A stretch of 64,000 nucleotides of DNA from Pelagovum sp. HNIBRBA483 (GTDB taxonomy: Bacteria; Pseudomonadota; Alphaproteobacteria; Rhodobacterales; Rhodobacteraceae), in the NCBI RefSeq assembly GCF_040931995.1, contig NZ_CP162412.1, forward strand, positions 2,643,001 to 2,707,000, given 5' to 3'. Under the pieces are notes generated by a model. That model was not told the DNA's origin. It worked only from the letters and a program-made list of their open reading frames with translations, and did no database searches. The translations under genes were made by a program, and so were the position numbers. This document shows, piece after piece, positions 1-64,000 of this stretch (the first letter of the stretch is position 1; each line of letters begins with the position of its first letter).

Positions 1-1
1 G

Positions 2-748
2 ATGTCCGTGATCATGGGCAAGGTTTCGATTGATCTGGGCCTGCCGACGGGACTGGGCGTGCTGGTCGGGCTTGCTGGTGGCGCCGCCGCTGGCTGGATG
101 AACGGGCTGCTGATCACGAAGGTGAAACTACCCCCATTCATTACGACGCTCGGAACGTGGTCCATTTTCTTCGCGCTCAACTTGTGGCTTTCCGGCGCGC
201 AGTCGGTCCGCAGCCAGACCATTGATGCAGAAGCGCCAATGCTCAAATTCTTTGGCCAATCCTTCGCTCTCGGCGCGGCGCGTATCACCTATGGTTCGCT
301 GCTGATGGTTCTTGTGTTCGTCGTGCTCTGGTACATGCTGAACAAGACAGCTTGGGGCCGCCATGTCTATGCGGTTGGCGACGACAAGGAAGCCGCCGAA
401 CTTGCCGGTATTCGCACGGACCGGACGCTGATGTCCGTATACGCACTGGCTGGAACGGTCTGCGCGATTGCGGGCTGGGCCTCCATCGGGCGGGTCGGTT
501 CGATTTCACCTCAGTCGTTTTATGAGGGCAACCTGCAATCCATCACCGCCGTGGTGATCGGAGGGATTTCGCTCTTTGGCGGCCGTGGCTCGATTATGGG
601 CGCGTTGTTTGGCGCGCTGATCGTCGGGGTTTTCCAATCCGGCTTGAGGATCGCAGGCGTGGACGTGCTGTGGCAGGTCTTTGCGATCGGCTGGCTCATC
701 ATTATCGCGGTCGCTATCGACCAATGGATCAGAAAGGTGTCGGCATGA
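2..748 (+). CDS. frcC: CUT2 sugar ABC transporter permease, FrcC-like, 5' end cut by window
   Basis: This is the membrane subunit of a ribose/fructose-type (CUT2) importer. The visible 248 residues are almost all hydrophobic helices, and the cytoplasmic loop with GDDKEAAELAGI is the CUT2 counterpart of the EAA loop that contacts the ATPase. CUT2 permeases usually have 320-350 residues, so roughly 80-100 N-terminal residues lie before base 1 and the first Met here is probably internal. The stop overlaps the next ATG as ATGA, so it is translationally coupled to the ATPase gene. The order permease, single-domain ATPase, P-loop kinase matches frcCAK of rhizobia, a fructose/mannose/ribose importer. 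The family is clear; fructose as substrate is inferred from gene order. Confidence 0.85.
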   Translation: MSVIMGKVSIDLGLPTGLGVLVGLAGGAAAGWMNGLLITKVKLPPFITTLGTWSIFFALNLWLSGAQSVRSQTIDAEAPMLKFFGQSFALGAARITYGSLLMVLVFVVLWYMLNKTAWGRHVYAVGDDKEAAELAGIRTDRTLMSVYALAGTVCAIAGWASIGRVGSISPQSFYEGNLQSITAVVIGGISLFGGRGSIMGALFGALIVGVFQSGLRIAGVDVLWQVFAIGWLIIIAVAIDQWIRKVSA

Positions 749-1521
749 GCACGGAACCCATCCTCAAAGCCCGCAACCTCGTTAAGCGCTACGGGCGTGT
801 CACGGCGCTCGATCATTGCGATTTCGAGCTTTATCCGGGAGAAATCCTTGCCGTCATCGGAGACAATGGCGCTGGCAAGTCCACGCTGATCAAGGCGCTT
901 TCCGGTGCGGTCGTGCCGGATGAAGGCGAGGTCTACCTCGAGGGCAAGAAGGTGAATTTCCATTCGCCCCTCGAAGCACGCGATTCTGGCATCGAGACAG
1001 TCTACCAAACGCTCGCGCTGTCCCCTGCCCTGTCGATTACCGACAATATGTTCGTGGGGCGTGAAATTCGCAAAAAATCCTTCATGGGAAAGTATCTGAA
1101 GATGCTCGACCGTGCGGAAATGGAGCGGATTGCACGCGACAAGCTGTCGGAGCTGGGACTGATGACAATCCAGAACATCAATCAAGCAGTCGAGACGCTC
1201 TCCGGCGGGCAACGGCAAGGGGTTGCCGTGGCGCGGGCGGCGGCGTTCGGCTCGAAAGTGATCATCCTAGACGAACCGACAGCGGCGCTTGGCGTCAAGG
1301 AAAGCCGCCGCGTGCTGGAGCTGATCCAAGATGTCCGCTCACGCGGGATCCCGATCATCCTGATCAGCCATAACATGCCGCATGTGTTCGAGGTCGCTGA
1401 CCGGATACACATCCACCGGCTGGGCCGTCGGCTCTGCGTCATTGACCCGAAGAACCACTCGATGTCGGATGCGGTCGCATTGATGACGGGTGCCAAGGAG
1501 CCGGAAGATGCTGCAGCCTGA
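745..1521 (+). CDS. frcA: CUT2 sugar ABC transporter ATP-binding protein, FrcA-like
   Basis: A 258-residue single-domain ATPase that would power the neighbouring permease. Walker A GDNGAGKST lies near residues 39-47, the signature LSGGQRQ near 152-158, and Walker B VIILDEPTAALG near 172-183. Most CUT2 ATPases are fused double-domain proteins of about 500 residues; FrcA-type proteins have one domain, which fits this operon. The start ATG at 745 overlaps the permease stop (ATGA). The 3' end overlaps the following kinase gene by 14 bases, so the three genes form one translationally coupled unit. Confidence 0.9.
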   Translation: MSTEPILKARNLVKRYGRVTALDHCDFELYPGEILAVIGDNGAGKSTLIKALSGAVVPDEGEVYLEGKKVNFHSPLEARDSGIETVYQTLALSPALSITDNMFVGREIRKKSFMGKYLKMLDRAEMERIARDKLSELGLMTIQNINQAVETLSGGQRQGVAVARAAAFGSKVIILDEPTAALGVKESRRVLELIQDVRSRGIPIILISHNMPHVFEVADRIHIHRLGRRLCVIDPKNHSMSDAVALMTGAKEPEDAAA

Positions 1522-2161
1522 GTTGTTCAGATCGGCGGAATTTGCCGATCTGATCGAGAAGATCCTCGCCCTGCCGCGCACTGATGGCCGGTTGATGGTG
1601 GCGGTATCGGGCGCGCCCGCTAGCGGGAAATCGACCCTCGCAGAATTCATCGCGAATGCGCTTTCGGCGGCGGGGCGGCAGGCACGCTATGTGCCGATGG
1701 ACGGCTTCCACCTCGACAACGGGATCCTTGATGCCCGCGGATTGCGGGCGCGTAAAGGCGCGCCCGAGACATTCGACGCCGACGGTTTCGTGGCCCTGAT
1801 GCGCCGGATGAAACGCGGGGGCGATGTTGCCTATCCGATGTTCGATCGTAGTCGCGATCTGGCAATCGCGGGGGCAGGCGTGATCGAAGCGAGCACGGAT
1901 ATTGCGGTCGTAGAGGGCAACTATGTGCTGCAAAACGAAGCCCCGTGGGCAGAGTTGGCAGAGGTTTGGGACTTGTCAGTCTATCTCGACGTGCCGGAAG
2001 AAACCCTGCGCCAGCGTTGCATCCAGCGCTGGCTCGACCACGATCACACCCCCGAGGCCGCGGAATTGCGAGCCGAGGGCAATGATATGGTCAATGCCAA
2101 ACGGGTGATCGAGAACCGGCTTCCGGCAGATGTGACCATCCGCAGCGAAGAGAACGCCTAG
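1508..2161 (+). CDS. frcK: FrcK-like P-loop sugar/nucleoside kinase
   Basis: A 217-residue kinase of the uridine kinase/pantothenate kinase-like P-loop fold, with the phosphate loop SGAPASGKST near residues 34-43. In rhizobial frcBCAK the last gene encodes a protein of this type; its exact substrate is not established and I infer only a kinase acting on the imported sugar or a related metabolite. An in-frame GTG at 1490 would add six residues, but AAGGAG at 1495-1500 sits seven bases before ATG 1508, which decides the start. The stop TAG at 2159-2161 overlaps the stop of the convergent xylulokinase gene within the palindrome CTAG, leaving no intergenic DNA. Confidence 0.8.
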   Translation: MLQPELFRSAEFADLIEKILALPRTDGRLMVAVSGAPASGKSTLAEFIANALSAAGRQARYVPMDGFHLDNGILDARGLRARKGAPETFDADGFVALMRRMKRGGDVAYPMFDRSRDLAIAGAGVIEASTDIAVVEGNYVLQNEAPWAELAEVWDLSVYLDVPEETLRQRCIQRWLDHDHTPEAAELRAEGNDMVNAKRVIENRLPADVTIRSEENA

Positions 2162-3609
2162 CTGATCGACCGGATCACCGGAAATGCCGCGCGGAATTCG
2201 GCATATGCATCCTCAAACGCTGGGCGCAATGCCTCCTCCGGCATGATGACGCTGCCGATTTCGGGTGGCGTCATGACCGCATTAACAGCCGCACCGCTAT
2301 CGGCCACAAGCGCCAGCCGCGCAGCGCCAAGGGCCGCACCGAACTCGCCGCCCTTGGGCAAATGCAACGGCACGCCCAGCACCGTCGCGAGGAGCTTCAG
2401 CCAATAATCCGATGCCGTGCCACCGCCGATTGCCGTGAGCGCATCAAGCCGCGCACCTGTGCCGCGCAAGGCTTCGAGGTTGTCACGCAGGCCAAAGGAA
2501 ACACCCTCGATCACCGCTTGCGTCATATCGGCCTGCGTGGTGCCCGCCGAAAGGCCCGTAAAGCTGCCGCGCGCACCAGCATCGTTATGCGGGGTACGCT
2601 CGCCTGAGAGATAGGGCAGAAATTTCACAGCGGACGGCGGGCGCAGCTCATCGCCCAATGAGGCCGTCAGCGCGGCGGGGCTTTGGCCCGTGATCCGCGC
2701 CAGCCAGTTGAGGCTATCGGTGGCAGAGAGCATCACGCCCATCTGGTACCAACGTTCCGGTACGGCGTGGCAAAACGTGTGCACCACGCTGGCAGAATCG
2801 GGATGGTACCCGTCCCGCGCGGCCAGCAAAACGCCCGAGGTGCCGAGCGAGACAAAGCCCTGCCCCTCGACCATTGCGCCGATACCGCAGGCCGCAGCCG
2901 CGTTGTCACCGGCGCCACCGGCCACCGTCACCGCTTCGGACAGCCCCCAGCGGCTGGCAAGATCGCCGCGCAAGGTGCCTGCGGGGGCCGAACCTTCCAC
3001 CAGATCGGGCATCTGGTCGCGGCGCATTTGCCCTGCCTCCAAAAGACGCGCTGACCAATCACGGGCGCCGGTATCAAGCCATGAGGTGCCTGCACTATCG
3101 GACATATCCGCGACGTAGCGCCCAGAAAGATAGAAATTCAGATAAGCGGCGGGCAGGAGTACCTTTGCCACTTTGGCGAAGATCTCTGGCTCGTTCTTTT
3201 GCACCCAGAGGAGCTTTGGCGCGGTGAAACCGGGAAAGACAATATTGCCAGACAGCGCCTGCACATCATTGGTGGCATCAAGCGCAGCGGCCTCTTCATG
3301 GGCGCGGGTGTCGTTCCACAAGATGCAAGGGCGCAGCACCGTGCCTTCGCGATCGAGCAAGGTTGCGCCATGCATGTGGCCCGCGACGCCGATGCCTTTG
3401 ACCTGTGCAAATTCTGGATAGCGCTGGCGCAATTCGTCGATCACCCCTTCAAGGGCGACGATCCAGTCGGCGGGGTTTTGCTCTGACCAGCCGGTATGGG
3501 GATGGGCGACCTCATAATGCCGCTCGGTGGCACCGATGGGGGCGCCGTCTTCAGTCACCAAGAGCGCCCGCAAGCCGGAGGTGCCAAGATCCAATCCCAA
3601 ATAGCTCAT
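2158..3609 (-). CDS. xylB: Xylulokinase (FGGY sugar kinase)
   Basis: A 483-residue FGGY kinase that phosphorylates D-xylulose to xylulose 5-phosphate for the pentose phosphate pathway. The N-terminal nucleotide-binding motif LGLDLGTSGLRALL, the central GAGDNAAAACGIG and the C-terminal GGGTASDYW of the second ATPase subdomain are all present, and the length is typical for XylB. GGGAG lies eight bases before the ATG. It is the last gene of the minus-strand run of sugar genes that starts at 11799. With the SDR at 9976 (polyol to ketose) it suggests that the imported substrate is a pentitol or related polyol entering as a 2-ketose. That pathway is inference. Confidence 0.87.
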   Translation of the reverse strand: MSYLGLDLGTSGLRALLVTEDGAPIGATERHYEVAHPHTGWSEQNPADWIVALEGVIDELRQRYPEFAQVKGIGVAGHMHGATLLDREGTVLRPCILWNDTRAHEEAAALDATNDVQALSGNIVFPGFTAPKLLWVQKNEPEIFAKVAKVLLPAAYLNFYLSGRYVADMSDSAGTSWLDTGARDWSARLLEAGQMRRDQMPDLVEGSAPAGTLRGDLASRWGLSEAVTVAGGAGDNAAAACGIGAMVEGQGFVSLGTSGVLLAARDGYHPDSASVVHTFCHAVPERWYQMGVMLSATDSLNWLARITGQSPAALTASLGDELRPPSAVKFLPYLSGERTPHNDAGARGSFTGLSAGTTQADMTQAVIEGVSFGLRDNLEALRGTGARLDALTAIGGGTASDYWLKLLATVLGVPLHLPKGGEFGAALGAARLALVADSGAAVNAVMTPPEIGSVIMPEEALRPAFEDAYAEFRAAFPVIRSIS

Positions 3610-3682
3610 ACGTTCCGCTCCCGTTCCTGTGCCATTTCACTTTGTCTAACGGGTCGCGGCGGTGACGCCAAGCAATCGCTGA

Positions 3683-4795
3683 TTAGAGCGCGGCAAGGCG
3701 CGTGGTTTGATAGTCAGACATCCCCCAACGGGCGACCAATTCGCGCACGCGCGCCTTCGGCGGCTCCGTCAGCGGATGCGCGGCGATGGCGTTTTCGCCA
3801 GCGCTGCCGGCATGGGCATCTTTGTCAAAGCCGTGCATTGCGGCTGCGAGGTGTTGCTCGGGAATGCCGCAATTTTGCAGGAGCATGCGGGTCTGTGCCG
3901 CTCTGTCCTGCGTGAGATCGGTGTAATGCAGCGGTGCCACGCGCATACCGCCTGCTGCGGCATCCAGATAGGCTTGCATACGGACCGCCCAGCCCAGCGC
4001 CATGAGCTCTATCGCGCCGACCTCTTCATCTGCGGCAAAGTAACGATCAAGCGCTGCCTCGGGCGCGTTTATCGTCGAGAGGTAATAGATGACGCTCCAG
4101 TCAGGGCTGCCGCGCTTGGGGTCTTTCACACCTTGCAGGCGCTGTGCGAAGCGATAGAGCGAATTCACATAGCCAACGCAGTCACGATAGAGAAACACCG
4201 CGCGGGCATCGGGGAGTGCAGCAACGTAGGACGGCGCTTGGATCATCATTTCGCTGCGGGGCTTCAGCACGATTGTGTGCGGATCTGTGCCTTCCGGCGG
4301 GCGGCAGGTCAGGCGGGCGCAAGCAGCGATCAGGGTTTGCAGGCGCTGTTCATCCAGATCGAAGCGGGCAAAGGCGAGGTTGGTGAACCACTCAGGCTCC
4401 GAGAGGCTCCAGACGCCGTCGATCTGCGCGAAAATGCGTGAGGCCAAGGTCGAGCCGCACCGACCCGTCGACATCAGCAGCACAAGGTTACGCGGTGCAG
4501 GCACCTGTGCCGCGAGCGTGGGCAACGCATCCAGCGGCACCAGCGCGACGCGCTGCGCATGGGCAAATTGCGCGGCATAGGCGAAGGGTGCCTCTGCCAG
4601 ATTAACGCGGCTGGGCAGCTCGACAAAAACGGCCTGATCACCCGCGATATCGAGGCAATAGAGCGACCAATTCGGTTCAAGAACAATATCGGTCGCCACC
4701 TGCTCCGCAGGGCCGAGGGTGAACTGTTCGAGGTGCCGCACATCGGCGGGAAATGCCTCAGCGCGATCAAGGATCGTGGCAATAAGGGCCGGCAT
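3683..4795 (-). CDS. Sulfotransferase-like P-loop protein
   Basis: A 370-residue protein with a sulfotransferase-type nucleotide (PAPS) 5'-phosphosulfate loop, LLMSTGRCGSTLASRIF, near residues 106-122. A second segment, FLYRDCVGYVNSLYRF, resembles the 3'-phosphate-binding strand and helix, where a Ser usually stands near the Arg. The first 100 residues have no motif I recognise. A TTG at 4810 would add five residues, but AAGG before ATG 4795 fits better. It lies between the ThuA-like gene and xylB in a sugar operon, 73 bases from xylB and 75 from the ThuA gene. The acceptor is unknown and could be a sugar, a polysaccharide or a small alcohol. Confidence 0.65.
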   Translation of the reverse strand: MPALIATILDRAEAFPADVRHLEQFTLGPAEQVATDIVLEPNWSLYCLDIAGDQAVFVELPSRVNLAEAPFAYAAQFAHAQRVALVPLDALPTLAAQVPAPRNLVLLMSTGRCGSTLASRIFAQIDGVWSLSEPEWFTNLAFARFDLDEQRLQTLIAACARLTCRPPEGTDPHTIVLKPRSEMMIQAPSYVAALPDARAVFLYRDCVGYVNSLYRFAQRLQGVKDPKRGSPDWSVIYYLSTINAPEAALDRYFAADEEVGAIELMALGWAVRMQAYLDAAAGGMRVAPLHYTDLTQDRAAQTRMLLQNCGIPEQHLAAAMHGFDKDAHAGSAGENAIAAHPLTEPPKARVRELVARWGMSDYQTTRLAAL

Positions 4796-4870
4796 ATCAA
4801 TACCTTGCAAGAATAGCGTGCAGAAACGCTATCACAGGTTGTGCGCTGCGCCTACAAAAATACCCTTCGC

Positions 4871-5581
4871 CTAGTCAGTGGCCTTGGCCGCCCAAAGCGC
4901 GCCACGGCGGATGATTTCAGTGACTTGCGGCACTTTCAGATCATCCAGCTCGTGACCAATGGAACAGTAGAACACGCGCCCCTGATCCCAGCGCCGTTTC
5001 CAGACAACGGGGATCACTGTGCCTTCGATCCACCAGAGATGCTCACCGCTGAAAGTGGTAGTGGCGAGCACTTCGTTCGAAGGATCGACGAGCATGTAGT
5101 ATTGCTCTGACCGCAGGCGGAAGCTCTTGATCCCCTGCATGATCGGATCGGCTGGGCGGGTGACCGTCACGTCATAATCGATGTAGTCCTCGACCGGCTG
5201 GAGGTTATCCGGCCACCCCGGCGGATGCGCGACGAACTGCCCGCCAATCAAGAAGTGATAGGTGGGGCGGTCGCGGAATGCATCGCCCATGTGGCCGTGC
5301 CAGCCCGCGATGCCGCAGCCGTTGGAAATAAGTTGCAGGAGGCCATCCTCCTGAGGCTTGGTTATATTGCCAAACTCGGCCTGATGGCCGGAGCGGGCAG
5401 AGGACCAGATCGGCGTGATCAGATCAAGATCGGCAAGGCGCTCGGGCTCCTCCAGCGGCGCCAGCGTGTCATAGACATCGACCTCGAAGCCGTTATCGCG
5501 CAGGAGCGCTTCGTACCAATCGCTGAATGCTGTGGGGGTGTGGCCTTCCCAGCCGCCGACGAAAAGTGCTGCCTTCTTCAT
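4871..5581 (-). CDS. ThuA-like domain protein
   Basis: A 236-residue protein of the ThuA family, which has a class I glutamine-amidotransferase-like fold and is found in trehalose and other sugar utilisation operons of alphaproteobacteria. The N-terminal GGWEGHTP and the central GCGIAGWHGHMGDAF with the following IGGQFVAHPPG are typical family blocks. The biochemical role of ThuA proteins is poorly defined; trehalose oxidation to 3-keto forms has been linked to ThuAB. The ATG overlaps the stop of the upstream dehydrogenase gene (ATGA), so the two are coupled. Confidence 0.75.
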   Translation of the reverse strand: MKKAALFVGGWEGHTPTAFSDWYEALLRDNGFEVDVYDTLAPLEEPERLADLDLITPIWSSARSGHQAEFGNITKPQEDGLLQLISNGCGIAGWHGHMGDAFRDRPTYHFLIGGQFVAHPPGWPDNLQPVEDYIDYDVTVTRPADPIMQGIKSFRLRSEQYYMLVDPSNEVLATTTFSGEHLWWIEGTVIPVVWKRRWDQGRVFYCSIGHELDDLKVPQVTEIIRRGALWAAKATD

Positions 5582-6447
5582 GGTGTGTCCTTCCTCATGA
5601 AATTCAGGATCGAAGCCATATCGCGCACGGCATAGCCTGCGGCCTCGGCTTCTTTGAGCTTGTCCAATGTGACCATACCTTGCGGCATCGCGACGCCAAA
5701 ATGCTGCGCGAGGGCAGCGGTGACTTCCATATCCTTGCGCGCAAGTGCCACAGTGAAGGTCACGTCATGCGCCGCTTCATCAAGGTAGAGCGGGCGGCGG
5801 TATTTCAGCATCGGGGCGGCGGCGGCAGAGTTTTCGATCACGTCAAAGGCGCGGGCGGCCTCGATGCCAGCGGCCTCGGCTAGTGTGAGCGTTTCCGCCA
5901 AAGTCTGGTTGAGGCCGTGGATGAGCGAATTCACCGCGAGCTTCATCACAGCGCCTGCCGCTGGCGCCCCAAGGCAGATCGTGCCTTTCCCCATTGCCTC
6001 AAACAGCGCCGCGAGGGGGGCGGCTTCGTCATCTGTGCAGCCTGCCATAATCAGGAGCGCGCCATCGGCGGCGGCTTGCGTCGCGCCGGAGACCGGAGCG
6101 TCAAACACTCTCACGCCTTCGGGGGCGGCGGCGATAAGTAAGTTGATATGATCGGGGCTCATGGTGCCCATTTCGATACATAAGCGCGGGCCACCCGCCG
6201 CAAAGAGGCCATCCGGCCCGATGTGAACGGCCTCCGACGACGGATCATCGGCCAGCATGGTCACAACGACATCGCTTGCCTCGGCTAATTCTTTGGGGGT
6301 CTGAGCATGGGCGCAGCCGAGCTCTATGGCCAGCTGCGCCGCTTTTTCTTCGGTACGGTTCCAGACCGTGAGGTCAAAGCCCGCCGACGCGATATTGGCT
6401 GCCATATGCCGCCCCATGCGGCCCAGTCCGGCAAAGCCAATACGCAT
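5578..6447 (-). CDS. NAD(P)-dependent oxidoreductase, 3-hydroxyisobutyrate dehydrogenase family
   Basis: A 289-residue beta-hydroxyacid dehydrogenase. The N-terminal Rossmann motif GFAGLGRMG is at residues 4-12, the substrate-binding segment DAPVSGATQAAADG is in the middle, and the catalytic Lys lies in the segment AVMKLAVNSLI. Family members oxidise 3-hydroxyisobutyrate, tartronate semialdehyde or related hydroxy acids and some reduce sugar-derived aldehydes, so the substrate cannot be read from sequence. The ATG directly abuts the stop of the upstream ABC ATPase gene, and the stop overlaps the ThuA start, showing tight operon packing. Confidence 0.85.
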   Translation of the reverse strand: MRIGFAGLGRMGRHMAANIASAGFDLTVWNRTEEKAAQLAIELGCAHAQTPKELAEASDVVVTMLADDPSSEAVHIGPDGLFAAGGPRLCIEMGTMSPDHINLLIAAAPEGVRVFDAPVSGATQAAADGALLIMAGCTDDEAAPLAALFEAMGKGTICLGAPAAGAVMKLAVNSLIHGLNQTLAETLTLAEAAGIEAARAFDVIENSAAAAPMLKYRRPLYLDEAAHDVTFTVALARKDMEVTAALAQHFGVAMPQGMVTLDKLKEAEAAGYAVRDMASILNFMRKDTP

Positions 6448-7959
6448 TTAGGCCACCTTGCTTGGTACGATCCCCGAGATGGCCTGAACGAGCGAGTCCT
6501 CGGTCACTTCCTCTGCCGTGAACTCGCGCATGACCTGCCCGTGATACATGGCAACGATCCGGTCGGAGACGTGCAGCACTTCGGGCATTTCCGAGCTGAT
6601 CACGATGACGGCGTAGCCCTGCTTTGCCAGTTCACGGATCAGGTTGTGGATCTCGGATTTGCTACCCACGTCAATACCGCGGGTCGGTTCATCCACGATA
6701 AGCACGTTGGGCTTCATCGAGAGCCACTTGCCGATCACGATCTTCTGCTGGTTACCGCCCGACAGGTTGCCGACAGTCTGCCGCCAGCTTGGGGAACGGA
6801 TATCGAGCCGGTCGCGGTACTGGTCGTAGATCGCAATTTCGGCGCCATCTGATACGAATGGCCCTGCCGTAAGGTCATCGACCTGCGGGAGGGTCATGTT
6901 ATCGCGGCAGTTCATACCAAGAACGAGGCCTTGGCCTTTGCGGTCCTCGGGCACGAGCGAAATGCCGTGGCGGATCGCATCAACAGGAGAGGTAATCTTA
7001 ACCTCTTGGTCGCCGAGCATAATGCTGCCTGCATCTGCGTCACGCAGGCCAAAGATCGTCTCTGCGATCTCTGTCCGGCCGGCGCCAACAAGGCCGTAAA
7101 AGCCGACGACCTCGCCACGATGGACCTTGAAGCTCACGTCTTTGTAGAGATTGCCGCAGGAAAGGCCACAGACTTCAAGCGCCACTTCACCCAGTTCAGG
7201 CGCTTGGACATTGCGCGTCAGATCAAGGCTGCGCCCGATCATCAGCTTGGTGACTTCATCCTCGTTGGTGTCCTTGGTAAACAAGGTGCCGCGATACTGA
7301 CCATCGCGCAGAACGCTGATGCGGTCCGAGATTTTGAAGATCTCTTCCATACGGTGGGAGATGTAGATGATGCCCACGCCCTGCTCTTGCAGGTCTTCGA
7401 TCACGTCGAAGAGCACGACCTTCTCCGCATCGGTCAGCGAGGCCGTCGGCTCATCAAAGATCACGGCTTTTGCATCAACGGTCAGCGCGCGCGCGATTTC
7501 GACCATCTGCTGATTGGCGATAGAGAGATCGCCAACACGCGTTTTACCATTGAAGCTCACGTTCAGCTTGCCGAGGATCGCATCCGTTTCCTTGTAAAGC
7601 GCGTCCCAATCGACACGGCCAAAGGATTTGCGCGGCAATTCACCCAGGAAGATGTTTTCGGCGACTGTCAGTTCGTCAGCCAGCGAAAGTTCTTGGTGAA
7701 TAAAGACCACGCCCTTGCTCTTGGCATGAAGCGGCGAGTGCATCACCGTTTCCTGCTCTTCGATGTAGATGGTGCCTTCGTTCGGTTGGTAGATGCCGCC
7801 CAAGACTTTCATCAGGGTCGATTTACCGGCGCCATTTTCACCCATAAGGGCATGAACCTCGCCGGGAATGACTTCGAAAGAGACGCCGTCGAGCGCCTTC
7901 ACACCGGGAAAGGCTTTGACGATATTTTCGAGGCGGAGAGCTGGTTTCGTATCGCTCAT
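6448..7959 (-). CDS. CUT2 (ribose-type) sugar ABC transporter ATP-binding protein
   Basis: A 503-residue fused double ATPase. The first domain has Walker A GENGAGKST and Walker B VIFDEPTASL with the altered signature LSIANQQ common in RbsA-like proteins. The second has the degenerate Walker A GLVGAGRTE, a normal signature LSGGNQQK and Walker B LIVDEPTRGIDVG. This asymmetry is characteristic of CUT2 ATPases. It couples with the two permease genes upstream; its ATG overlaps the permease stop as ATGA. Confidence 0.93.
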   Translation of the reverse strand: MSDTKPALRLENIVKAFPGVKALDGVSFEVIPGEVHALMGENGAGKSTLMKVLGGIYQPNEGTIYIEEQETVMHSPLHAKSKGVVFIHQELSLADELTVAENIFLGELPRKSFGRVDWDALYKETDAILGKLNVSFNGKTRVGDLSIANQQMVEIARALTVDAKAVIFDEPTASLTDAEKVVLFDVIEDLQEQGVGIIYISHRMEEIFKISDRISVLRDGQYRGTLFTKDTNEDEVTKLMIGRSLDLTRNVQAPELGEVALEVCGLSCGNLYKDVSFKVHRGEVVGFYGLVGAGRTEIAETIFGLRDADAGSIMLGDQEVKITSPVDAIRHGISLVPEDRKGQGLVLGMNCRDNMTLPQVDDLTAGPFVSDGAEIAIYDQYRDRLDIRSPSWRQTVGNLSGGNQQKIVIGKWLSMKPNVLIVDEPTRGIDVGSKSEIHNLIRELAKQGYAVIVISSEMPEVLHVSDRIVAMYHGQVMREFTAEEVTEDSLVQAISGIVPSKVA

Positions 7960-8957
7960 GTCTTCAACTCCTCTTTGCCTTTCGCGTTCAACTGACGATC
8001 AAGGAACAGTACCGCGATCAGGATCAGACCAATCACAAGGTTCACCGTTTCGGTATCGGCACCGATATGGCCCAGCCCCTTGCGCAGAAGCTGAATGGCA
8101 ATCACACCGCCCAAGGTCGATATGATCGATCCATAGCCGCCAGTCAGCTTGGTGCCGCCCAGAACGACCGCGGTGATCGCCCACAGCTCATAGAGCATGC
8201 CGTCGTTGGGGTTTACCGAGCCGGATTCGGAGTAGAAAACCACCGCGCTCAGCGCCGCAAGGAAACCGATGATCATGAAGTTGATCAGGAAGTGCGGCCC
8301 GACGCGGATACCGGCATTAACGGCGGCTTCGCGGTTGTTGCCAATGGCGTAGGCGTTCCGGCCATGCACCGTCTTGTTCATCACGAACCAGAAGACCAAA
8401 ACAACTGCGCCGAGGAACCAAGTCGCCGTGTGCAGACCTAGGAATTGCGCTTCGGCAAAGTCCACGAGGGTCCAGTTCAGGTGGGAGGTCGGCTGTTCGC
8501 CATTGTACATGAACACAAGACCACGGAAGCCGAGCATTGAGCCCAACGTGACGATGAAGGCGTCAACGCCGGTTTTCCAGACGATGAAGCCGTTGATTGC
8601 CCCCAAAGCGATGCCCGTCAGCAGCGCCAGCGCCCAGCCAACGAAGATGACGCCATCACCGAGGCCGGCGAAGATCGGCCATGTCATGGAATCCAGCAGG
8701 ACGATGGCGGAGATTGCAAACGTCGCGCCGACGCTCAGGTCGATGTTGCCGTTGACCATGATGATGGTCATCCCGACAGCAATGATCCCGATGGGTGCGG
8801 ACTGCTTGAGAAGAAGCAGCATGTTATCGAAATCCATGAACGCCTTTTCCGACAGGGAGAGGAATTCACCCGCGACGGAGAAGAAGATCAGCTCCACCAC
8901 GATAAAGGCCCAGATGGCGCCCTGTTTGATCAGGTTTGCCCGTGTTTCGCTATTCAT
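7956..8957 (-). CDS. CUT2 sugar ABC transporter permease (second)
   Basis: A 333-residue integral membrane permease, hydrophobic throughout, with the CUT2 loop AIGNNREAAVNAGI before the last helices and the segment AITAVVLGGTKLTGGYGSI typical of ribose/xylose permeases. An upstream in-frame start would give 29 extra residues reading into the previous gene; TGAGGGAG located just before ATG 8957 supports the shorter protein. It begins 11 bases after the other permease gene, so the transporter has two different membrane subunits, probably acting as a heterodimer. Confidence 0.9.
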   Translation of the reverse strand: MNSETRANLIKQGAIWAFIVVELIFFSVAGEFLSLSEKAFMDFDNMLLLLKQSAPIGIIAVGMTIIMVNGNIDLSVGATFAISAIVLLDSMTWPIFAGLGDGVIFVGWALALLTGIALGAINGFIVWKTGVDAFIVTLGSMLGFRGLVFMYNGEQPTSHLNWTLVDFAEAQFLGLHTATWFLGAVVLVFWFVMNKTVHGRNAYAIGNNREAAVNAGIRVGPHFLINFMIIGFLAALSAVVFYSESGSVNPNDGMLYELWAITAVVLGGTKLTGGYGSIISTLGGVIAIQLLRKGLGHIGADTETVNLVIGLILIAVLFLDRQLNAKGKEELKT

Positions 8958-8968
8958 GACGCTCTCCC

Positions 8969-9943
8969 TCAGGCAATCGGTGACAACAGGCGGCCACGCT
9001 TCGCAGCGATGTCGAGCCACACGGCGAGGATGATGATGACCCAAGTCACAACATACTGGACGTAGAACTCCAATCCGACGAGCAGCAGGCCATTCTGGAT
9101 GAAGCCGAGGATCAGCACGCCGATCACGGTCTTGAACACGGTACCAGAGCCACCCAAGAGCGAGGCACCACCAAGGATAACAGCGGCGAGCACTTCAAGC
9201 TCCATGCCCTGCCCGACGGTGTTTTGGCTGCCCAGCGAGCGGCTGGCTTGGATCAGTCCGGCTGTAGCGACGCAGAAGGCCGAGATCATGTAGGTCATGA
9301 ACACAACCCGCGCGCGCGGAATGCCCGAGAAGGTCGCGGCGGTGCCGTTGCCACCCACCGCGTAAACCTTCCGCCCGAAGGGGGTGCGGGTCAAAATAAT
9401 CGACAGGACGATTGCCAAAACCGCAAACATAATGATCGGGACCGGAATACCAGCGATCGAACCCTGACCAAACACACTGAACCAAGTGCCTTCCTTATCG
9501 GCAATGTCCATGTTCTTGCCGCCCGAGTAGGTCAGTGTCAGGCCGTGAATGGCGGAGAGCATGCCTAAGGTTACAATCAGTGAATTCAGCTTCAAATACC
9601 CCACAAGGAAGCCGATGAAGGCCCCGAGGCAGAGCGTCATCGCAAACATCGCGGGGATTGCGAGCGTCGGTCCTAACTTGTCATGCAGGTCCAAGACCAC
9701 AATCGTAGAGAACGACATCATCGACCCCACCGAGAGGTCAAGGTTTCCGCCGATCACCACGAAGGTCACACCCAAGGCCATGACCCCAAGAATGGCGGAT
9801 GACCGGATCACCCCGAATACGTTATCAACAGCCAGAAATCGGTCATTCGCGATCGCGAAACCGATCATGAACAGCACGAAAGCCACCAAAATCCCCTGAC
9901 GGGCCAAAAGCCCGCCAACTGATTTCTTTGTCAGCTCAGCCAT
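8969..9943 (-). CDS. CUT2 sugar ABC transporter permease (first)
   Basis: A 324-residue permease paralogous to its downstream neighbour, with the segment GGNLDLSVGSMMSFS in an early helix (conserved in RbsC-like proteins), the loop AVGGNGTAATFSGI and the segment AVILGGASLLGGSGTVF. GGGAGGAGGA precedes the ATG by seven bases, one of the strongest ribosome binding sites in this operon. It lies between the SDR gene and the second permease gene and belongs to the transporter fed by the binding protein at 10849. Confidence 0.91.
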   Translation of the reverse strand: MAELTKKSVGGLLARQGILVAFVLFMIGFAIANDRFLAVDNVFGVIRSSAILGVMALGVTFVVIGGNLDLSVGSMMSFSTIVVLDLHDKLGPTLAIPAMFAMTLCLGAFIGFLVGYLKLNSLIVTLGMLSAIHGLTLTYSGGKNMDIADKEGTWFSVFGQGSIAGIPVPIIMFAVLAIVLSIILTRTPFGRKVYAVGGNGTAATFSGIPRARVVFMTYMISAFCVATAGLIQASRSLGSQNTVGQGMELEVLAAVILGGASLLGGSGTVFKTVIGVLILGFIQNGLLLVGLEFYVQYVVTWVIIILAVWLDIAAKRGRLLSPIA

Positions 9944-9975
9944 AAAATCTTCCTCCTCCCGAGTGGTCTGTAAGA

Positions 9976-10773
9976 TCAGACCAAGGTCATTCCACCGTCG
10001 ATCATTACGATCTGGCCGGTCATGTAGTCACTGTCTTTGGACGCAAGGAACGTGGTCGTTCCGGTAATGTCGTCCGGTCGTGCGACGCGCCCCCTCAGGA
10101 TCTCGGCAGAAAACTCCTCCATCGCCTGTCCTGGGCGTTCGGCGGCACCGATGGCCATGAGGTCGCGGTCGACCTCTTCCCACATTTCTGTGGCCACCAC
10201 GCCGGGCGCGAAGCCGGTGACGGTGATGTTGTGCTTCGCAAGATCCCGCGCACCTGACTGCGTCAAGGAAACCACGGCCCACTTCGAGGCGCAATAGGGA
10301 GCAACGTTATCGAAACCTTGGCGGCTGGCGATCGACGCGGTGTTAATGATCTTCCCGCCTGTGCCTTGGGCGATCATTTGCTTCGCGGCTTCCTGCATGC
10401 CGATCATGCAGCCGAGCCCGTTGATCCCCATAATAAAATTCCAGTTATCCTCGGTTACATCGAGGAAATTCATCGGCTTGTTGACGCCGGCATTGTTGAA
10501 TTTGACGTCGAGCTTGCCAAAGACGGAAACCGCATGTGCGATCATCGCGCGGACCTGTTCACGGTTGGTCACGTCGACGGCAGCATGGGTAATCTTGACG
10601 CCCGCCTCTGCGGCACGCGCTTCATTTTCGGCAACGACCTGGGCGACTTTTTCCGCGTTGATATCAGCGAAACAGACATCTGCACCTTCGTCGATCAACG
10701 CCTCTCCGATGGCGCGTCCGATACCCTGAGCAGCACCCGTTACGATGCATGAACGTCCCTGAACACGCCCCAT
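9976..10773 (-). CDS. SDR-family oxidoreductase (polyol dehydrogenase-like)
   Basis: A 265-residue classical short-chain dehydrogenase with the cofactor motif TGAAQGIG at residues 12-19, FNNAGV, the catalytic Ser in TASIAS and the catalytic pair YCASK. Its C-terminal half (GFAPGVVATEMWEEVDRDL) resembles sorbitol/polyol dehydrogenases, so oxidation of an imported polyol to a ketose for the xylulokinase is a reasonable inference. An upstream start would add 20 residues, but GGAGGT lies five bases before ATG 10773. It is diverged in sequence from, but clearly related to, the SDR at 13829 on the other side of the regulator. Confidence 0.86.
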   Translation of the reverse strand: MGRVQGRSCIVTGAAQGIGRAIGEALIDEGADVCFADINAEKVAQVVAENEARAAEAGVKITHAAVDVTNREQVRAMIAHAVSVFGKLDVKFNNAGVNKPMNFLDVTEDNWNFIMGINGLGCMIGMQEAAKQMIAQGTGGKIINTASIASRQGFDNVAPYCASKWAVVSLTQSGARDLAKHNITVTGFAPGVVATEMWEEVDRDLMAIGAAERPGQAMEEFSAEILRGRVARPDDITGTTTFLASKDSDYMTGQIVMIDGGMTLV

Positions 10774-10806
10774 CGCTACCTCCAATAATGTCGTAAAATC
10801 AAAGAA

Positions 10807-10832
10807 TGGGGTGCCCTTTGACGGGCACCCCA
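10807..10832 (-). terminator. Intercistronic hairpin after the binding-protein gene
   Basis: A perfect 10-bp stem (TGGGGTGCCC/GGGCACCCCA) with a 6-base loop lies between the stop of the sugar-binding-protein gene (10849) and the SDR start (10773). No T run follows, so it probably protects or partly terminates the upstream message rather than ending the operon. This would favour high binding-protein output relative to the transporter. Confidence 0.65.
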
Positions 10833-10848
10833 CTGCTCTGGGAGAGTA

Positions 10849-11799
10849 TCAGAATACCGGCTTGGTGAACTGATCCATGTTGTCCTGAGTGATCTTCGGA
10901 GTGTCGAAGTAGTTCAGGAACGGCAGCTCTTCACCATTGAGGAGGTCAATAGCGGTCTTAAGAGCGGCTTCAGCGTCGTCAACCGGCGACTGGTAGATGG
11001 AACCCCAGTATTCGCCAGCGGCCATTGCTTCGTAGCCAACTGCGAAGTTGGTTGCGCCTACGAAGATGATGCCTTCGCGGCCAGCAGCGCGTGCTGCGTT
11101 CAGAGCGCCAACGCCCATGTTGTCGTCGCCAGCATAGACGCCGTCGATGTCGTCATACTTGACGAGGAAGGCTTCCATGACCTGCTGGGACTTCTCGCGG
11201 TTCCAGTCGCCCGGCTGCTGGTCGATCTGCTCGACGTTCGGGCAAACTTCCGGCAGGCGGTCGTTGAAGCCCTTGGCGCGCTCGATAGCAGTGGTGTAGC
11301 CCGGCTGGCCAGTGATGTGCACAACTTTGGCTTCGTTTTCGATGCCCATTTCCTTGAACTTGTCACACATGATCTCTGCGGAGCGGATACCCTGTGTGAT
11401 GTTGTCCGGACCGGAGAAGGAAGCGACGAAGTCGAAGCCGGCTTCTGCGATGTTGGAGTTGGTGACAACGACCGGGATATCGGCCTGATGCGCTTTACGC
11501 ACAGCGGGGATAACGGCTTCACCGTTGGTCGGCCAGATGATGATCGCGTCAACTTCCTGCTGGATCAGGTCTTCCATCTGAGCGATCTGGCGGGCAACGT
11601 CGCCGCCAGCGTCCAGAACAACAACCTCTACGTCGGGGTTGGCTTCTGCTGCTGCGATGAAGGCTTTCTCGTAGGTGGTCTGGTAGCTGTCGACGCCCAC
11701 GTTGTTCTGAGTGATGCCGATCGTGTATGTTTCAGCTGCGGCTGCGGTACCGATCATCGCGGTGGTGCAGACGAGTGCTGCTTTTGTCAAAGATTTCAT
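10849..11799 (-). CDS. CUT2 sugar ABC transporter substrate-binding protein (ribose type)
   Basis: A 316-residue periplasmic binding protein of the type I (ribose-binding/LacI-like) fold. The N-terminus MKSLTKAALVC... is a signal peptide with likely cleavage after residue 22 in AAAA-ET. The mature part starts YTIGITQNNVG and contains AIIIWPTNGEAVIP and VYAGDDNMGVGAL, typical sugar-contact regions of this family. A longer frame from 11883 is rejected because GGGAGGAA stands directly before ATG 11799. It is the first gene of the minus operon that faces the regulator at 12010. The ligand is probably a sugar or polyol, not determinable here. Confidence 0.9.
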   Translation of the reverse strand: MKSLTKAALVCTTAMIGTAAAAETYTIGITQNNVGVDSYQTTYEKAFIAAAEANPDVEVVVLDAGGDVARQIAQMEDLIQQEVDAIIIWPTNGEAVIPAVRKAHQADIPVVVTNSNIAEAGFDFVASFSGPDNITQGIRSAEIMCDKFKEMGIENEAKVVHITGQPGYTTAIERAKGFNDRLPEVCPNVEQIDQQPGDWNREKSQQVMEAFLVKYDDIDGVYAGDDNMGVGALNAARAAGREGIIFVGATNFAVGYEAMAAGEYWGSIYQSPVDDAEAALKTAIDLLNGEELPFLNYFDTPKITQDNMDQFTKPVF

Positions 11800-11925
11800 T
11801 TGGGTTCCTCCCGTAGAATTCAGTTCACGATTGCAATCGCCCTCTTCTGCGATGGGGGAATCGCCCCCGCTGCAATCTGCCAATATCCATCGCGGATTTT
11901 TTGAGACAACCTCCTGTCAAATTTG

Positions 11926-11936
11926 TTCATTTTGAA
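11926..11936. promoter_or_regulatory. Candidate operator A of the 12-kb regulator
   Basis: The palindrome TTCA-TTT-TGAA has the half-site spacing of site B, whose centre is 21 bp away. A TTGACA hexamer on the minus strand (11915-11920) is next to it, so a protein bound here could control the binding-protein operon. The assignment rests on similarity to the pair at 52 kb. Confidence 0.5.
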
Positions 11937-11942
11937 TATTCT

Positions 11943-11961
11943 GATATTCATTTTGGATATC
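11943..11961. promoter_or_regulatory. Candidate operator B of the 12-kb regulator
   Basis: A 19-bp inverted repeat, GATATTCA-TTT-TGGATATC, with one mismatch in eight half-site positions. Its centre (11952) lies 58 bp upstream of the regulator start codon, the same distance as the matching site at the paralogous locus has from its best-supported start. It sits between two divergent operons and could serve both. Confidence 0.6.
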
Positions 11962-12009
11962 TGCCCCCTGTGGTATGGATATCAACTTGGACATTTTAGG
12001 AGCGCGAAT

Positions 12010-13818
12010 GTGAGTCGTACCAGCCTGCCTCAGCCCAAAATATTCATAGCGGACAAAATGAACACGCAGTCGAGGACACATACTATCCAGTCTGGATACA
12101 GTTCGGATGTACACCGAGCTGGCCCAGAGCTTGAGACGGTTGTGTCTTTTCTCGAACAGCTGTGCCTTGAGGTGGACAGCTCGCTCGATCCGACAGCGCC
12201 AAATCCGTACCTCAACATGAGCCTGCATCTGCTGCGCAGTCATTTGGACGGGCGCATCGTAACAGCCTCCTCGCTGGTTGCTGCATCTGGTGTGCCGTAT
12301 GCAACGGCCACGCGCCGCCTCGCAGAGCTGCAAGCCTCGGGGCTGATAGAGCAGCGCCCGCGCACCCGTTCGGGCAAGAGCTTCTCGCTTCATCCCAGCG
12401 AACAGATGTTGACCCGCTGGAGCGAGTTGGCCGACCGCCTCAACAGGCTCGGCAACAGCATTTTTGGCAAATCCCGCAGCAGTGCGGAAACGACTGACTA
12501 CTATTTTGGTGGTTCCTACCAACCCGGTCAGGGGCTGATCAGCCCGCCACAAGTCATGCCATCGCCACTAAAGCTACAAGGCGGATTGCGGATACTGGTA
12601 CATGGCGATCCGACCTTCATGGTGATGGAGAACCTCAAGCGTCAGTTCGAGCAATTGATCGGCACCAAGATCAATCAACGCGCGTTTTCGATTGACCGCC
12701 TCCGCGAAGAGGCGCTCCGCAACGCGACCCGCACCACCAGCCGCTATGATCTGATTGCCGTGGATCTGCCTTGGCTGGGCGAGTTTGTCACCAAGGGGAT
12801 CGTCAAGCCGCTGAACGAAGTGATGGATGTGGATCGCCTCGACCCGAGCGATTTCCATACCGCCGGTTGGCGCGCCGCGCATTGGGATGGCGTGCCTTAT
12901 GGCGTCCCCAGCCAGACGACGCCGGAGCTGATGTTCTACCGCCGCGACTGGTTTGCCGAAGCCGGACTGGCCCCGCCGACAACAACGCAAGCGGTGCTGG
13001 AAGCCGCGAAAGTGCTGCATGATCCCCGTCACGGGCGCTACGGCGTTGCGTGGAATGCCGCGCGCGGAACGGCGTTGGGCCATACGTTCATGATGACTTG
13101 CGCCGATTTCGGCCAGCCCATCGTCAACCTGCCCGAAATCGCTGGCGGCTACGACGCGGACCACCTGAACCGTGATGATCTGCGCCCGACGATCGACACC
13201 GAGCGCGGTCGCGAGGCCGCCGAATATCTGCTGGCACTGCTGGATTACTCGCCGCCCGACATCCTGTCGATGTCATGGTACGAGCGGGTGCGCCCCTATG
13301 CGGCGGGCAAGATCGCGATGGCTTATGGCTACACGCTGCTGGCGCCGTATTTCGAGCTGGACCCAAGCTCGCCCGCCTATGACAACACCGGATACCTGCC
13401 GCACCCGCACGGGCCAAGCGGCGCACCGATTGCGCCTGTCGGAGGCTACATTTTCTGCATTCCGGCAAACCTCGCTCAGGAGCGCGTGGCAGAAACGGTC
13501 GAGGCGCTGACGGCCTTCACCTCGCCAGAATCGCAAAAGCTTTATGTTCAAAACGGCAGCCGCACGGCGCCCCGCTACTCGGTGGGTGCCGATCCGGAAG
13601 TGCGCCGCCTGTCTCCGATTTTCGAAACGGTGGACCAGATGTCGTGGCGCGACGAACTGCAATTCTGGCCGCGCCCGCCAATTCCGCAAATCTCGGACAT
13701 CATCCAGATCTGCGGCCACGAAATCCACGACATGCTGCGCGGTGTACACAGCCCGCGTGAAGCGCTCGCCCGCGCACAAGCGCGTGCGGAACAAGCAATG
13801 ATGAAGACGGTCACTTAG
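12010..13818 (+). CDS. Transcriptional regulator: winged helix fused to a solute-binding-protein (SBP type II-like) domain
   Basis: A 602-residue protein without signal peptide or membrane helix. Residues about 67-130 look like a winged helix: a helix pair, then ATATRRLAELQASGLIEQRP as recognition helix and wing start. Residues about 190-575 resemble MalE/UgpB-like extracellular solute-binding proteins, with YDLIAVDLPWLGEF, GVPYGVPSQTTPELMFYRRD and AGLAPPTT, so sugar sensing by a cytoplasmic binding-protein fold is inferred. TAGGAG lies seven bases before GTG 12010, which I prefer to ATG 12058 (no good ribosome binding site) or to starts inside the operator region. It is divergent from the CUT2 operon and 10 bases upstream of an SDR gene, probably cotranscribed. 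A paralogue is at 52160. Confidence 0.75.
   Translation: MSRTSLPQPKIFIADKMNTQSRTHTIQSGYSSDVHRAGPELETVVSFLEQLCLEVDSSLDPTAPNPYLNMSLHLLRSHLDGRIVTASSLVAASGVPYATATRRLAELQASGLIEQRPRTRSGKSFSLHPSEQMLTRWSELADRLNRLGNSIFGKSRSSAETTDYYFGGSYQPGQGLISPPQVMPSPLKLQGGLRILVHGDPTFMVMENLKRQFEQLIGTKINQRAFSIDRLREEALRNATRTTSRYDLIAVDLPWLGEFVTKGIVKPLNEVMDVDRLDPSDFHTAGWRAAHWDGVPYGVPSQTTPELMFYRRDWFAEAGLAPPTTTQAVLEAAKVLHDPRHGRYGVAWNAARGTALGHTFMMTCADFGQPIVNLPEIAGGYDADHLNRDDLRPTIDTERGREAAEYLLALLDYSPPDILSMSWYERVRPYAAGKIAMAYGYTLLAPYFELDPSSPAYDNTGYLPHPHGPSGAPIAPVGGYIFCIPANLAQERVAETVEALTAFTSPESQKLYVQNGSRTAPRYSVGADPEVRRLSPIFETVDQMSWRDELQFWPRPPIPQISDIIQICGHEIHDMLRGVHSPREALARAQARAEQAMMKTVT
12084..12098. promoter_or_regulatory. Candidate intragenic operator in the regulator gene
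   Basis: TATCCA-GTC-TGGATA is a perfect 6+3+6 inverted repeat inside the first 90 bases of the regulator gene. It has the same right half-site, TGGATA, as intergenic site B, and the same 3-bp spacer. Its centre is 139 bp from that of site B, which would allow looping-type autoregulation. No experimental basis is visible. Confidence 0.45.
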
Positions 13819-13828
13819 GGAGGATACC

Positions 13829-14638
13829 ATGGACCCCAATCGCCTTAACGGAAAGAACATCCTGATCACCGGCGCTGCCCGCGGCATGGGCGCGGCCAAT
13901 GCCGAAGCCTTCGCTGCGCAGGGCGCCAATGTTTGTGTTGGTGATCTCGATCTCGACGAAGCGCAGAAAGTCGCAGATGCCATCAATGCCAAAGGCAATG
14001 GCAAGGCGATTGCGGTCAAGATGGACGTGACCAAGCGCGACGACAACGCCGCTGCGGTGGCTGCCACTGTCGAAGCCTTCGGCAGCATCAATGTTGGCCT
14101 TTTTAACGCTGGCCTGAACAAGCCCCGCTTCTTCATGGATATCGATGAAGATAACTGGGACATGATCATGAACGTCAACACCAAGGCGATGTGGCTCGGC
14201 ATGCAGGAAACTGCCAAGCAGATGATCGCTCAAGGCCCGATGGAAGATCACCCCTACAAGCTGATCAACGTGGGCTCCATCGCCAGCCGCAAGCCGCTGG
14301 TTGATGTGACGGTTTACTGTACCTCGAAGTATGGCTGCCTCGCGCTGACCGAATGTGGCGCGCTGGGCCTTGCCGAGCACAACATCACCGTCAACGGCTA
14401 TGCGCCGGGCGTTGTTGTGACCCCGCTTTGGGAACAGCTGGACAAAGACCTCGTCGAGATCGGCTTCAAGGAGCGCGCAGGTCAGGCTTATGACGACATC
14501 GTCGCCAACAACCTCGTCATCAAGCGCGTATCCTACCCCAATGACATCGTCGGCACCGCGTCGTTCCTTGCATCGGACGACAGCGATTACATGACCGGCC
14601 AGATGATCTCGATCGATGGTGGCTGGGTCACAAAGTAA
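13829..14638 (+). CDS. SDR-family oxidoreductase (polyol dehydrogenase-like)
   Basis: A 269-residue classical short-chain dehydrogenase with the cofactor motif TGAARGMG at residues 12-19, FNAGLN in place of the usual NNAG, the catalytic Ser in VGSIAS and the pair YCTSK. GGGAGGAT precedes the ATG, and the gene begins 10 bases after the regulator stop, so it is probably in the same transcript. It shares long segments with the SDR at 9976 (for example AKQMIAQG and the APGVV region), so the two flank the regulator as diverged paralogues and may act on related substrates. Confidence 0.85.
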   Translation: MDPNRLNGKNILITGAARGMGAANAEAFAAQGANVCVGDLDLDEAQKVADAINAKGNGKAIAVKMDVTKRDDNAAAVAATVEAFGSINVGLFNAGLNKPRFFMDIDEDNWDMIMNVNTKAMWLGMQETAKQMIAQGPMEDHPYKLINVGSIASRKPLVDVTVYCTSKYGCLALTECGALGLAEHNITVNGYAPGVVVTPLWEQLDKDLVEIGFKERAGQAYDDIVANNLVIKRVSYPNDIVGTASFLASDDSDYMTGQMISIDGGWVTK

Positions 14639-14659
14639 CCCACTGCCCTTGCTTAATCA

Positions 14660-14690
14660 GGCGGGCCGGTAACGGCCCGTCGCCTCTTTT
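14660..14690 (+). terminator. Probable terminator or attenuator after the SDR gene
   Basis: A G+C-rich hairpin with core GGGCCG-GTAA-CGGCCC and an outer GGC/GCC extension is followed by CTTTT. It lies 22 bases after the SDR stop. It could end the regulator-SDR transcript or attenuate reading into the M24/E1 genes. Confidence 0.6.
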
Positions 14691-14737
14691 AGACTAGCAC
14701 ACCCTCAACATGCGGCCCGCCGCAGAAGGAGCAACTC

Positions 14738-16036
14738 ATGTCACGCGCACTTATGCCGAACCTCCTGACACCTCAGGATCTCGAACCCAACTGGGAATGG
14801 CGGGACCGTCTCCCCGCTTGGGGTCACATGTCTGTCGATTTCGAACGCCGGATCGACCATGACCGCCTGCGTCGCTACCGTTTGGCGCGGACCCGCCAAG
14901 CGCTTCAGAACTCGAACGCCGGCACGCTGCTGTTGTTCGATGTGAACAACATCCGCTACGTCTCCGCCACCAAGATCGGTGAGTGGGAGCGGGACAAGAT
15001 GTGCCGTTTCTGCCTGCTGACCGGCGATGACAGCCCCTATGTGTGGGATTTCGGCTCCGCTGCGGCGCACCACAAGCTGCACTCCGACTGGCTTGAGCCG
15101 GATCACTGCCTTGCTGGCGTTGTTGGCATGCGCGGCACGATCCCGCCCGAGTTCGGCCTGATGAAGAAATACGCCAAGCAGATCGCGGGCCTGATCCGCG
15201 ACGCCGGCATGGGCGATATGCCGGTCGGTGTGGACTACGCCGAAACCGCGATGTTCCACGCCCTTCAGGAAGAAGGCCTGAACGTGGTCGACGGCCAGCA
15301 GATCATGCTCGCCGCCCGTGAGATCAAGAACTGGGACGAAATCCAGCTTCTGACGCAGGCTGCCTCGATGGTCGATGGCGTCTATCACATGATTTACGAA
15401 GAGCTGAAGCCGGGCGTGCGCGAGAACGACATCGTCGCCCTGTCGAACAAGATGCTCTACGAGATGGGCTCGGATGACGTGGAAGCGATCAACGCCATTT
15501 CCGGCGAGCGCTGCAACCCGCACCCGCACAACTTCTCGGATCGTATGATCCGCCCGGGTGATCAGGCGTTCTTCGATATTCTGCAATCCTATCAGGGCTA
15601 TCGCACCTGCTACTATCGGACCTTCAACGTCGGTCGTGCAACGCCCGCGCAGAACGATGCCTATGTGAAGGCGCGCGAATGGATCGACGCTTCGATCCAG
15701 ATGATCAAACCGGGTGTCACCACCGATAAGGTGGCCGCAGTCTGGCCGACCGCGCAAGAACTGGGCTTCGCCAGCGAAGATCAGGCCTTTGGTCTGCAAT
15801 TCGGTCACGGGCTGGGCCTTGCGCTGCACGAGCGCCCGATCATCTCCCGCGCGGTCAGCATGGACCACCCGATGGAGATCCAGACCGGCATGGTGTTCGC
15901 GCTGGAAACCTACTGCCCCGCCGCCGACGGCTACTCCGCCGCGCGGATCGAGGAAGAGGTTGTCGTGACGGAAACCGGCTGCGAGGTGATCAGCCTCTTC
16001 CCCGCCGAAGAACTGCCGATCGCCAACCGCTACTAA
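14738..16036 (+). CDS. M24-family (creatinase/aminopeptidase P fold) protein with altered metal site
   Basis: A 432-residue two-domain protein of the M24 superfamily, which includes Xaa-Pro peptidases, creatinase and the DMSP lyase DddP. The C-terminal pita-bread domain keeps the metal ligands Asp280 (FFDIL), His357 (FGHGLG), Glu390 (ALETY) and Glu405 (RIEEE). At the second ligand Asp, in the normally GYxSDxTRTF-like segment, it has GYRTCYYRTF with Cys291. AAGGAG precedes the ATG. It lies directly upstream of acetoin-dehydrogenase-type E1 genes, so a role in preparing their substrate is possible. Peptidase activity should not be assumed. Confidence 0.75.
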   Translation: MSRALMPNLLTPQDLEPNWEWRDRLPAWGHMSVDFERRIDHDRLRRYRLARTRQALQNSNAGTLLLFDVNNIRYVSATKIGEWERDKMCRFCLLTGDDSPYVWDFGSAAAHHKLHSDWLEPDHCLAGVVGMRGTIPPEFGLMKKYAKQIAGLIRDAGMGDMPVGVDYAETAMFHALQEEGLNVVDGQQIMLAAREIKNWDEIQLLTQAASMVDGVYHMIYEELKPGVRENDIVALSNKMLYEMGSDDVEAINAISGERCNPHPHNFSDRMIRPGDQAFFDILQSYQGYRTCYYRTFNVGRATPAQNDAYVKAREWIDASIQMIKPGVTTDKVAAVWPTAQELGFASEDQAFGLQFGHGLGLALHERPIISRAVSMDHPMEIQTGMVFALETYCPAADGYSAARIEEEVVVTETGCEVISLFPAEELPIANRY

Positions 16037-16044
16037 GACCACTG

Positions 16045-16069
16045 GCCGGGCGCGAAAGACGCGCCCGGC
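16045..16069 (+). terminator. Intercistronic hairpin between the M24 and E1 alpha genes
   Basis: A perfect 10-bp stem, GCCGGGCGCG/CGCGCCCGGC, with a 5-base loop lies eight bases after the M24 stop. No T run follows, so it is more likely a message-stabilising or attenuating element than a full stop to transcription. Confidence 0.5.
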
Positions 16070-16092
16070 AAACTCTTCCCAAGGACATTGCC

Positions 16093-17079
16093 ATGAGCCC
16101 CGCCAAAAAAGCCAAGACCAACACGGAAGACTATCTGCGCATGTATCGCCAGATGGTGCGTATCCGCTCCTTCGAGGACAACGCGAACCAGCTGTACCTC
16201 TCTGCCAAGATGCCTGGCCTGACGCATATGTATTCCGGCGAGGAAGCCGTTGCCGTGGGCATTTGCGAGGCGCTGACCGACAGTGACCGCATCACCTCCA
16301 CCCACCGTGGCCACGGCCATTGCGTCGCCAAAGGCGCGGAGTTCAAAGAAATGTTCTGCGAACTGCTGGGCAAGGAAGAAGGCTATTGCCGCGGCAAGGG
16401 CGGCTCCATGCATATCGCGGACCAGAGCCACGGCAACCTTGGCGCCAACGCCATCGTCGGCGGCTCGATGGGCATCGCCACCGGCTCCGCGCTGCGGGCA
16501 AAGCTGCAAGGCTCCGATGATGTGACCGTCTGCTTCTTTGGCGATGGCGCCACGGCGCAAGGCCTGATGTACGAAGTGATGAACATGGCCGCGCTGTGGA
16601 ACCTGCCTGTCATCTACGCGTGTGAAAACAACGGCTATTCCGAATACACCCGCACCGATGAAATCGCTGCCGGTTCGATCACCGCGCGCGCTGAGGCGTT
16701 CGGCATGGAAGCGTTCCAGATCGACGGGCAGGACGTGCTCGCCGTCAACGATCTGGCGCAGAAGCTGGTGGCCCGCTGCCGCAAGGGCGAAGGCCCGTTC
16801 TTCATCGAATTGATGACCTACCGCTATCACGGCCACCACGTTGGCGACATCAACCGCGAATACTACCGCTCCAAGGACGAAGAGAAGGATTGGAAGGAAA
16901 ACCGTGATCCGATCATCCGCTTCCGCGGCTATCTCGTGGAGCAAGGCATCGCCACTGAAGAAGAGATCGAAGCGATGAACGCCGAGATCAAGGCGGATGC
17001 GGAAGCCGCCGTCGAATATGCGCTGAATGCAAAATACCCCGATGCGTCCGAAGTGGACATGCATGTGTTTGCGGACTGA
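16093..17079 (+). CDS. Thiamine-diphosphate 2-oxo acid/acetoin dehydrogenase E1 alpha subunit
   Basis: A 328-residue E1 alpha protein that binds thiamine diphosphate with the beta subunit and decarboxylates a 2-oxo acid or cleaves acetoin. The ThDP motif runs from GDGATAQG to ENNGYSE. The segments THRGHGHCVAKG and KGGSMHIAD, and the short length, resemble AcoA of acetoin dehydrogenase more than PDH E1 alpha (about 370 residues). AAGGAC precedes the ATG. The gene is 11 bases from the beta gene. The actual substrate is not shown by sequence. Confidence 0.88.
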   Translation: MSPAKKAKTNTEDYLRMYRQMVRIRSFEDNANQLYLSAKMPGLTHMYSGEEAVAVGICEALTDSDRITSTHRGHGHCVAKGAEFKEMFCELLGKEEGYCRGKGGSMHIADQSHGNLGANAIVGGSMGIATGSALRAKLQGSDDVTVCFFGDGATAQGLMYEVMNMAALWNLPVIYACENNGYSEYTRTDEIAAGSITARAEAFGMEAFQIDGQDVLAVNDLAQKLVARCRKGEGPFFIELMTYRYHGHHVGDINREYYRSKDEEKDWKENRDPIIRFRGYLVEQGIATEEEIEAMNAEIKADAEAAVEYALNAKYPDASEVDMHVFAD

Positions 17080-17090
17080 GGAGAGACAAG

Positions 17091-18086
17091 ATGAGAAGCA
17101 TTACCCTTTCGCAGGCCGTCAACGAAGCACTGGCCGAAGAACTCCGCCGCGACGAAACCGTCTTCATCATTGGTGAGGACGTGGCCGAAGCAGGTACGCC
17201 GTTCAAGATCCTCTCCGGCTTGGTCGAGGAGTTCGGCACCGACCGCGTGATCGACACGCCAATCGCCGAGCCGGGTTTTATGGGCATGGCCGTAGGTGCG
17301 GCAATGACCGGCTCGCGCCCTGTCGTTGACCTGATGTTCGGCGACTTCATCTTCCTGATCATGGACCAGCTCTGCAATCAGGCTGCCAAGACGCACTACA
17401 TGTCTGGCGGTAAGCTGAACGTGCCGCTGGTGGTGCGCACCAACCTTGGCGCGACGCGCCGTTCGGCCGCGCAGCACAGCCAGTCGCTTCAGGCGCTCGT
17501 TGCGCATATTCCGGGGCTGAAGGTGGCGCTGCCTTCCTCAGCTTATGAAGCCAAAGGCCTGCTCAAGACAGCGATCCGCGACAACAACCCTGTTGTGATC
17601 TTCGAAGACAAGCTGATGTATCAGGACAAGGCCGAAGTTCCCGAAGAGGAATATCTGATCCCGTTTGGCGAAGCCAACATCAAGCGCGAAGGCTCCGACA
17701 TCACCCTGATCGCAACCTCGTCGATGGTGCAGGTTGCCGAAAAAGCTGCCGAGATGTTGGCCGCTGAAGGCATCAGCGCCGAGGTCATCGACCCGCGCAC
17801 GATTGTGCCGCTGGACGAGAAAACGCTCGTTGAAAGCGTCAAGAAGACCTCCCGCGCCATCGTGATCGACGAAGGCCACCAGAGCTATGGCGTGACCAGC
17901 GAGATCGCATCGCGCCTGAACGAGAAGGCATTCTACCACCTTGATGCGCCGGTGCTGCGGATGGGTGCGATGGATGTGCCGGTGCCGTTCAGCCCCGCAC
18001 TGGAAGACATCACCGTACCGACGCCAGAAGGCGTTGTGGAGAATGCGCGCAAGCTGTGCGCAGGGGAGATGATCAATGCCGCATGA
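17091..18086 (+). CDS. 2-oxo acid/acetoin dehydrogenase E1 beta subunit
   Basis: A 331-residue transketolase-like beta subunit. The N-terminal ITLSQAVNEALAEELRRDETVFIIGEDV region, the EPGFMGMAVGAAMTG segment and the C-terminal ApVLRMGAMDVPVPFSP-type region are standard for AcoB/PdhB proteins. It completes the heterotetrameric E1 with the alpha subunit encoded just upstream. GAGGAGAGA precedes the ATG. Its 3' end overlaps the lipoyl-protein gene by 11 bases, so E1 and the lipoyl carrier are translationally coupled. Confidence 0.88.
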   Translation: MRSITLSQAVNEALAEELRRDETVFIIGEDVAEAGTPFKILSGLVEEFGTDRVIDTPIAEPGFMGMAVGAAMTGSRPVVDLMFGDFIFLIMDQLCNQAAKTHYMSGGKLNVPLVVRTNLGATRRSAAQHSQSLQALVAHIPGLKVALPSSAYEAKGLLKTAIRDNNPVVIFEDKLMYQDKAEVPEEEYLIPFGEANIKREGSDITLIATSSMVQVAEKAAEMLAAEGISAEVIDPRTIVPLDEKTLVESVKKTSRAIVIDEGHQSYGVTSEIASRLNEKAFYHLDAPVLRMGAMDVPVPFSPALEDITVPTPEGVVENARKLCAGEMINAA

Positions 18087-19419
18087 CGTCATCATGCCGG
18101 CTCTCGGCATGGCGCAAGACAGCGGCGTGCTCGTGCGCTGGATCAAACAGGCAGGTGAGCCTGTCGCGGAGGGGGATGCGCTCTTCGAGGTGGAAACCGA
18201 CAAAGCCACGATGGAAGTCGAGGCACAAGCCGCCGGCTTCCTGACCAACGTCACCGCGTCCGAGGGGCAGGATGTGCCCGTGGGCCGAGTGATTGCGCTG
18301 ATCTCCGAAACCGCCGAGGGCAGCACGGACGCTCCGGCGACCGCGGCGCCCAGCGCCGACGCAGCGCCTAGCGCGGACGCAGCGGCAAGCGATGTGCCCG
18401 AAGGTAACGCGGTGATCATGCCCGCACTGGGCATGGCGCAGGACACCGGTCTGATCGTTAGCTGGCAAAAAGAGCCAGGCGACAAGATCGCCGCGGATGA
18501 TGTGCTGTTCGAAGTGGAAACCGACAAGAGCACCGTCGAAGTTCCGGCAGGGCAAGACGGCTATCTGGCCGCGCTCCTTGCCGAAGCCGGTGACGATGTG
18601 CCGGTGGGTGAAACGGTGGCGATCATTTCCAGTGACGCCCCAGCCAACCCGATGCGCCGCGCTTATGCGGCTGGTGCGGCGGCTCCTGCCGCGCCCGCAC
18701 CGGCAGAACCGGCTCCCACGCCTGCAAAGGCAGAAGCCACTCCGGCACCCGCTCCGGCACCTGCAAGAGCGCCTGCGCCAGTGGTGAGCGGAGGCAAAGT
18801 TCTCGCCTCACCCAAGGCACGCCGCTTGGCGGCTGAACGCGGATTAGACCTGAACCGGCTCGTGAGCGAAGGCTATCCGCAGCCTTATCACGTCAAGGAT
18901 CTCGACACCCTCGCCGCGCTTCCGGCACCACAAACGCAAACCGCTGCTGTGGCCGGTGTCGCTGCTGCCGCGCGCCTTACCGCGCGTGCAGAGACAGACG
19001 GCTTCGCCGCTTTCGCTAGCTGGGCCGCGTCCGAGGGCGGCCTCACCGATGGCGACAGCCTGCTGGCCGGTCTTGGCGCAGCGAGCCTGCGCGGTGATAC
19101 AGCTGATCTGGTGGTCGCGGTTGAACGTTTCGGCCAAAGCCGCCAGTATGTGAACCCTGATCTTCCGCGCCTTGGCGCGGCGGCAGCCTCCGAGGACGAA
19201 GCCCAAGCGGATCTGATCATCCGTGACATCCGTGGCTCGCGGATTACCTCCGTTGCGACCGGTGCCGAGGCGGCACCAGTTCTGACCATCGGCAACGATG
19301 GCGACGGGCTGTCGATCACGCTCGAATACGGCGGCGGCCAGCTTGCTCCGGCAGCAGCCATCGCCCTGATTTCCGAATTCGCAGGCCGCATGGAAATGCC
19401 CATGCGCCACCTGCTCTGA
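18076..19419 (+). CDS. Di-lipoyl E2-like protein with degenerate acyltransferase domain
   Basis: A 447-residue protein with two lipoyl domains (ETDKA around Lys43 and ETDKS around Lys151), Ala/Pro-rich linkers at 80-105 and 195-235, a peripheral-subunit-binding domain at about 243-280 starting SPKARRLAAERG, and a C-terminal domain that aligns with the end of E2 catalytic domains. That last domain lacks the DHRVxxG active-site motif: the position reads LEYGGGQLAPAAAI. It should carry acyl groups on its lipoyl lysines but is unlikely to transfer them to CoA. The separate catalytic protein at 20874 probably supplies that step, as a heteromeric E2. Confidence 0.8.
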   Translation: MPHDVIMPALGMAQDSGVLVRWIKQAGEPVAEGDALFEVETDKATMEVEAQAAGFLTNVTASEGQDVPVGRVIALISETAEGSTDAPATAAPSADAAPSADAAASDVPEGNAVIMPALGMAQDTGLIVSWQKEPGDKIAADDVLFEVETDKSTVEVPAGQDGYLAALLAEAGDDVPVGETVAIISSDAPANPMRRAYAAGAAAPAAPAPAEPAPTPAKAEATPAPAPAPARAPAPVVSGGKVLASPKARRLAAERGLDLNRLVSEGYPQPYHVKDLDTLAALPAPQTQTAAVAGVAAAARLTARAETDGFAAFASWAASEGGLTDGDSLLAGLGAASLRGDTADLVVAVERFGQSRQYVNPDLPRLGAAAASEDEAQADLIIRDIRGSRITSVATGAEAAPVLTIGNDGDGLSITLEYGGGQLAPAAAIALISEFAGRMEMPMRHLL

Positions 19420-19436
19420 CCTGAAAGGCCGATCCC

Positions 19437-20864
19437 ATGGATTATACCGATCTCTACATCAACGGCAGCTGGAGCAAAGGCAACGGCGAGCGGTTTGACG
19501 TGATCAACCCCGCCACCGAAGAGGTGCTCGCCTCTGTCGCCTCCGCAGATATCGCCGATGCCGATGCCGCGCTCGATGCCGCCGAAGCCGCGATGGCCGA
19601 CTGGGCCGCTCGCACGCCGCGCCAACGCTCTGAGGTGCTGCGCAAGGCATGGGAGCTGATGACCGCGAAGCTCGACCATTTCGCGCATCTGATCACGCTG
19701 GAAAACGGCAAAGCCCGCACAGACGCGATGGGCGAAGCGACCTATGCCGCCGAGTTCTTCCGCTGGTTTGCCGAAGAAGCTGTTCGTGCCGATGGCCTGA
19801 TTACCCATGCGCCCGCCTCCGGCGCACGGATCATGGTGCAGCACAAGCCTGCGGGCCTCGCTGTGCTGGTCACGCCGTGGAACTACCCCGCTGCGATGGG
19901 CACCCGCAAGATCGCTCCAGCGCTGGCCGCTGGTTGCGGTGTGATCATCAAACCTGCCTCCGAGACCCCGCTGACCATGCTGGCGCTGATGCCGCTCTTG
20001 GAAGAAGCAGGCGTTCCGGCTGGCCTCGTCAACGTGCTGCCTTCGAAGCGCACAGGCGCGCTTGTCGACCATATGCTGCATGACCCGCGCGTGCGCGTTG
20101 TCAGCTTCACCGGCTCCACTGGCGTCGGTCGCAAGCTGCTGCATTCCGCTGCCGATCAGGTGTTGAAACCGGCGATGGAGCTGGGTGGCAACGCGCCTTG
20201 TATCGTATTTGACGATGCCGACATGGATACCGCCATCGAAGGCACCATGCTCGCCAAGATGCGCAACCTCGGTGAGGCCTGCACGGCCGCCAACCGTATC
20301 TATGTGCATGAGGACGTGGCGGAAGAATTCACCCGCCGCCTGACCGAGCGCATGGAAGCGCTGAAAGTGGGCGACGGAACTGACCCGAGCGTCGATGTTG
20401 GCCCGCTCGTCAATGCCGACACCCGCGACAAGGTCGCCGAGTTCGTGGCTGATGCTGTCGCCAAAGGCGCAAAGGTCGAATGCGGTGGCTCGACCCCGAA
20501 CGGCAAGGGCTTCTTCTACCCGCCGACCGTTCTGTCGAACGTGCCAGAAAACGCAGAATGCGTGCGTGACGAGATCTTCGGACCAGTAGCCGCGATCCAG
20601 ACCTTCACCGATCAGGAAGACGTGATCCGCCGCGCCAATGATACCGAATACGGGCTTGTTGCCTATGTCTTCTCTGAGGACTTCAAGCGCGCGCTTCAGG
20701 TTTGCGAGCGGCTGGACTACGGCATGGTCGGGCTGAACCGTGGCCTCGTCAGCGATCCGGCAGCGCCGTTCGGCGGCACCAAGCAATCGGGCCTCGGGCG
20801 CGAAGGCGGCCATGAGGGCATGCTCGAATTCATGGAAACGCAGTACATCTCTGCAAGCTGGTAG
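19437..20864 (+). CDS. NAD(P)-dependent aldehyde dehydrogenase, succinate-semialdehyde dehydrogenase-like
   Basis: A 475-residue aldehyde dehydrogenase with VTPWNYP, the FTGSTGVG cofactor loop near 224-231, the general base Glu248 in MELGGNAP and the catalytic Cys282 in GEACTAANR. Overall layout is like GabD/SSADH proteins. It sits between the two halves of the split E2, 17 bases after one and 9 before the other, so it belongs to the same operon. It may oxidise an aldehyde produced in the pathway that feeds or follows the E1 reaction. The substrate is not determinable here. Confidence 0.85.
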   Translation: MDYTDLYINGSWSKGNGERFDVINPATEEVLASVASADIADADAALDAAEAAMADWAARTPRQRSEVLRKAWELMTAKLDHFAHLITLENGKARTDAMGEATYAAEFFRWFAEEAVRADGLITHAPASGARIMVQHKPAGLAVLVTPWNYPAAMGTRKIAPALAAGCGVIIKPASETPLTMLALMPLLEEAGVPAGLVNVLPSKRTGALVDHMLHDPRVRVVSFTGSTGVGRKLLHSAADQVLKPAMELGGNAPCIVFDDADMDTAIEGTMLAKMRNLGEACTAANRIYVHEDVAEEFTRRLTERMEALKVGDGTDPSVDVGPLVNADTRDKVAEFVADAVAKGAKVECGGSTPNGKGFFYPPTVLSNVPENAECVRDEIFGPVAAIQTFTDQEDVIRRANDTEYGLVAYVFSEDFKRALQVCERLDYGMVGLNRGLVSDPAAPFGGTKQSGLGREGGHEGMLEFMETQYISASW

Positions 20865-20873
20865 GGGCGAAAA

Positions 20874-21764
20874 ATGTCCGAGACAATAGCCTCCCCCTCT
20901 GTGCGCGTTCTCGCGCAGGAAAAGGGGATTGATATCGACGCGCTCGCCAAGAAGCTGGGCCGCACGACCATCGGCCGTGAGGATCTGGAAGGCACCACCA
21001 CCCCTGCGGCAGCGGCGGCGGCACCTGCGGCGGGGACGTCCTACTGGAACGTCGATCACAGCCAGTACGGGCCGGTGACAGAGGAGCCGATGAGCCGTTT
21101 TGCCAAGGTCGCCAGCGCGAACCTGTCAGCGGCCAACCAGCTCATCCCGCAAGTGACGCACCATGACCGCGCCGATGTCTCGGGCATCGAAGCGCTGCGC
21201 AAGGCATGGAAGGGCGAGGCCATCGCGCGGGGTGTCAAGCTCACCGCGCTGGCGTTCCACGTCAAAGCACTGGCGCGCGCTTTGCGGGAGTTCCCGCGCT
21301 TCAACGCCTCGCTGTCGGCGGATGGCGAAACCCTTTACCTTAAGGACTTCGTACATATCGGCATCGCGGTGGACACGCCGCACGGGCTGATGGTGCCGGT
21401 GATCCGCGATGCGGACCGCAAAGGACTGTGGCAAATCGCGGCAGAGATCACCGACCTCGCCAGCCGCGCGCAGGCCCGCAAAATCGCACCCGACGAGATG
21501 GGCGGCGCTTCGATGTCAATCTCCAACCTCGGTGGCTTGGGCGGCACGGCTTTCACGCCGATCGTCAATCCGCCGGAAGTGGCGATCCTCGGCATCACCC
21601 GCACCGAAACCATCACCGTATGGGACGGCGACACGCCGCGCCCCGTGCCGATGGTGCCGCTTGATCTGAGCTATGATCACCGTGTGATCAACGGGGCGGA
21701 TGCCGCCCGTTTCATGACCTATCTGGCAGGCTTGATCGCTGATCCGCGCCGGATGATGATCTGA
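20874..21764 (+). CDS. E2 acyltransferase catalytic subunit lacking lipoyl domain
   Basis: A 296-residue protein with a subunit-binding domain at about 7-43 (SPSVRVLAQEKGIDID...) and a full acyltransferase domain, but no lipoyl domain. The active-site segment SYDHRVINGAD has His269 and Asn273, as in PDH-type E2 of Azotobacter and Pseudomonas, and MSISNLGGLGGTAFTPI holds the conserved Ser. The lipoyl groups must come from another chain, most simply the di-lipoyl protein at 18076. The gene is last in the operon. No E3 dihydrolipoamide dehydrogenase gene is present in the window, so E3 is presumably shared with other complexes. Confidence 0.83.
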   Translation: MSETIASPSVRVLAQEKGIDIDALAKKLGRTTIGREDLEGTTTPAAAAAAPAAGTSYWNVDHSQYGPVTEEPMSRFAKVASANLSAANQLIPQVTHHDRADVSGIEALRKAWKGEAIARGVKLTALAFHVKALARALREFPRFNASLSADGETLYLKDFVHIGIAVDTPHGLMVPVIRDADRKGLWQIAAEITDLASRAQARKIAPDEMGGASMSISNLGGLGGTAFTPIVNPPEVAILGITRTETITVWDGDTPRPVPMVPLDLSYDHRVINGADAARFMTYLAGLIADPRRMMI

Positions 21765-21774
21765 ACCTGACAAG

Positions 21775-21806
21775 CCTCTGGCGGGTGCGATCACCTGCCA
21801 GAGGCG
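21775..21806. terminator. Bidirectional terminator between convergent operons
   Basis: A 14-bp stem (GCCTCTGGCGGGTG with CACCTGCCAGAGGC, one G-U pair) and a 4-base loop fill the gap between the E2 stop and the AbrB-family stop. Position between convergent genes and stem strength suggest termination from both sides, although no long T run is present. Confidence 0.7.
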
Positions 21807-22838
21807 CTACACCTGTCGCCCCACCCGCCCAACAACAAGCGGCATGACGACAGAAAGCACCAATAATCGAAACACATGATGCCCCGCAACGAACGTGGGG
21901 TCATAGCCGAGCGAGAGCGCAATCGCCGCCATCGCCTCGACCCCACCGGGCGCAAATGCGACGGTGAGCAAGCCAGGTGGCACGCCCAGCATAAGCAGGG
22001 CAACCCCAGCCCCCACCAAACACATGCCAATCGCGACCACCGTGAGCATCAGGCCGGGCAGGATATAGCGGCCAAGCTGCCGCGCAGGGACGGAGGCAAA
22101 GCGGCTGCCGATTAGGATACCCATCGCCATCAGTGCGGTCACGGCCATCGCATCCGGCAAACGGCCCGGCGTAAAGCCGCTGCCATGTCCCGTCGCGCTG
22201 ACGACCATCCCTGCGATGAGCCATGCCGCAGGCACCCCGATCCGCGCAAATACAAGCGCCATTGGAACGGAGAGCAAGACCGTGCCCAGAAGTGACGACA
22301 GGCCCATCACATTTTCGGGCAGAACGCTCACCCCTGTCGCCCCAAACACAACGCTGATCAGCGGCGGTACGCAGAGGGTCAGGATCAGCACACGGATCGA
22401 CTGGATCACAGCAATCGCCGGCACATCCCGCCCCGAGGCCAGCGCGATACCGAGCACATAGCTCAGATGCCCCGGCGCGGCGGCGAGCATGGCTGTTTGC
22501 CGATCGTAGCCGAAAAGCCGCTGTAGCAGTGCTGCACTGGCAAACAGGATCGCCAACACGCACAGGGTCAGGATGGCGAGGCTTAAGGGCCAAGCCAGCA
22601 TCCCTTGCAGCACTTCCGGCGTGACCGCTGTGCCGATGTTGATGCCAAGGCCCAGAATGCAGGCATTGCGCAGCGGGACGGGCAGATCGGCTTTCAGCCC
22701 CGCAAGCGCCGCAAGGGTGATCCCCGCTGTCGCGCCGGTGAGCGGTGCGGCAGGAAAGCCGATCCACAGGAAGACCATGTAGCCCAGCCAAGCGCAGAGC
22801 GCCGCAATCGCCAAATCACGCGCCTTAGTCACCATCAT
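21807..22838 (-). CDS. AbrB-family (DUF) membrane protein
   Basis: A 343-residue integral membrane protein with about ten hydrophobic helices, matching the AbrB-type putative membrane transporter/regulator family (E. coli AbrB/AidB regulator-like). A repeated pattern LGLGINIGTAVTPEVL and FAPGGVEAMAAIALSL, with the latter near the C-terminus, is characteristic. The function of the family is poorly defined. The start at 22838 lies inside the end of the upstream citryl-CoA-lyase-like gene (14-base overlap); an open frame reading further upstream is shadow of that gene. Confidence 0.72.
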   Translation of the reverse strand: MMVTKARDLAIAALCAWLGYMVFLWIGFPAAPLTGATAGITLAALAGLKADLPVPLRNACILGLGINIGTAVTPEVLQGMLAWPLSLAILTLCVLAILFASAALLQRLFGYDRQTAMLAAAPGHLSYVLGIALASGRDVPAIAVIQSIRVLILTLCVPPLISVVFGATGVSVLPENVMGLSSLLGTVLLSVPMALVFARIGVPAAWLIAGMVVSATGHGSGFTPGRLPDAMAVTALMAMGILIGSRFASVPARQLGRYILPGLMLTVVAIGMCLVGAGVALLMLGVPPGLLTVAFAPGGVEAMAAIALSLGYDPTFVAGHHVFRLLVLSVVMPLVVGRVGRQV

Positions 22839-23592
22839 ATGTCCATCGGTAATGCGGCGGCGTTGGGCCTTTGTTCCGCCCGCCTTGCTCCGTCTGCTCC
22901 CATGCATGGGCCAATATCCCCACCGACCGCGACAGGCAGAAAAGCCCGCGCGCCAACGGCGGGGCGAAGCCCAGCTCGGCATAGATCACCGCCGTCGCGC
23001 CATCAATATTCATCGGCAAGGGCTGGCCCTTGCGCTGCGTGATCTCGGCCTCTACTCCGCGCCCGATTTCCATGAAGCGGCCTTTGCAGGCTCCAGCGGC
23101 AACGGCCTCTTCCACCAGCGCCATGAGACGCGGTGCGCGGGGGTCGACGGGCTTGTGGAAGCGATGCCCGAAGCCGGGGATGATCTTGCCATGCGCGCCG
23201 ATCCAATCATCCAGCGCGTCGGGCAGCGGGGCGTTTGACGCCTCAATGAAGTGATAAAGCTCCACCGCCTGTTCGCCCGCGCCGCCATGCACGTCGCCCA
23301 GCATATTCACCGCGCTCGCCATCGCGTTGTTCAGCGGCAAGCCGCAGGTCACGGCCATCCGCGCTACCGCGATGCTCGGCGCTTGCGGCCCATGATCGAC
23401 GGCAGAAACCAACGCCGCCTCGAAGAGCCGCGCCTGTGCTGGCGTCGGTCGATCCCCGCGTACCAGCAGCCAAATCATCTCGGCAAATGAAACGGTGCCA
23501 ATGAGATCCTGTATCGGCTGCCCACGGAGGTGAATCCGTCCCGGCTCCATGTCGATGATGGAGGTGCGCCACCAGTCCGCCACATCGCTCAT
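22825..23592 (-). CDS. Citryl-CoA lyase / citrate synthase-family protein
   Basis: A 255-residue short member of the citrate synthase family, equivalent to the C-terminal domain of citryl-CoA lyase or ATP-citrate lyase. The catalytic residues are present: His102 in VHGGAGE, His143 in GFGHRFHK and Asp197 in NIDGAT. Full citrate synthases are over 350 residues, so a lyase on an acyl-CoA is more likely than citrate synthesis. Its ATG overlaps the CoA-transferase stop. With CoA-transferase and TctABC this suggests uptake, CoA activation and cleavage of a citrate-like acid to acetyl-CoA and an oxo acid (inference). Confidence 0.75.
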   Translation of the reverse strand: MSDVADWWRTSIIDMEPGRIHLRGQPIQDLIGTVSFAEMIWLLVRGDRPTPAQARLFEAALVSAVDHGPQAPSIAVARMAVTCGLPLNNAMASAVNMLGDVHGGAGEQAVELYHFIEASNAPLPDALDDWIGAHGKIIPGFGHRFHKPVDPRAPRLMALVEEAVAAGACKGRFMEIGRGVEAEITQRKGQPLPMNIDGATAVIYAELGFAPPLARGLFCLSRSVGILAHAWEQTEQGGRNKGPTPPHYRWTYDGD

Positions 23593-24779
23593 ATCACGCC
23601 ATCCTTTCTCAATTCTGCGATTTCGTCCGCGCTGAGGCCAAGAGACTGCCAGATCTCGTCGTTATCCGCGCCCAATGCGGGGGGCGGGCCAGAGGGCTGC
23701 GGGCGTTTGCCGCCGATCATGGCGGGGCTTCCCGCCAATGCAAGCGTTTCTGCCCCGAACGGAACCTGCGCGATCAATCCCCTGCCCAGCATTTGCGGGT
23801 CGTCTAGCGCCTCCGGCACGGAGAGCACCATTCCCGCCGGAACGCCTAGCGCGTTCAACTCGCGCACCCAATCGGCAGCCGGTCGCTGGCGCAGCGTATC
23901 CTCCAGCGCTGCGCGTAGCGCATGGCGATTGCGCTTGCGCTTGCGATCCTCGCGTGTGCGGTAATCTGCGTGCGTCAGCAAATCTTCGCGGTCCAGATGG
24001 CGGGCAAGGTCCTCCCATTGGCTATCACGATTGGCGGCAATGTTGATGGGCTTGTCGGCTGTGATGAACGTTCCGGAAGGGGCCGAGGTCGTATTCTCGT
24101 TGCCGTGGGCGGCGGGGAGCACGCCGCCGATCAGGTAATTCGAGACGACCCACCCCATTGTGGAAATCACTGCCTCTGTCATCGCGATATCCAAAAACGC
24201 GCCGCGCGGGCGCGCGTTCAGCGCCGCGGCGATGCTGAAAGCAGCCGTCATGCCGCCAATCGTATCGGCCAGCGGGTAGCCTACGCGGTAAGGGGCGGTT
24301 TCTGGTCCGCCAGTGATCGCCATAACGCCTGACATCCCCTGAACGATCTGGTCGTAGGCGGGATCATCCTTGCGTGGGCCATCCTGCCCGAAACCGCTGA
24401 TCGCGCAGTAGATCAGGCGCGGGTTAACCTCTTTTAGCGCGTCATAATCCAACCCCAATCGCGCCATCACACCGGGGCGAAAATTTTCCACCAAGACGTC
24501 AGCGCTTTCGACAAGGCGTTTTAGAAGCGCCTTGCCCTGCGGGGATTTCATATCCAGTGTGACGGACTTTTTGCCCGCGTTCTGCGCCAGAAAGCTGATC
24601 CCCATGCCCTGTTTGTTGCGCTCGGGGTCAGCGCCCAGCACCCGCGCAAGATCCCCCAAGCCAGGGCGCTCGACCTTGATGACCTCCGCTCCCATCAGAG
24701 CCAACTGGTAGCAGCAATAGGGGCCGGCCAGAACGTTGGCCAGGTCAAGAACACGCACCCCCGCTAAGGGATCAGTCAC
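23589..24779 (-). CDS. CaiB/BaiF-family CoA-transferase
   Basis: A 396-residue class III CoA-transferase with LDLANVLAGPYCCYQLALMGAEVIKVE-type N-terminal CoA-binding region and the catalytic Asp in GAFLDIAMTEAV. Such enzymes move CoA between carboxylic acids without covalent hydrolysis loss. I chose GTG 24779 because AAAGGAG lies nine bases before it; the GTG at 24800 would start before that site. The start overlaps the TctA stop by eight bases. The operon context points to activation of a di- or tricarboxylate imported by the Tct system. Confidence 0.85.
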   Translation of the reverse strand: MTDPLAGVRVLDLANVLAGPYCCYQLALMGAEVIKVERPGLGDLARVLGADPERNKQGMGISFLAQNAGKKSVTLDMKSPQGKALLKRLVESADVLVENFRPGVMARLGLDYDALKEVNPRLIYCAISGFGQDGPRKDDPAYDQIVQGMSGVMAITGGPETAPYRVGYPLADTIGGMTAAFSIAAALNARPRGAFLDIAMTEAVISTMGWVVSNYLIGGVLPAAHGNENTTSAPSGTFITADKPINIAANRDSQWEDLARHLDREDLLTHADYRTREDRKRKRNRHALRAALEDTLRQRPAADWVRELNALGVPAGMVLSVPEALDDPQMLGRGLIAQVPFGAETLALAGSPAMIGGKRPQPSGPPPALGADNDEIWQSLGLSADEIAELRKDGVI

Positions 24780-26289
24780 CGTCGGCCACTCCTTTTGCAC
24801 GGGCGCGGGCGCGGCGGGCGCGGTAGCTTGGCACCACCACCAGCAGTGCCGCGATCACCAACAGGCCCAGCGTCATCGGGCGTTCAAGGATGAAACCAAT
24901 CCCGTCATAAAGCTGCATCGAGCGGCTGAAATTATCTTCCAGCATCCGGCCAAGGATGAACCCGATCAGGAGCGGCGCCAGCGGATAATCGGCAAAGCGC
25001 AGGATCGTCGCACAGATGCCAAATCCAACGAGGATCAATAATTCGGTCGCGTTATTCTGCCCGATATAGCTGCCCATCAGCGTGAAGAAGAGGATGAACG
25101 GGATCAGGTAGTTACGCGGGATTTGTAGCACCTTGGCGATGTAGGGAATCAGCGGCAAGTTCAGGACCAAAAGGATCAGGTTGCCGATATACATCGAGAT
25201 GATCACCGCCCAGAAGATCTGCGGCTCGTCGATCATCAACCGTGGGCCGGGATCGACATTCAGCGCGATCAGCGCACCCAGCAGAATGGCCGTGGTGCCA
25301 GAGCCGGGGATGCCGAGCGTCAGCAGCGGCACGAAAGAGCCGGTGCAGGCCGCATTATTTGCCGTTTCCGGCGCGGCCAAACCTTTGATCGAGCCTTTGC
25401 CAAACTCCTTGCGCTCTTCCTCGGTGGCCAGATTACGCTCGACGGCATAGCCAAGGAAGCTCGCGATTGTCGCGCCCGCCCCCGGCAATACGCCAATGAA
25501 GAAGCCTTGGATGGACTGCCGCCCGATCACTGGTGCAATTTTGCGCGCCTCTGCGCGGGAGATCCGCAGGTTGGAGATTTTTCCGCCGTCATCGCCGGTT
25601 TCAGACCGCCCGGGATTGAGGACAAGGAACATCGCCTCCGGCAGGGCGAACATCGCCATCGCAAGTGTAATGAAACTAAAGCCCGATTGCAGGTCCATCA
25701 GCCCCATTGTGAAGCGTGGCATATTGAACAGCGCGCCCTCGCCGACCGTTGCCATGATCAGGCCCAGCAGGGTCATCAGCACCGCCTTGGCAACATTGCC
25801 AGTCCCCGCAAAAGCGGCGATTGCCGAAAGGCCGACCACCATCAAAGCGAAATATTCAGCGGAGTGGAACAGAAGCGCCACGGTCGAAAGCGCGGGCGCG
25901 AAAATCATCAGAAGCACCGCGCCAATCGACCCGCCCGCAAAGGACGCGATCGCGGCGATGGTCAATGCCTTACCAGCCTTGCCCTGACGCGCCATTGGGT
26001 AGCCATCGAAGCTGGATGCCACTGTCCCCGCGACACCCGGCGCATTGAGCAGGATCGACGACGTTGAGCCGCCAAAAATCGCGCCGTAATAGACCCCTGC
26101 CAGCAGGATCAGCGCGGCGGACGGATCACCAAGCGTGATCGCGACGGGGATCATGATGGCGATGATCGACATCGGGCCAAGACCCGGTAGCATGCCGATG
26201 AATGTACCAATCAGGCAGCCACCGATCACCATCAACAAGTTTTGGATGGAAAAGGCCGTTTGCAGCCCGATCAATAGTCCTTCAAGCAT
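24772..26289 (-). CDS. tctA: Tripartite tricarboxylate transporter large permease TctA
   Basis: A 505-residue membrane protein of the TctA family, about 12 helices, with the N-terminal GTFIGMLPGLGPMSIIAIMIP motif region and the repeated GVLPGAGATIASFLGYAVE loop that are hallmarks of the family. It forms the transport channel with TctB and receives ligand from TctC. It begins one base after the TctB stop. Downstream metabolic genes are coupled to it. The actual acid transported is unknown; family members handle citrate, tartrate, glutarate and similar acids. Confidence 0.93.
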   Translation of the reverse strand: MLEGLLIGLQTAFSIQNLLMVIGGCLIGTFIGMLPGLGPMSIIAIMIPVAITLGDPSAALILLAGVYYGAIFGGSTSSILLNAPGVAGTVASSFDGYPMARQGKAGKALTIAAIASFAGGSIGAVLLMIFAPALSTVALLFHSAEYFALMVVGLSAIAAFAGTGNVAKAVLMTLLGLIMATVGEGALFNMPRFTMGLMDLQSGFSFITLAMAMFALPEAMFLVLNPGRSETGDDGGKISNLRISRAEARKIAPVIGRQSIQGFFIGVLPGAGATIASFLGYAVERNLATEEERKEFGKGSIKGLAAPETANNAACTGSFVPLLTLGIPGSGTTAILLGALIALNVDPGPRLMIDEPQIFWAVIISMYIGNLILLVLNLPLIPYIAKVLQIPRNYLIPFILFFTLMGSYIGQNNATELLILVGFGICATILRFADYPLAPLLIGFILGRMLEDNFSRSMQLYDGIGFILERPMTLGLLVIAALLVVVPSYRARRARARAKGVADGD

Positions 26290-26290
26290 C

Positions 26291-26779
26291 TCAGACCCCC
26301 AAGAAGAACGGCAGAGGCCGCAGGAAGATCCCCAGCACCTCTTGCACCAGATACCAGACCGCGCCTGTGGCCACCAAAGCGACAGGGATCAGGATATGGA
26401 ATTTGCGCTCGCCGAGAATGGCGGCCCCCAAGACGAGAAATAGCGTTGTTGACGCGAGGAAGCCGATAGGCCGCAGCGCCAGCGCGTATGCTGCCATCAG
26501 CGCCAGCAGGAAAAGCGCCTTACCGAGGTGGTAGTCTTGCAGACGACGGTAATCAATGTCGGGAGTTTTCTCTTCGCCGCTGGGCTTTTCCAACCCGAGC
26601 AGGATGATCAAGCAAGTGCCCACCGCCAGTACCGAAAGTGCCTTCGGGAAGGTGCTGGGCCAGATCGGGTTGCGCTGCATGAACGGCGGCAACAGATGAT
26701 CCATCGTAAAGAACGCTGCATAGCCGTAGGCCAGTGCAATCGCGAGAATGATAAGCGCGATCCAGCGATCAAGTGCCAT
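26291..26779 (-). CDS. tctB: Tripartite tricarboxylate transporter small permease TctB
   Basis: A 162-residue membrane protein with four hydrophobic helices in the TctB pattern: one near the N-terminus (LIILAIALAYGYAAFF), then IWPSTFPKAL and three further helices. TctB proteins are small, poorly conserved and identified by position between tctC and tctA, as here. A longer reading from 26815 would add 12 residues; GGGGGGA before ATG 26779 supports the shorter start. Confidence 0.85.
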   Translation of the reverse strand: MALDRWIALIILAIALAYGYAAFFTMDHLLPPFMQRNPIWPSTFPKALSVLAVGTCLIILLGLEKPSGEEKTPDIDYRRLQDYHLGKALFLLALMAAYALALRPIGFLASTTLFLVLGAAILGERKFHILIPVALVATGAVWYLVQEVLGIFLRPLPFFLGV

Positions 26780-26800
26780 TGGTGTGTCCCCCCTGTTGGT

Positions 26801-26826
26801 GTTCGGGCCCGACAAGGGGCCCGAAC
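26801..26826 (-). terminator. Intercistronic hairpin after tctC
   Basis: A perfect 10-bp stem, GTTCGGGCCC/GGGCCCGAAC, with a 6-base loop lies between the tctC stop and the tctB start. It has no T run. It likely uncouples high tctC expression from lower expression of the membrane genes. Confidence 0.65.
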
Positions 26827-26847
26827 AATTCGTCTCGCGGTAGAAGC

Positions 26848-27828
26848 TTACAGGAAGCCCAGCTCGCGCATCAGATCGCCGATGACCTTTTCCTGCTCTT
26901 CAAGGAAAGCACGGAAATCATCACCCGGGTTGTGGATGTTGACCCAGCCGTTGCGGGCGCGAACGGCTTCCCACTCAGGGGTGTCGTACATCTTGGCAAG
27001 CGCCTCTTGGTAGGCGGCGATCTCTTCGTCAGAGAGCGTCGGCGCACCGAAGAAACCACGCCAGTTGATGAAGGTCGTGTCGATGCCTTGCTCCTGCATG
27101 GTGGGAGCCGCGTCATAGGCAGGCACACGCTCATCGGAGGTAACGCCGATGATCTTCACTTCGCCAGCTTCCGCCAGTGCAACCGCTTCCGAGAAGCCAG
27201 TGGACAGCGCCTTGATTTCGCCCGAGAGCAGTGCGGCCATTGCGTCGCCACCTGCATCATAGGGGATGTACTTAACAGCGGTCGGATCTTCACCCGCGGC
27301 TTGGAATGCCATTGCTGCGACGAGGTGATCCATACCACCCGGGACCGAGCCACCGCCAACAGCGGTGCCGCTCATATCAGCGCGGTAGGCATCCAGCAGG
27401 CCGGCCATATCGTCAATATCACTATCCGCTTTCACCACCATCGCGGCATAGTCGCCGATGGTGCCAGCGATCAGCGAAAGATCACGGAACGACTGCGGGA
27501 AAACGCCAGTCAGCGACCGGATGACGATCGGGGTCGAGTTGACCATCAGCGTGCCGTGGTTCGATTCAGCGTTCTCGATCAGGTAGGCAATCGCCACACC
27601 GCCGCCGCCACCGGACATGTTTTCATAAGACGCCGAACCGACGATGCCTGCATTGGTGAGCGCCTCACCCGTGCCGCGCGCGGTTCCGTCCCAGCCGCCA
27701 CCGGCGCCGCCGGGGATCAGGAAGTGGATGCTGTCGAGCACTTGATGGCCAGCCGCAAAAGCGGAGCCGGACATGGAGACAGCCGCAACAGCGGCGAGAA
27801 GGGCGCGACGGCCCATTTTGAATGTCAT
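26848..27828 (-). CDS. tctC: Tripartite tricarboxylate transporter substrate-binding protein TctC
   Basis: A 326-residue periplasmic binding protein of the TctC/Bug family with a signal peptide ending at SAFA-AG near residue 25-27. The mature segment IHFLIPGGAGGGWDGTARG contains the carboxylate-binding P-G-G-x-G-D region typical of Bug proteins, and VGGGSVPGGMDHL is another conserved block. GGGAGGA before ATG 27828 decides the start over an ATG at 27843 that overlaps that site. It is the first gene of the minus operon, divergent from the two-component system at 27935. Confidence 0.91.
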   Translation of the reverse strand: MTFKMGRRALLAAVAAVSMSGSAFAAGHQVLDSIHFLIPGGAGGGWDGTARGTGEALTNAGIVGSASYENMSGGGGGVAIAYLIENAESNHGTLMVNSTPIVIRSLTGVFPQSFRDLSLIAGTIGDYAAMVVKADSDIDDMAGLLDAYRADMSGTAVGGGSVPGGMDHLVAAMAFQAAGEDPTAVKYIPYDAGGDAMAALLSGEIKALSTGFSEAVALAEAGEVKIIGVTSDERVPAYDAAPTMQEQGIDTTFINWRGFFGAPTLSDEEIAAYQEALAKMYDTPEWEAVRARNGWVNIHNPGDDFRAFLEEQEKVIGDLMRELGFL

Positions 27829-27881
27829 AAGTTTTCCTCCCATTTGACATCAGCGACCGAAGCCGCCCATGAATTGGGAAC

Positions 27882-27911
27882 CTGACGACGAAAGCTGACA
27901 CAAACCTGACA
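27882..27911. promoter_or_regulatory. CTGAC direct repeats in the tctC/tctD intergenic region
   Basis: CTGAC occurs at 27882, 27895 and 27906, the last two as CTGACAC, spaced 13 and 11 bp. OmpR-family regulators bind direct repeats about one helical turn apart, so this may be the binding site of the response regulator encoded at 27935. The region lies between divergent transport and two-component genes. Confidence 0.4.
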
Positions 27912-27934
27912 CCCGCCACAGAAAAGCGAAACGG

Positions 27935-28600
27935 ATGCGATTTCTCCTGATCGAAGACAACGAAGAGCTGGCCGCAGCCGTCGTCGACCGTCTGTCGCTG
28001 GACGGGCATGTCGTCGATCACGCGGCTGATCTTTCTACCGCATCCGACTTCACATCCGTCACGTCTTACGATCTGATATTGCTCGATATTATGTTACCTG
28101 ACGGCGATGGTCGCTCATTTTTGAACAGTCACCGGAACTCGAAAAACAGCACGCCTGTGATCGTCCTGACGGCGCGATCCGAAGTCTCGGATCGGGTTGG
28201 GATGCTGGATTCCGGCGCGGATGATTTCATGGTGAAACCCATCGACTTCTCGGAACTTGAGGCCCGCTGTCGGGCAGTCCTGCGGCGGCGTGGTGGCAAA
28301 TCGACGAACAGAATCACCGTCGGCGATCTGACATTTGATTCCCTCGCTGGCACTCTCGAAACCCCTACCGAAGTGGTCCAGCTGCGCCCCCGAGAACTGC
28401 GCCTGATCGAGATTTTAATTAACGCACCCGGGCAGATATTCTCCAAAGGCGCGCTGGTGGACAGGCTGTTTTCCTATGATGAGGATGTCTCGGAAAACGC
28501 CATCGAGGTCTATATCGGCCGTCTCCGGCGGCATCTGTCGGCATCGCGCACCGAGATCGTCACGGTGCGCGGGCTTGGCTACAAATTGGACGCTTCATGA
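27935..28600 (+). CDS. tctD: OmpR-family response regulator, TctD-like
   Basis: A 221-residue regulator with an N-terminal receiver (acidic pocket EDNE at 7-10, phosphorylation Asp51 in LLDIMLPDGDG, Lys in MVKPIDF) and a C-terminal OmpR-type winged helix ending in VTVRGLGYKL. It is divergent from tctCBA and overlaps the histidine kinase gene as ATGA, the standard arrangement for TctDE systems that induce tricarboxylate uptake. The activating acid is probably the Tct substrate. Confidence 0.87.
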   Translation: MRFLLIEDNEELAAAVVDRLSLDGHVVDHAADLSTASDFTSVTSYDLILLDIMLPDGDGRSFLNSHRNSKNSTPVIVLTARSEVSDRVGMLDSGADDFMVKPIDFSELEARCRAVLRRRGGKSTNRITVGDLTFDSLAGTLETPTEVVQLRPRELRLIEILINAPGQIFSKGALVDRLFSYDEDVSENAIEVYIGRLRRHLSASRTEIVTVRGLGYKLDAS

Positions 28601-29973
28601 GCGTTGCTGTGACCCAAGGCTCGCTGCGGCGAAAGCTGACGATCATGCTGCTTTCTGGCGCAGGTGGGTTGGCGCTGCTGGTCTACTTCGTGGTGCAATC
28701 GGTTGCCCGCGAAATCGCACAGGAAAGTCAGGACAACGTGCTCGCTGCATCCGCTTTGTCGATCCTCGATAGCGCGCGGGTCGTCGAAGGCGAGATCACC
28801 ATCGACTTCCCCTACGCCTCGCTCTCCATGCTCGATACGGTCAGCAACGAAAGGGTTTTTTACCAGATCCAGCTGGATGGAAAGTTCCTGTCCGGTTACG
28901 AAGATCTCCCCCAGCCAGAGCCACTTTCCAGCGGGGTGACGCGCTTCGGTTCGGATGCATATTTGGGCGAGGCAGTGCGCATCGCCACCGCCTCACGCGG
29001 CCTGTCGACGGATGCGGGTGCCTCCACGCTAGAGGTATCGGTGGCGCAAACGCGCTCCAGCATGAACCAGACCCTTGCCCGCATTTCGCGCATGGCAATG
29101 GCTATTGGCGGTGGCTTCTTCTTGGTGGCAGCGCTCCTTTCGCTGTTGATCTCCCGCAGCACGATCCGCCCTCTTGCGCGTCTTGCCGCCTCGGTCACGC
29201 GGCGCGGCCCGAAGGATTTGCGCCCTGTTGCCGCGCCGGTTCCCACTGAGATGGCCCCGTTGGTGGATGCGCTCAACACCTTCATGGGCCGCCTGAAGCG
29301 CTCGCTTTCACGCTCTGAGGAATTTATCGCCGAAGCGGCACATCGGGTGCGCACGCCCCTTGCCATCGTCCGCACCAAGGCGGAGATCACTTTGCGCCGC
29401 GTAGAGAAGCCCGAAAATCGCGCAGCCATCCGCGATATGATCCGCGCCATAGACGAAAGCTCCCGCACAGCGGGGCAGCTTTTGGATCATGCGATGGTGA
29501 CGTTCCGCGCGGATCATCTCCTCGACGAGGAGATCGACCTTGCCGCGCTGGCCAGCGACACGATCGAGAGCCTGCGGCCTGTCTCGGAACTGAAGGAAAT
29601 GGAAATCCACGCCTCATTCGACGCCAGCCCGCATATCCGTGGCGATGCGATCTTGTTGCAAAACGCGCTCCGCAACCTGCTCGACAACGCGATCAAATAT
29701 GCCCCCGCAGGCGGCACGATCCGTGTGCATGTCTCGGCCAGCGACAAGAAATCAATCCTCACCGTGCAGGATACAGGGCCGGGCTTTCCTCAGAACGACC
29801 TCGGCCAATTGCGGGACCGTTTCGCGCGCGGAACCAACGCCAGCGGCACCATTGGCTCTGGGCTGGGGCTTACGATCGTTGAAGATGTGGTCAGTGCCCA
29901 CGGCGGTGCAATGACCTTGGAAAACAGTGCAGGAGGCGGCGCATGCGTCACCCTATCCTTTCCCTTATCCTGA
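28597..29973 (+). CDS. tctE: Sensor histidine kinase, TctE-like
   Basis: A 458-residue membrane kinase. A first helix spans about 18-35, a periplasmic sensor region 36-165 (2CSK-N/TctE type), a second helix 168-188, then a linker, the dimerisation helix with His249 in EAAHRVRTPL, and an ATPase domain with NALRNLLDNAIKYAP, DTGPGF and GSGLGLTI. The usual S-H-E-L around the His reads A-H-R-V, as in some TctE proteins. Its end overlaps the following periplasmic-protein gene by 31 bases. Confidence 0.87.
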   Translation: MSVAVTQGSLRRKLTIMLLSGAGGLALLVYFVVQSVAREIAQESQDNVLAASALSILDSARVVEGEITIDFPYASLSMLDTVSNERVFYQIQLDGKFLSGYEDLPQPEPLSSGVTRFGSDAYLGEAVRIATASRGLSTDAGASTLEVSVAQTRSSMNQTLARISRMAMAIGGGFFLVAALLSLLISRSTIRPLARLAASVTRRGPKDLRPVAAPVPTEMAPLVDALNTFMGRLKRSLSRSEEFIAEAAHRVRTPLAIVRTKAEITLRRVEKPENRAAIRDMIRAIDESSRTAGQLLDHAMVTFRADHLLDEEIDLAALASDTIESLRPVSELKEMEIHASFDASPHIRGDAILLQNALRNLLDNAIKYAPAGGTIRVHVSASDKKSILTVQDTGPGFPQNDLGQLRDRFARGTNASGTIGSGLGLTIVEDVVSAHGGAMTLENSAGGGACVTLSFPLS

Positions 29974-30956
29974 TCCTTATCGCCAGCGCGGCGTCTGCGT
30001 TCGAGATCGAGGATCATGCTGTCTTTGGCGACGAAGGGGGTGCCGAGCGCATCCGCATTCTCTCCACCGCCGATATCGGTTTCTTTGAGCCGATGATCAC
30101 CTCTTACCTGAGCGAACGAAGCGGCATTGCCATCGATTACACGGTCGCAGGATCGACGGATGTGATGCGGGCAATCTACGAGGAGAATGCTCCGTTCGAT
30201 CTGGTGATCTCCAGCGCGATGGACCTGCAAACAAAGCTGGCAAATGACGGGCGTGCTCTACAACATGTGCCGCCCGCATCCGTCTCGCTGCCGGAATGGG
30301 CGGTTTGGAACAACATGGTGTTCGCTTTCACCCAAGAACCCGCCGCTGTCGTTATTTCAAAAGCCGATTTCGAAGGCCAACCGATCCCCTCAACGCGGCA
30401 GGAACTGATCGCCGCCCTGCGCCGCGCGCCCGAACAGTTTCGCGGCCGGATCGGCACCTATGATATTCGCAGCTCCGGCCTTGGATACCTGTTTGCCACC
30501 CAAGATGCCCGCACCTCCGAGACATTCTGGCGTCTGACCGAGGTGATAGGTGCGCTCGGGGCGCAGCTCTATTGCTGCTCCTCCGAGATGATCGACGATG
30601 TGGAGAGCGGTAAACTCGCCATCGCCTATAACGTGCTGGGCAGCTACGCCGCCGGTCGCGGCGAGAACGAAAACTTCGCCACGATCCTGCTTTCGGATTT
30701 TACCACCGTCATGCTGCGCACGGTTCTGATCCCGTCGACCTCGCAGCGGCCGCAGATCGCCGCCGATTTCATCGACCACATGCTTTTGCAGACCTATGGT
30801 GAGGGTGTATCACCGCTTGCAGATGCCGTTCCGCGCGGGCCTGTGGAAGATGCGGCGCTCCATCGTATCCGGCTTGGGCCGGGGTTGCTGGTGTTCCTTG
30901 ACCAGTTCAAGAGCCGGCGCTTCCTGTCCGAGTGGGAAAACGCGATTGTTCAGTAG
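29943..30956 (+). CDS. Periplasmic solute-binding-like protein linked to the TctDE pair
   Basis: A 337-residue protein with a clear signal peptide (cleavage near SAASA-FE, residue 19) and an ABC-type binding-protein fold of the Fe3+/thiosulfate-like class: RIRILSTADIGFFEPMI, ENAPFDLVISSAMD and IAYNVLGSYA. It overlaps the kinase gene by 31 bases, so it is coupled to the two-component system rather than to transporter genes. I infer an auxiliary periplasmic sensor that presents ligand to the kinase. Related proteins are found next to TctE kinases, but the mechanism is not established to my knowledge. Confidence 0.75.
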   Translation: MRHPILSLILILIASAASAFEIEDHAVFGDEGGAERIRILSTADIGFFEPMITSYLSERSGIAIDYTVAGSTDVMRAIYEENAPFDLVISSAMDLQTKLANDGRALQHVPPASVSLPEWAVWNNMVFAFTQEPAAVVISKADFEGQPIPSTRQELIAALRRAPEQFRGRIGTYDIRSSGLGYLFATQDARTSETFWRLTEVIGALGAQLYCCSSEMIDDVESGKLAIAYNVLGSYAAGRGENENFATILLSDFTTVMLRTVLIPSTSQRPQIAADFIDHMLLQTYGEGVSPLADAVPRGPVEDAALHRIRLGPGLLVFLDQFKSRRFLSEWENAIVQ

Positions 30957-31042
30957 CGACCAGCAGCGCCATCCTGCACGCATGGACAAAAGCCGCAGCA
31001 TCGGAGACAAACCCCCCTGACGAAAGGGACAAGGCGCGACGC

Positions 31043-32245
31043 ATGACAGAAACCACCGATATCCTGATCATCGGCGGCGGCATAATCGGCATGGCGACCG
31101 CACTTGAGCTGCAATCCCGCGACCCTGCGGCGCGGATCACGGTGCTCGAAAAGGAGCCAACGCCCGCGACCCACCAATCGGGCCATAATTCAGGCGTGAT
31201 CCACGCCGGTGTCTACTATGCGCCCGGAAGCATGAAGGCACGGTTCTGCCGCGAGGGCGTGCAAGCGACCGAGGCATTCTGCACAGAGCATGACATTCCG
31301 TTCGAGCGTTTGGGGAAGCTGATCGTCGCCACGGACGAAACGGAGCTTACGCGGATGCAGGCGCTCGGCGAGAGGGCGCGGCAGAACGGCATCGTGATCG
31401 AAGATGTCGATGAAGCAAGCCTGCGGCGTATGGAGCCACACATAAACGGGGTCGCCGCGCTCTATTCGCCCAGCACCGGCATCACCGATTACAAGCGCAT
31501 TGCCGAGGTGATGTCAGCCCTGTTCATCGCGCGCGGTGGTAATGTCCGCTTCGGGGCGCGGGTCGTCTCAGGCGAAGAACGAGGCGGCTCCGTATCGGTC
31601 ACAACCGCGCAGAAACGGTTTGAAGCAGGCCGCGTTGTCACCTGCGCGGGGCTGCACTCCGACAGGATAATCCGCGCCTTCGGGCAGCAACCGGGCTACC
31701 GTGTTGTGCCCTTCAGGGGCGAATTCTTCCGCCTGTTGAACCAGCCCGATGATCTGGTCAGTCACTTGATCTATCCCGTACCTGACCCTGCACGCCCGTT
31801 CCTTGGTGTGCACCTCACCCGAAAGATTGCGGGCGGTTTCACCGTGGGGCCGAATGCCGTGCTTGCCTTCAAACGCGAAGGGTATCGTCTCAGCGATATC
31901 TCCCCGCCGGATATGCTCGATACGCTGTCCTATGGCGGCTTTTGGCGGATGTTGGCGCAGAACCCGGCGTCAGCCGCCTCCGAACTGACCGCATCAGCCT
32001 CCAAACGCGCCTACCTCAAGCGTATCCACAAATATTGCGACCGTATCGCGCTGGGTGATCTGGCCCCCTACCCCGCAGGCGTACGGGCGCAGGCCGTGGC
32101 ACCGGATGGCAAGATCATCGACGATTTCCTGTTCGTGAAAACCGCGCGCTGTTTGCATGTGGGCAATGCCCCATCACCAGCGGCAACCGCCGCCGTCCCC
32201 ATCGCGCGGCATATCGCAGACCAGTTGTTGGATCAGGCCGCCTGA
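31043..32245 (+). CDS. lhgO: L-2-hydroxyglutarate oxidase
   Basis: A 400-residue FAD-dependent oxidase of the DAO family. The N-terminal dinucleotide motif ILIIGGGIIGMATA is at about residues 6-19, followed by GHNSGVIHAGVYYAPGSMKA, which is strongly characteristic of LhgO/YgaF. It oxidises L-2-hydroxyglutarate to 2-oxoglutarate. A longer frame from 30932 overlaps the previous gene and has no ribosome binding site; AAGG upstream of ATG 31043 supports the shorter protein. It is 86 bases after the periplasmic-protein gene. Confidence 0.87.
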   Translation: MTETTDILIIGGGIIGMATALELQSRDPAARITVLEKEPTPATHQSGHNSGVIHAGVYYAPGSMKARFCREGVQATEAFCTEHDIPFERLGKLIVATDETELTRMQALGERARQNGIVIEDVDEASLRRMEPHINGVAALYSPSTGITDYKRIAEVMSALFIARGGNVRFGARVVSGEERGGSVSVTTAQKRFEAGRVVTCAGLHSDRIIRAFGQQPGYRVVPFRGEFFRLLNQPDDLVSHLIYPVPDPARPFLGVHLTRKIAGGFTVGPNAVLAFKREGYRLSDISPPDMLDTLSYGGFWRMLAQNPASAASELTASASKRAYLKRIHKYCDRIALGDLAPYPAGVRAQAVAPDGKIIDDFLFVKTARCLHVGNAPSPAATAAVPIARHIADQLLDQAA

Positions 32246-32282
32246 GAGGAAATCTAGCCGCGCGAGGGGGCTGCCCCAGCCG

Positions 32283-32975
32283 CTAGCCGATATGCACTTT
32301 CACAGGCGACGCTACAAACATCCGGTTCAGCGCCGCACGCAGATTATCCATTGAAATCGGCTTGGACAGGTAGCCATCCATGCCAGCGTCAAGGCAACGC
32401 TCCTGTTCATCGCGCAATGCATTGGCCGTAACCGCGAGGATCGGGATACGCCCACCGCCAGCAGCCTCCCGCTTGCGCAGTTGCGCTGTCATCTGGAAGC
32501 CGTCCATGACCGGCATGTGGCAATCGGTTAGAATGACGTCAAACTCATGCGCCCCCGCAAGGGCAAGACCCTTCTCGCCGTTCTCGGCCGTCAGCACCTT
32601 GTGCCCCAAACGCTCCAGCTGCGCCGACATGACTTTAAGATTGATCGGGTTGTCCTCGACCAGAAGGATCAATCTTTCGCCGGCATCGTTCGCCTTTTGC
32701 GCTACTTCTGCGGGTTCGGCGCTCTTGCGTTTGCTTCTGCCTGTCAACTCGGTGATCCCGCCAACGAATTCAGACGGCAGCATCGGGAAGCGCTGAATGC
32801 TATAAGTATCCGCGCCATGACGGCTGGCGAGGTCGGAGCGTGATGCCTCCGCCAACAGTAACCGTGGACTGAACCCCTCCTGCAAAATCCGGTTTCTCAC
32901 TGCGGCGTTATCTGTCGCGTCTTTTTGCGCGATCAAGACAACCGGCTCGCCTTTCGGGGCCTTGAGCGCCTCCAA
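32283..32975 (-). pseudogene. Receiver-domain tail of the hybrid kinase, separated by an in-frame TAG
   Basis: This 230-codon frame continues the kinase gene in the same phase, after a TAG at 32982-32984. It holds the rest of a degenerate receiver-like domain and then a good receiver, LILLVEDNPINLK with Asp151 in ILTDCHMPVMDG and Lys in YLSKPIS. The only early start is TTG 32975, three bases after AGGGG, too close for efficient initiation. It is therefore best read as the C-terminal part of one broken gene, unless the stop is read through or is a sequencing error. Confidence 0.75.
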
Positions 32976-32981
32976 TAGCCC

Positions 32982-35867
32982 CTAGATATCCGTGGCTTCC
33001 ACAAGGTTCGAGCCATTGACGTCGAGGAATTGGCCGATGGAGGCACATGAGCCCTGATCGTCCGCAAATGAGATCACCGTCAGACCGGAAATATCAGGCA
33101 TCTCCATCGTGACTTCGATTGGCTTGAACGGGAGCTTTACCTTGAAGGTGCTGCCCTCGCCCTGCTTGCTGGACACGCTGATGGCCCCGTCCAGCAACTC
33201 CACAAGATTGCGGGTGATCGCCAATCCCAGACCAGTGCCGCCGAACTCGCGGGTTGTCCCCTCTTCGGCTTGCGTAAATGGGCGGAACAGCTTCGATTGC
33301 ACCTCTTCGGTCATCCCGATCCCGTCATCCCTGACGGTGAACTCGATCACATCCGGCGACAATAGTTCGACATGCAATTCGACAAAGCCCATGCGCTCGG
33401 TCTTGCTGGCCGCAAATTTGACGGCATTGCTCAGAAGATTCAGGAGGATCTGTCGCAGGCGCACCGGATCGGTTTTCATCGCGCCCATAACATCAGGCGT
33501 CAGCGATAGATGCAGGTTTACCCTCTTCTCCTGTGCGATCGGGCGTATGACATTGCAGATCGCCTCGAGGAATTCGATGGTCCTCACCTTGGTCTTGCTG
33601 ACATCAAGCTTGCCCGCCTCGATCTTCGAGAAGTCCAGAATATCGTCGATGATATTGAGCAACGCACCGGCACTATCCGTGATCGTCTTGATCATATGGG
33701 CCTGTTCCTTGTTCAGGCCGGTTCCTGCCAGAATTTCCGCCATGCCCAAAACGCCATTCATCGGGGTGCGGATTTCGTGGCTCATGTTGGCGAGGAAGGC
33801 AGATTTTGAAATATTGGCCGCCTCTGCTGCGACTTTTGCCTGTTCGATTTCCGCCTGAACAGCCTTCTGCTGCGAGATGTCGGACAACAGCACGATATGG
33901 CCCACATGCGCCAAACGCCGCTCGGTTGCCAAGAACCAGCGTCCATCTTGGCGCTGAAGTTCGAAGCTCGCGGATTCCCGACGGTGAATCTCCATCCGCT
34001 CCTCGAACCACGCCTCCCCCCGCGCAGTTGCTTCAGGCGACAGCCCGTGATCAGCGAGCGCGCGAATATGCTCTTCAAAGTATCGCCCGGGTTTGATCGT
34101 GTCGATGACGGGTGCATTCAACTCCTGGTAGGCTTGGTTGGTCATCAGGAAGCGGTCCTCATCATCGAGCACGGCGCCCGGCTGCTCCATCGTCTCGACG
34201 ACCTCGGACAAGACCCGCAGTTTCTTGCTCGCCTCTTCACGTTCGCTGACGTCAAAAACCGCCGCTGTGAAAACCCGCTTGCCGTCCTGCGACCACGAGC
34301 CAATCCAAAGCTCCACCGGAAAGGTTGTGCCGTCTTTGCGCTGTCCCTCGATTTCGCGGAAGTTCTTTGTCTCGAACGACTGCTCTTGCGCGACGGCTTT
34401 GCCGAAGCGCGATCGATGCGCGGCACGATGCTTCTCCGGCATAATGATTGAAACAGGCGCCCCGAGCGCCTCTTCTTCGGAATACCCAAAGATGCGGGCA
34501 GCGGCCGAATTCCATGAAATGATCTTTCCATCGGAATCCGCAGAAATGTTACCTGCAGGAACCGCTTCCGAAATTGCCTGCATCCGCGAGCGGCTCCTGT
34601 CCAACGCGGCACCTGCGAGCTTCCTGTCGGTCACGTCAGTGCGGATCGCGATATACTGGAAAGGGACACCCGCCTCGTTCAGGAATGGGACAATCGTTGA
34701 CTGCACCCAGTAATAGACACCGTTCTTTGCGCGGTTGCGGATTTCGCCATTCCACGGCGATCCGGCTGCGATCGTCCTCCACATATCGGCAAAAAACTCT
34801 TTGGAATGATAGCCCGAGTTGATGATGCTGTGGCTCTGTCCGATCAATTCTTCCTGCGAATAGCCGCTGATCTCGCAGAACTTTTTGTTGGCGTAGGTGA
34901 TGATGCCGCGCCTGTCCGTGATCGAAACAATCGCATGTTCGTCCATTGCATCTTTCTGGAAATTCAGATGCTGCGCCAGCACGCGGCCGTTCGCGATTTC
35001 CCGTTGGAGCGTGTGCGCGGTTTGCACATAGCGGCTGAGCGTCGTGGCCAACAGTGTCGTCAAAATGGCGAGGACAGAGATGATCCCCACGCTCCACGCC
35101 ATCACGTTAGGCGAAAACCCGTCAGGCACCATTTCGTGCCCTTCCGGTGGGAGAAATACCGTCGCAAACATCGCCGCATAGTGCATGCCAGAAATGGCGA
35201 TCCCCATCACCGCGCCCGCGACAAGTGACGTCGTCATGCGCCTCGCGTCAGGGAAGATCAGACGAACCGCAAATTTGGCGTAAAGAGCAATCGTCGCCAG
35301 AAACACCGCGCAAAGCAGCGACAAAAGGAAAAGTGGCAAGTCGTAATACATCATCATATCGGTGCGCATCGCGGCCATGCCGGTGTAATGCATGGCCCCA
35401 ATGCCCGCGCCCATCAGCACGCCGGCAAAGATGAGTTTCCGGTGATTGATAGTGTCAGCCGACGCAATCCACAGCACCAGCAGACTCGAGAGGATGGCTG
35501 GGATTATGGAAAGGACCGTCAAAAACGGTTCATAAAAGACCTGCGCCGGCATTTCATGCGCCAACATCCCAAGGAAATGCATCGCCCAGACGCCACCCCC
35601 CATGGAAACCGCGCCAGCCAACACCCAAAGCAGCTTGCCCGATCTCGCAGGGATCGAACCCAGCCGCACGGACACTTCCATCGCAACAAACGATGCCAAG
35701 ACCGCGATCACCACCGAGAACGCAACCAAGGGCATGTTATAGGTGCCCTCGATCAGCGCCTCCAAGTTCTGGCCGGGTTGAAGAAACTGAAAATGATGCA
35801 GGGTCGTGTCCTCGGGTCCGCTATCATGTGAAAAGACGTTCGAAGAGTGAAACGGCCAATCTGCCAT
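32982..35867 (-). CDS. MHYT/PAS hybrid sensor histidine kinase, truncated by TAG in its receiver region
   Basis: A 961-residue membrane kinase. The N-terminal MHYT domain (seven helices, about 40-280) has MHFLGM, MHYTGM and MHYAAM motifs, which in this family may bind a metal and sense a diatomic gas. Three PAS-type domains follow (about 310-660), including YANKKFCEISGYSQEELIG. The phosphoacceptor is His697 in ANMSHEIRTPMNG, and the ATPase domain contains LLNLLSNAVKFA, DDGIGM and GGTGLGLAI. The protein ends in DVNGSNLVEATDI at a TAG, in the middle of a receiver-like domain that continues in frame beyond it. The kinase core is intact, but its phosphorelay outputs are cut off. Confidence 0.85.
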   Translation of the reverse strand: MADWPFHSSNVFSHDSGPEDTTLHHFQFLQPGQNLEALIEGTYNMPLVAFSVVIAVLASFVAMEVSVRLGSIPARSGKLLWVLAGAVSMGGGVWAMHFLGMLAHEMPAQVFYEPFLTVLSIIPAILSSLLVLWIASADTINHRKLIFAGVLMGAGIGAMHYTGMAAMRTDMMMYYDLPLFLLSLLCAVFLATIALYAKFAVRLIFPDARRMTTSLVAGAVMGIAISGMHYAAMFATVFLPPEGHEMVPDGFSPNVMAWSVGIISVLAILTTLLATTLSRYVQTAHTLQREIANGRVLAQHLNFQKDAMDEHAIVSITDRRGIITYANKKFCEISGYSQEELIGQSHSIINSGYHSKEFFADMWRTIAAGSPWNGEIRNRAKNGVYYWVQSTIVPFLNEAGVPFQYIAIRTDVTDRKLAGAALDRSRSRMQAISEAVPAGNISADSDGKIISWNSAAARIFGYSEEEALGAPVSIIMPEKHRAAHRSRFGKAVAQEQSFETKNFREIEGQRKDGTTFPVELWIGSWSQDGKRVFTAAVFDVSEREEASKKLRVLSEVVETMEQPGAVLDDEDRFLMTNQAYQELNAPVIDTIKPGRYFEEHIRALADHGLSPEATARGEAWFEERMEIHRRESASFELQRQDGRWFLATERRLAHVGHIVLLSDISQQKAVQAEIEQAKVAAEAANISKSAFLANMSHEIRTPMNGVLGMAEILAGTGLNKEQAHMIKTITDSAGALLNIIDDILDFSKIEAGKLDVSKTKVRTIEFLEAICNVIRPIAQEKRVNLHLSLTPDVMGAMKTDPVRLRQILLNLLSNAVKFAASKTERMGFVELHVELLSPDVIEFTVRDDGIGMTEEVQSKLFRPFTQAEEGTTREFGGTGLGLAITRNLVELLDGAISVSSKQGEGSTFKVKLPFKPIEVTMEMPDISGLTVISFADDQGSCASIGQFLDVNGSNLVEATDI

Positions 35868-36179
35868 GTTCTCTTACCCTAGCGGAGCGCTATAGCCTTA
35901 ATCCCCGAGCGGTACCCATTCGTAGAAGGCGAGAAACACCATCGGCGAAAGCGCCTGGGACCAATGGCCTGAAAGGCTTTGCCATGGGGGATACTGCGAG
36001 AAAATTGCCGCGCGCCGAGCCGAAAAAAGTATTTATTTTCAGTTCCCTAGAGAGAATAAAAGCGGAAGGACACATAGCCCATCCGCTTTTATTTCACTGT
36101 CAAAGTTCCGACATTCGCCCTCCCGACTGGTGCCGTCGCAGGCGCTGGGCTGACGGTTTTCGTTCGAAGTTCTTCAATT
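35868..36179. other. Intergenic region of 312 bases without a supported gene
   Basis: This gap separates the hybrid kinase start from the aldo/keto reductase stop. It holds the terminator at 36055-36093 and must contain the kinase promoter. A 61-codon minus-strand frame at 35890-36075 has no ribosome binding site or recognisable motif and I do not call it. Several short inverted repeats occur around 35960-35990, but I could not match them to a known riboswitch. Confidence 0.6.
36055..36093 (-). terminator. Terminator downstream of the aldo/keto reductase gene
   Basis: A 12-bp perfect stem, AATAAAAGCGGA/TCCGCTTTTATT, encloses a 15-base loop. The A/T-rich ends of the stem supply a T run on either strand. 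It lies 87 bases beyond the reductase stop and upstream of the kinase gene, so it would stop read-through into the kinase. Confidence 0.7.
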
Positions 36180-37103
36180 CTACCCCATGAAACGAGGATC
36201 GCCGGTCGCCCACGCGACACCGTCACCGCGGTCCATCTCTGCGATCAGCGCCATGTCACTTGCATCAATTTCAAAACTAAACAGGTCCAAGTTCTGGCGC
36301 ATCCGCGCGGGGTTCAGGCTTTTCGGCAGCACACCGAACCCCATCTGCACGCCCCAGCGCAGAAGCACTTGCGCTTCCGCCACGCCATACTTGGCCGCCA
36401 TCGCTTTGAAGGGCGATTCCGCGTCCGCACTGGCGGCTTTCATCTCTTCTGTCTTGGCGCTGCCCTGCCCCGGCTCGACCCGCCACGTTGAAAGCGGCAC
36501 CAGCGAACTATAAGCAATCGGCGCAATCCCGTGCGTGGCCATGAAAGCCAGAAGCGCCGGTTTTTGCGACCACGGATGCAACTCGATCTGGTTATACTCC
36601 GGCATCGTGAGTCCCGCCGCGGCGATTTCCTCAATATGTGACTCCGTGAAGTTACTCACGCCAACAGACCTGGCGCGACCTTGCGCCTTCAGATCCAGCA
36701 GCGCACGCCATTCGTTCAGCCGTTCCGCGCCACCTGAAGGGGCGTGGATCAGGTAGAGGTCCACATAGTCCAGCCCAAGCGCGGAAAGGGACGCCTCAAA
36801 CGCCGCTATGGTTTCATCATACCCCTTGGGCGCGTCCCCCCAAGCCGCGTTCCCCGGCCAGAGCTTTGTGGTGACGAATATATCACCGCGCTCCAAGCCA
36901 CAGGCGGCAAGACCACTGCGGATCCCTTCCCCGACGCCGTTCTCGTTATGATAGCCGGCGGCGGTATCAATATGGCGGTAGCCCGCCTCAATCGCTGCGG
37001 CAACAGCTTCTGGCGCGGCCGCGTCATCGATCAGGTAAGTACCGAAGCCCACAAAGGGCAGGCCGGTGGCAGTTTTCGGGGTGCTGGTGGCTGCGTCTTT
37101 CAT
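36180..37103 (-). CDS. Aldo/keto reductase
   Basis: A 307-residue AKR barrel enzyme using NADPH to reduce aldehydes or ketones. The catalytic residues are visible: Asp and Tyr in HIDTAAGYHNE, Lys in FVTTKLWPG and His in YLIHAPSGG. The C-terminal segment MGFGVLPKSLNPARMRQNLD is the usual cofactor-binding part. AGGAGA lies six bases before ATG 37103, so the longer frame from 37217 is rejected. It is divergent from an AraC regulator, the arrangement of yqhD/yqhC-like aldehyde-response pairs. Confidence 0.87.
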   Translation of the reverse strand: MKDAATSTPKTATGLPFVGFGTYLIDDAAAPEAVAAAIEAGYRHIDTAAGYHNENGVGEGIRSGLAACGLERGDIFVTTKLWPGNAAWGDAPKGYDETIAAFEASLSALGLDYVDLYLIHAPSGGAERLNEWRALLDLKAQGRARSVGVSNFTESHIEEIAAAGLTMPEYNQIELHPWSQKPALLAFMATHGIAPIAYSSLVPLSTWRVEPGQGSAKTEEMKAASADAESPFKAMAAKYGVAEAQVLLRWGVQMGFGVLPKSLNPARMRQNLDLFSFEIDASDMALIAEMDRGDGVAWATGDPRFMG

Positions 37104-37287
37104 TGGGATTCTCCTGATTGCGGCTCGGTAGAGCGACTTGACGATTAGGAGAATTGATACACTCTCATTACTCAACAATCTTGCCATATCCTCTCCAAAA
37201 GATGCCAGATAATCCAATAGATCAGATTTTCGTTCATCTTATAAGGGGATGTGATATGTCGAACTTGCCAGTCGCCGAGGAACCACG

Positions 37288-38190
37288 ATGCCACTCTCGC
37301 CACTCCGTATCGCGCAGGAAAACGCCCTCTCCACAGGGCAGGACGGCGTGTCGCCACTCGGCATCGGAGAGGCGGTGATCCTGCGGCGCAGCGCCCCGTC
37401 CGAGATCGAAGGCACGCTTTACAGGCCGCTCCTTTGCCTGATCCTACAGGGCGCGAAGGATGTATACGCAGGGGCGATCTCTGTGCATTGCCCCGCTGGT
37501 AATGCGATCATCGTCAGCCACGAGTTGCCCGTGCTGTCGCGCATCACACAGGCATCGGCTGGACAGCCCTACACGGCTTTCGTTTTGCCATTGGACCTCG
37601 CGCTCCTGCGTGGGTTTTACGATCTCGTACCAGATTTCCCCGATGACGCGGAAAATGCGCCCGCGATGACGACCCATCCGGCAGAACCCGCGTTGCTCGA
37701 TGCCATCGCGCGGTTTATCGCCCTGTCACAGGACCGGAGCGAAGCGCCTCTTCTTGGGCCGATCCACATGCAGGAAATCCACGCAAGGCTGCTTTTATCA
37801 CCACAGGGCGCGCTGCTGCGGCGGTTCCTGCGCCGTGAAGACCCGTCAAAGCAGGTCACGCGCGCAATCGCCTCTATCCGCGCCTCGATCGACGGCCCGC
37901 TTTCCGTAACGACGCTCGCCGATCACGCAGGCATGAGCAAGTCGTCCTTCCATGCACATTTCAAAGCGGTGACAGGCCTGACGCCCGGCCAGTATCAAAA
38001 GGATGTCCGGCTGCTAGAGGCCCAGCGCCGCATCACCGAGGGCAATGACGCGATATCAGCCATCGCCTTTGATGTGGGCTATGAAAGCCCTGCCCATTTT
38101 AGCCGTGATTACACCCGCAAATTCGGGCGCTCCCCGCGCGACGACCGCGCGGCGCGGCGGCAAGTGCTTGAAAGCGCTCCCGCCGGATGA
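37288..38190 (+). CDS. AraC-family transcriptional regulator (AraC_N type)
   Basis: A 300-residue regulator. The N-terminal domain with LYRPLLCLILQGAKDVYAG matches the AraC_N family found in regulators such as YqhC. The C-terminal part has two helix-turn-helix units, SVTTLADHAGMSKSSFHAHF and AIAFDVGYESPAHFSRDY, ending in a FGRSPRD segment. GAGGA precedes the ATG. It is divergent from the aldo/keto reductase and probably controls it; 184 bases separate the two starts. Confidence 0.87.
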   Translation: MPLSPLRIAQENALSTGQDGVSPLGIGEAVILRRSAPSEIEGTLYRPLLCLILQGAKDVYAGAISVHCPAGNAIIVSHELPVLSRITQASAGQPYTAFVLPLDLALLRGFYDLVPDFPDDAENAPAMTTHPAEPALLDAIARFIALSQDRSEAPLLGPIHMQEIHARLLLSPQGALLRRFLRREDPSKQVTRAIASIRASIDGPLSVTTLADHAGMSKSSFHAHFKAVTGLTPGQYQKDVRLLEAQRRITEGNDAISAIAFDVGYESPAHFSRDYTRKFGRSPRDDRAARRQVLESAPAG

Positions 38191-38294
38191 AAATTGGCTG
38201 CGAAGGGATCAAGGGGCAATGGAGAAGCCATTCCCACCCTTCACAGCGCCGATAGGGAGGGCGACGCAAACCGCCACCCTCCTGCTATCCCAAC

Positions 38295-39650
38295 TTACTT
38301 CAGGTAGTCCAACCAAGGGCTCTGCTCTGCGATCATGTGATCAACAAGATCAGGAATACCCTTTGAAACAGTGACCACCGGATCAACCAGCAGCGCTTCC
38401 ACAACCAGCGACTTCTTCTTCTGCAAGATCGCTTCAGCTGTCATGTTGTGGATGCCGATCTGGTTCGACAAAAGCCCGCGAATACCGGCCGGAATATCCA
38501 GCTTGATCCCGTGGACGCCCTTTGTATCCACCATCGCCGGCACTTCCACGGCCAGCCAGCTGGGCAAGTCAGCGATGAAACCGTCATTGGGAATGTTCAC
38601 GGCAGCCTCTTCGTAGGCAACGCCGGAGACAATTCCATCCATGATCGGTACAACGCGCTCGTGCAGCTCGGCTTTGATCGTCGGCGTGATCCGGCCAAGG
38701 TAGTTACGGTAGTAGGTATAGAAATCCAGAATGCCGCGATGATCCGAGCAATCATGCGCCCATTGGATATACTCGCCAAAGTGGCTGTCATAGGTGATTG
38801 GGAGCATGCCGAAGTTATCGAGGATCGCCTTGAACAGCCAGCGGTCTGACCAGGGGCGCACATCCTTGATGTGGCTCAGGTCAATATCCATCCAACCTTC
38901 GGTATCGACCGCTTTACCCGTCTCCCGCGACGCGGTGAGAATTTCCGAATATCCCGGCTGCTTGCCAAAGTAGCCTTCGGCGCGGGTGCGCACATCGTCA
39001 TAGGCATCCTTGCCGCTGTCCACATAGGTCACTTCAGTCATCACCGAAAAATGGTTCAACCCGCCCGCACGGTAGCGAATATTGTCGCGCGGCTGCTCCA
39101 GCATCGGCGGCAGATGGCGCTCAAGGGAGGCGATCTCATGGCACATACCGATGAACTTGATCCCTGGATAGGCGCGATGCACGGTGGTGGTGATGCGGCT
39201 CATCGGGTTTGAATAATTGAAGATGGTCGCGTCGGGCGCGTGCTCCATCACCTTACCGCAGATCTCGAGGATCGGCGGGATAATCCGCAAGCTGTGGAAC
39301 AGGCCGCCCGGTCCGCCGTTCTCGCCATAAACCTGCTGAATGCCGTATTGTTGGGGGATTCTCCAATCCATGTCCCACAGCTTGAAACGATCCCCCACTT
39401 CGATAGAGATCACAACAAAATCGGCACCGGGCAGCGCCTTGGCCAGATCCATCTCAACTGAAATGCTTTGCTTGAGCCCATGCTCTGAGATGAACGCCTT
39501 TGCGACCTCGGCGGTTTTGAGCGCGGCAGACTCGTTGATGTCATTTAGAATGATCTCGGCATCCGTCAGTACTTTTGACTGAAAGATGTCACCGAGCATT
39601 CCGGTTCCGAATTGCAGGCTACCAGCGCCAACAAGAACGATCTTTGTCAT
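38295..39650 (-). CDS. Family GH4 alpha-glycosidase
   Basis: A 451-residue NAD+- and Mn2+-dependent GH4 glycosidase, a family that cleaves by an oxidation/elimination route. The NAD motif VLVGAGSLQFG is at residues 5-15; the metal-binding Cys-His lies in IGMCHEIAS and another His in AGGLNHFSV. Members hydrolyse alpha-glucosides, alpha-galactosides, 6-phospho-sugars or glucuronides. AAAGGA before ATG 39650 decides the start over a TTG six bases earlier. It is the last gene after the CUT1 transporter genes, 66 bases from the ATPase, so it probably acts on the imported alpha-glycoside. Confidence 0.85.
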   Translation of the reverse strand: MTKIVLVGAGSLQFGTGMLGDIFQSKVLTDAEIILNDINESAALKTAEVAKAFISEHGLKQSISVEMDLAKALPGADFVVISIEVGDRFKLWDMDWRIPQQYGIQQVYGENGGPGGLFHSLRIIPPILEICGKVMEHAPDATIFNYSNPMSRITTTVHRAYPGIKFIGMCHEIASLERHLPPMLEQPRDNIRYRAGGLNHFSVMTEVTYVDSGKDAYDDVRTRAEGYFGKQPGYSEILTASRETGKAVDTEGWMDIDLSHIKDVRPWSDRWLFKAILDNFGMLPITYDSHFGEYIQWAHDCSDHRGILDFYTYYRNYLGRITPTIKAELHERVVPIMDGIVSGVAYEEAAVNIPNDGFIADLPSWLAVEVPAMVDTKGVHGIKLDIPAGIRGLLSNQIGIHNMTAEAILQKKKSLVVEALLVDPVVTVSKGIPDLVDHMIAEQSPWLDYLK

Positions 39651-39716
39651 TGGCAATATCCTTTCATACCCGGTGAAGTTCCGAGCCGTGGTTGGGTCAT
39701 CAATTTTGTCTTTTTC

Positions 39717-40724
39717 CTAGCGGATCGGTTTTTCGTCCGCTCCGAAACGATGGAGATGGGCGTCGAGCGGCCTGAGCGTCACCTCACGCCCCAGCGCACC
39801 GGACATTTTGCCGGGTTGGCGGACGATCACAGGCTCCTCCGTTCCGATCTCGACGAAGAGGAAGTGATCCGAACCAAGGTCTTCGGCATGAACGATCTTG
39901 CCCTTCCACGGTCCCGCGCCCTCTTCCACGATCTCGATATGCTCCGCGCGGATACCAAGCGTGGTGCAGTCAAACGCATCGGCAAACGCACCTTTAAGGA
40001 AATTCATCTTGGGCGAGCCAATGAAACCCGCCACAAAGATCGAATTCGGGCTGTCATAAAGCTCGGCAGGTGTGCCAACCTGCTCCACGATACCGTCACG
40101 CAACACACAGATACGGTCAGCCAAGGTCATCGCCTCGACCTGATCATGGGTGACGTAGATCATCGTCACATCGTCCATATCATGGTGCAGCTTGGCGATC
40201 TCGAGACGGGTCTGCACCCGCAGTGCTGCATCAAGGTTCGACAACGGCTCATCAAAGAGGAACACGCGCGGGTCACGCACGATCGCGCGCCCAATTGCCA
40301 CCCGCTGCCGCTGACCGCCCGAGAGCTGCTTCGGCAAACGATCAAGCAAATGGTCGATCTGCAACAGCTCGGCGGCCTTGCGCACGCGCTCGTCTTGCTC
40401 CTGCTTGGACGCCTTCGCCAACTGCATGCCGAACGCCATGTTGTCGTAAACCGTCATATGCGGGTAGAGCGCGTAGCTCTGGAACACCATGGCGATGCCG
40501 CGCTTGGACGGCACCACGTTGTTCACCAACGCACCGTCAAACATCAGGTCGCCCGAGGTGATCTGCTCCAAGCCCGAGATCAGGCGCAGAAGGGTCGACT
40601 TACCGCAGCCCGACGGGCCGACGAAGACCATGAATTCGCCCTTCTGAATCTCCAGATCAATGCCTTTGATAACCTCGACATTCCCGTAGGACTTGCGGAC
40701 GGCCTTGAGTTCAATATTTGCCAT
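39717..40724 (-). CDS. CUT1 sugar ABC transporter ATP-binding protein (UgpC/MalK family)
   Basis: A 335-residue MalK-type ATPase. Walker [10 protein letters not shown] is near residues 37-45, the signature LSGGQRQR near 134-141 and Walker [14 protein letters not shown] near 154-166. The C-terminal 100 residues form the regulatory OB-like domain ([22 protein letters not shown]). Such ATPases may serve several CUT1 systems. The gene is 13 bases after the MalG-like permease gene. Confidence 0.92.
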
Positions 40725-40737
40725 GTCGTCGCTCCTA

Positions 40738-41567
40738 TCAGCCTTTGACGCCGCCTGCGGTGAGGCCTGCTACGATTTTTCTTTGGAAGATCAGCACCAG
40801 CACGATCAGCGGCACGGTCACCAACACGCTTGCGGCCATGATCGGCCCCCACGGGATTTCCTGCACGCTGGCGCCTGAGAGCAGCGCGATTGCCACTGGC
40901 ACTGTTCGTTGAGTCTCTGAGATCGTGAAAGTCAACGCAAAGAGGAATTCGTTCCATGCCCCGATGAACGCCAGCAGACCCGTCGTGACCAGAGCAGGCC
41001 AAAGTAACGGCATGAAAACCTTCGTAATGATGACCCACGGCGTCGCGCCATCAACGATGGCAGCCTCTTCGATCTCCACCGGCAGTTCCCGCATGAAGGT
41101 CGTCAGCACCCAGACCGTGAACGGCAGCGTAAAAATCGTGTAGCTCAGGATCAGCGAGAACGGGCGGTTATATATGCCAAGGAAGTTGACCAGCTCATAA
41201 AGCCCAGACAGAACCGCAATCTGCGGGAACATCGAAACCCCAAGGATCGTCATCAACAACAGCCCACGCCCACGGAAGCGCACCCGCGCCAGCGCATAAG
41301 AGGCCGTCACTGCCAGAAGCAGCGCAAAACAGACCGTCGTGCTCGCGATAAAGACCGAGTTCAGCACCGAGCGCCCAAAGGAGCGCTGGTTCATCACCTG
41401 ATCGTAGTTCTTCATCGAGAAGGCTTCAGGCAGCAGATTTGGCCGGAAGATCGCCGTCCCACTCTCGAAGCTCGTCAAAACCGCATAGTAGAAGGGGAAC
41501 ACCGCGATCACCACGATCACCAGCACGCCGAGATAGAACATCACGTTCCAGAAAGGTGTCCGTTCCA

Positions 41568-41568
<1 letters not shown>
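40738..41568 (-). CDS. CUT1 sugar ABC transporter permease, MalG-like
   Basis: A 276-residue permease with six hydrophobic helices and the EAA loop [23 protein letters not shown], the ATPase contact site. The C-terminus [16 protein letters not shown] is the typical MalG-type ending. Its ATG overlaps the stop of the MalF-like gene by one base. Confidence 0.92.
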
Positions 41569-42548
<980 letters not shown>

Positions 42549-42599
42549 GATTTCCCCCGACCAGTTTTTGGCATCCTATCACAGGTGATGCCTTGTGTG

Positions 42600-42626
42600 G
42601 CGTCGGGCGGGTGGCCCGCCCGACGC
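42600..42626 (-). terminator. Intercistronic hairpin after the CUT1 binding-protein gene
   Basis: A perfect 12-bp stem, GCGTCGGGCGGG/CCCGCCCGACGC, with a 3-base loop lies 20 bases after the binding-protein stop. No T run follows on the minus strand. It is positioned to raise binding-protein message over the permease message. Confidence 0.68.
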
Positions 42627-42646
42627 GATCCTTGAAGGCGTGCGGA

Positions 42647-43918
42647 TTACTCCAGCAGGTCTTCGAGATCCATTTCCAGATCGGCCAGCGCATCGGCTGC
42701 GCTCTCATCACCAGTCAGGACGCTGTGAACAGCGGAGAAGAACAAGGTCGAAACCTCGTTATAGTCCTGCTTGGTCGGCGCGGACGGACGCGGCACGGCC
42801 TGAAGGAAAACATCCTTCCACTGCGGGATGATCGGCTGTTCGCGCGCGATATCTTCGTCCTCATAGAGGTCGACGATGGTCGGCAGGTTGGAGGCGATCA
42901 GCGAACGGGTCTTCTGCGCTTCCGGACCTGCAAGATACATCGCAAGGCTGATAGCTGCTTCCTGGTTGTCGCCATACTTGGAAACACCGACGTTCCAGCC
43001 ACCCAGCGTTGCCGCCGAAGTGTCATGGCCCTGACCTGTCGGCAGGGTGGTCACTTCAAAGAGGCCCTTCACAGCCGAATCGTCGCTGTTGCCGAGGCCG
43101 TAAGCATAGGGCCAGTTGCGCATGAATACGGCGTTGCCTGTTTGCCAGACGCCGCGTGCTTCTTCTTCTTGGTAGGATACAACGCCCTCAGGGGAGATCG
43201 TGCCGGGCCATGTTGCGGCCAGCTCGATTGCAGCGATTGCGTTCGGGTTGTTGATGGAGATCGTGCCATCAGGCTCGATGATCTGGCCACCGCCGGAGGA
43301 CTTCACCCACTCAAGAGCGTCACAGGTCAGGCCTTCGTAGGAGTTACCCTGCCAGACAAAGCCCCAGATGTCGGCATTGCCTTCGGCACGCTCAGCATCC
43401 TGAACCGCTTGTGCAACTTCGGTCAGCTGCTCCCAAGTGGTCGGGACCGGCTGGTTATGCTTCTCCAGAAGGTCTTTACGGTAATAGAGCGCCGGAGCGT
43501 CGGTGAAGAGCGGCAGCGCCACGAGACGGCCATCAACGGTCTGCGATTCCACGATGGAGGGGAAGTGCGATTCCATCAGCTCGCCCGCAACATCCGACAA
43601 ATCAACAAAGTGATCAGCCAACTGCGGCGCCCAGATCACGTCGGTCTGGTAGAGGTCGATATCGCCGTTACCAGCAGCGAGCCAGAGGCGGTACTGGCCG
43701 AACTGGTCGGTGGTGGAAGCAGGCATCGGCACCAGCGTCACGGTGTGGCCGGTTGCTTCTTCCCAAGGGGCGACGATTGTTTTGAAGTCTTCGATCGCGT
43801 TGCCGACAGCGCCCGAAACATATGTGATCTCGGCCGCAGACAGTGCCGACGCGCCGAAAGCAGCGATCGAAACAGCAGCGGTTGTCCGCAGCATGGCGGA
43901 TTTAACGGATTTAATCAT
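42647..43918 (-). CDS. CUT1 sugar ABC transporter substrate-binding protein
   Basis: A 423-residue family 1 extracellular solute-binding protein (MalE/AglE type). Its signal peptide ends near SALSA-AE around residue 28-30. Mature motifs include GDIDLYQTDVIWAPQL, ALPLFTDAPALYYRKDLLEKH and TWEQLTEVAQAVQ. GGGAGGA lies before ATG 43918, so the longer frame from 43972 is rejected. A perfect palindrome that fits the adjacent LacI regulator lies 68 bases upstream. With GH4, GH13 and LacI nearby, an alpha-glucoside is the likely ligand (inference). Confidence 0.9.
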   Translation of the reverse strand: MIKSVKSAMLRTTAAVSIAAFGASALSAAEITYVSGAVGNAIEDFKTIVAPWEEATGHTVTLVPMPASTTDQFGQYRLWLAAGNGDIDLYQTDVIWAPQLADHFVDLSDVAGELMESHFPSIVESQTVDGRLVALPLFTDAPALYYRKDLLEKHNQPVPTTWEQLTEVAQAVQDAERAEGNADIWGFVWQGNSYEGLTCDALEWVKSSGGGQIIEPDGTISINNPNAIAAIELAATWPGTISPEGVVSYQEEEARGVWQTGNAVFMRNWPYAYGLGNSDDSAVKGLFEVTTLPTGQGHDTSAATLGGWNVGVSKYGDNQEAAISLAMYLAGPEAQKTRSLIASNLPTIVDLYEDEDIAREQPIIPQWKDVFLQAVPRPSAPTKQDYNEVSTLFFSAVHSVLTGDESAADALADLEMDLEDLLE

Positions 43919-43985
43919 GTATTCCTCCCGGTTTTCAAAACCCGGCCTCCAGACCGAGTCAAAACGCCTCAAAGACTCAATTCTT

Positions 43986-43999
43986 CCGAAACGTTTCGG
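43986..43999. promoter_or_regulatory. LacI-type operator upstream of the CUT1 operon
   Basis: CCGAAACGTTTCGG is a perfect 14-bp palindrome with the central CG typical of LacI/GalR-family operators. The identical sequence occurs at 45184 in front of the glycosidase gene, so one regulator probably controls both units. Confidence 0.82.
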
Positions 44000-44078
44000 T
44001 TAACGCTAACGCAACAAATTGGCGACCGTCAACAAATTTTTTAGGGGAGGTCTATTGCCAACATTCGCGGCGCGGCGG

Positions 44079-45104
44079 CTACCGCAGCGCGCGCACGGAA
44101 CCACGCTCGAGAAGCTCGTGGCTGGCAATCTCCTGCACATCAGAAAGCACCGCGCCTTTGAGATACCGCTCAAGCAATTGCGCCAGCGGCTCCCAGCTTT
44201 GCACCAGTGGCGCGCGGGTGCAGGTGATCGGAACGGGGAACATATTCACCGGACAATCCGGCAGGTCATCGTCATGCGCAACAACCGACAAATCATCAGG
44301 GATCGACAGGCCCAATGCCTTCGCCGCATCAAAAATACCCTGCAAAATCAGCATATTAGAGGCAACTATCGCCGTCGGCTTTGCCCCACTGCCCTGAAAC
44401 ATTCGCACCGTCTCAAGCAACCCCAACTCGCGGGTCATGGTCCCGCAGCTCTGCCATTCGTCACGCCATTTCAGCCCTGCTTCGGCAAGCGCTTTGCGAT
44501 AGCCAGTGAAGCGCCGCTCAACGAAGGAGTCCCCCGCCTCACCGTTGATAAAGGCGATGTTTTTGTGACCGGCATCAACCAAGAGTCGGGTCAAGTCATA
44601 GCCGACCGCGACGTTATCAATGTCATAAAAAGGATAGTCCGGTTGATCCATGGTTTGCCCATGCAAGACGAAGGGAACCTTGCGTTCGCGCAGCAACTGA
44701 ACGCGCTTGTCGTTCGCTTTTGGCACAATAATTACGAATCCGTCGATCGAACGGGTCCGAATGAGTTGGTCGTGAATTGCCAGACCCCGATCAGGCCCGT
44801 CGCTCATATGCAGCATGAACTGCATGCCGTGCTGCGAAAACCGTGAAGACAGACCACCAACAAATTGGGTGAAATACCATGCGTCAGCCTGATCGGGCAT
44901 ATAAGGATACACCAAGCCGACGATACCAGAACGCCCCGTAACCAACCGCCTCGCCGCAGTATTTGGGTGATAATTCAGAGCCTTAGCAGCCTCTTTCACG
45001 CGCTGTTTTGTCTTGGCGCTGACATCGTCGTGATTATTCAGCGCCCGACTAACCTGTGTCACGGACAGCCCAAGATGCTTGCTGAGTTCTTTAAGGGTGG
45101 TCAC
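44079..45104 (-). CDS. LacI-family transcriptional regulator
   Basis: A 341-residue regulator. The N-terminal HTH TLKELSKHLGLSVTQVSRALN and hinge AAKALNYHPNTAARRLVTGRS are typical, followed by a type I binding-protein sensor domain with IVGLVYPYMP, GHKNIAFINGEAGDSF and LSVVAHDDD. It is divergent from the GH13 gene and precedes the CUT1 operon. Three copies of the CCGAAACGTTTCGG-type operator flank it at 43986, 45153 and 45184, consistent with repression of both units. It resembles AglR-like alpha-glucoside repressors; the inducer is unproven. Confidence 0.9.
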   Translation of the reverse strand: MTTLKELSKHLGLSVTQVSRALNNHDDVSAKTKQRVKEAAKALNYHPNTAARRLVTGRSGIVGLVYPYMPDQADAWYFTQFVGGLSSRFSQHGMQFMLHMSDGPDRGLAIHDQLIRTRSIDGFVIIVPKANDKRVQLLRERKVPFVLHGQTMDQPDYPFYDIDNVAVGYDLTRLLVDAGHKNIAFINGEAGDSFVERRFTGYRKALAEAGLKWRDEWQSCGTMTRELGLLETVRMFQGSGAKPTAIVASNMLILQGIFDAAKALGLSIPDDLSVVAHDDDLPDCPVNMFPVPITCTRAPLVQSWEPLAQLLERYLKGAVLSDVQEIASHELLERGSVRALR

Positions 45105-45152
45105 GCGATCACTTCCTGAATGCCATGCAAAATCTTAATGCACCTTGCCAAT

Positions 45153-45166
45153 CCGAAACGATTTGG
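45153..45166. promoter_or_regulatory. Second, imperfect LacI-type operator
   Basis: CCGAAACGATTTGG keeps the left half-site and has two mismatches in the right half. Its centre is 31 bp from that of the perfect site at 45184, about three helical turns, so cooperative binding is possible. It lies between the divergent lacI-type and GH13 genes. Confidence 0.6.
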
Positions 45167-45183
45167 GCAATGCCTTTCCAAAA

Positions 45184-45197
45184 CCGAAACGTTTCGG
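45184..45197. promoter_or_regulatory. LacI-type operator upstream of the GH13 gene
   Basis: A perfect CCGAAACGTTTCGG palindrome lies 20 bases before the GH13 start codon and overlaps its likely 5' untranslated region. It is identical to the site at 43986. Confidence 0.82.
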
Positions 45198-45217
45198 CAG
45201 TATTGGGAGGGGCTGTA

Positions 45218-46813
45218 ATGACCATGACAGACGCAAATTGGTGGCGGGGTTCAGTCACCTACCAGATTTATCCACGCTCTTTCATGGACAGCAACGGCGA
45301 TGGCGTTGGTGACATCAAAGGCATCACCTCGAAACTCGACTATATCGCCGATCTGGGTGTCGATGCGATTTGGCTCAGCCCCATTTTCACCTCGCCGATG
45401 AAGGACATGGGCTACGATGTCTCCGACTACCGCGACATTGACCCAAGCTTTGGCAGCTTGGCCGATTTTGATGAAATGGTCGCGAAGGCACATGCGCTTG
45501 GCCTGAAGGTGATCATTGATCAGGTTCTATCGCATTGCTCAAACGAGCATCCGTTCTTCCAAGACGCCCGCCAGAGCCGCGACAGCGCCAAATCTGATTG
45601 GTTCGTCTGGGCTGATCCGAACCCCGATGGCAGCGCCCCAAATAACTGGCAGTCCATCTTTGGCGGCATCGCATGGGAATGGGAGCCGCGCCGCAAGCAG
45701 TATTACTTCCACAACTTCCTAAAAGAGCAGCCCGACTTTAACTTCCATAACCCCGAGGTGCAGCAATACGCACTCGACACAATGCGGTTTTGGCTCGAAC
45801 GGGGCGTTGATGGCTTCCGCCTCGATACCGTCAATTTCTATTTCCATGACAAGCTTCTGCGTAACGATGCGGCCGATTTCCGCCCCGAAGCCCGCGAAGC
45901 GTTCAACCCCTACTACATGCTGTATCACCTGTTCTCGAAGAACCAACCAGAGAACATCGCCTTCCTCGAAAGGATGCGCGCGCTCTGCGATGAGTACGAT
46001 GCCCGCACTATGGTCGGAGAGGTGGGCGAATGGCACCATCCGATTGAATTGATGGGGAAATATACGACAGGAAAGCGCCTTCACATGGCCTATTCCTTTG
46101 ACATGCTCGGCAAGACTTTCACCGCCGGACACTTCCGCAAAACAGTTGAGAGCTTCTACGAAATCGCGCCCAAGGGCTGGCCCTGCTGGGCATTCTCGAA
46201 CCATGACGTGGTGCGCCATGCGACCCGCTGGCAGGACCACGGAACGGATAATGCAGCGCTCGCCAAGCTTTGCGGCGCGCTGTTGCTGTCTCTCGAAGGC
46301 TCGATTTGCATGTATCAAGGCGAGGAATTGGGCCAGACGGAAACGGTGCTCTCCTACGACGAACTGACCGACCCGCAGGGACTGACATTCTGGCCGGAGG
46401 ACAAGGGACGCGACGGATGCCGGACGCCGATGGTCTGGGACAAGACCGCCCCCAATGGCGGCTTTTCGGATGCCCCGCGCACATGGCTCCCCGTCAAAGA
46501 GCCACAACTGGCCAAGGCCGCGTCAGAACAAGGTGATGGCAGTGTCCTATCGTTCTACAAAACCATGCTCGCGCTGCGGAAGTCCGAAACCGTTTTGAAA
46601 GATGGCAGAACATCCTTCCTTGACCTGCCCGAGCCGCTCCTCGGGTTCACACGGGGCGATGCGTTTATCTGCGTGTTCAACCTCTCCAGTGCTCCGCAAT
46701 CCACACCGCTGGAAAAGGCGCGGGAGATCGTCCTCTCAGAAGGCGAGGAACTGGATCAAGGCGCCCTCAAACTCGCAGGGAATGGCTTCCTGATCGCACG
46801 GAAGGCACAGTAG
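45218..46813 (+). CDS. GH13 alpha-glucosidase
   Basis: A 531-residue alpha-amylase-family glucosidase of the oligo-1,6-glucosidase/sucrase-like group (AglA type). The N-terminal WWRGSVTYQIYPRSF and DSNGDGVGDIKGI blocks, the nucleophile Asp in VDGFRLDTVNF, the acid/base Glu in MVGEVGEWH and the transition-state Asp in FSNHDVVRHATRW are all present. GGGAGGGG lies six bases before ATG 45218, which I prefer to an upstream start that would include both operators. It would release glucose from alpha-glucosides imported by the CUT1 system. Confidence 0.9.
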   Translation: MTMTDANWWRGSVTYQIYPRSFMDSNGDGVGDIKGITSKLDYIADLGVDAIWLSPIFTSPMKDMGYDVSDYRDIDPSFGSLADFDEMVAKAHALGLKVIIDQVLSHCSNEHPFFQDARQSRDSAKSDWFVWADPNPDGSAPNNWQSIFGGIAWEWEPRRKQYYFHNFLKEQPDFNFHNPEVQQYALDTMRFWLERGVDGFRLDTVNFYFHDKLLRNDAADFRPEAREAFNPYYMLYHLFSKNQPENIAFLERMRALCDEYDARTMVGEVGEWHHPIELMGKYTTGKRLHMAYSFDMLGKTFTAGHFRKTVESFYEIAPKGWPCWAFSNHDVVRHATRWQDHGTDNAALAKLCGALLLSLEGSICMYQGEELGQTETVLSYDELTDPQGLTFWPEDKGRDGCRTPMVWDKTAPNGGFSDAPRTWLPVKEPQLAKAASEQGDGSVLSFYKTMLALRKSETVLKDGRTSFLDLPEPLLGFTRGDAFICVFNLSSAPQSTPLEKAREIVLSEGEELDQGALKLAGNGFLIARKAQ

Positions 46814-46818
46814 CCAGC

Positions 46819-46853
46819 GGCCGAGGTGGGCGCAAAATGCGCTCACCCCGGCC
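46819..46853. terminator. Terminator between convergent GH13 and CUT2 permease genes
   Basis: A 15-pair stem with one mismatch and one G-U pair (GGCCGAGGTGGGCGC with GCGCTCACCCCGGCC) and an AAAAT loop starts six bases after the GH13 stop. It covers the last codons of the opposite permease gene, so it can work for the plus strand at least. Confidence 0.62.
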
Positions 46854-48051
46854 CTGCGATTTTCTCGATGCCGCGGTCAATCGACACGGCCAGCACCAGC
46901 AACAGCCCCGTCACAATGAGCCGCGCCTCATTGGCAACGCCCATCAGGTTCAGGCCGTTGGAAACGGTCGAAATAATCATCGCGCCAAAAAGCACACCGA
47001 CGATCCGGCCCCGCCCGCCAAAGAGGCTGACCCCGCCAATCACCGCCGCGGCGATGCTTTCCAAAAGCAGCGCACCGCCACCGATGCCACCGCCAGACGA
47101 TACCGAAACGCCGAGGATTCGCGACGCCGCAAGGATACCGGCAAAGGCCGCAAGGCCACCCGCAATCGCAAACGCCGCGATCTTGATCCGGTTCACATTG
47201 ATGCCCGCACGGCGCGCGGCTTCGGCACTGTTCCCGATCGCATAGAGATAGAGGCCAAAACGTGTTTCTCCGGTCAGGTAGGCGCAGGCCCCGAGCAAGC
47301 CGAGGAACAGGATAATCGGCATTGGCAAGCCCTTGAGGGACGAAAGCACCAGTACCAACACCAGCAACGCACCGCCGATGATTCCCACGGGCAGCAGCAC
47401 CATCTGCCCAAACGAAGCAGGCAAGCGCTGCGCTTTGCGCGTGCGGTAACTGCTCCACCGCACCCAGCCGACGGCGCAAACAGCAATGGCAAAGATGACC
47501 CATGCGCCGGCGCCGCTGATCGTCGTTGATGCGATATCGTCCACGCCGGTATTGAGCAGGTTATAGCGCCCCGTACGCGGCAAGAGCATGAGCTGGATGC
47601 CATTCAGTACAAGGCCCACGCCCAGCGTCACCACGAAAGACGGCACACCGATCAGAGTGATCCACCGCCCCGAGGCCGCGCCGATCAATACGCCACACAA
47701 CACGCCCGCCAGCACCGCCACGGGTACCGGCGCGCCAAAATCGACAACCATCTTCGCCATGAAGACACTGGCAACGCCGCTTGTTCCCGCGACTGACAGG
47801 TCAATTTCACCCGACAGAAGGACGAACACCAAGCCAAGCGCAATGATGCCCGTCACCGTGCTCTGGATCATGAGGTTATTGAGGTTGCGGCTGGTCAGGA
47901 AAACATCGCTTTGCGTGGCAAAGAAGATGAACAGCGCCAGCAGGCCAACCGCCACTGGTACAAACCGCAATTCATTGGCCAACCGATCCGCAAGGCTCCG
48001 CTTCGCTGTCGCCTTGAACGCTGTCTCCAGCCCTTGATCCGCGCTCTTCAT
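46843..48051 (-). CDS. CUT2 sugar ABC transporter permease, XylH-like
   Basis: A 402-residue permease, longer than RbsC-like proteins and close to XylH in size, with about ten hydrophobic helices. GLVFVLLSGEIDLSVAGTSG and LYAIGNSAEAARRAGINVNRI are the CUT2 family blocks, and ESIAAAVIGGVSLFGGRGRI lies near the C-terminus. AGAGGA before ATG 48051 supports that start over one at 48084. It follows the ATPase gene by 38 bases. Xylose or a related sugar is the family expectation; it is not proven. Confidence 0.88.
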   Translation of the reverse strand: MKSADQGLETAFKATAKRSLADRLANELRFVPVAVGLLALFIFFATQSDVFLTSRNLNNLMIQSTVTGIIALGLVFVLLSGEIDLSVAGTSGVASVFMAKMVVDFGAPVPVAVLAGVLCGVLIGAASGRWITLIGVPSFVVTLGVGLVLNGIQLMLLPRTGRYNLLNTGVDDIASTTISGAGAWVIFAIAVCAVGWVRWSSYRTRKAQRLPASFGQMVLLPVGIIGGALLVLVLVLSSLKGLPMPIILFLGLLGACAYLTGETRFGLYLYAIGNSAEAARRAGINVNRIKIAAFAIAGGLAAFAGILAASRILGVSVSSGGGIGGGALLLESIAAAVIGGVSLFGGRGRIVGVLFGAMIISTVSNGLNLMGVANEARLIVTGLLLVLAVSIDRGIEKIAGPG

Positions 48052-48089
48052 TCTTCGGTCCTCTCTTGGGGGATATGGGGTCATGCGGG

Positions 48090-48872
48090 TCAGCCCGCGG
48101 AATTGATGCCTTCTTCGCCACCGACCATGGCGTTCACAACACGCTCGCCAGTGACGTCTTTGGAGGCGAAGCTCGCGGCGTTCCGGCCAAGTCGCAGCAC
48201 TTCGATGCGGTCTGTCACATCGATTACAAAGTGATGAATATCGTGCGAAATCACGAGCACCGCCAAGCCCTGCGCAGCCAATTCCCTGATCAACACGCCA
48301 ACCTGTTCGGCGGCCGAATGGCTCAGCGCAGCGGTTGGCTCATCAAGCAGCACAACCTTCGGCTCCCACAAAATCGAACGCGCGATGGCAATATTCTGGC
48401 GCTGCCCTCCAGACATGGCCCCCACATTGCGATCAAGCGCGATACTGTCGAGGCGCAACTTGCGGAGCACCTGACGGGCGCGCACTTCACATTCGGCGCG
48501 TCGGATACGGCCACCGCGCCACCACGGGCTTGCATCTTCTTTACCCAAGAACAGGTTCTGCACCGCGTCGAGGTTATTGCACAGCGACAAGTCCTGATAG
48601 ACGGTCTGAATACCCAGATTCGACGCATCAGCAGGCCCGTTGATCGCAACAGCCTTACCTTCAAATGTGTACCGCCCGCTGTCCGGCTTCACGACACCTG
48701 CCATAGTCTTCACGAGGGTAGATTTGCCCGCGCCATTATCCCCTACCAGCGCGACAACCTCGCCCGCATGGAGCGAAAGCGAAACATCTGTGAGGGCTTT
48801 TACCCCTCCATAGGATTTGGAGATTCCCTCCAGTTGGAGGATCGGTTCTCGGGCCGAGTGATCTAGGGCCAT
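48090..48872 (-). CDS. CUT2 sugar ABC transporter ATP-binding protein (single domain)
   Basis: A 260-residue ATPase with Walker A GDNGAGKST, signature MSGGQRQN and Walker B VVLLDEPTAALSHSA. Like FrcA, it has only one ATPase domain, unlike the double-domain XylG/RbsA. GGGGAG before ATG 48872 supports the start. It is the middle gene of the binding protein, ATPase, permease set. Confidence 0.9.
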   Translation of the reverse strand: MALDHSAREPILQLEGISKSYGGVKALTDVSLSLHAGEVVALVGDNGAGKSTLVKTMAGVVKPDSGRYTFEGKAVAINGPADASNLGIQTVYQDLSLCNNLDAVQNLFLGKEDASPWWRGGRIRRAECEVRARQVLRKLRLDSIALDRNVGAMSGGQRQNIAIARSILWEPKVVLLDEPTAALSHSAAEQVGVLIRELAAQGLAVLVISHDIHHFVIDVTDRIEVLRLGRNAASFASKDVTGERVVNAMVGGEEGINSAG

Positions 48873-48902
48873 ATCAGCTCCCCTCGCTGTGGATGCGGAG
48901 AC

Positions 48903-48931
48903 GCCCGGCCCCGAGGAACATGGGGCCGGGC
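48903..48931 (-). terminator. Intercistronic hairpin after the XylF-like gene
   Basis: A perfect 10-bp stem, GCCCGGCCCC/GGGGCCGGGC, with a 9-base loop lies between the binding-protein stop and the ATPase start. No T run follows. This is the fourth binding-protein gene in the window with such an element. Confidence 0.65.
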
Positions 48932-48946
48932 AGGACACACCGCAGA

Positions 48947-50032
48947 TTAGAGGTTATCAGCACAGATTGTGGAGTCTTCTGCGCCCTTGCAAACCTCTTC
49001 CCATGTGTAGATGCCAGCATCGACAACGTCAGAGATGTTCTCGATTGTTACGTTGTTCACTGGGAGGAACGCCGCTGGAACATCCATGAACTCGTTGTTC
49101 ACTTCGCCATTCATCCACTCGCTGGGGAGCGGGTCTCCATTCAGGATGGCAACCGACATATCTGCCGCTGCCTCGGCCATCACGCGCAAATCCTTGAACA
49201 CGGTGTTGTCCTGCCACCCTTGGGCAATGAACTGCAGTGCTTCGATCGTGGCGTCCTGACCGCCGGTAACGACGATCTCGCCCTTCTCGTAGCCTTGGCT
49301 GATCAGTGCGGCGACCGATCCACCCGTCGTACCGTCATTCATCCCGAGGAACATATCGACCCCACCGCCGGTACGGGTCAGGCAGTCTTCGGCAAATGCC
49401 TGCGCTCTGACCGGATCCCAGTTCGGGGTGAAGTCTTCACAAACGATTTCGACCTTGCCCTCAGCGATCAGCGGATCGAGGTATTCGTTTTGTCCAAGCT
49501 CATATTGGGTCGTGCCATATTCGCCCTGATTACCTTTCACGCGGGCGATATGAACTGTACCGTCCATACCTGCGATCAACTCGGCAGCACGCGCGCCCTG
49601 CGCACGTCCGACAGCCCGCGCATTGAACAGCACATGGCCCTCGGCCTTGCCGCCAATCGCGTCATGCTCATACAGCAGAACCGGAACGCCTGCATCCTCA
49701 GCGGCCTTCAGCGCACCAGCGGCAAGGTTGGCATCCGAAGATGTGTAAACGATCAGATCAGCGCCTTGGGCCAACGCATCTTCAACAAGGCGCTGCTGGC
49801 GCGTCGGGTCGCCTTCGCCGTTTTGTACGGTCACGGACGCACCCGGCATCCGCTCGGCCATCGCCGCCACAAACAGCGGCGCATCACGGCGCTCGAAGCG
49901 GATCGTGGTGCTGTTTGGCAGCATGAAGAACACGTTCGCGCCCTCCTGCGCGGCCAAAGGGGCCACTCCTGCCACTGCCGAGAGGCCCGCCGCGAGGGCC
50001 GTTCCGAGCATCATTTTCGATGTAAGTTTCAT
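48947..50032 (-). CDS. CUT2 sugar ABC transporter substrate-binding protein, XylF-like
   Basis: A 361-residue type I binding protein with a signal peptide ending near PLAAQ, residue 28. Blocks such as NGEGDPTRQQRLVEDALAQG, GADLIVYTSSDANLAAGAL and GGQDATIEALQFIAQG follow the xylose-binding protein layout. AAGGGAG before ATG 50032 decides the start. It lies downstream of the SDR gene, with which it forms one operon. D-xylose or another aldose/polyol is a family-based guess. Confidence 0.87.
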   Translation of the reverse strand: MKLTSKMMLGTALAAGLSAVAGVAPLAAQEGANVFFMLPNSTTIRFERRDAPLFVAAMAERMPGASVTVQNGEGDPTRQQRLVEDALAQGADLIVYTSSDANLAAGALKAAEDAGVPVLLYEHDAIGGKAEGHVLFNARAVGRAQGARAAELIAGMDGTVHIARVKGNQGEYGTTQYELGQNEYLDPLIAEGKVEIVCEDFTPNWDPVRAQAFAEDCLTRTGGGVDMFLGMNDGTTGGSVAALISQGYEKGEIVVTGGQDATIEALQFIAQGWQDNTVFKDLRVMAEAAADMSVAILNGDPLPSEWMNGEVNNEFMDVPAAFLPVNNVTIENISDVVDAGIYTWEEVCKGAEDSTICADNL

Positions 50033-50082
50033 TTCAGTCTCCCTTGATTGGTCTTTTGTTCCGGCGCCCCTCCCCAGAGGCG

Positions 50083-50958
50083 TCATTCTTTCGGCTTCGG
50101 AAGCGGGGTCGCCTCGTAGCAGCCGATCACCCCATGATCGAAATCGATCACAGAACCCGTCATGATCCCTGACTCAGGCCCCGCCAGATGCGCGATCCAG
50201 CGTGCCACTTCAGGCATCTTCAGCAGGCGTCCAGCGGGTAGCGCCTTGCCTGCCGTTTCTTGCCAGCCATCTGGCATATCGTGGAATTTCTTCTGCGTTG
50301 CATCCTCTGCCGGCGTATCCATCCAGCCAATCGCCAGCGCATTGATGCGAATGCCATCCCGCGCCAGCGAAAATGCGGCATTCTTCGTGGTCGCGACCAG
50401 CGCCGCTTTGGATGCGGCATAAACCGTCAGGAACGGAACGCCGCCATGCGCCGTCACGGTGGCAACATTCACGATCGAGCCGGGCTTGCCCTGTTCAATC
50501 ATGATCTGCGCGGCCCGCTGAATCAGGAAAAACGGCGCCTTGGCGTTGATCTCAAACGTCCGGTCCCAAAGGTCTTCATCGCCATCGAGAATGCCGCCAC
50601 GGTCGGTGATGCCTGCCGAGTTTACCAAGATATCAAGCGTGCCAAATTCGCTCACCGCGCGGTCAATCACCGCCGTGCAATCTGCCCGCTTGCGGAGATC
50701 GGCTTGCTGATAAACCACCTTCTGGGCGCCACTGCTCAGGCGCGCGGCCTGCGCCGCTCCCGCCTCGGCGTTGCGTCCGCAAATCACCGCACCTGCCAGG
50801 CCTCGCTTGAGCATCAACTCGACCGCCGCAAGCCCAAGCCCTTGGGTCGAGCCGGTCACAACGGCGATCTTCCCGTCGAACTGGTGGTCCAGCGCCAGTT
50901 CATTCTGCGATGCCGCATGATCAGCGGCCTGCCCGAAGGGGCTGCGCGACACATTCAT
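50083..50958 (-). CDS. SDR-family oxidoreductase
   Basis: A 291-residue short-chain dehydrogenase with VTGSTQGLG, NSAGITDRGG, the catalytic Ser in NVATVTAHGG-type context and YAASKAA. It has an unusual N-terminal extension of about 30 residues before the Rossmann core. GAGGAG lies seven bases before ATG 50958, and the start lies 10 bases after the dehydrogenase gene. Probably it oxidises the sugar or polyol brought in by the adjacent transporter. Confidence 0.84.
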   Translation of the reverse strand: MNVSRSPFGQAADHAASQNELALDHQFDGKIAVVTGSTQGLGLAAVELMLKRGLAGAVICGRNAEAGAAQAARLSSGAQKVVYQQADLRKRADCTAVIDRAVSEFGTLDILVNSAGITDRGGILDGDEDLWDRTFEINAKAPFFLIQRAAQIMIEQGKPGSIVNVATVTAHGGVPFLTVYAASKAALVATTKNAAFSLARDGIRINALAIGWMDTPAEDATQKKFHDMPDGWQETAGKALPAGRLLKMPEVARWIAHLAGPESGIMTGSVIDFDHGVIGCYEATPLPKPKE

Positions 50959-50968
50959 AGCACTCTCC

Positions 50969-51973
50969 TCAGTCATAGCGCACCGTCACGGGGCGGTTTT
51001 CACGGAACGATGTGATTGCCGCTTCTGAAAGGAGCAACGCACGGCGGCCGTCCTCAAAACTGACGCTCGGGGCGCGTTTAGCCCTTAACGATTCTATGAA
51101 GTCGCGGATTTCGCCCTCGTAGGCGGCGCGATAGCGCTCGATGAAGAAATACAGCAATTCATCGCGGCGTTGGGTGCCCGCGCCGGAGTAACGGGATACC
51201 TCCGTCGGGCGCAGGTTGTTCGACCGCACCATCCCCTCACCGCCAAAAGCCTCGACCCGCTGGTCATAGCCATAATTCGTGCGGCGCGAGTTATTGATGT
51301 GAACCAGAGCGCCAGATTCCGCCCGCATCACGATCATCGCGGTATCGACATCGTTCAGTTCAGCAAAGATCGGATCCACCCGATTTGCCGCCATCGCATA
51401 AACCTCGACAGGCTCCTCGCCCAAAACGTAACGCGCCATGTCAAAATCGTGGATCGTCGTATCCCTGAACAAACCTCCGCACGCCTCTAGGATCGGGCGG
51501 GGCGGCGGCGGGCCAGGGTCGCGGCTGGTGATCACCAGCAGTTCAAGCGGGCCAATCTCCCCCCGCGCCACGGCCTCGGCAACGGCGCGGTGGCTGGGGT
51601 CGAAACGGCGGTTGAAGCCGAGTTGCAACGGCACATCGAATGCGCGCAGCTTTTCGCGGCAATCCTCGACCTTGGAGATATCAACATCAATCGGCTTCTC
51701 GCACAGGATCGGCTTGCCCGCTTCTGCAGATTTCAAGATCAGCTCGACATGCGTATTGGTCGGCGAGGCGATCAGAACCGCATCAACGTCATCAGCGGCC
51801 AGAATGCTGTCCACGTCCGTCGAAGCGCGGGCGCCGACCTTCTCCGCGGTGATACCGGCACGGTCCGCATCCACATCGTAGCACCATGTCACCTCCGCAT
51901 CAGGCTGCTGCGAAATGATCTCGGCGTGCATCTCCCCGATACGGCCAGTTCCAAGGACAGCAAATCGCGTCAC
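50969..51973 (-). CDS. iolG: Inositol 2-dehydrogenase-like Gfo/Idh/MocA oxidoreductase
   Basis: A 334-residue NAD-dependent dehydrogenase. The Rossmann motif VLGTGRIGEMHAE is near residues 6-18, the active-site Lys lies in ILCEKPIDVD, and the segment GGLFRDTTIHDFDMARYVLG holds the catalytic Asp and His characteristic of IolG. GGGGAG lies before GTG 51973, which I prefer to ATG 51988, because that ATG overlaps the ribosome binding site. It is the first gene of the operon divergent from the second solute-binding-type regulator. No other inositol genes are nearby, so a different cyclitol or sugar substrate is possible. Confidence 0.8.
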   Translation of the reverse strand: MTRFAVLGTGRIGEMHAEIISQQPDAEVTWCYDVDADRAGITAEKVGARASTDVDSILAADDVDAVLIASPTNTHVELILKSAEAGKPILCEKPIDVDISKVEDCREKLRAFDVPLQLGFNRRFDPSHRAVAEAVARGEIGPLELLVITSRDPGPPPPRPILEACGGLFRDTTIHDFDMARYVLGEEPVEVYAMAANRVDPIFAELNDVDTAMIVMRAESGALVHINNSRRTNYGYDQRVEAFGGEGMVRSNNLRPTEVSRYSGAGTQRRDELLYFFIERYRAAYEGEIRDFIESLRAKRAPSVSFEDGRRALLLSEAAITSFRENRPVTVRYD

Positions 51974-52049
51974 GCTCCATCTCCCCATGTGATCTTGTTT
52001 CGAGGATCAGGTTAACTCGTCTCTGCCAACCGGACTCAGGTGCATTCTG

Positions 52050-52060
52050 TCCACTCTGGA
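52050..52060. promoter_or_regulatory. Candidate operator C of the 52-kb regulator
   Basis: TCCA-CTC-TGGA is a palindromic core with a 3-bp spacer. Its centre is 22 bp from that of site D, matching the 21-bp distance between sites A and B at the paralogous locus. Confidence 0.5.
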
Positions 52061-52066
52061 ATAGAT

Positions 52067-52087
52067 AAAATTCCATCTTGGAATTTT
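52067..52087. promoter_or_regulatory. Candidate operator D of the 52-kb regulator
   Basis: A perfect inverted repeat, core AAATTCCA-TCT-TGGAATTT, extends to nine bases per arm around a 3-bp spacer. Its centre (52077) lies 58 bp before ATG 52135, the same distance as site B has from the start of the paralogous regulator. Confidence 0.65.
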
Positions 52088-52159
52088 TCTGTATTCCCAC
52101 AGGCTGTCGGACCCCGTTGAATAAAGGGGTAAGAATGAAAGCGCGAAAGCCAGCTCCAG

Positions 52160-53875
52160 ATGAAACATCGCCCCCCTACAGAAATGTCGGAACTGGAACT
52201 CCAGCGGTTCGTCGATTTCTTCGCGCAATACGTCTCAGAAACCGAAACAGCGCTGGGGCTTCAGAACGGACTCAGGGAGATTCGCGTGGCGCTTCCCCTG
52301 CTCAAGGGGCACTTCGAAGGCCGCTACGAAACGCCCTCTTCGCTGATCGACAGGTCCGGCCTGCCGCGTGGCACGGGGCATCGGACAATCGAGACAATGG
52401 TCGATCAAGGCCTGATCCTAAAGCGCCAGCGCACCAAAACCGGCAAGACATTCACCCTGCACCCCAGCGCCCAAATGCTGCAACAATGGCTCGACTATGC
52501 GCGCCGGATCAAATCGCTGGTCGGCTCGGTTTTCGGGCTCTCAAGCGGGCAAGACTACTTCTTTGGGGCTTCTTATCTGTCGAATGCCGTCATCTCCCCG
52601 CTCGAAGTGATGGGCGAGACGCTCAAGCTCAGGGGTGATCTGCGGGTTCTCCTCCACGCCGACCCCGCCTTCATGGCAATGCAACGCGTGCGCAAACAGT
52701 TCGAGGTCCATTTTGGAACGGACATCAACGTCCGCGCCCTCAGCATTGACCGGCTCCGTCAGGAAATTCTGTCCAACACGGAACTACAGCATTCCAAATA
52801 CGATATCGTCACCTGTGATCTTTGCTGGATGCCCGAAATGATCGAACGTGGCGTCTTGCGCCCCATCGGGCGGCTTGATGACGCTGACTTTCCTGACCTT
52901 CAGGACTTCCACCCCGAAGCACTCTCCACCGCCGTCGCCGGAAACGAGCTGTTTGGCCTACCCGTCCAAACCACGCCGGAGCTGTTGATATACCGAAAGG
53001 ACATCTTCGAGACGCAGAACCTAACCCCGCCGGAAACGCTCGATGACATGCTGTCCGTCGCCCAGCAGTTGCACAACACCGAGCCTGACATGGCCGGTAT
53101 CTGCTGGAACGGCGCACACGGGACGCCAGTTGGCACGACATTCATGATGTTGATGGCCGACTTTGGCCAACCCGTGCTCGATCTCCCACCCCGCGGCGGC
53201 GGTTTCGCCAACCGTCCGCGCCTCCCCGAACAAAACCGCCCGCTGCTCAACAGCCCCGAAGCAATTGAGGCAGCCGAATACCTACTGGAACTGCGCCGAT
53301 ACTCGCCCGATACCGTGCTGCAAATGTCATGGTATGAACGCGCCCTGTGCTATGCCGAAGGGCGTGCTGCGATGGCCTATTGCTACACGCAAATCTCGCA
53401 GCTTTATGAAAGCGACGACCAATCGCCCGCCTACCGGCAAACCGGCTATACGCTCCACCCCAACAAACACGCCGATCAGCGGATCGCGCCGCTCGGCGGC
53501 TGGATGCTCTGCGCGCCCGTAAACCTCCCCGATGCACGGCTGGACGAGGTACGCCGTGCGATCTCGGGCCTCAGTTCACCGCAGGCAACCAAGCTCTACA
53601 TTCAAAACGGCAGCATGGTCAGCTCGCGCTTCAGCGTTTGCAATGACCCTTCCGTCGCGCATGAACATCCAACGATCCCGATCGTTGACCGCATGGCGCG
53701 GTCGGGAAAGCTGCAAATGTGGCCCCGCCCCGCAGTGCCCGAGCTGAACCGGATCGTGACGATTCTGGGGGACGAAATCCACACAATGCTCCTGCGGAAC
53801 AAGCGCCCGAAGGAAGCACTGCGCGATGCCCAAGCCAAGATCGACAAGCTGATGCGCGAGGAAGGTCATTACTGA
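52160..53875 (+). CDS. Second winged-helix/solute-binding-fold transcriptional regulator (possible frameshift near start)
   Basis: A 571-residue paralogue of the 12010 protein. Residues about 30-105 form the winged helix (RGTGHRTIETMVDQGLILKR), and about 160-545 the MalE/UgpB-like fold with QTTPELLIYRKD, TTFMMLMADFGQPVLDLP and MSWYERALCYAEGRAAMAY. No signal peptide is present. ATG 52160 has no good ribosome binding site. AAGGGG five bases before ATG 52135 is strong, but that frame differs by one base and would join this one if the C run at 52171-52176 had five instead of six bases. It is divergent from the iolG-like/CUT2 operon. Confidence 0.75.
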   Translation: MKHRPPTEMSELELQRFVDFFAQYVSETETALGLQNGLREIRVALPLLKGHFEGRYETPSSLIDRSGLPRGTGHRTIETMVDQGLILKRQRTKTGKTFTLHPSAQMLQQWLDYARRIKSLVGSVFGLSSGQDYFFGASYLSNAVISPLEVMGETLKLRGDLRVLLHADPAFMAMQRVRKQFEVHFGTDINVRALSIDRLRQEILSNTELQHSKYDIVTCDLCWMPEMIERGVLRPIGRLDDADFPDLQDFHPEALSTAVAGNELFGLPVQTTPELLIYRKDIFETQNLTPPETLDDMLSVAQQLHNTEPDMAGICWNGAHGTPVGTTFMMLMADFGQPVLDLPPRGGGFANRPRLPEQNRPLLNSPEAIEAAEYLLELRRYSPDTVLQMSWYERALCYAEGRAAMAYCYTQISQLYESDDQSPAYRQTGYTLHPNKHADQRIAPLGGWMLCAPVNLPDARLDEVRRAISGLSSPQATKLYIQNGSMVSSRFSVCNDPSVAHEHPTIPIVDRMARSGKLQMWPRPAVPELNRIVTILGDEIHTMLLRNKRPKEALRDAQAKIDKLMREEGHY

Positions 53876-53936
53876 CCAACAAGCCAGCGCGGCGGCGTCA
53901 GATCACACCGCTTCGGCGAGCAAACACCCGCGCGGC

Positions 53937-53958
53937 AACCGAACGCCCTGCTTCGGTT
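53937..53958. terminator. Hairpin between convergent regulator and GH4 genes
   Basis: A 7-bp stem, AACCGAA/TTCGGTT, with an 8-base loop lies between the regulator stop and the GH4 stop, just touching the latter. It may terminate both transcripts; stem length is modest. Confidence 0.45.
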
Positions 53959-55333
53959 ACGCAACCCTCAGCTTTTTCGCGCCGGACAGCCAGCCAGGGA
54001 GCCAGTCTCCATGCTTCACGATCAGCTCGTCGACCATTTCCCAAATCTGGTCGAGATCCAGCTCCGCGCCCGTATGCGGGTCCATCATCGCGGCATGATA
54101 GATATGCTCGCGGTTCTCAGTCAGGAGCGCCTCTACGACCAACTCCTGCACGTTGATGTTCGACCGCATGATTGCTGCCAACTGCGGCGGCAGGTTTTCA
54201 ACGCGGGTCGGCTGGATGCCGTTACGATCAACAAGGATCGGCACCTCCACCGCGCAGCCTTCCGGCAGTGCAGGAATATAGCCCTTGTTGGCGATGTTGC
54301 CGTAGATCACGCTCGGCGTGCCGGTCCAAACCGAGTTGATGATTTCGGACGCATTTTCGACCGAGTTCGGCACCTCGATCTTGTCTGCCGCGCGATATTC
54401 CTGAAGCTTGGTTTTCCAGTCAGCAATCTGTTCAACACAGCGCTTCGGATATTCGTCCAGCGGAATGCCAAACCGTTCGATCAAGTCGGGGCGGTCGCGC
54501 TTGATAAACCACGGCACATATTCGGCAAAATGCTCCGAGCTTTCAGTGGCAAAATAGCCAACACGCTTCATCATCTCGTAGCGAACCTTGTTAGGGCAGC
54601 GCGGGTTCCAGCTTGATTCAGGCCGCGGATAGGTGCCATCGGCATAGCCTTTGTGCAGCGCGGGATAGAGGTCGCGGTAACTGCCATCCTCCATGATCTC
54701 CTCGAACTTGAGGAAATAGGCAACGTGATTGATCCCCGCCGAAAGGTAGCGGATCTTCTCGACCGGAATTTGCAGGTCGCTTGCCAGTTCCGCCGCCGTG
54801 TGCTGCACCGAGTGGCACAGGCCCACTTGCTTGATTTTGGGATATTTCGCGGCAATCGCCCATGTGTTGATCGCCATCGGGTTGACGTATTGCAGCATCA
54901 GCGCCTCTGGGCAGACGTCCATCATGTCCTTGCAGATCGACCACAAATGCGGCACGGTCCGCAGCCCCCGCATGATGCCACCGATGCCGAGCGTGTCAGC
55001 AATCGTCTGGCGCAAACCAAACTGCTTCGGCACCTCGAAATCTGTGACAGTGCAAGGCTCAAACCCGCCGATCTGGAATGCCACAACCACAAAATCAGCG
55101 CCCTCAAGCGCCTCGCGCTGATTGGTATGAATCGAATGCGTCGCCTGAGCACCGACCGAAGAAACGAGCTTTTCAAAGACGATCTCGCTCTCTTTCAGCC
55201 GCTGTTCGTTGATGTCCATCAGCGCCACATGCGCTCCCGCCAGCGCGGGCCGCTGCAACACATCACCGATAATGTTCTTCATGAAAACCGTCGAACCGGC
55301 GCCAATGAAGGTAATTTTTGGATTGGCTTGCAT
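53957..55333 (-). CDS. Family GH4 alpha-galactosidase/glucosidase (MelA-like)
   Basis: A 458-residue GH4 enzyme with the NAD motif FIGAGSTVFMKN at residues 9-20, the metal-ligand region VGLCHSVQHTA and the His-containing AGINHVAYFL. The CHSVQ motif is typical of the MelA/AglA alpha-galactosidase/alpha-glucosidase group that needs Mn2+ and NAD+. It is diverged from the GH4 protein at 38295. It is divergent from the AraC regulator at 55682, with an ABC-ATPase remnant in between. Confidence 0.85.
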   Translation of the reverse strand: MQANPKITFIGAGSTVFMKNIIGDVLQRPALAGAHVALMDINEQRLKESEIVFEKLVSSVGAQATHSIHTNQREALEGADFVVVAFQIGGFEPCTVTDFEVPKQFGLRQTIADTLGIGGIMRGLRTVPHLWSICKDMMDVCPEALMLQYVNPMAINTWAIAAKYPKIKQVGLCHSVQHTAAELASDLQIPVEKIRYLSAGINHVAYFLKFEEIMEDGSYRDLYPALHKGYADGTYPRPESSWNPRCPNKVRYEMMKRVGYFATESSEHFAEYVPWFIKRDRPDLIERFGIPLDEYPKRCVEQIADWKTKLQEYRAADKIEVPNSVENASEIINSVWTGTPSVIYGNIANKGYIPALPEGCAVEVPILVDRNGIQPTRVENLPPQLAAIMRSNINVQELVVEALLTENREHIYHAAMMDPHTGAELDLDQIWEMVDELIVKHGDWLPGWLSGAKKLRVA

Positions 55334-55364
55334 GATTAATCCTCTTGCAGAACAGACACCGCGA

Positions 55365-55535
55365 TTAAGCGGCTAAAACATTGAACGCAGCATCGACGAG
55401 ACGCTGATTATACTCGGTTTTCGGGTCTTGCAGGACCACATCGATCAGCCCAGCCTCAGTAATATGGCCGTTTTCCATCACGATCATACCGACTGGCGCC
55501 ATCAGTCGCCTGAGCAGGCGTTTTTCGATTGTCAT
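55365..55535 (-). pseudogene. C-terminal remnant of an ABC transporter ATP-binding protein
   Basis: This 56-codon frame contains VMENGHITEAGLIDVVLQDP followed by KTEYNQRLVDAAF. That matches the last 40-50 residues of peptide/phosphonate-type ABC ATPases (pattern VMxxGxIVExGxxxxVLxxPxHxYTxxLLxA). Walker and signature motifs are absent, so it cannot be a functional ATPase. It lies 31 bases upstream of the GH4 gene in the same direction and probably marks a deleted transporter gene. GAGG precedes the ATG, so a small peptide may still be made. Confidence 0.65.
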
Positions 55536-55681
55536 GGAAAGCCCTCACTTATGACTGGGTACCCTTCTAGGGGATTCGTGACGGCAAGCTTCCGGTTTTC
55601 CCCTGAAGATTTCCGGAAACCGATTGCGAAATTCATTCTACCATTTATGGAATGGAACGACCCAGCATCGAGTAACCGATC

Positions 55682-56605
55682 ATGCCCAGCAAACCACAAG
55701 ACGCAGCAGATCTTATCCCGTTCTCCGAACAGGTGGATCAAACACGGGTTCCGGCTACCAACGATTTTATCATCGAACGGCATGTGCCCGCTCTCTTCGA
55801 CACGCCCTACCATCACCACACGTCGGTCGAAGTGAATTTCCTACAAGGCTGCGAAATGACCTATTCGTTTTCCGGTGCTCCGGCGCGGCTATTGGGAAAC
55901 CGGATCACTGTCTTCTGGGGCGCAGCGCCGCATCGGGTGACAAACGTCACCGGGGTTGGCCAGATCACCAACATTTACCTCTCGCTTGGGCAATTCGTCC
56001 GTTGGGGTCTCCCAACCGAACTGGTGGACGCCGTTCTTTCCGGCGCGGTCATCTCCTCGGCTGAGGTGGACGACATGGATGTTATGCTCTTCGACCGCCT
56101 GCTTGATGAGGGAAACAAGAAGTCAGCCGCATGGCGCCGCCTCCATATGTCCGAAATCGAAGGCCGCCTGCGCCGCCTCGCTTTGGAAGGCTGGACAACC
56201 CTCCTGACCGCCCGCAGCACCCCTCTCGAAATGGAACTCACATCCCACGCGATGATGCATGTCGAGTCCATGCTGCGCTTCATCGCTGACAATTTCACCA
56301 TTCCGATCAATGTCGAGGATATCGCGAAAGCGGCCAATCTCTCCGCCGCGCGCGCGGGCTACCTGTTCCGGCAGGTGATGGGTATCAGCATCAAGCAACA
56401 ACTCATGCGCGCGCGTCTGTCCCATGCGCGCATGCTGCTGACAGAGACCAACCTCAAGGTTTCCACCGTCGCCCTCGACAGCGGCTTTGCCTCGCTCTCG
56501 GCCTTCTATGAGGCGTTCTCCAAAGCGAACAACATGTCCCCCGCGCAATACCGCAACAGCGCCAAACGCTCCAATCCCTTCATCGCCGAGCACAGCAAGC
56601 TGTAA
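55682..56605 (+). CDS. AraC-family transcriptional regulator (cupin sensor)
   Basis: A 307-residue regulator with an N-terminal cupin-like domain (HHHTSVEVNFLQG near 40-52) and C-terminal double helix-turn-helix: INVEDIAKAANLSAARAGYL and STVALDSGFASLSAFYEAFS, ending NMSPAQYR. It lies divergent from the GH4 gene and the ATPase remnant and probably controls them in response to a sugar. The 146-base gap to the remnant must hold both promoters; I see no clear operator. Confidence 0.87.
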   Translation: MPSKPQDAADLIPFSEQVDQTRVPATNDFIIERHVPALFDTPYHHHTSVEVNFLQGCEMTYSFSGAPARLLGNRITVFWGAAPHRVTNVTGVGQITNIYLSLGQFVRWGLPTELVDAVLSGAVISSAEVDDMDVMLFDRLLDEGNKKSAAWRRLHMSEIEGRLRRLALEGWTTLLTARSTPLEMELTSHAMMHVESMLRFIADNFTIPINVEDIAKAANLSAARAGYLFRQVMGISIKQQLMRARLSHARMLLTETNLKVSTVALDSGFASLSAFYEAFSKANNMSPAQYRNSAKRSNPFIAEHSKL

Positions 56606-56715
56606 GCATCGCCAAGCGCAGGATGCGCGCTCGCCGCGAATAGATCCATCATTGCTTGTCTAGCAACTAGGAGCGGCACGCACTCACAAAATCTACGGCA
56701 ATCAATTGAGGGTAA

Positions 56716-56805
56716 TGGCGGAGACGATGGGATTCGAACCCACGAGACGGTTTCCCGCCTACTCCCTTAGCAGGGGAGCGCCTTCGACCACTCGGCCACG
56801 TCTCC
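56716..56805 (-). tRNA. tRNA-Ser(GCT)
   Basis: The minus strand folds as a 90-base class II tRNA with encoded CCA (56716-56718). The acceptor stem is GGAGACG/CGTCTCC, the D arm begins TGGCCGAGTGG, and the anticodon stem CTCCC/GGGAG carries loop CTGCTAA with anticodon GCT, which reads AGC and AGT. A long variable arm and the GGGTTCGAATCCC T arm confirm tRNA-Ser. Flanking DNA shows no integrase or attachment-site duplication. Confidence 0.96.
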
Positions 56806-56906
56806 GCCGGCGTGTCTATGTTCCGCTCACGGGGAAAACAAGAGGGAAATTGCCGCTTTTTCGATTCTCGATAGCCGCCGCCAAACCACCACTGGTTTCC
56901 GGCCCC

Positions 56907-57554
56907 CTAGCGGGGCGGGCACCACTGCGCTGGGATCAATCCCCGCAGGCTGTTGCCGACCCAGATCGCCCGCGCGGCGTCGAGATCCGCACAACACAGC
57001 GGCGCTTCCTCCCAGCCATCTTGCAGCAGCGCCTCGCGCAGCACGCCAGGCAGCACACCGCTGTAAAGCGGCGGCGTCACCCGCTGTCCGTCAGCCCGCT
57101 CGACAAAAAGGTTGGTGATCGTGCCCTCGCACAGCTCGTCGCGTTCATTGAGGAACAACACCTCGTCCACCCCGTCCGGCAAATCCGCCCGCACCTGATC
57201 GTAAAGCTGCCTTTGCGTCGATTTCACCTGCAACCACGGGTCATCGGAGGCAAGCCGCTGCGCGGCCAAGCCAACACGCCATTGTTGCGGAGATTCGCCC
57301 GCTGGCGCGGTGGTCAACGCCACTTGCCCTTGGGCATCCAGCGTCAGGCGACAGCGCAGCGCACCCCCACCCGCAATCGCCGCAACCGCGCGATCAATCT
57401 TTGCTTCCGGCGCGGGGAAGCCAAGCCGCGCGGCAGCCGCCAGCAAGCGGGCGCGGTGGCGCGGCCAGCGTGGCGCGCCCCCCTCCGGACGCCAGCCAAA
57501 GGTTTCGATCAGCTGGGTTCCGTCAGGAACGCTTGCACGAAACGGCTCTTCCAC
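56907..57554 (-). CDS. pabC: Aminotransferase class IV, 4-amino-4-deoxychorismate lyase-like
   Basis: A 215-residue fold-type IV PLP enzyme that would convert aminodeoxychorismate to p-aminobenzoate and pyruvate for folate synthesis. The PLP Lys lies in LQVKSTQRQLYDQ, and DEVLFLNERDELCEGTITNLFVE is the conserved cofactor region. GAGGAG lies five bases before GTG 57554, inside the pabB gene, giving a 46-base overlap and tight coupling to pabB. It is shorter than most PabC proteins (about 270), mainly at the N-terminus, which is common in this pabBC arrangement. Confidence 0.82.
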   Translation of the reverse strand: MEEPFRASVPDGTQLIETFGWRPEGGAPRWPRHRARLLAAAARLGFPAPEAKIDRAVAAIAGGGALRCRLTLDAQGQVALTTAPAGESPQQWRVGLAAQRLASDDPWLQVKSTQRQLYDQVRADLPDGVDEVLFLNERDELCEGTITNLFVERADGQRVTPPLYSGVLPGVLREALLQDGWEEAPLCCADLDAARAIWVGNSLRGLIPAQWCPPR

Positions 57555-58669
57555 AGCGCCTCCTCATATTCCGATTGCGCGGTGCTGTCCCACACGACGC
57601 CCCCGCCCACATTCAGCACGCCACGGCCGTCGTCCTCAAGCATCAATGTCCGGATCGCAACGTTGAAATCCGCCCGCCCGTCCGGTGCCGCCCAGCCGAT
57701 GCTGCCGCAATAAGCCTCGCGCGGGAAGGGCTCCAGATCGCGCAGAATCTCCATCGCGCGCAGCTTCGGCGCGCCAGTGATCGAACCACAGGGATAGAGC
57801 GCCGCAAAAATCTCGGCGAGCTGCGCATCGGGGCGCAGTTGCGCGGTGATCCGGCTGATCATCTGATGAACGGTGCGGTAGCTCTCTACATGAAAGAGCG
57901 CCGGCACCGCGACGCTGCCCGCCTTCGCCACGCGGCTCAGATCATTGCGCAGCAGATCGACGATCATCAGGTTCTCGGCGCGGTTCTTCTCATCAAAGCG
58001 CAGCCACGCGCGGTTTGCCTCATCCTCTTGCGGGGTCGCACCGCGCGGCATCGTGCCCTTCATCGGGCGGGTTTCGATCTGCCCGCCCTCATCAACACAG
58101 AAGAACAGCTCCGGCGACCGGCATAGGAGGTCCGGCAAATCCGGCTGGGTGATCAAAGCGCCGTGGCCAACGGGCTGATGCGTCGCCAACGCAGCATAGA
58201 CCTCAGCCGCGCTGCCCGAGAGGCGCAGATCAATCGGAAAGGTCAGATTGGCCTGATAGATATCGCCCGCGCCAATGTAATCCCGCACGCAATTGAACGT
58301 CGCCCCATAACGGGCCGCATCCCAGCGCGGCGTCGCCTCCAACAAGGCAACAGGCTGTTCCGGCGCAGCAACGGGCGGAGCGGAACGTGGGCCATCATAA
58401 ACCCCAAACCGCAACAGCGGCAGGCGGCGGTCCTGCGGCATCCGGTCTGCAAGCTTCGGCTCCAACGCATAGCCCAGCTCATAACTTGCAAATCCCGCAA
58501 GCCACTTCCCTTCGGCCCGCGCAACATCAAGCGCGGTCAGAGCATCCGGCACATCGGCGGGTTCATAAGCCTCGATCAGCCGTGACGGTGCATCAAAAAC
58601 AACCGGCGCCGCGCCGCGCGTGCGGGCGGCGGGCCTGATCCCCGGTCCTTGATCGAAGCGAATCCTCAT
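57509..58669 (-). CDS. pabB: Aminodeoxychorismate synthase component I
   Basis: A 386-residue chorismate-binding enzyme that aminates chorismate. The catalytic segment ETRPMKGTMPRG (PIKGT motif with the active Lys), NLMIVDLLRNDLSRV and GSITGAPKLRAMEIL are diagnostic of PabB/TrpE. It is shorter than E. coli PabB because the N-terminal lobe is reduced. No pabA amidotransferase gene is adjacent; glutaminase activity is presumably supplied from elsewhere. It overlaps pabC by 46 bases. Confidence 0.87.
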   Translation of the reverse strand: MRIRFDQGPGIRPAARTRGAAPVVFDAPSRLIEAYEPADVPDALTALDVARAEGKWLAGFASYELGYALEPKLADRMPQDRRLPLLRFGVYDGPRSAPPVAAPEQPVALLEATPRWDAARYGATFNCVRDYIGAGDIYQANLTFPIDLRLSGSAAEVYAALATHQPVGHGALITQPDLPDLLCRSPELFFCVDEGGQIETRPMKGTMPRGATPQEDEANRAWLRFDEKNRAENLMIVDLLRNDLSRVAKAGSVAVPALFHVESYRTVHQMISRITAQLRPDAQLAEIFAALYPCGSITGAPKLRAMEILRDLEPFPREAYCGSIGWAAPDGRADFNVAIRTLMLEDDGRGVLNVGGGVVWDSTAQSEYEEALWKSRFVQAFLTEPS

Positions 58670-58829
58670 CGGTTTACCCCACCGTCACTGATGGCGATGA
58701 AATAGGCCGCTTCATCGCGAAACGACAGAAGAATTCCGGCATTTCACCGATTTCCCCGCCATCATCCACGTTGCCTTTACGCGCCTTGCGTGTAACCTGC
58801 CTTAAAAGTGCAAGCGAAGGCAGCAGCAG

Positions 58830-60128
58830 ATGGCAGACATCACAGGCCAGAGACGGCGCGACAGCCGCCTGCTTCTTCTGCTTGTTGCCCTCACCGCATA
58901 TTCAGTCTTGTTGCTGGCCGCCAAGACCTCTGCTGATCTGATGGCGTCATGGCTGGCGGGGCACTTTCACGCGATTGGCGCGATGGATCAGATCTACCCG
59001 CCCGACACCGATATTTTCACCATGCATCCGCCGTCCGACTGGGGGCCACTCCTCGCCGCGCGTGGCTATGAGGGCGCGGTGTTCCCATTCATCTACCCGC
59101 CGTTTTGGGTGGTTCTCCTGTCATGGATTACGCCGTTTACCACGCCTGAAGGGATGATTTGGCTCGCTTCGCTGCTCAATCCGGCGCTTATGTTCGGCAT
59201 GGTGATGCTGGCTCTGCGCCTAACGAACCTGCCTGCGGAGCAGCGGTTCCTTGCCGCGGTCACAGCCCTGATTGTGTTGTTCTTCTCGGTGGGCGGCACC
59301 ATCGCCCTGATCCAGAACCAGCCACAAATCCTCGTCTCGTTCCTGATCGTGCTGGCCATCGAACGGGACCGCGCCAACCGGCCACTGGCGGCAGGCACCG
59401 CACTGGCTTTTGCCGCCGCGCTAAAACTCTACCCCATCCTCTTCATCGCGCTCTGGGCCGCCGCTGGGCGCTGGCGCTCTGTCCGCTGGGCGCTCGTGGT
59501 CGGTGGCGGCCTTGGCCTTGCCTCGCTGCTGCTGGCCGGATGGCCACTCCACGCCAGCTTCCTGCAACAAACCCTGCTGATCAGCCGCACGGCGATGATG
59601 ACACCGCTCAACTACGGCCTCGACTCGCTGATTGGCAATCTCGCCTTTGGCAGCAGCGCGATTCCTATCGAGCAATACACAATAGGCAGCACCAACGGCG
59701 TCGATATCGGCTGGCAAATCCTGCCAAAACCCCTCTGGTGGCGGCTCGCCTCGGTCGGGCTGTTGCTCGCAACGGTCGCTCTCCCCGCTTGGCGCATCGC
59801 GCAAGGCAAGGCCGACGCGCGATTCCTCTGGCCACTGACAATCGCCGCCATTGCCTTTTTCAGCCCGTTGAGTTGGACCTACTATTATCTGCCGCTCCTC
59901 GCCTTCACACCGCTCCTGTTCGAGAAAATCCCGCCAAGGCGCCTGCTCCTCGCGCTCAGCCCGCTGCTCGTGACCTATCTCGTCACCCTGATCCATAGCA
60001 TCGGCTCGCTCAGCGACAATCCGTTGATTCACGGCCTCTTTTTGACCCTGATGACCAACCCCTATGCAGGGGTGATCACTATGGCTTGGCTCTTCGCCCT
60101 CTTCGTGTACGCTGCCCGCAAAACCTGA
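58830..60128 (+). CDS. GT87-family (DUF2029) polytopic membrane protein, glycosyltransferase-like
   Basis: A 432-residue protein with about ten hydrophobic helices, matching the GT87/DUF2029 family of polyprenol-sugar-dependent mannosyl- and related transferases. The first periplasmic loop after helix 1 carries a YPPDTDIFTMHPPSDWG segment and IYPPFWVVLLSW, and FAAALKLYPILFIALW is a family signature. Acceptor and donor are unknown. It is divergent from pabB across 160 bases and upstream of carB in the same direction. Confidence 0.72.
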   Translation: MADITGQRRRDSRLLLLLVALTAYSVLLLAAKTSADLMASWLAGHFHAIGAMDQIYPPDTDIFTMHPPSDWGPLLAARGYEGAVFPFIYPPFWVVLLSWITPFTTPEGMIWLASLLNPALMFGMVMLALRLTNLPAEQRFLAAVTALIVLFFSVGGTIALIQNQPQILVSFLIVLAIERDRANRPLAAGTALAFAAALKLYPILFIALWAAAGRWRSVRWALVVGGGLGLASLLLAGWPLHASFLQQTLLISRTAMMTPLNYGLDSLIGNLAFGSSAIPIEQYTIGSTNGVDIGWQILPKPLWWRLASVGLLLATVALPAWRIAQGKADARFLWPLTIAAIAFFSPLSWTYYYLPLLAFTPLLFEKIPPRRLLLALSPLLVTYLVTLIHSIGSLSDNPLIHGLFLTLMTNPYAGVITMAWLFALFVYAARKT

Positions 60129-60147
60129 TCGCCTCTTCTTTTTGCGG
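60116..60147 (+). terminator. Possible terminator after the GT87-like gene
   Basis: CCGCAAAA pairs with TTTTGCGG across a 16-base loop that includes the stop codon of the upstream gene. A short T run is part of the stem. It may separate this gene from carB. Confidence 0.4.
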
Positions 60148-60251
60148 ATTCTATGCTAAGGGCCTCTTGCGCCCCGCGTTCCCATCCCTATAACGCACGA
60201 CAATTTGGGCACCGGTGGGTGCCGCAAACCCGAACATTAGAGGTCAGCGCC

Positions 60252-63587
<3,336 letters not shown>

Positions 63588-63598
63588 GGCTCAAAGCC

Positions 63599-63632
63599 GC
63601 GACAGCGCCCGCCCGTGGGTTGGCGCCGTCGC
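63599..63632. terminator. Terminator between carB and the convergent gene
   Basis: Two stacked 5-bp stems (GCGAC/GTCGC and GCGCC/GGCGC) separated by one mismatched pair enclose a 12-base loop, 11 bases after the carB stop. Position between convergent genes suggests termination of carB. Confidence 0.6.
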
Positions 63633-63633
63633 G

Positions 63634-64000
63634 CTATTCTTGTGAATGACCTTCCAAGAACCGTGACAGGAAGTCGATCTCGGCCATCGTCGTTGCATAT
63701 GCCAACTGGCTCGACGCCGAATTGACGTGGTCCTTGTCGGTTTCATGGTGCTCTGCCACGATCCTGCGCCGCATGGCGCACTGGGCTTCAAACATTTCGG
63801 TGACGTCCACGCCGCTGTCATGCAGCAACATCAGCGCCATCAACGGCGATAGCGAAAGCCCGCCTGCTTCTGCTGCCAACGGATGAATGGCTGCGCGCCC
63901 CTGATCGGTGATATGGCTCACACGCCGGTCAGGAAATTGGCCGCCCGCCTGCTCCTCGACGGTGATCCACCCACGCTCCGAGAAACGCGCAAGGATGCTG
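63634..64000 (-). CDS. MarR-like winged-helix protein, 5' end outside the window
   Basis: The frame is open to the window edge, giving at least 121 residues. The first visible part, ILARFSERGWITVEEQ...FPDRRVSHITDQGRAAI, looks like the recognition region and wing of a MarR-type winged helix (pattern GWI-D-R-xTxxGR). The following 80 residues are helical, with many His, Glu and Met, and I do not recognise them. A GTG at 63921 could start a 95-residue protein but would delete the wing. Function and target are unknown. Confidence 0.55.
   Translation of the reverse strand, partial: SILARFSERGWITVEEQAGGQFPDRRVSHITDQGRAAIHPLAAEAGGLSLSPLMALMLLHDSGVDVTEMFEAQCAMRRRIVAEHHETDKDHVNSASSQLAYATTMAEIDFLSRFLEGHSQE

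Follow-up and report, generated by a model that had tools for sequence, protein, structure and literature searches.

Two proteins encoded in the window, the whole stretch of 64,000 nucleotides analysed here, are almost certainly gene switches of a kind that is labelled elsewhere as exported sugar-binding proteins. It is very probable that both are cytoplasmic one-component regulators, in which a winged helix acts on ATCCA-N3-TGGAT boxes and a captured CUT1/MalE-type sensor switches a CUT2 operon. Their architecture, fold, conservation, genome context and the box were computed, and the features of the two proteins are as follows.

12010..13818, + strand: regulator 1 (P0001), wHTH and SBP_bac_1, 602 aa (Pfam, AlphaFold2 model, Foldseek)
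12265..12396, + strand: regulator 1, HTH helices and wing, residues 86-129 (model secondary structure; Pfam MarR_2/HTH_IclR)
12577..13815, + strand: regulator 1, type II (SBP_bac_1, MalE-like) sensor domain, residues ~190-602 (Pfam, model, Foldseek)
52160..53875, + strand: regulator 2 (P0002), wHTH and SBP_bac_1, 571 aa (Pfam, AlphaFold2 model, Foldseek)
52334..52465, + strand: regulator 2, HTH helices and wing, residues 59-102 (model secondary structure)
52631..53872, + strand: regulator 2, type II (SBP_bac_1) sensor domain, residues ~158-571 (Pfam, model, Foldseek)

Domain architecture and fold

A preliminary description of this DNA had placed the same architecture twice in the window, and both open reading frames are indeed intact at these coordinates. 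Regulator 1 starts with GTG at 12010, which is preceded by AGGAG and replaced by ATG at the same site in the closest relative (L022); regulator 2 starts with ATG at 52160. The two proteins are 43% identical in the SBP part and 37% identical in the N-terminal domain, and the blocks that had been reported as common to them (TTPEL, TFMM, ADFGQP, MSWYER, QNGS) are present in both. A third full-length paralogue is found in the same genome at C1:30736-32439, at the far end of the chromosome contig. About 10 kb from this paralogue, a headless C-terminal piece is what is left of another HTH-SBP regulator (G000:C1:42359-42892, equal to L044:17857-18552 on the - strand). It adjoins a type I binding-protein gene and is a decaying regulator copy.

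The SBP_bac_1 domain (PF01547) is matched in both regulators by Pfam, with 88.6 and 63.9 bits against a cut-off of 26 (E 1e-24 and 3e-17), and it was found in every full-length homologue tested. The winged helix stays below the Pfam threshold in both window proteins (MarR_2/HTH_IclR, E 4e-4 to 0.03). Its presence is independently confirmed by the distant Paraburkholderia homologue L043, which passes the HTH_IclR cut-off with 31.0 bits against 22. It is also confirmed by a profile built from 15 N-terminal domains, for which the top PDB matches are the DNA-binding TubR and then SlyA/MarR regulator structures. AlphaFold2 models, for which the input alignment consisted of 14 homologues, reached a pLDDT of 82 for regulator 2 and 74 for regulator 1. 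Both models show the same order of elements: two helices, the HTH helix pair, a two-stranded wing, a long helix of ~21 residues, a linker of low confidence and a complete, two-lobed SBP. In Foldseek searches, 5IAI was the top match for both (target-normalised TM 0.88 and 0.87; E 4e-27 and 5e-28). By sequence, the nearest solved structures are the CUT1 binding proteins 1EU8 and 5IAI, and the profile search gives 5IAI at 1e-44. Consequently, the proposal that a winged helix is joined to a type II SBP fold is borne out for both proteins, with Pfam, PDB profile searches, structure prediction and fold search in agreement.

The absence of a signal peptide had also been predicted. Judged by hydropathy, neither regulator has a hydrophobic N-terminal stretch or the signal peptide typical of exported ABC binding proteins, unlike the exported relatives L033, L018 and L019. 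Both proteins are soluble and consist of a winged helix followed by a complete CUT1/MalE-type fold. NCBIfam holds no family name for either of them, and annotated homologues in plasmid records are called "extracellular solute-binding protein", which is the mislabelling that the preliminary description had foreseen.

Distribution and relationships of the family

Homologues of the regulators occur in Rhodobacterales, Rhizobiales, Skermanella and Paraburkholderia. Relatives with 57-88% identity are found in Marivivens, Roseivivax, Nioella, Roseovarius and others, and more distant ones in Agrobacterium, Rhizobium, Shinella, Sinorhizobium, Skermanella and Paraburkholderia. At least one homologue is present in 36 of the 199 genomes of the window's own family (Rhodobacteraceae) and in 6 of the 398 genomes of a phylum-wide sample; the genome from which the window comes is among those counted in either case. 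In nearly all cases, the match extends over both the winged helix and the SBP. Because the fusion recurs in dozens of genomes, an assembly artefact is ruled out, as had been argued from the two copies. The family is conserved across many marine and soil bacteria, where it is found beside sugar-uptake genes. In L002 and L005, a pair of distinct HTH-SBP regulators is separated by no more than ~10 kb, with CUT2 genes in between, which suggests that the family may also occur as paired regulators.

The blocks TTPEL, WNGARGTP, ADFGQP, WYER and GGW are conserved among the regulators. The exported relative L033 has altered versions of several of them. The tree fails to place the exported SBP-only relatives, since long branches meet and the SBP-only proteins group at just 56/61 support; L033 may be either an ancestor-like SBP or a regulator after loss of its head. 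At L046:8246-9592 (- strand), an exported SBP without a winged helix adjoins CUT1 permeases and shares 40% identity with the sensor of regulator 1. This protein may represent the ancestral state, or else a former regulator whose head was lost.

Genome context

Most homologues adjoin an operon for a CUT2 sugar ABC transporter, which comes with a binding protein of the type I fold. In the window, the presumed target operons diverge from the regulator genes.

10849..11799, - strand: gene for a type I (CUT2) sugar-binding protein, divergent from regulator 1, which opens the presumed target operon and has its ATG at 11799 (sequence, annotated relatives)
4871..10833, - strand: remainder of the presumed operon, with SDR, two CUT2 permeases, CUT2 ATPase, NAD-binding dehydrogenase and ThuA-like protein (sequence reading; annotated counterparts)
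46843..51988, - strand: divergent presumed operon, with Gfo/Idh dehydrogenase, SDR, type I binding protein, CUT2 ATPase and CUT2 permease (Pfam; BLAST to annotated relatives for Gfo/Idh)

The context of CUT2 genes and a type I binding protein is seen in Rhodobacterales, Skermanella, Agrobacterium and the 1.4-Mb alphaproteobacterial genome G054, and hence holds for distantly related regulators too. Other frequent neighbours are Gfo/Idh and SDR dehydrogenases, ThuA-like proteins and sugar isomerases. In Paraburkholderia, the neighbourhood is limited to iolG and the genes for a type I binding protein and a hydroxypyruvate isomerase. Exported relatives that consist of the SBP alone, L033 (40% identity to regulator 1) and L018, adjoin CUT1 permeases and a MalK-type ATPase. 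Since these relatives stand beside CUT1 genes and the regulators beside CUT2 genes, the sensor domain looks like a captured CUT1 binding protein that today serves CUT2 operons.

Several other features of the window can be described here. An alpha-glucoside-like cluster at 38295-46813 comprises GH4, a CUT1 transporter with a type II binding protein, a LacI regulator and GH13. The ordinary LacI protein (44079-45104) has a type I sensor, while the binding protein of the adjoining CUT1 operon is of type II, which is the reverse of the fold pairing at the HTH-SBP loci. The CUT2 ATPases at 670-1521 and 48090-48938 have 282-283 residues, about half the length of the two-domain RbsA-type ATPase at 6448-7959. 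The block at 13829-21764 encodes an SDR, a creatinase/Xaa-Pro-peptidase-like protein, TPP-dependent E1 alpha/beta, a lipoyl protein, an aldehyde dehydrogenase and E2, and from these genes it is a predicted catabolic pathway. It is kept downstream of relatives of regulator 1 in Phaeobacter and G016, and partly in G015 and G054.

A predicted operator box

Alignment of intergenic regions, which included the window loci when the box first appeared, revealed a recurring palindrome, ATCCA-N3-TGGAT. The corresponding sites in the window carry no strand.

11925..11937: degenerate box GTTCATTTTGAAT, predicted to form a tandem operator with the box that follows at 21 bp (intergenic alignment)
11946..11958: predicted operator ATTCATTTTGGAT, one mismatch to WTCCANNNTGGAW (motif scan)
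12085..12097: exact box ATCCAGTCTGGAT, within the 5' coding region of regulator 1 (motif scan)
52049..52061: predicted operator GTCCACTCTGGAA (motif scan)
52071..52083: exact box TTCCATCTTGGAA, predicted operator that follows the box at 52049 by 22 bp (motif scan)

Exact matches to WTCCANNNTGGAW occur twice in the window (12085 and 52071; expected 0.24), both times at the regulators. In the 3.04-Mb genome, the exact box is present at 8 places, three of which are at the three regulator genes, and the reversed-pattern control gives 2. The third paralogue, which was not among the loci that defined the motif, has an exact box in its own promoter. Degenerate partner boxes are found at a distance of 21-22 bp (11925/11946 and 52049/52071), and at nine loci, two boxes are exactly 21 bp apart. 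The core was found in 16 of 28 regulator promoters (expected 0.7), a set in which orthologues share ancestry and of which a part served to define the motif. Thirty-six further promoters, previously unused, contained the strict core in 14 cases (expected 1.6, P 1.5e-10) and the degenerate form TYCA-N3-TGRA in 23 (expected 3.4); such P values are optimistic, as the promoters were treated as independent despite being orthologous. The control loci and the genome-wide count agree in direction with this enrichment. In an unsupervised ranking of 2,816 spaced palindromes, the best four were the ATCCA-N3-TGGAT box or its tandem spacing.

A clear box is absent at L040, L043 and L048 and at about one third of the 36 further promoters. 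A search for two exact tandem boxes as one pattern gave zero matches, since in most pairs one of the two boxes is degenerate. The five other box sites in the genome show no clear further target, and most of them lie within coding sequence. Scans for sigma-70-type promoters found none in the intergenic region of either regulator. Taken together, the pattern of occurrence makes ATCCA-N3-TGGAT the probable operator of the HTH-SBP regulators.

Proposed mechanism and alternatives

Domain searches, structure prediction, genome context and the common palindromic box all speak for the reading of both proteins as cytoplasmic regulators, which the preliminary description had put forward. For the steps by which they would act, we infer dimerisation, box binding, ligand binding, an oligomer state and a switch. 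The winged helix is preceded by a helix and followed by a long one that probably dimerises. As a dimer, the IclR/MarR-like winged helix would bind palindromes of the ATCCA-N3-TGGAT type in the intergenic region common to the regulator and the CUT2 operon. The usual target would be two boxes 21-22 bp, or two helical turns, apart, and this spacing suggests a dimer of dimers on one face of the DNA. The C-terminal domain would descend from an exported binding protein of the CUT1/MalE class whose signal peptide has disappeared. Its probable ligand is the sugar or polyol that is imported, or else a compound formed early in its catabolism, around which the clamshell would close in the cytoplasm. The closure may alter the geometry of the two DNA-binding heads and thus switch the divergent operon and probably the regulator's own gene too. 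There is a slight lean towards repression that is relieved by the ligand.

It is unlikely that the proteins are regulators whose SBP no longer binds a small ligand and is instead a dimerisation or docking module, for example one that senses cytoplasmic parts of the transporter. A role in protein contact is conceivable, since some exported SBP relatives contact CUT1 permeases. Nevertheless, the five blocks conserved among the regulators, several of them modified in the exported L033, argue against such a loss of binding, and so does the tree, in which the SBP has diversified between regulators that adjoin different operons. The boxes could also be owned by another regulator, such as a LacI or IclR protein, with the HTH-SBP proteins controlling other targets. 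The box is a common type of palindrome and is missing at some regulator loci; on the other side, it tracks the regulator gene across genera and stands in exact form before the distant third paralogue, which makes this explanation quite improbable.

An exported (periplasmic) binding protein with an unusual N-terminal extension, as automatic annotation implies, would fit the label in the plasmid records. It is extremely improbable, given that the N-terminal hydrophobic segment of the exported relatives is missing, the wHTH is conserved and an operator-like box is found in the promoters. The preferred reading therefore stays that of a cytoplasmic regulator with a ligand-binding sensor.

Significance

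A whole regulator family is hidden in databases under the name "extracellular solute-binding protein". Its recognition corrects the annotation in 36 of 199 sampled Rhodobacteraceae genomes and yields an operator that can be tested. The family would also provide a natural example of a MalE-class clamshell rewired into a genetic switch, which is useful for studies on sensor evolution and for sugar biosensors.

Comparison with known systems

SBP Pfam domains have been recognised as sensors of transcriptional regulators (PMC9602780). In SgrR and its Vibrio relative DsvR (Vca0578), an HTH is joined to an SBP_bac_5 domain, and these proteins resemble the window regulators in having an N-terminal HTH, a C-terminal type II SBP, a cytoplasmic location and a tie to sugar metabolism (PMC13060122). 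They differ in their sensor (SBP_bac_5, the peptide-binding class, as opposed to SBP_bac_1), in their HTH (SgrR_N as opposed to an IclR/MarR-like one) and in their context (sgrS/setA as opposed to CUT2 operons). The window regulators gave no PF00496 match, and SgrR_N was matched in only one of 15 N-terminal domains, with E 0.01. LysR regulators also combine a winged-helix head with a periplasmic-binding-protein-like II effector domain (PMC5882156), whereas the sensor of the window regulators is a full CUT1-class SBP of ~410 residues; HTH_1 and LysR_substrate were both unmatched in them by Pfam. The preliminary description had spoken of an undescribed regulator class. In general, this claim is too strong, since the cytoplasmic sensors of SgrR/DsvR and LysR are type II folds as well. 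It is the family that unites an IclR/MarR-like wHTH with SBP_bac_1 (MalE/CUT1) that appears to be undescribed, as no description was found in the open-access literature, which does not prove the absence of one.

The nearest DNA-binding families are the winged helices of IclR and MarR. The window regulators are not single-domain MarR proteins and lack a Pfam match to the IclR effector domain, in place of which the C-terminus is SBP_bac_1. In Firmicutes, GntR is fused with SBP_bac_8; PF00392, the GntR HTH, was unmatched in the window regulators by Pfam. The CUT1 binding proteins 5IAI, 1EU8 and 4RYA have the same fold, with ~20-22% identity over ~400 residues, but they are exported transporter components without a DNA-binding domain.

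LacI/GalR proteins are likewise regulators of sugar operons with a sensor derived from a sugar-binding-protein fold. They have the type I fold and the LacI HTH, whereas the window regulators have the type II fold and a wHTH; Pfam matched neither the LacI HTH nor the type I domain in the latter and matched both in the true LacI at 44079. On balance, we favour the view that Alpha- and Betaproteobacteria have an undescribed family that controls CUT2 operons by means of an IclR/MarR-like winged helix with a captured CUT1 binding protein for its cytoplasmic sensor, as a mirror image of LacI, with tandem boxes that suggest a tetramer whose grip would be set by clamshell closure.
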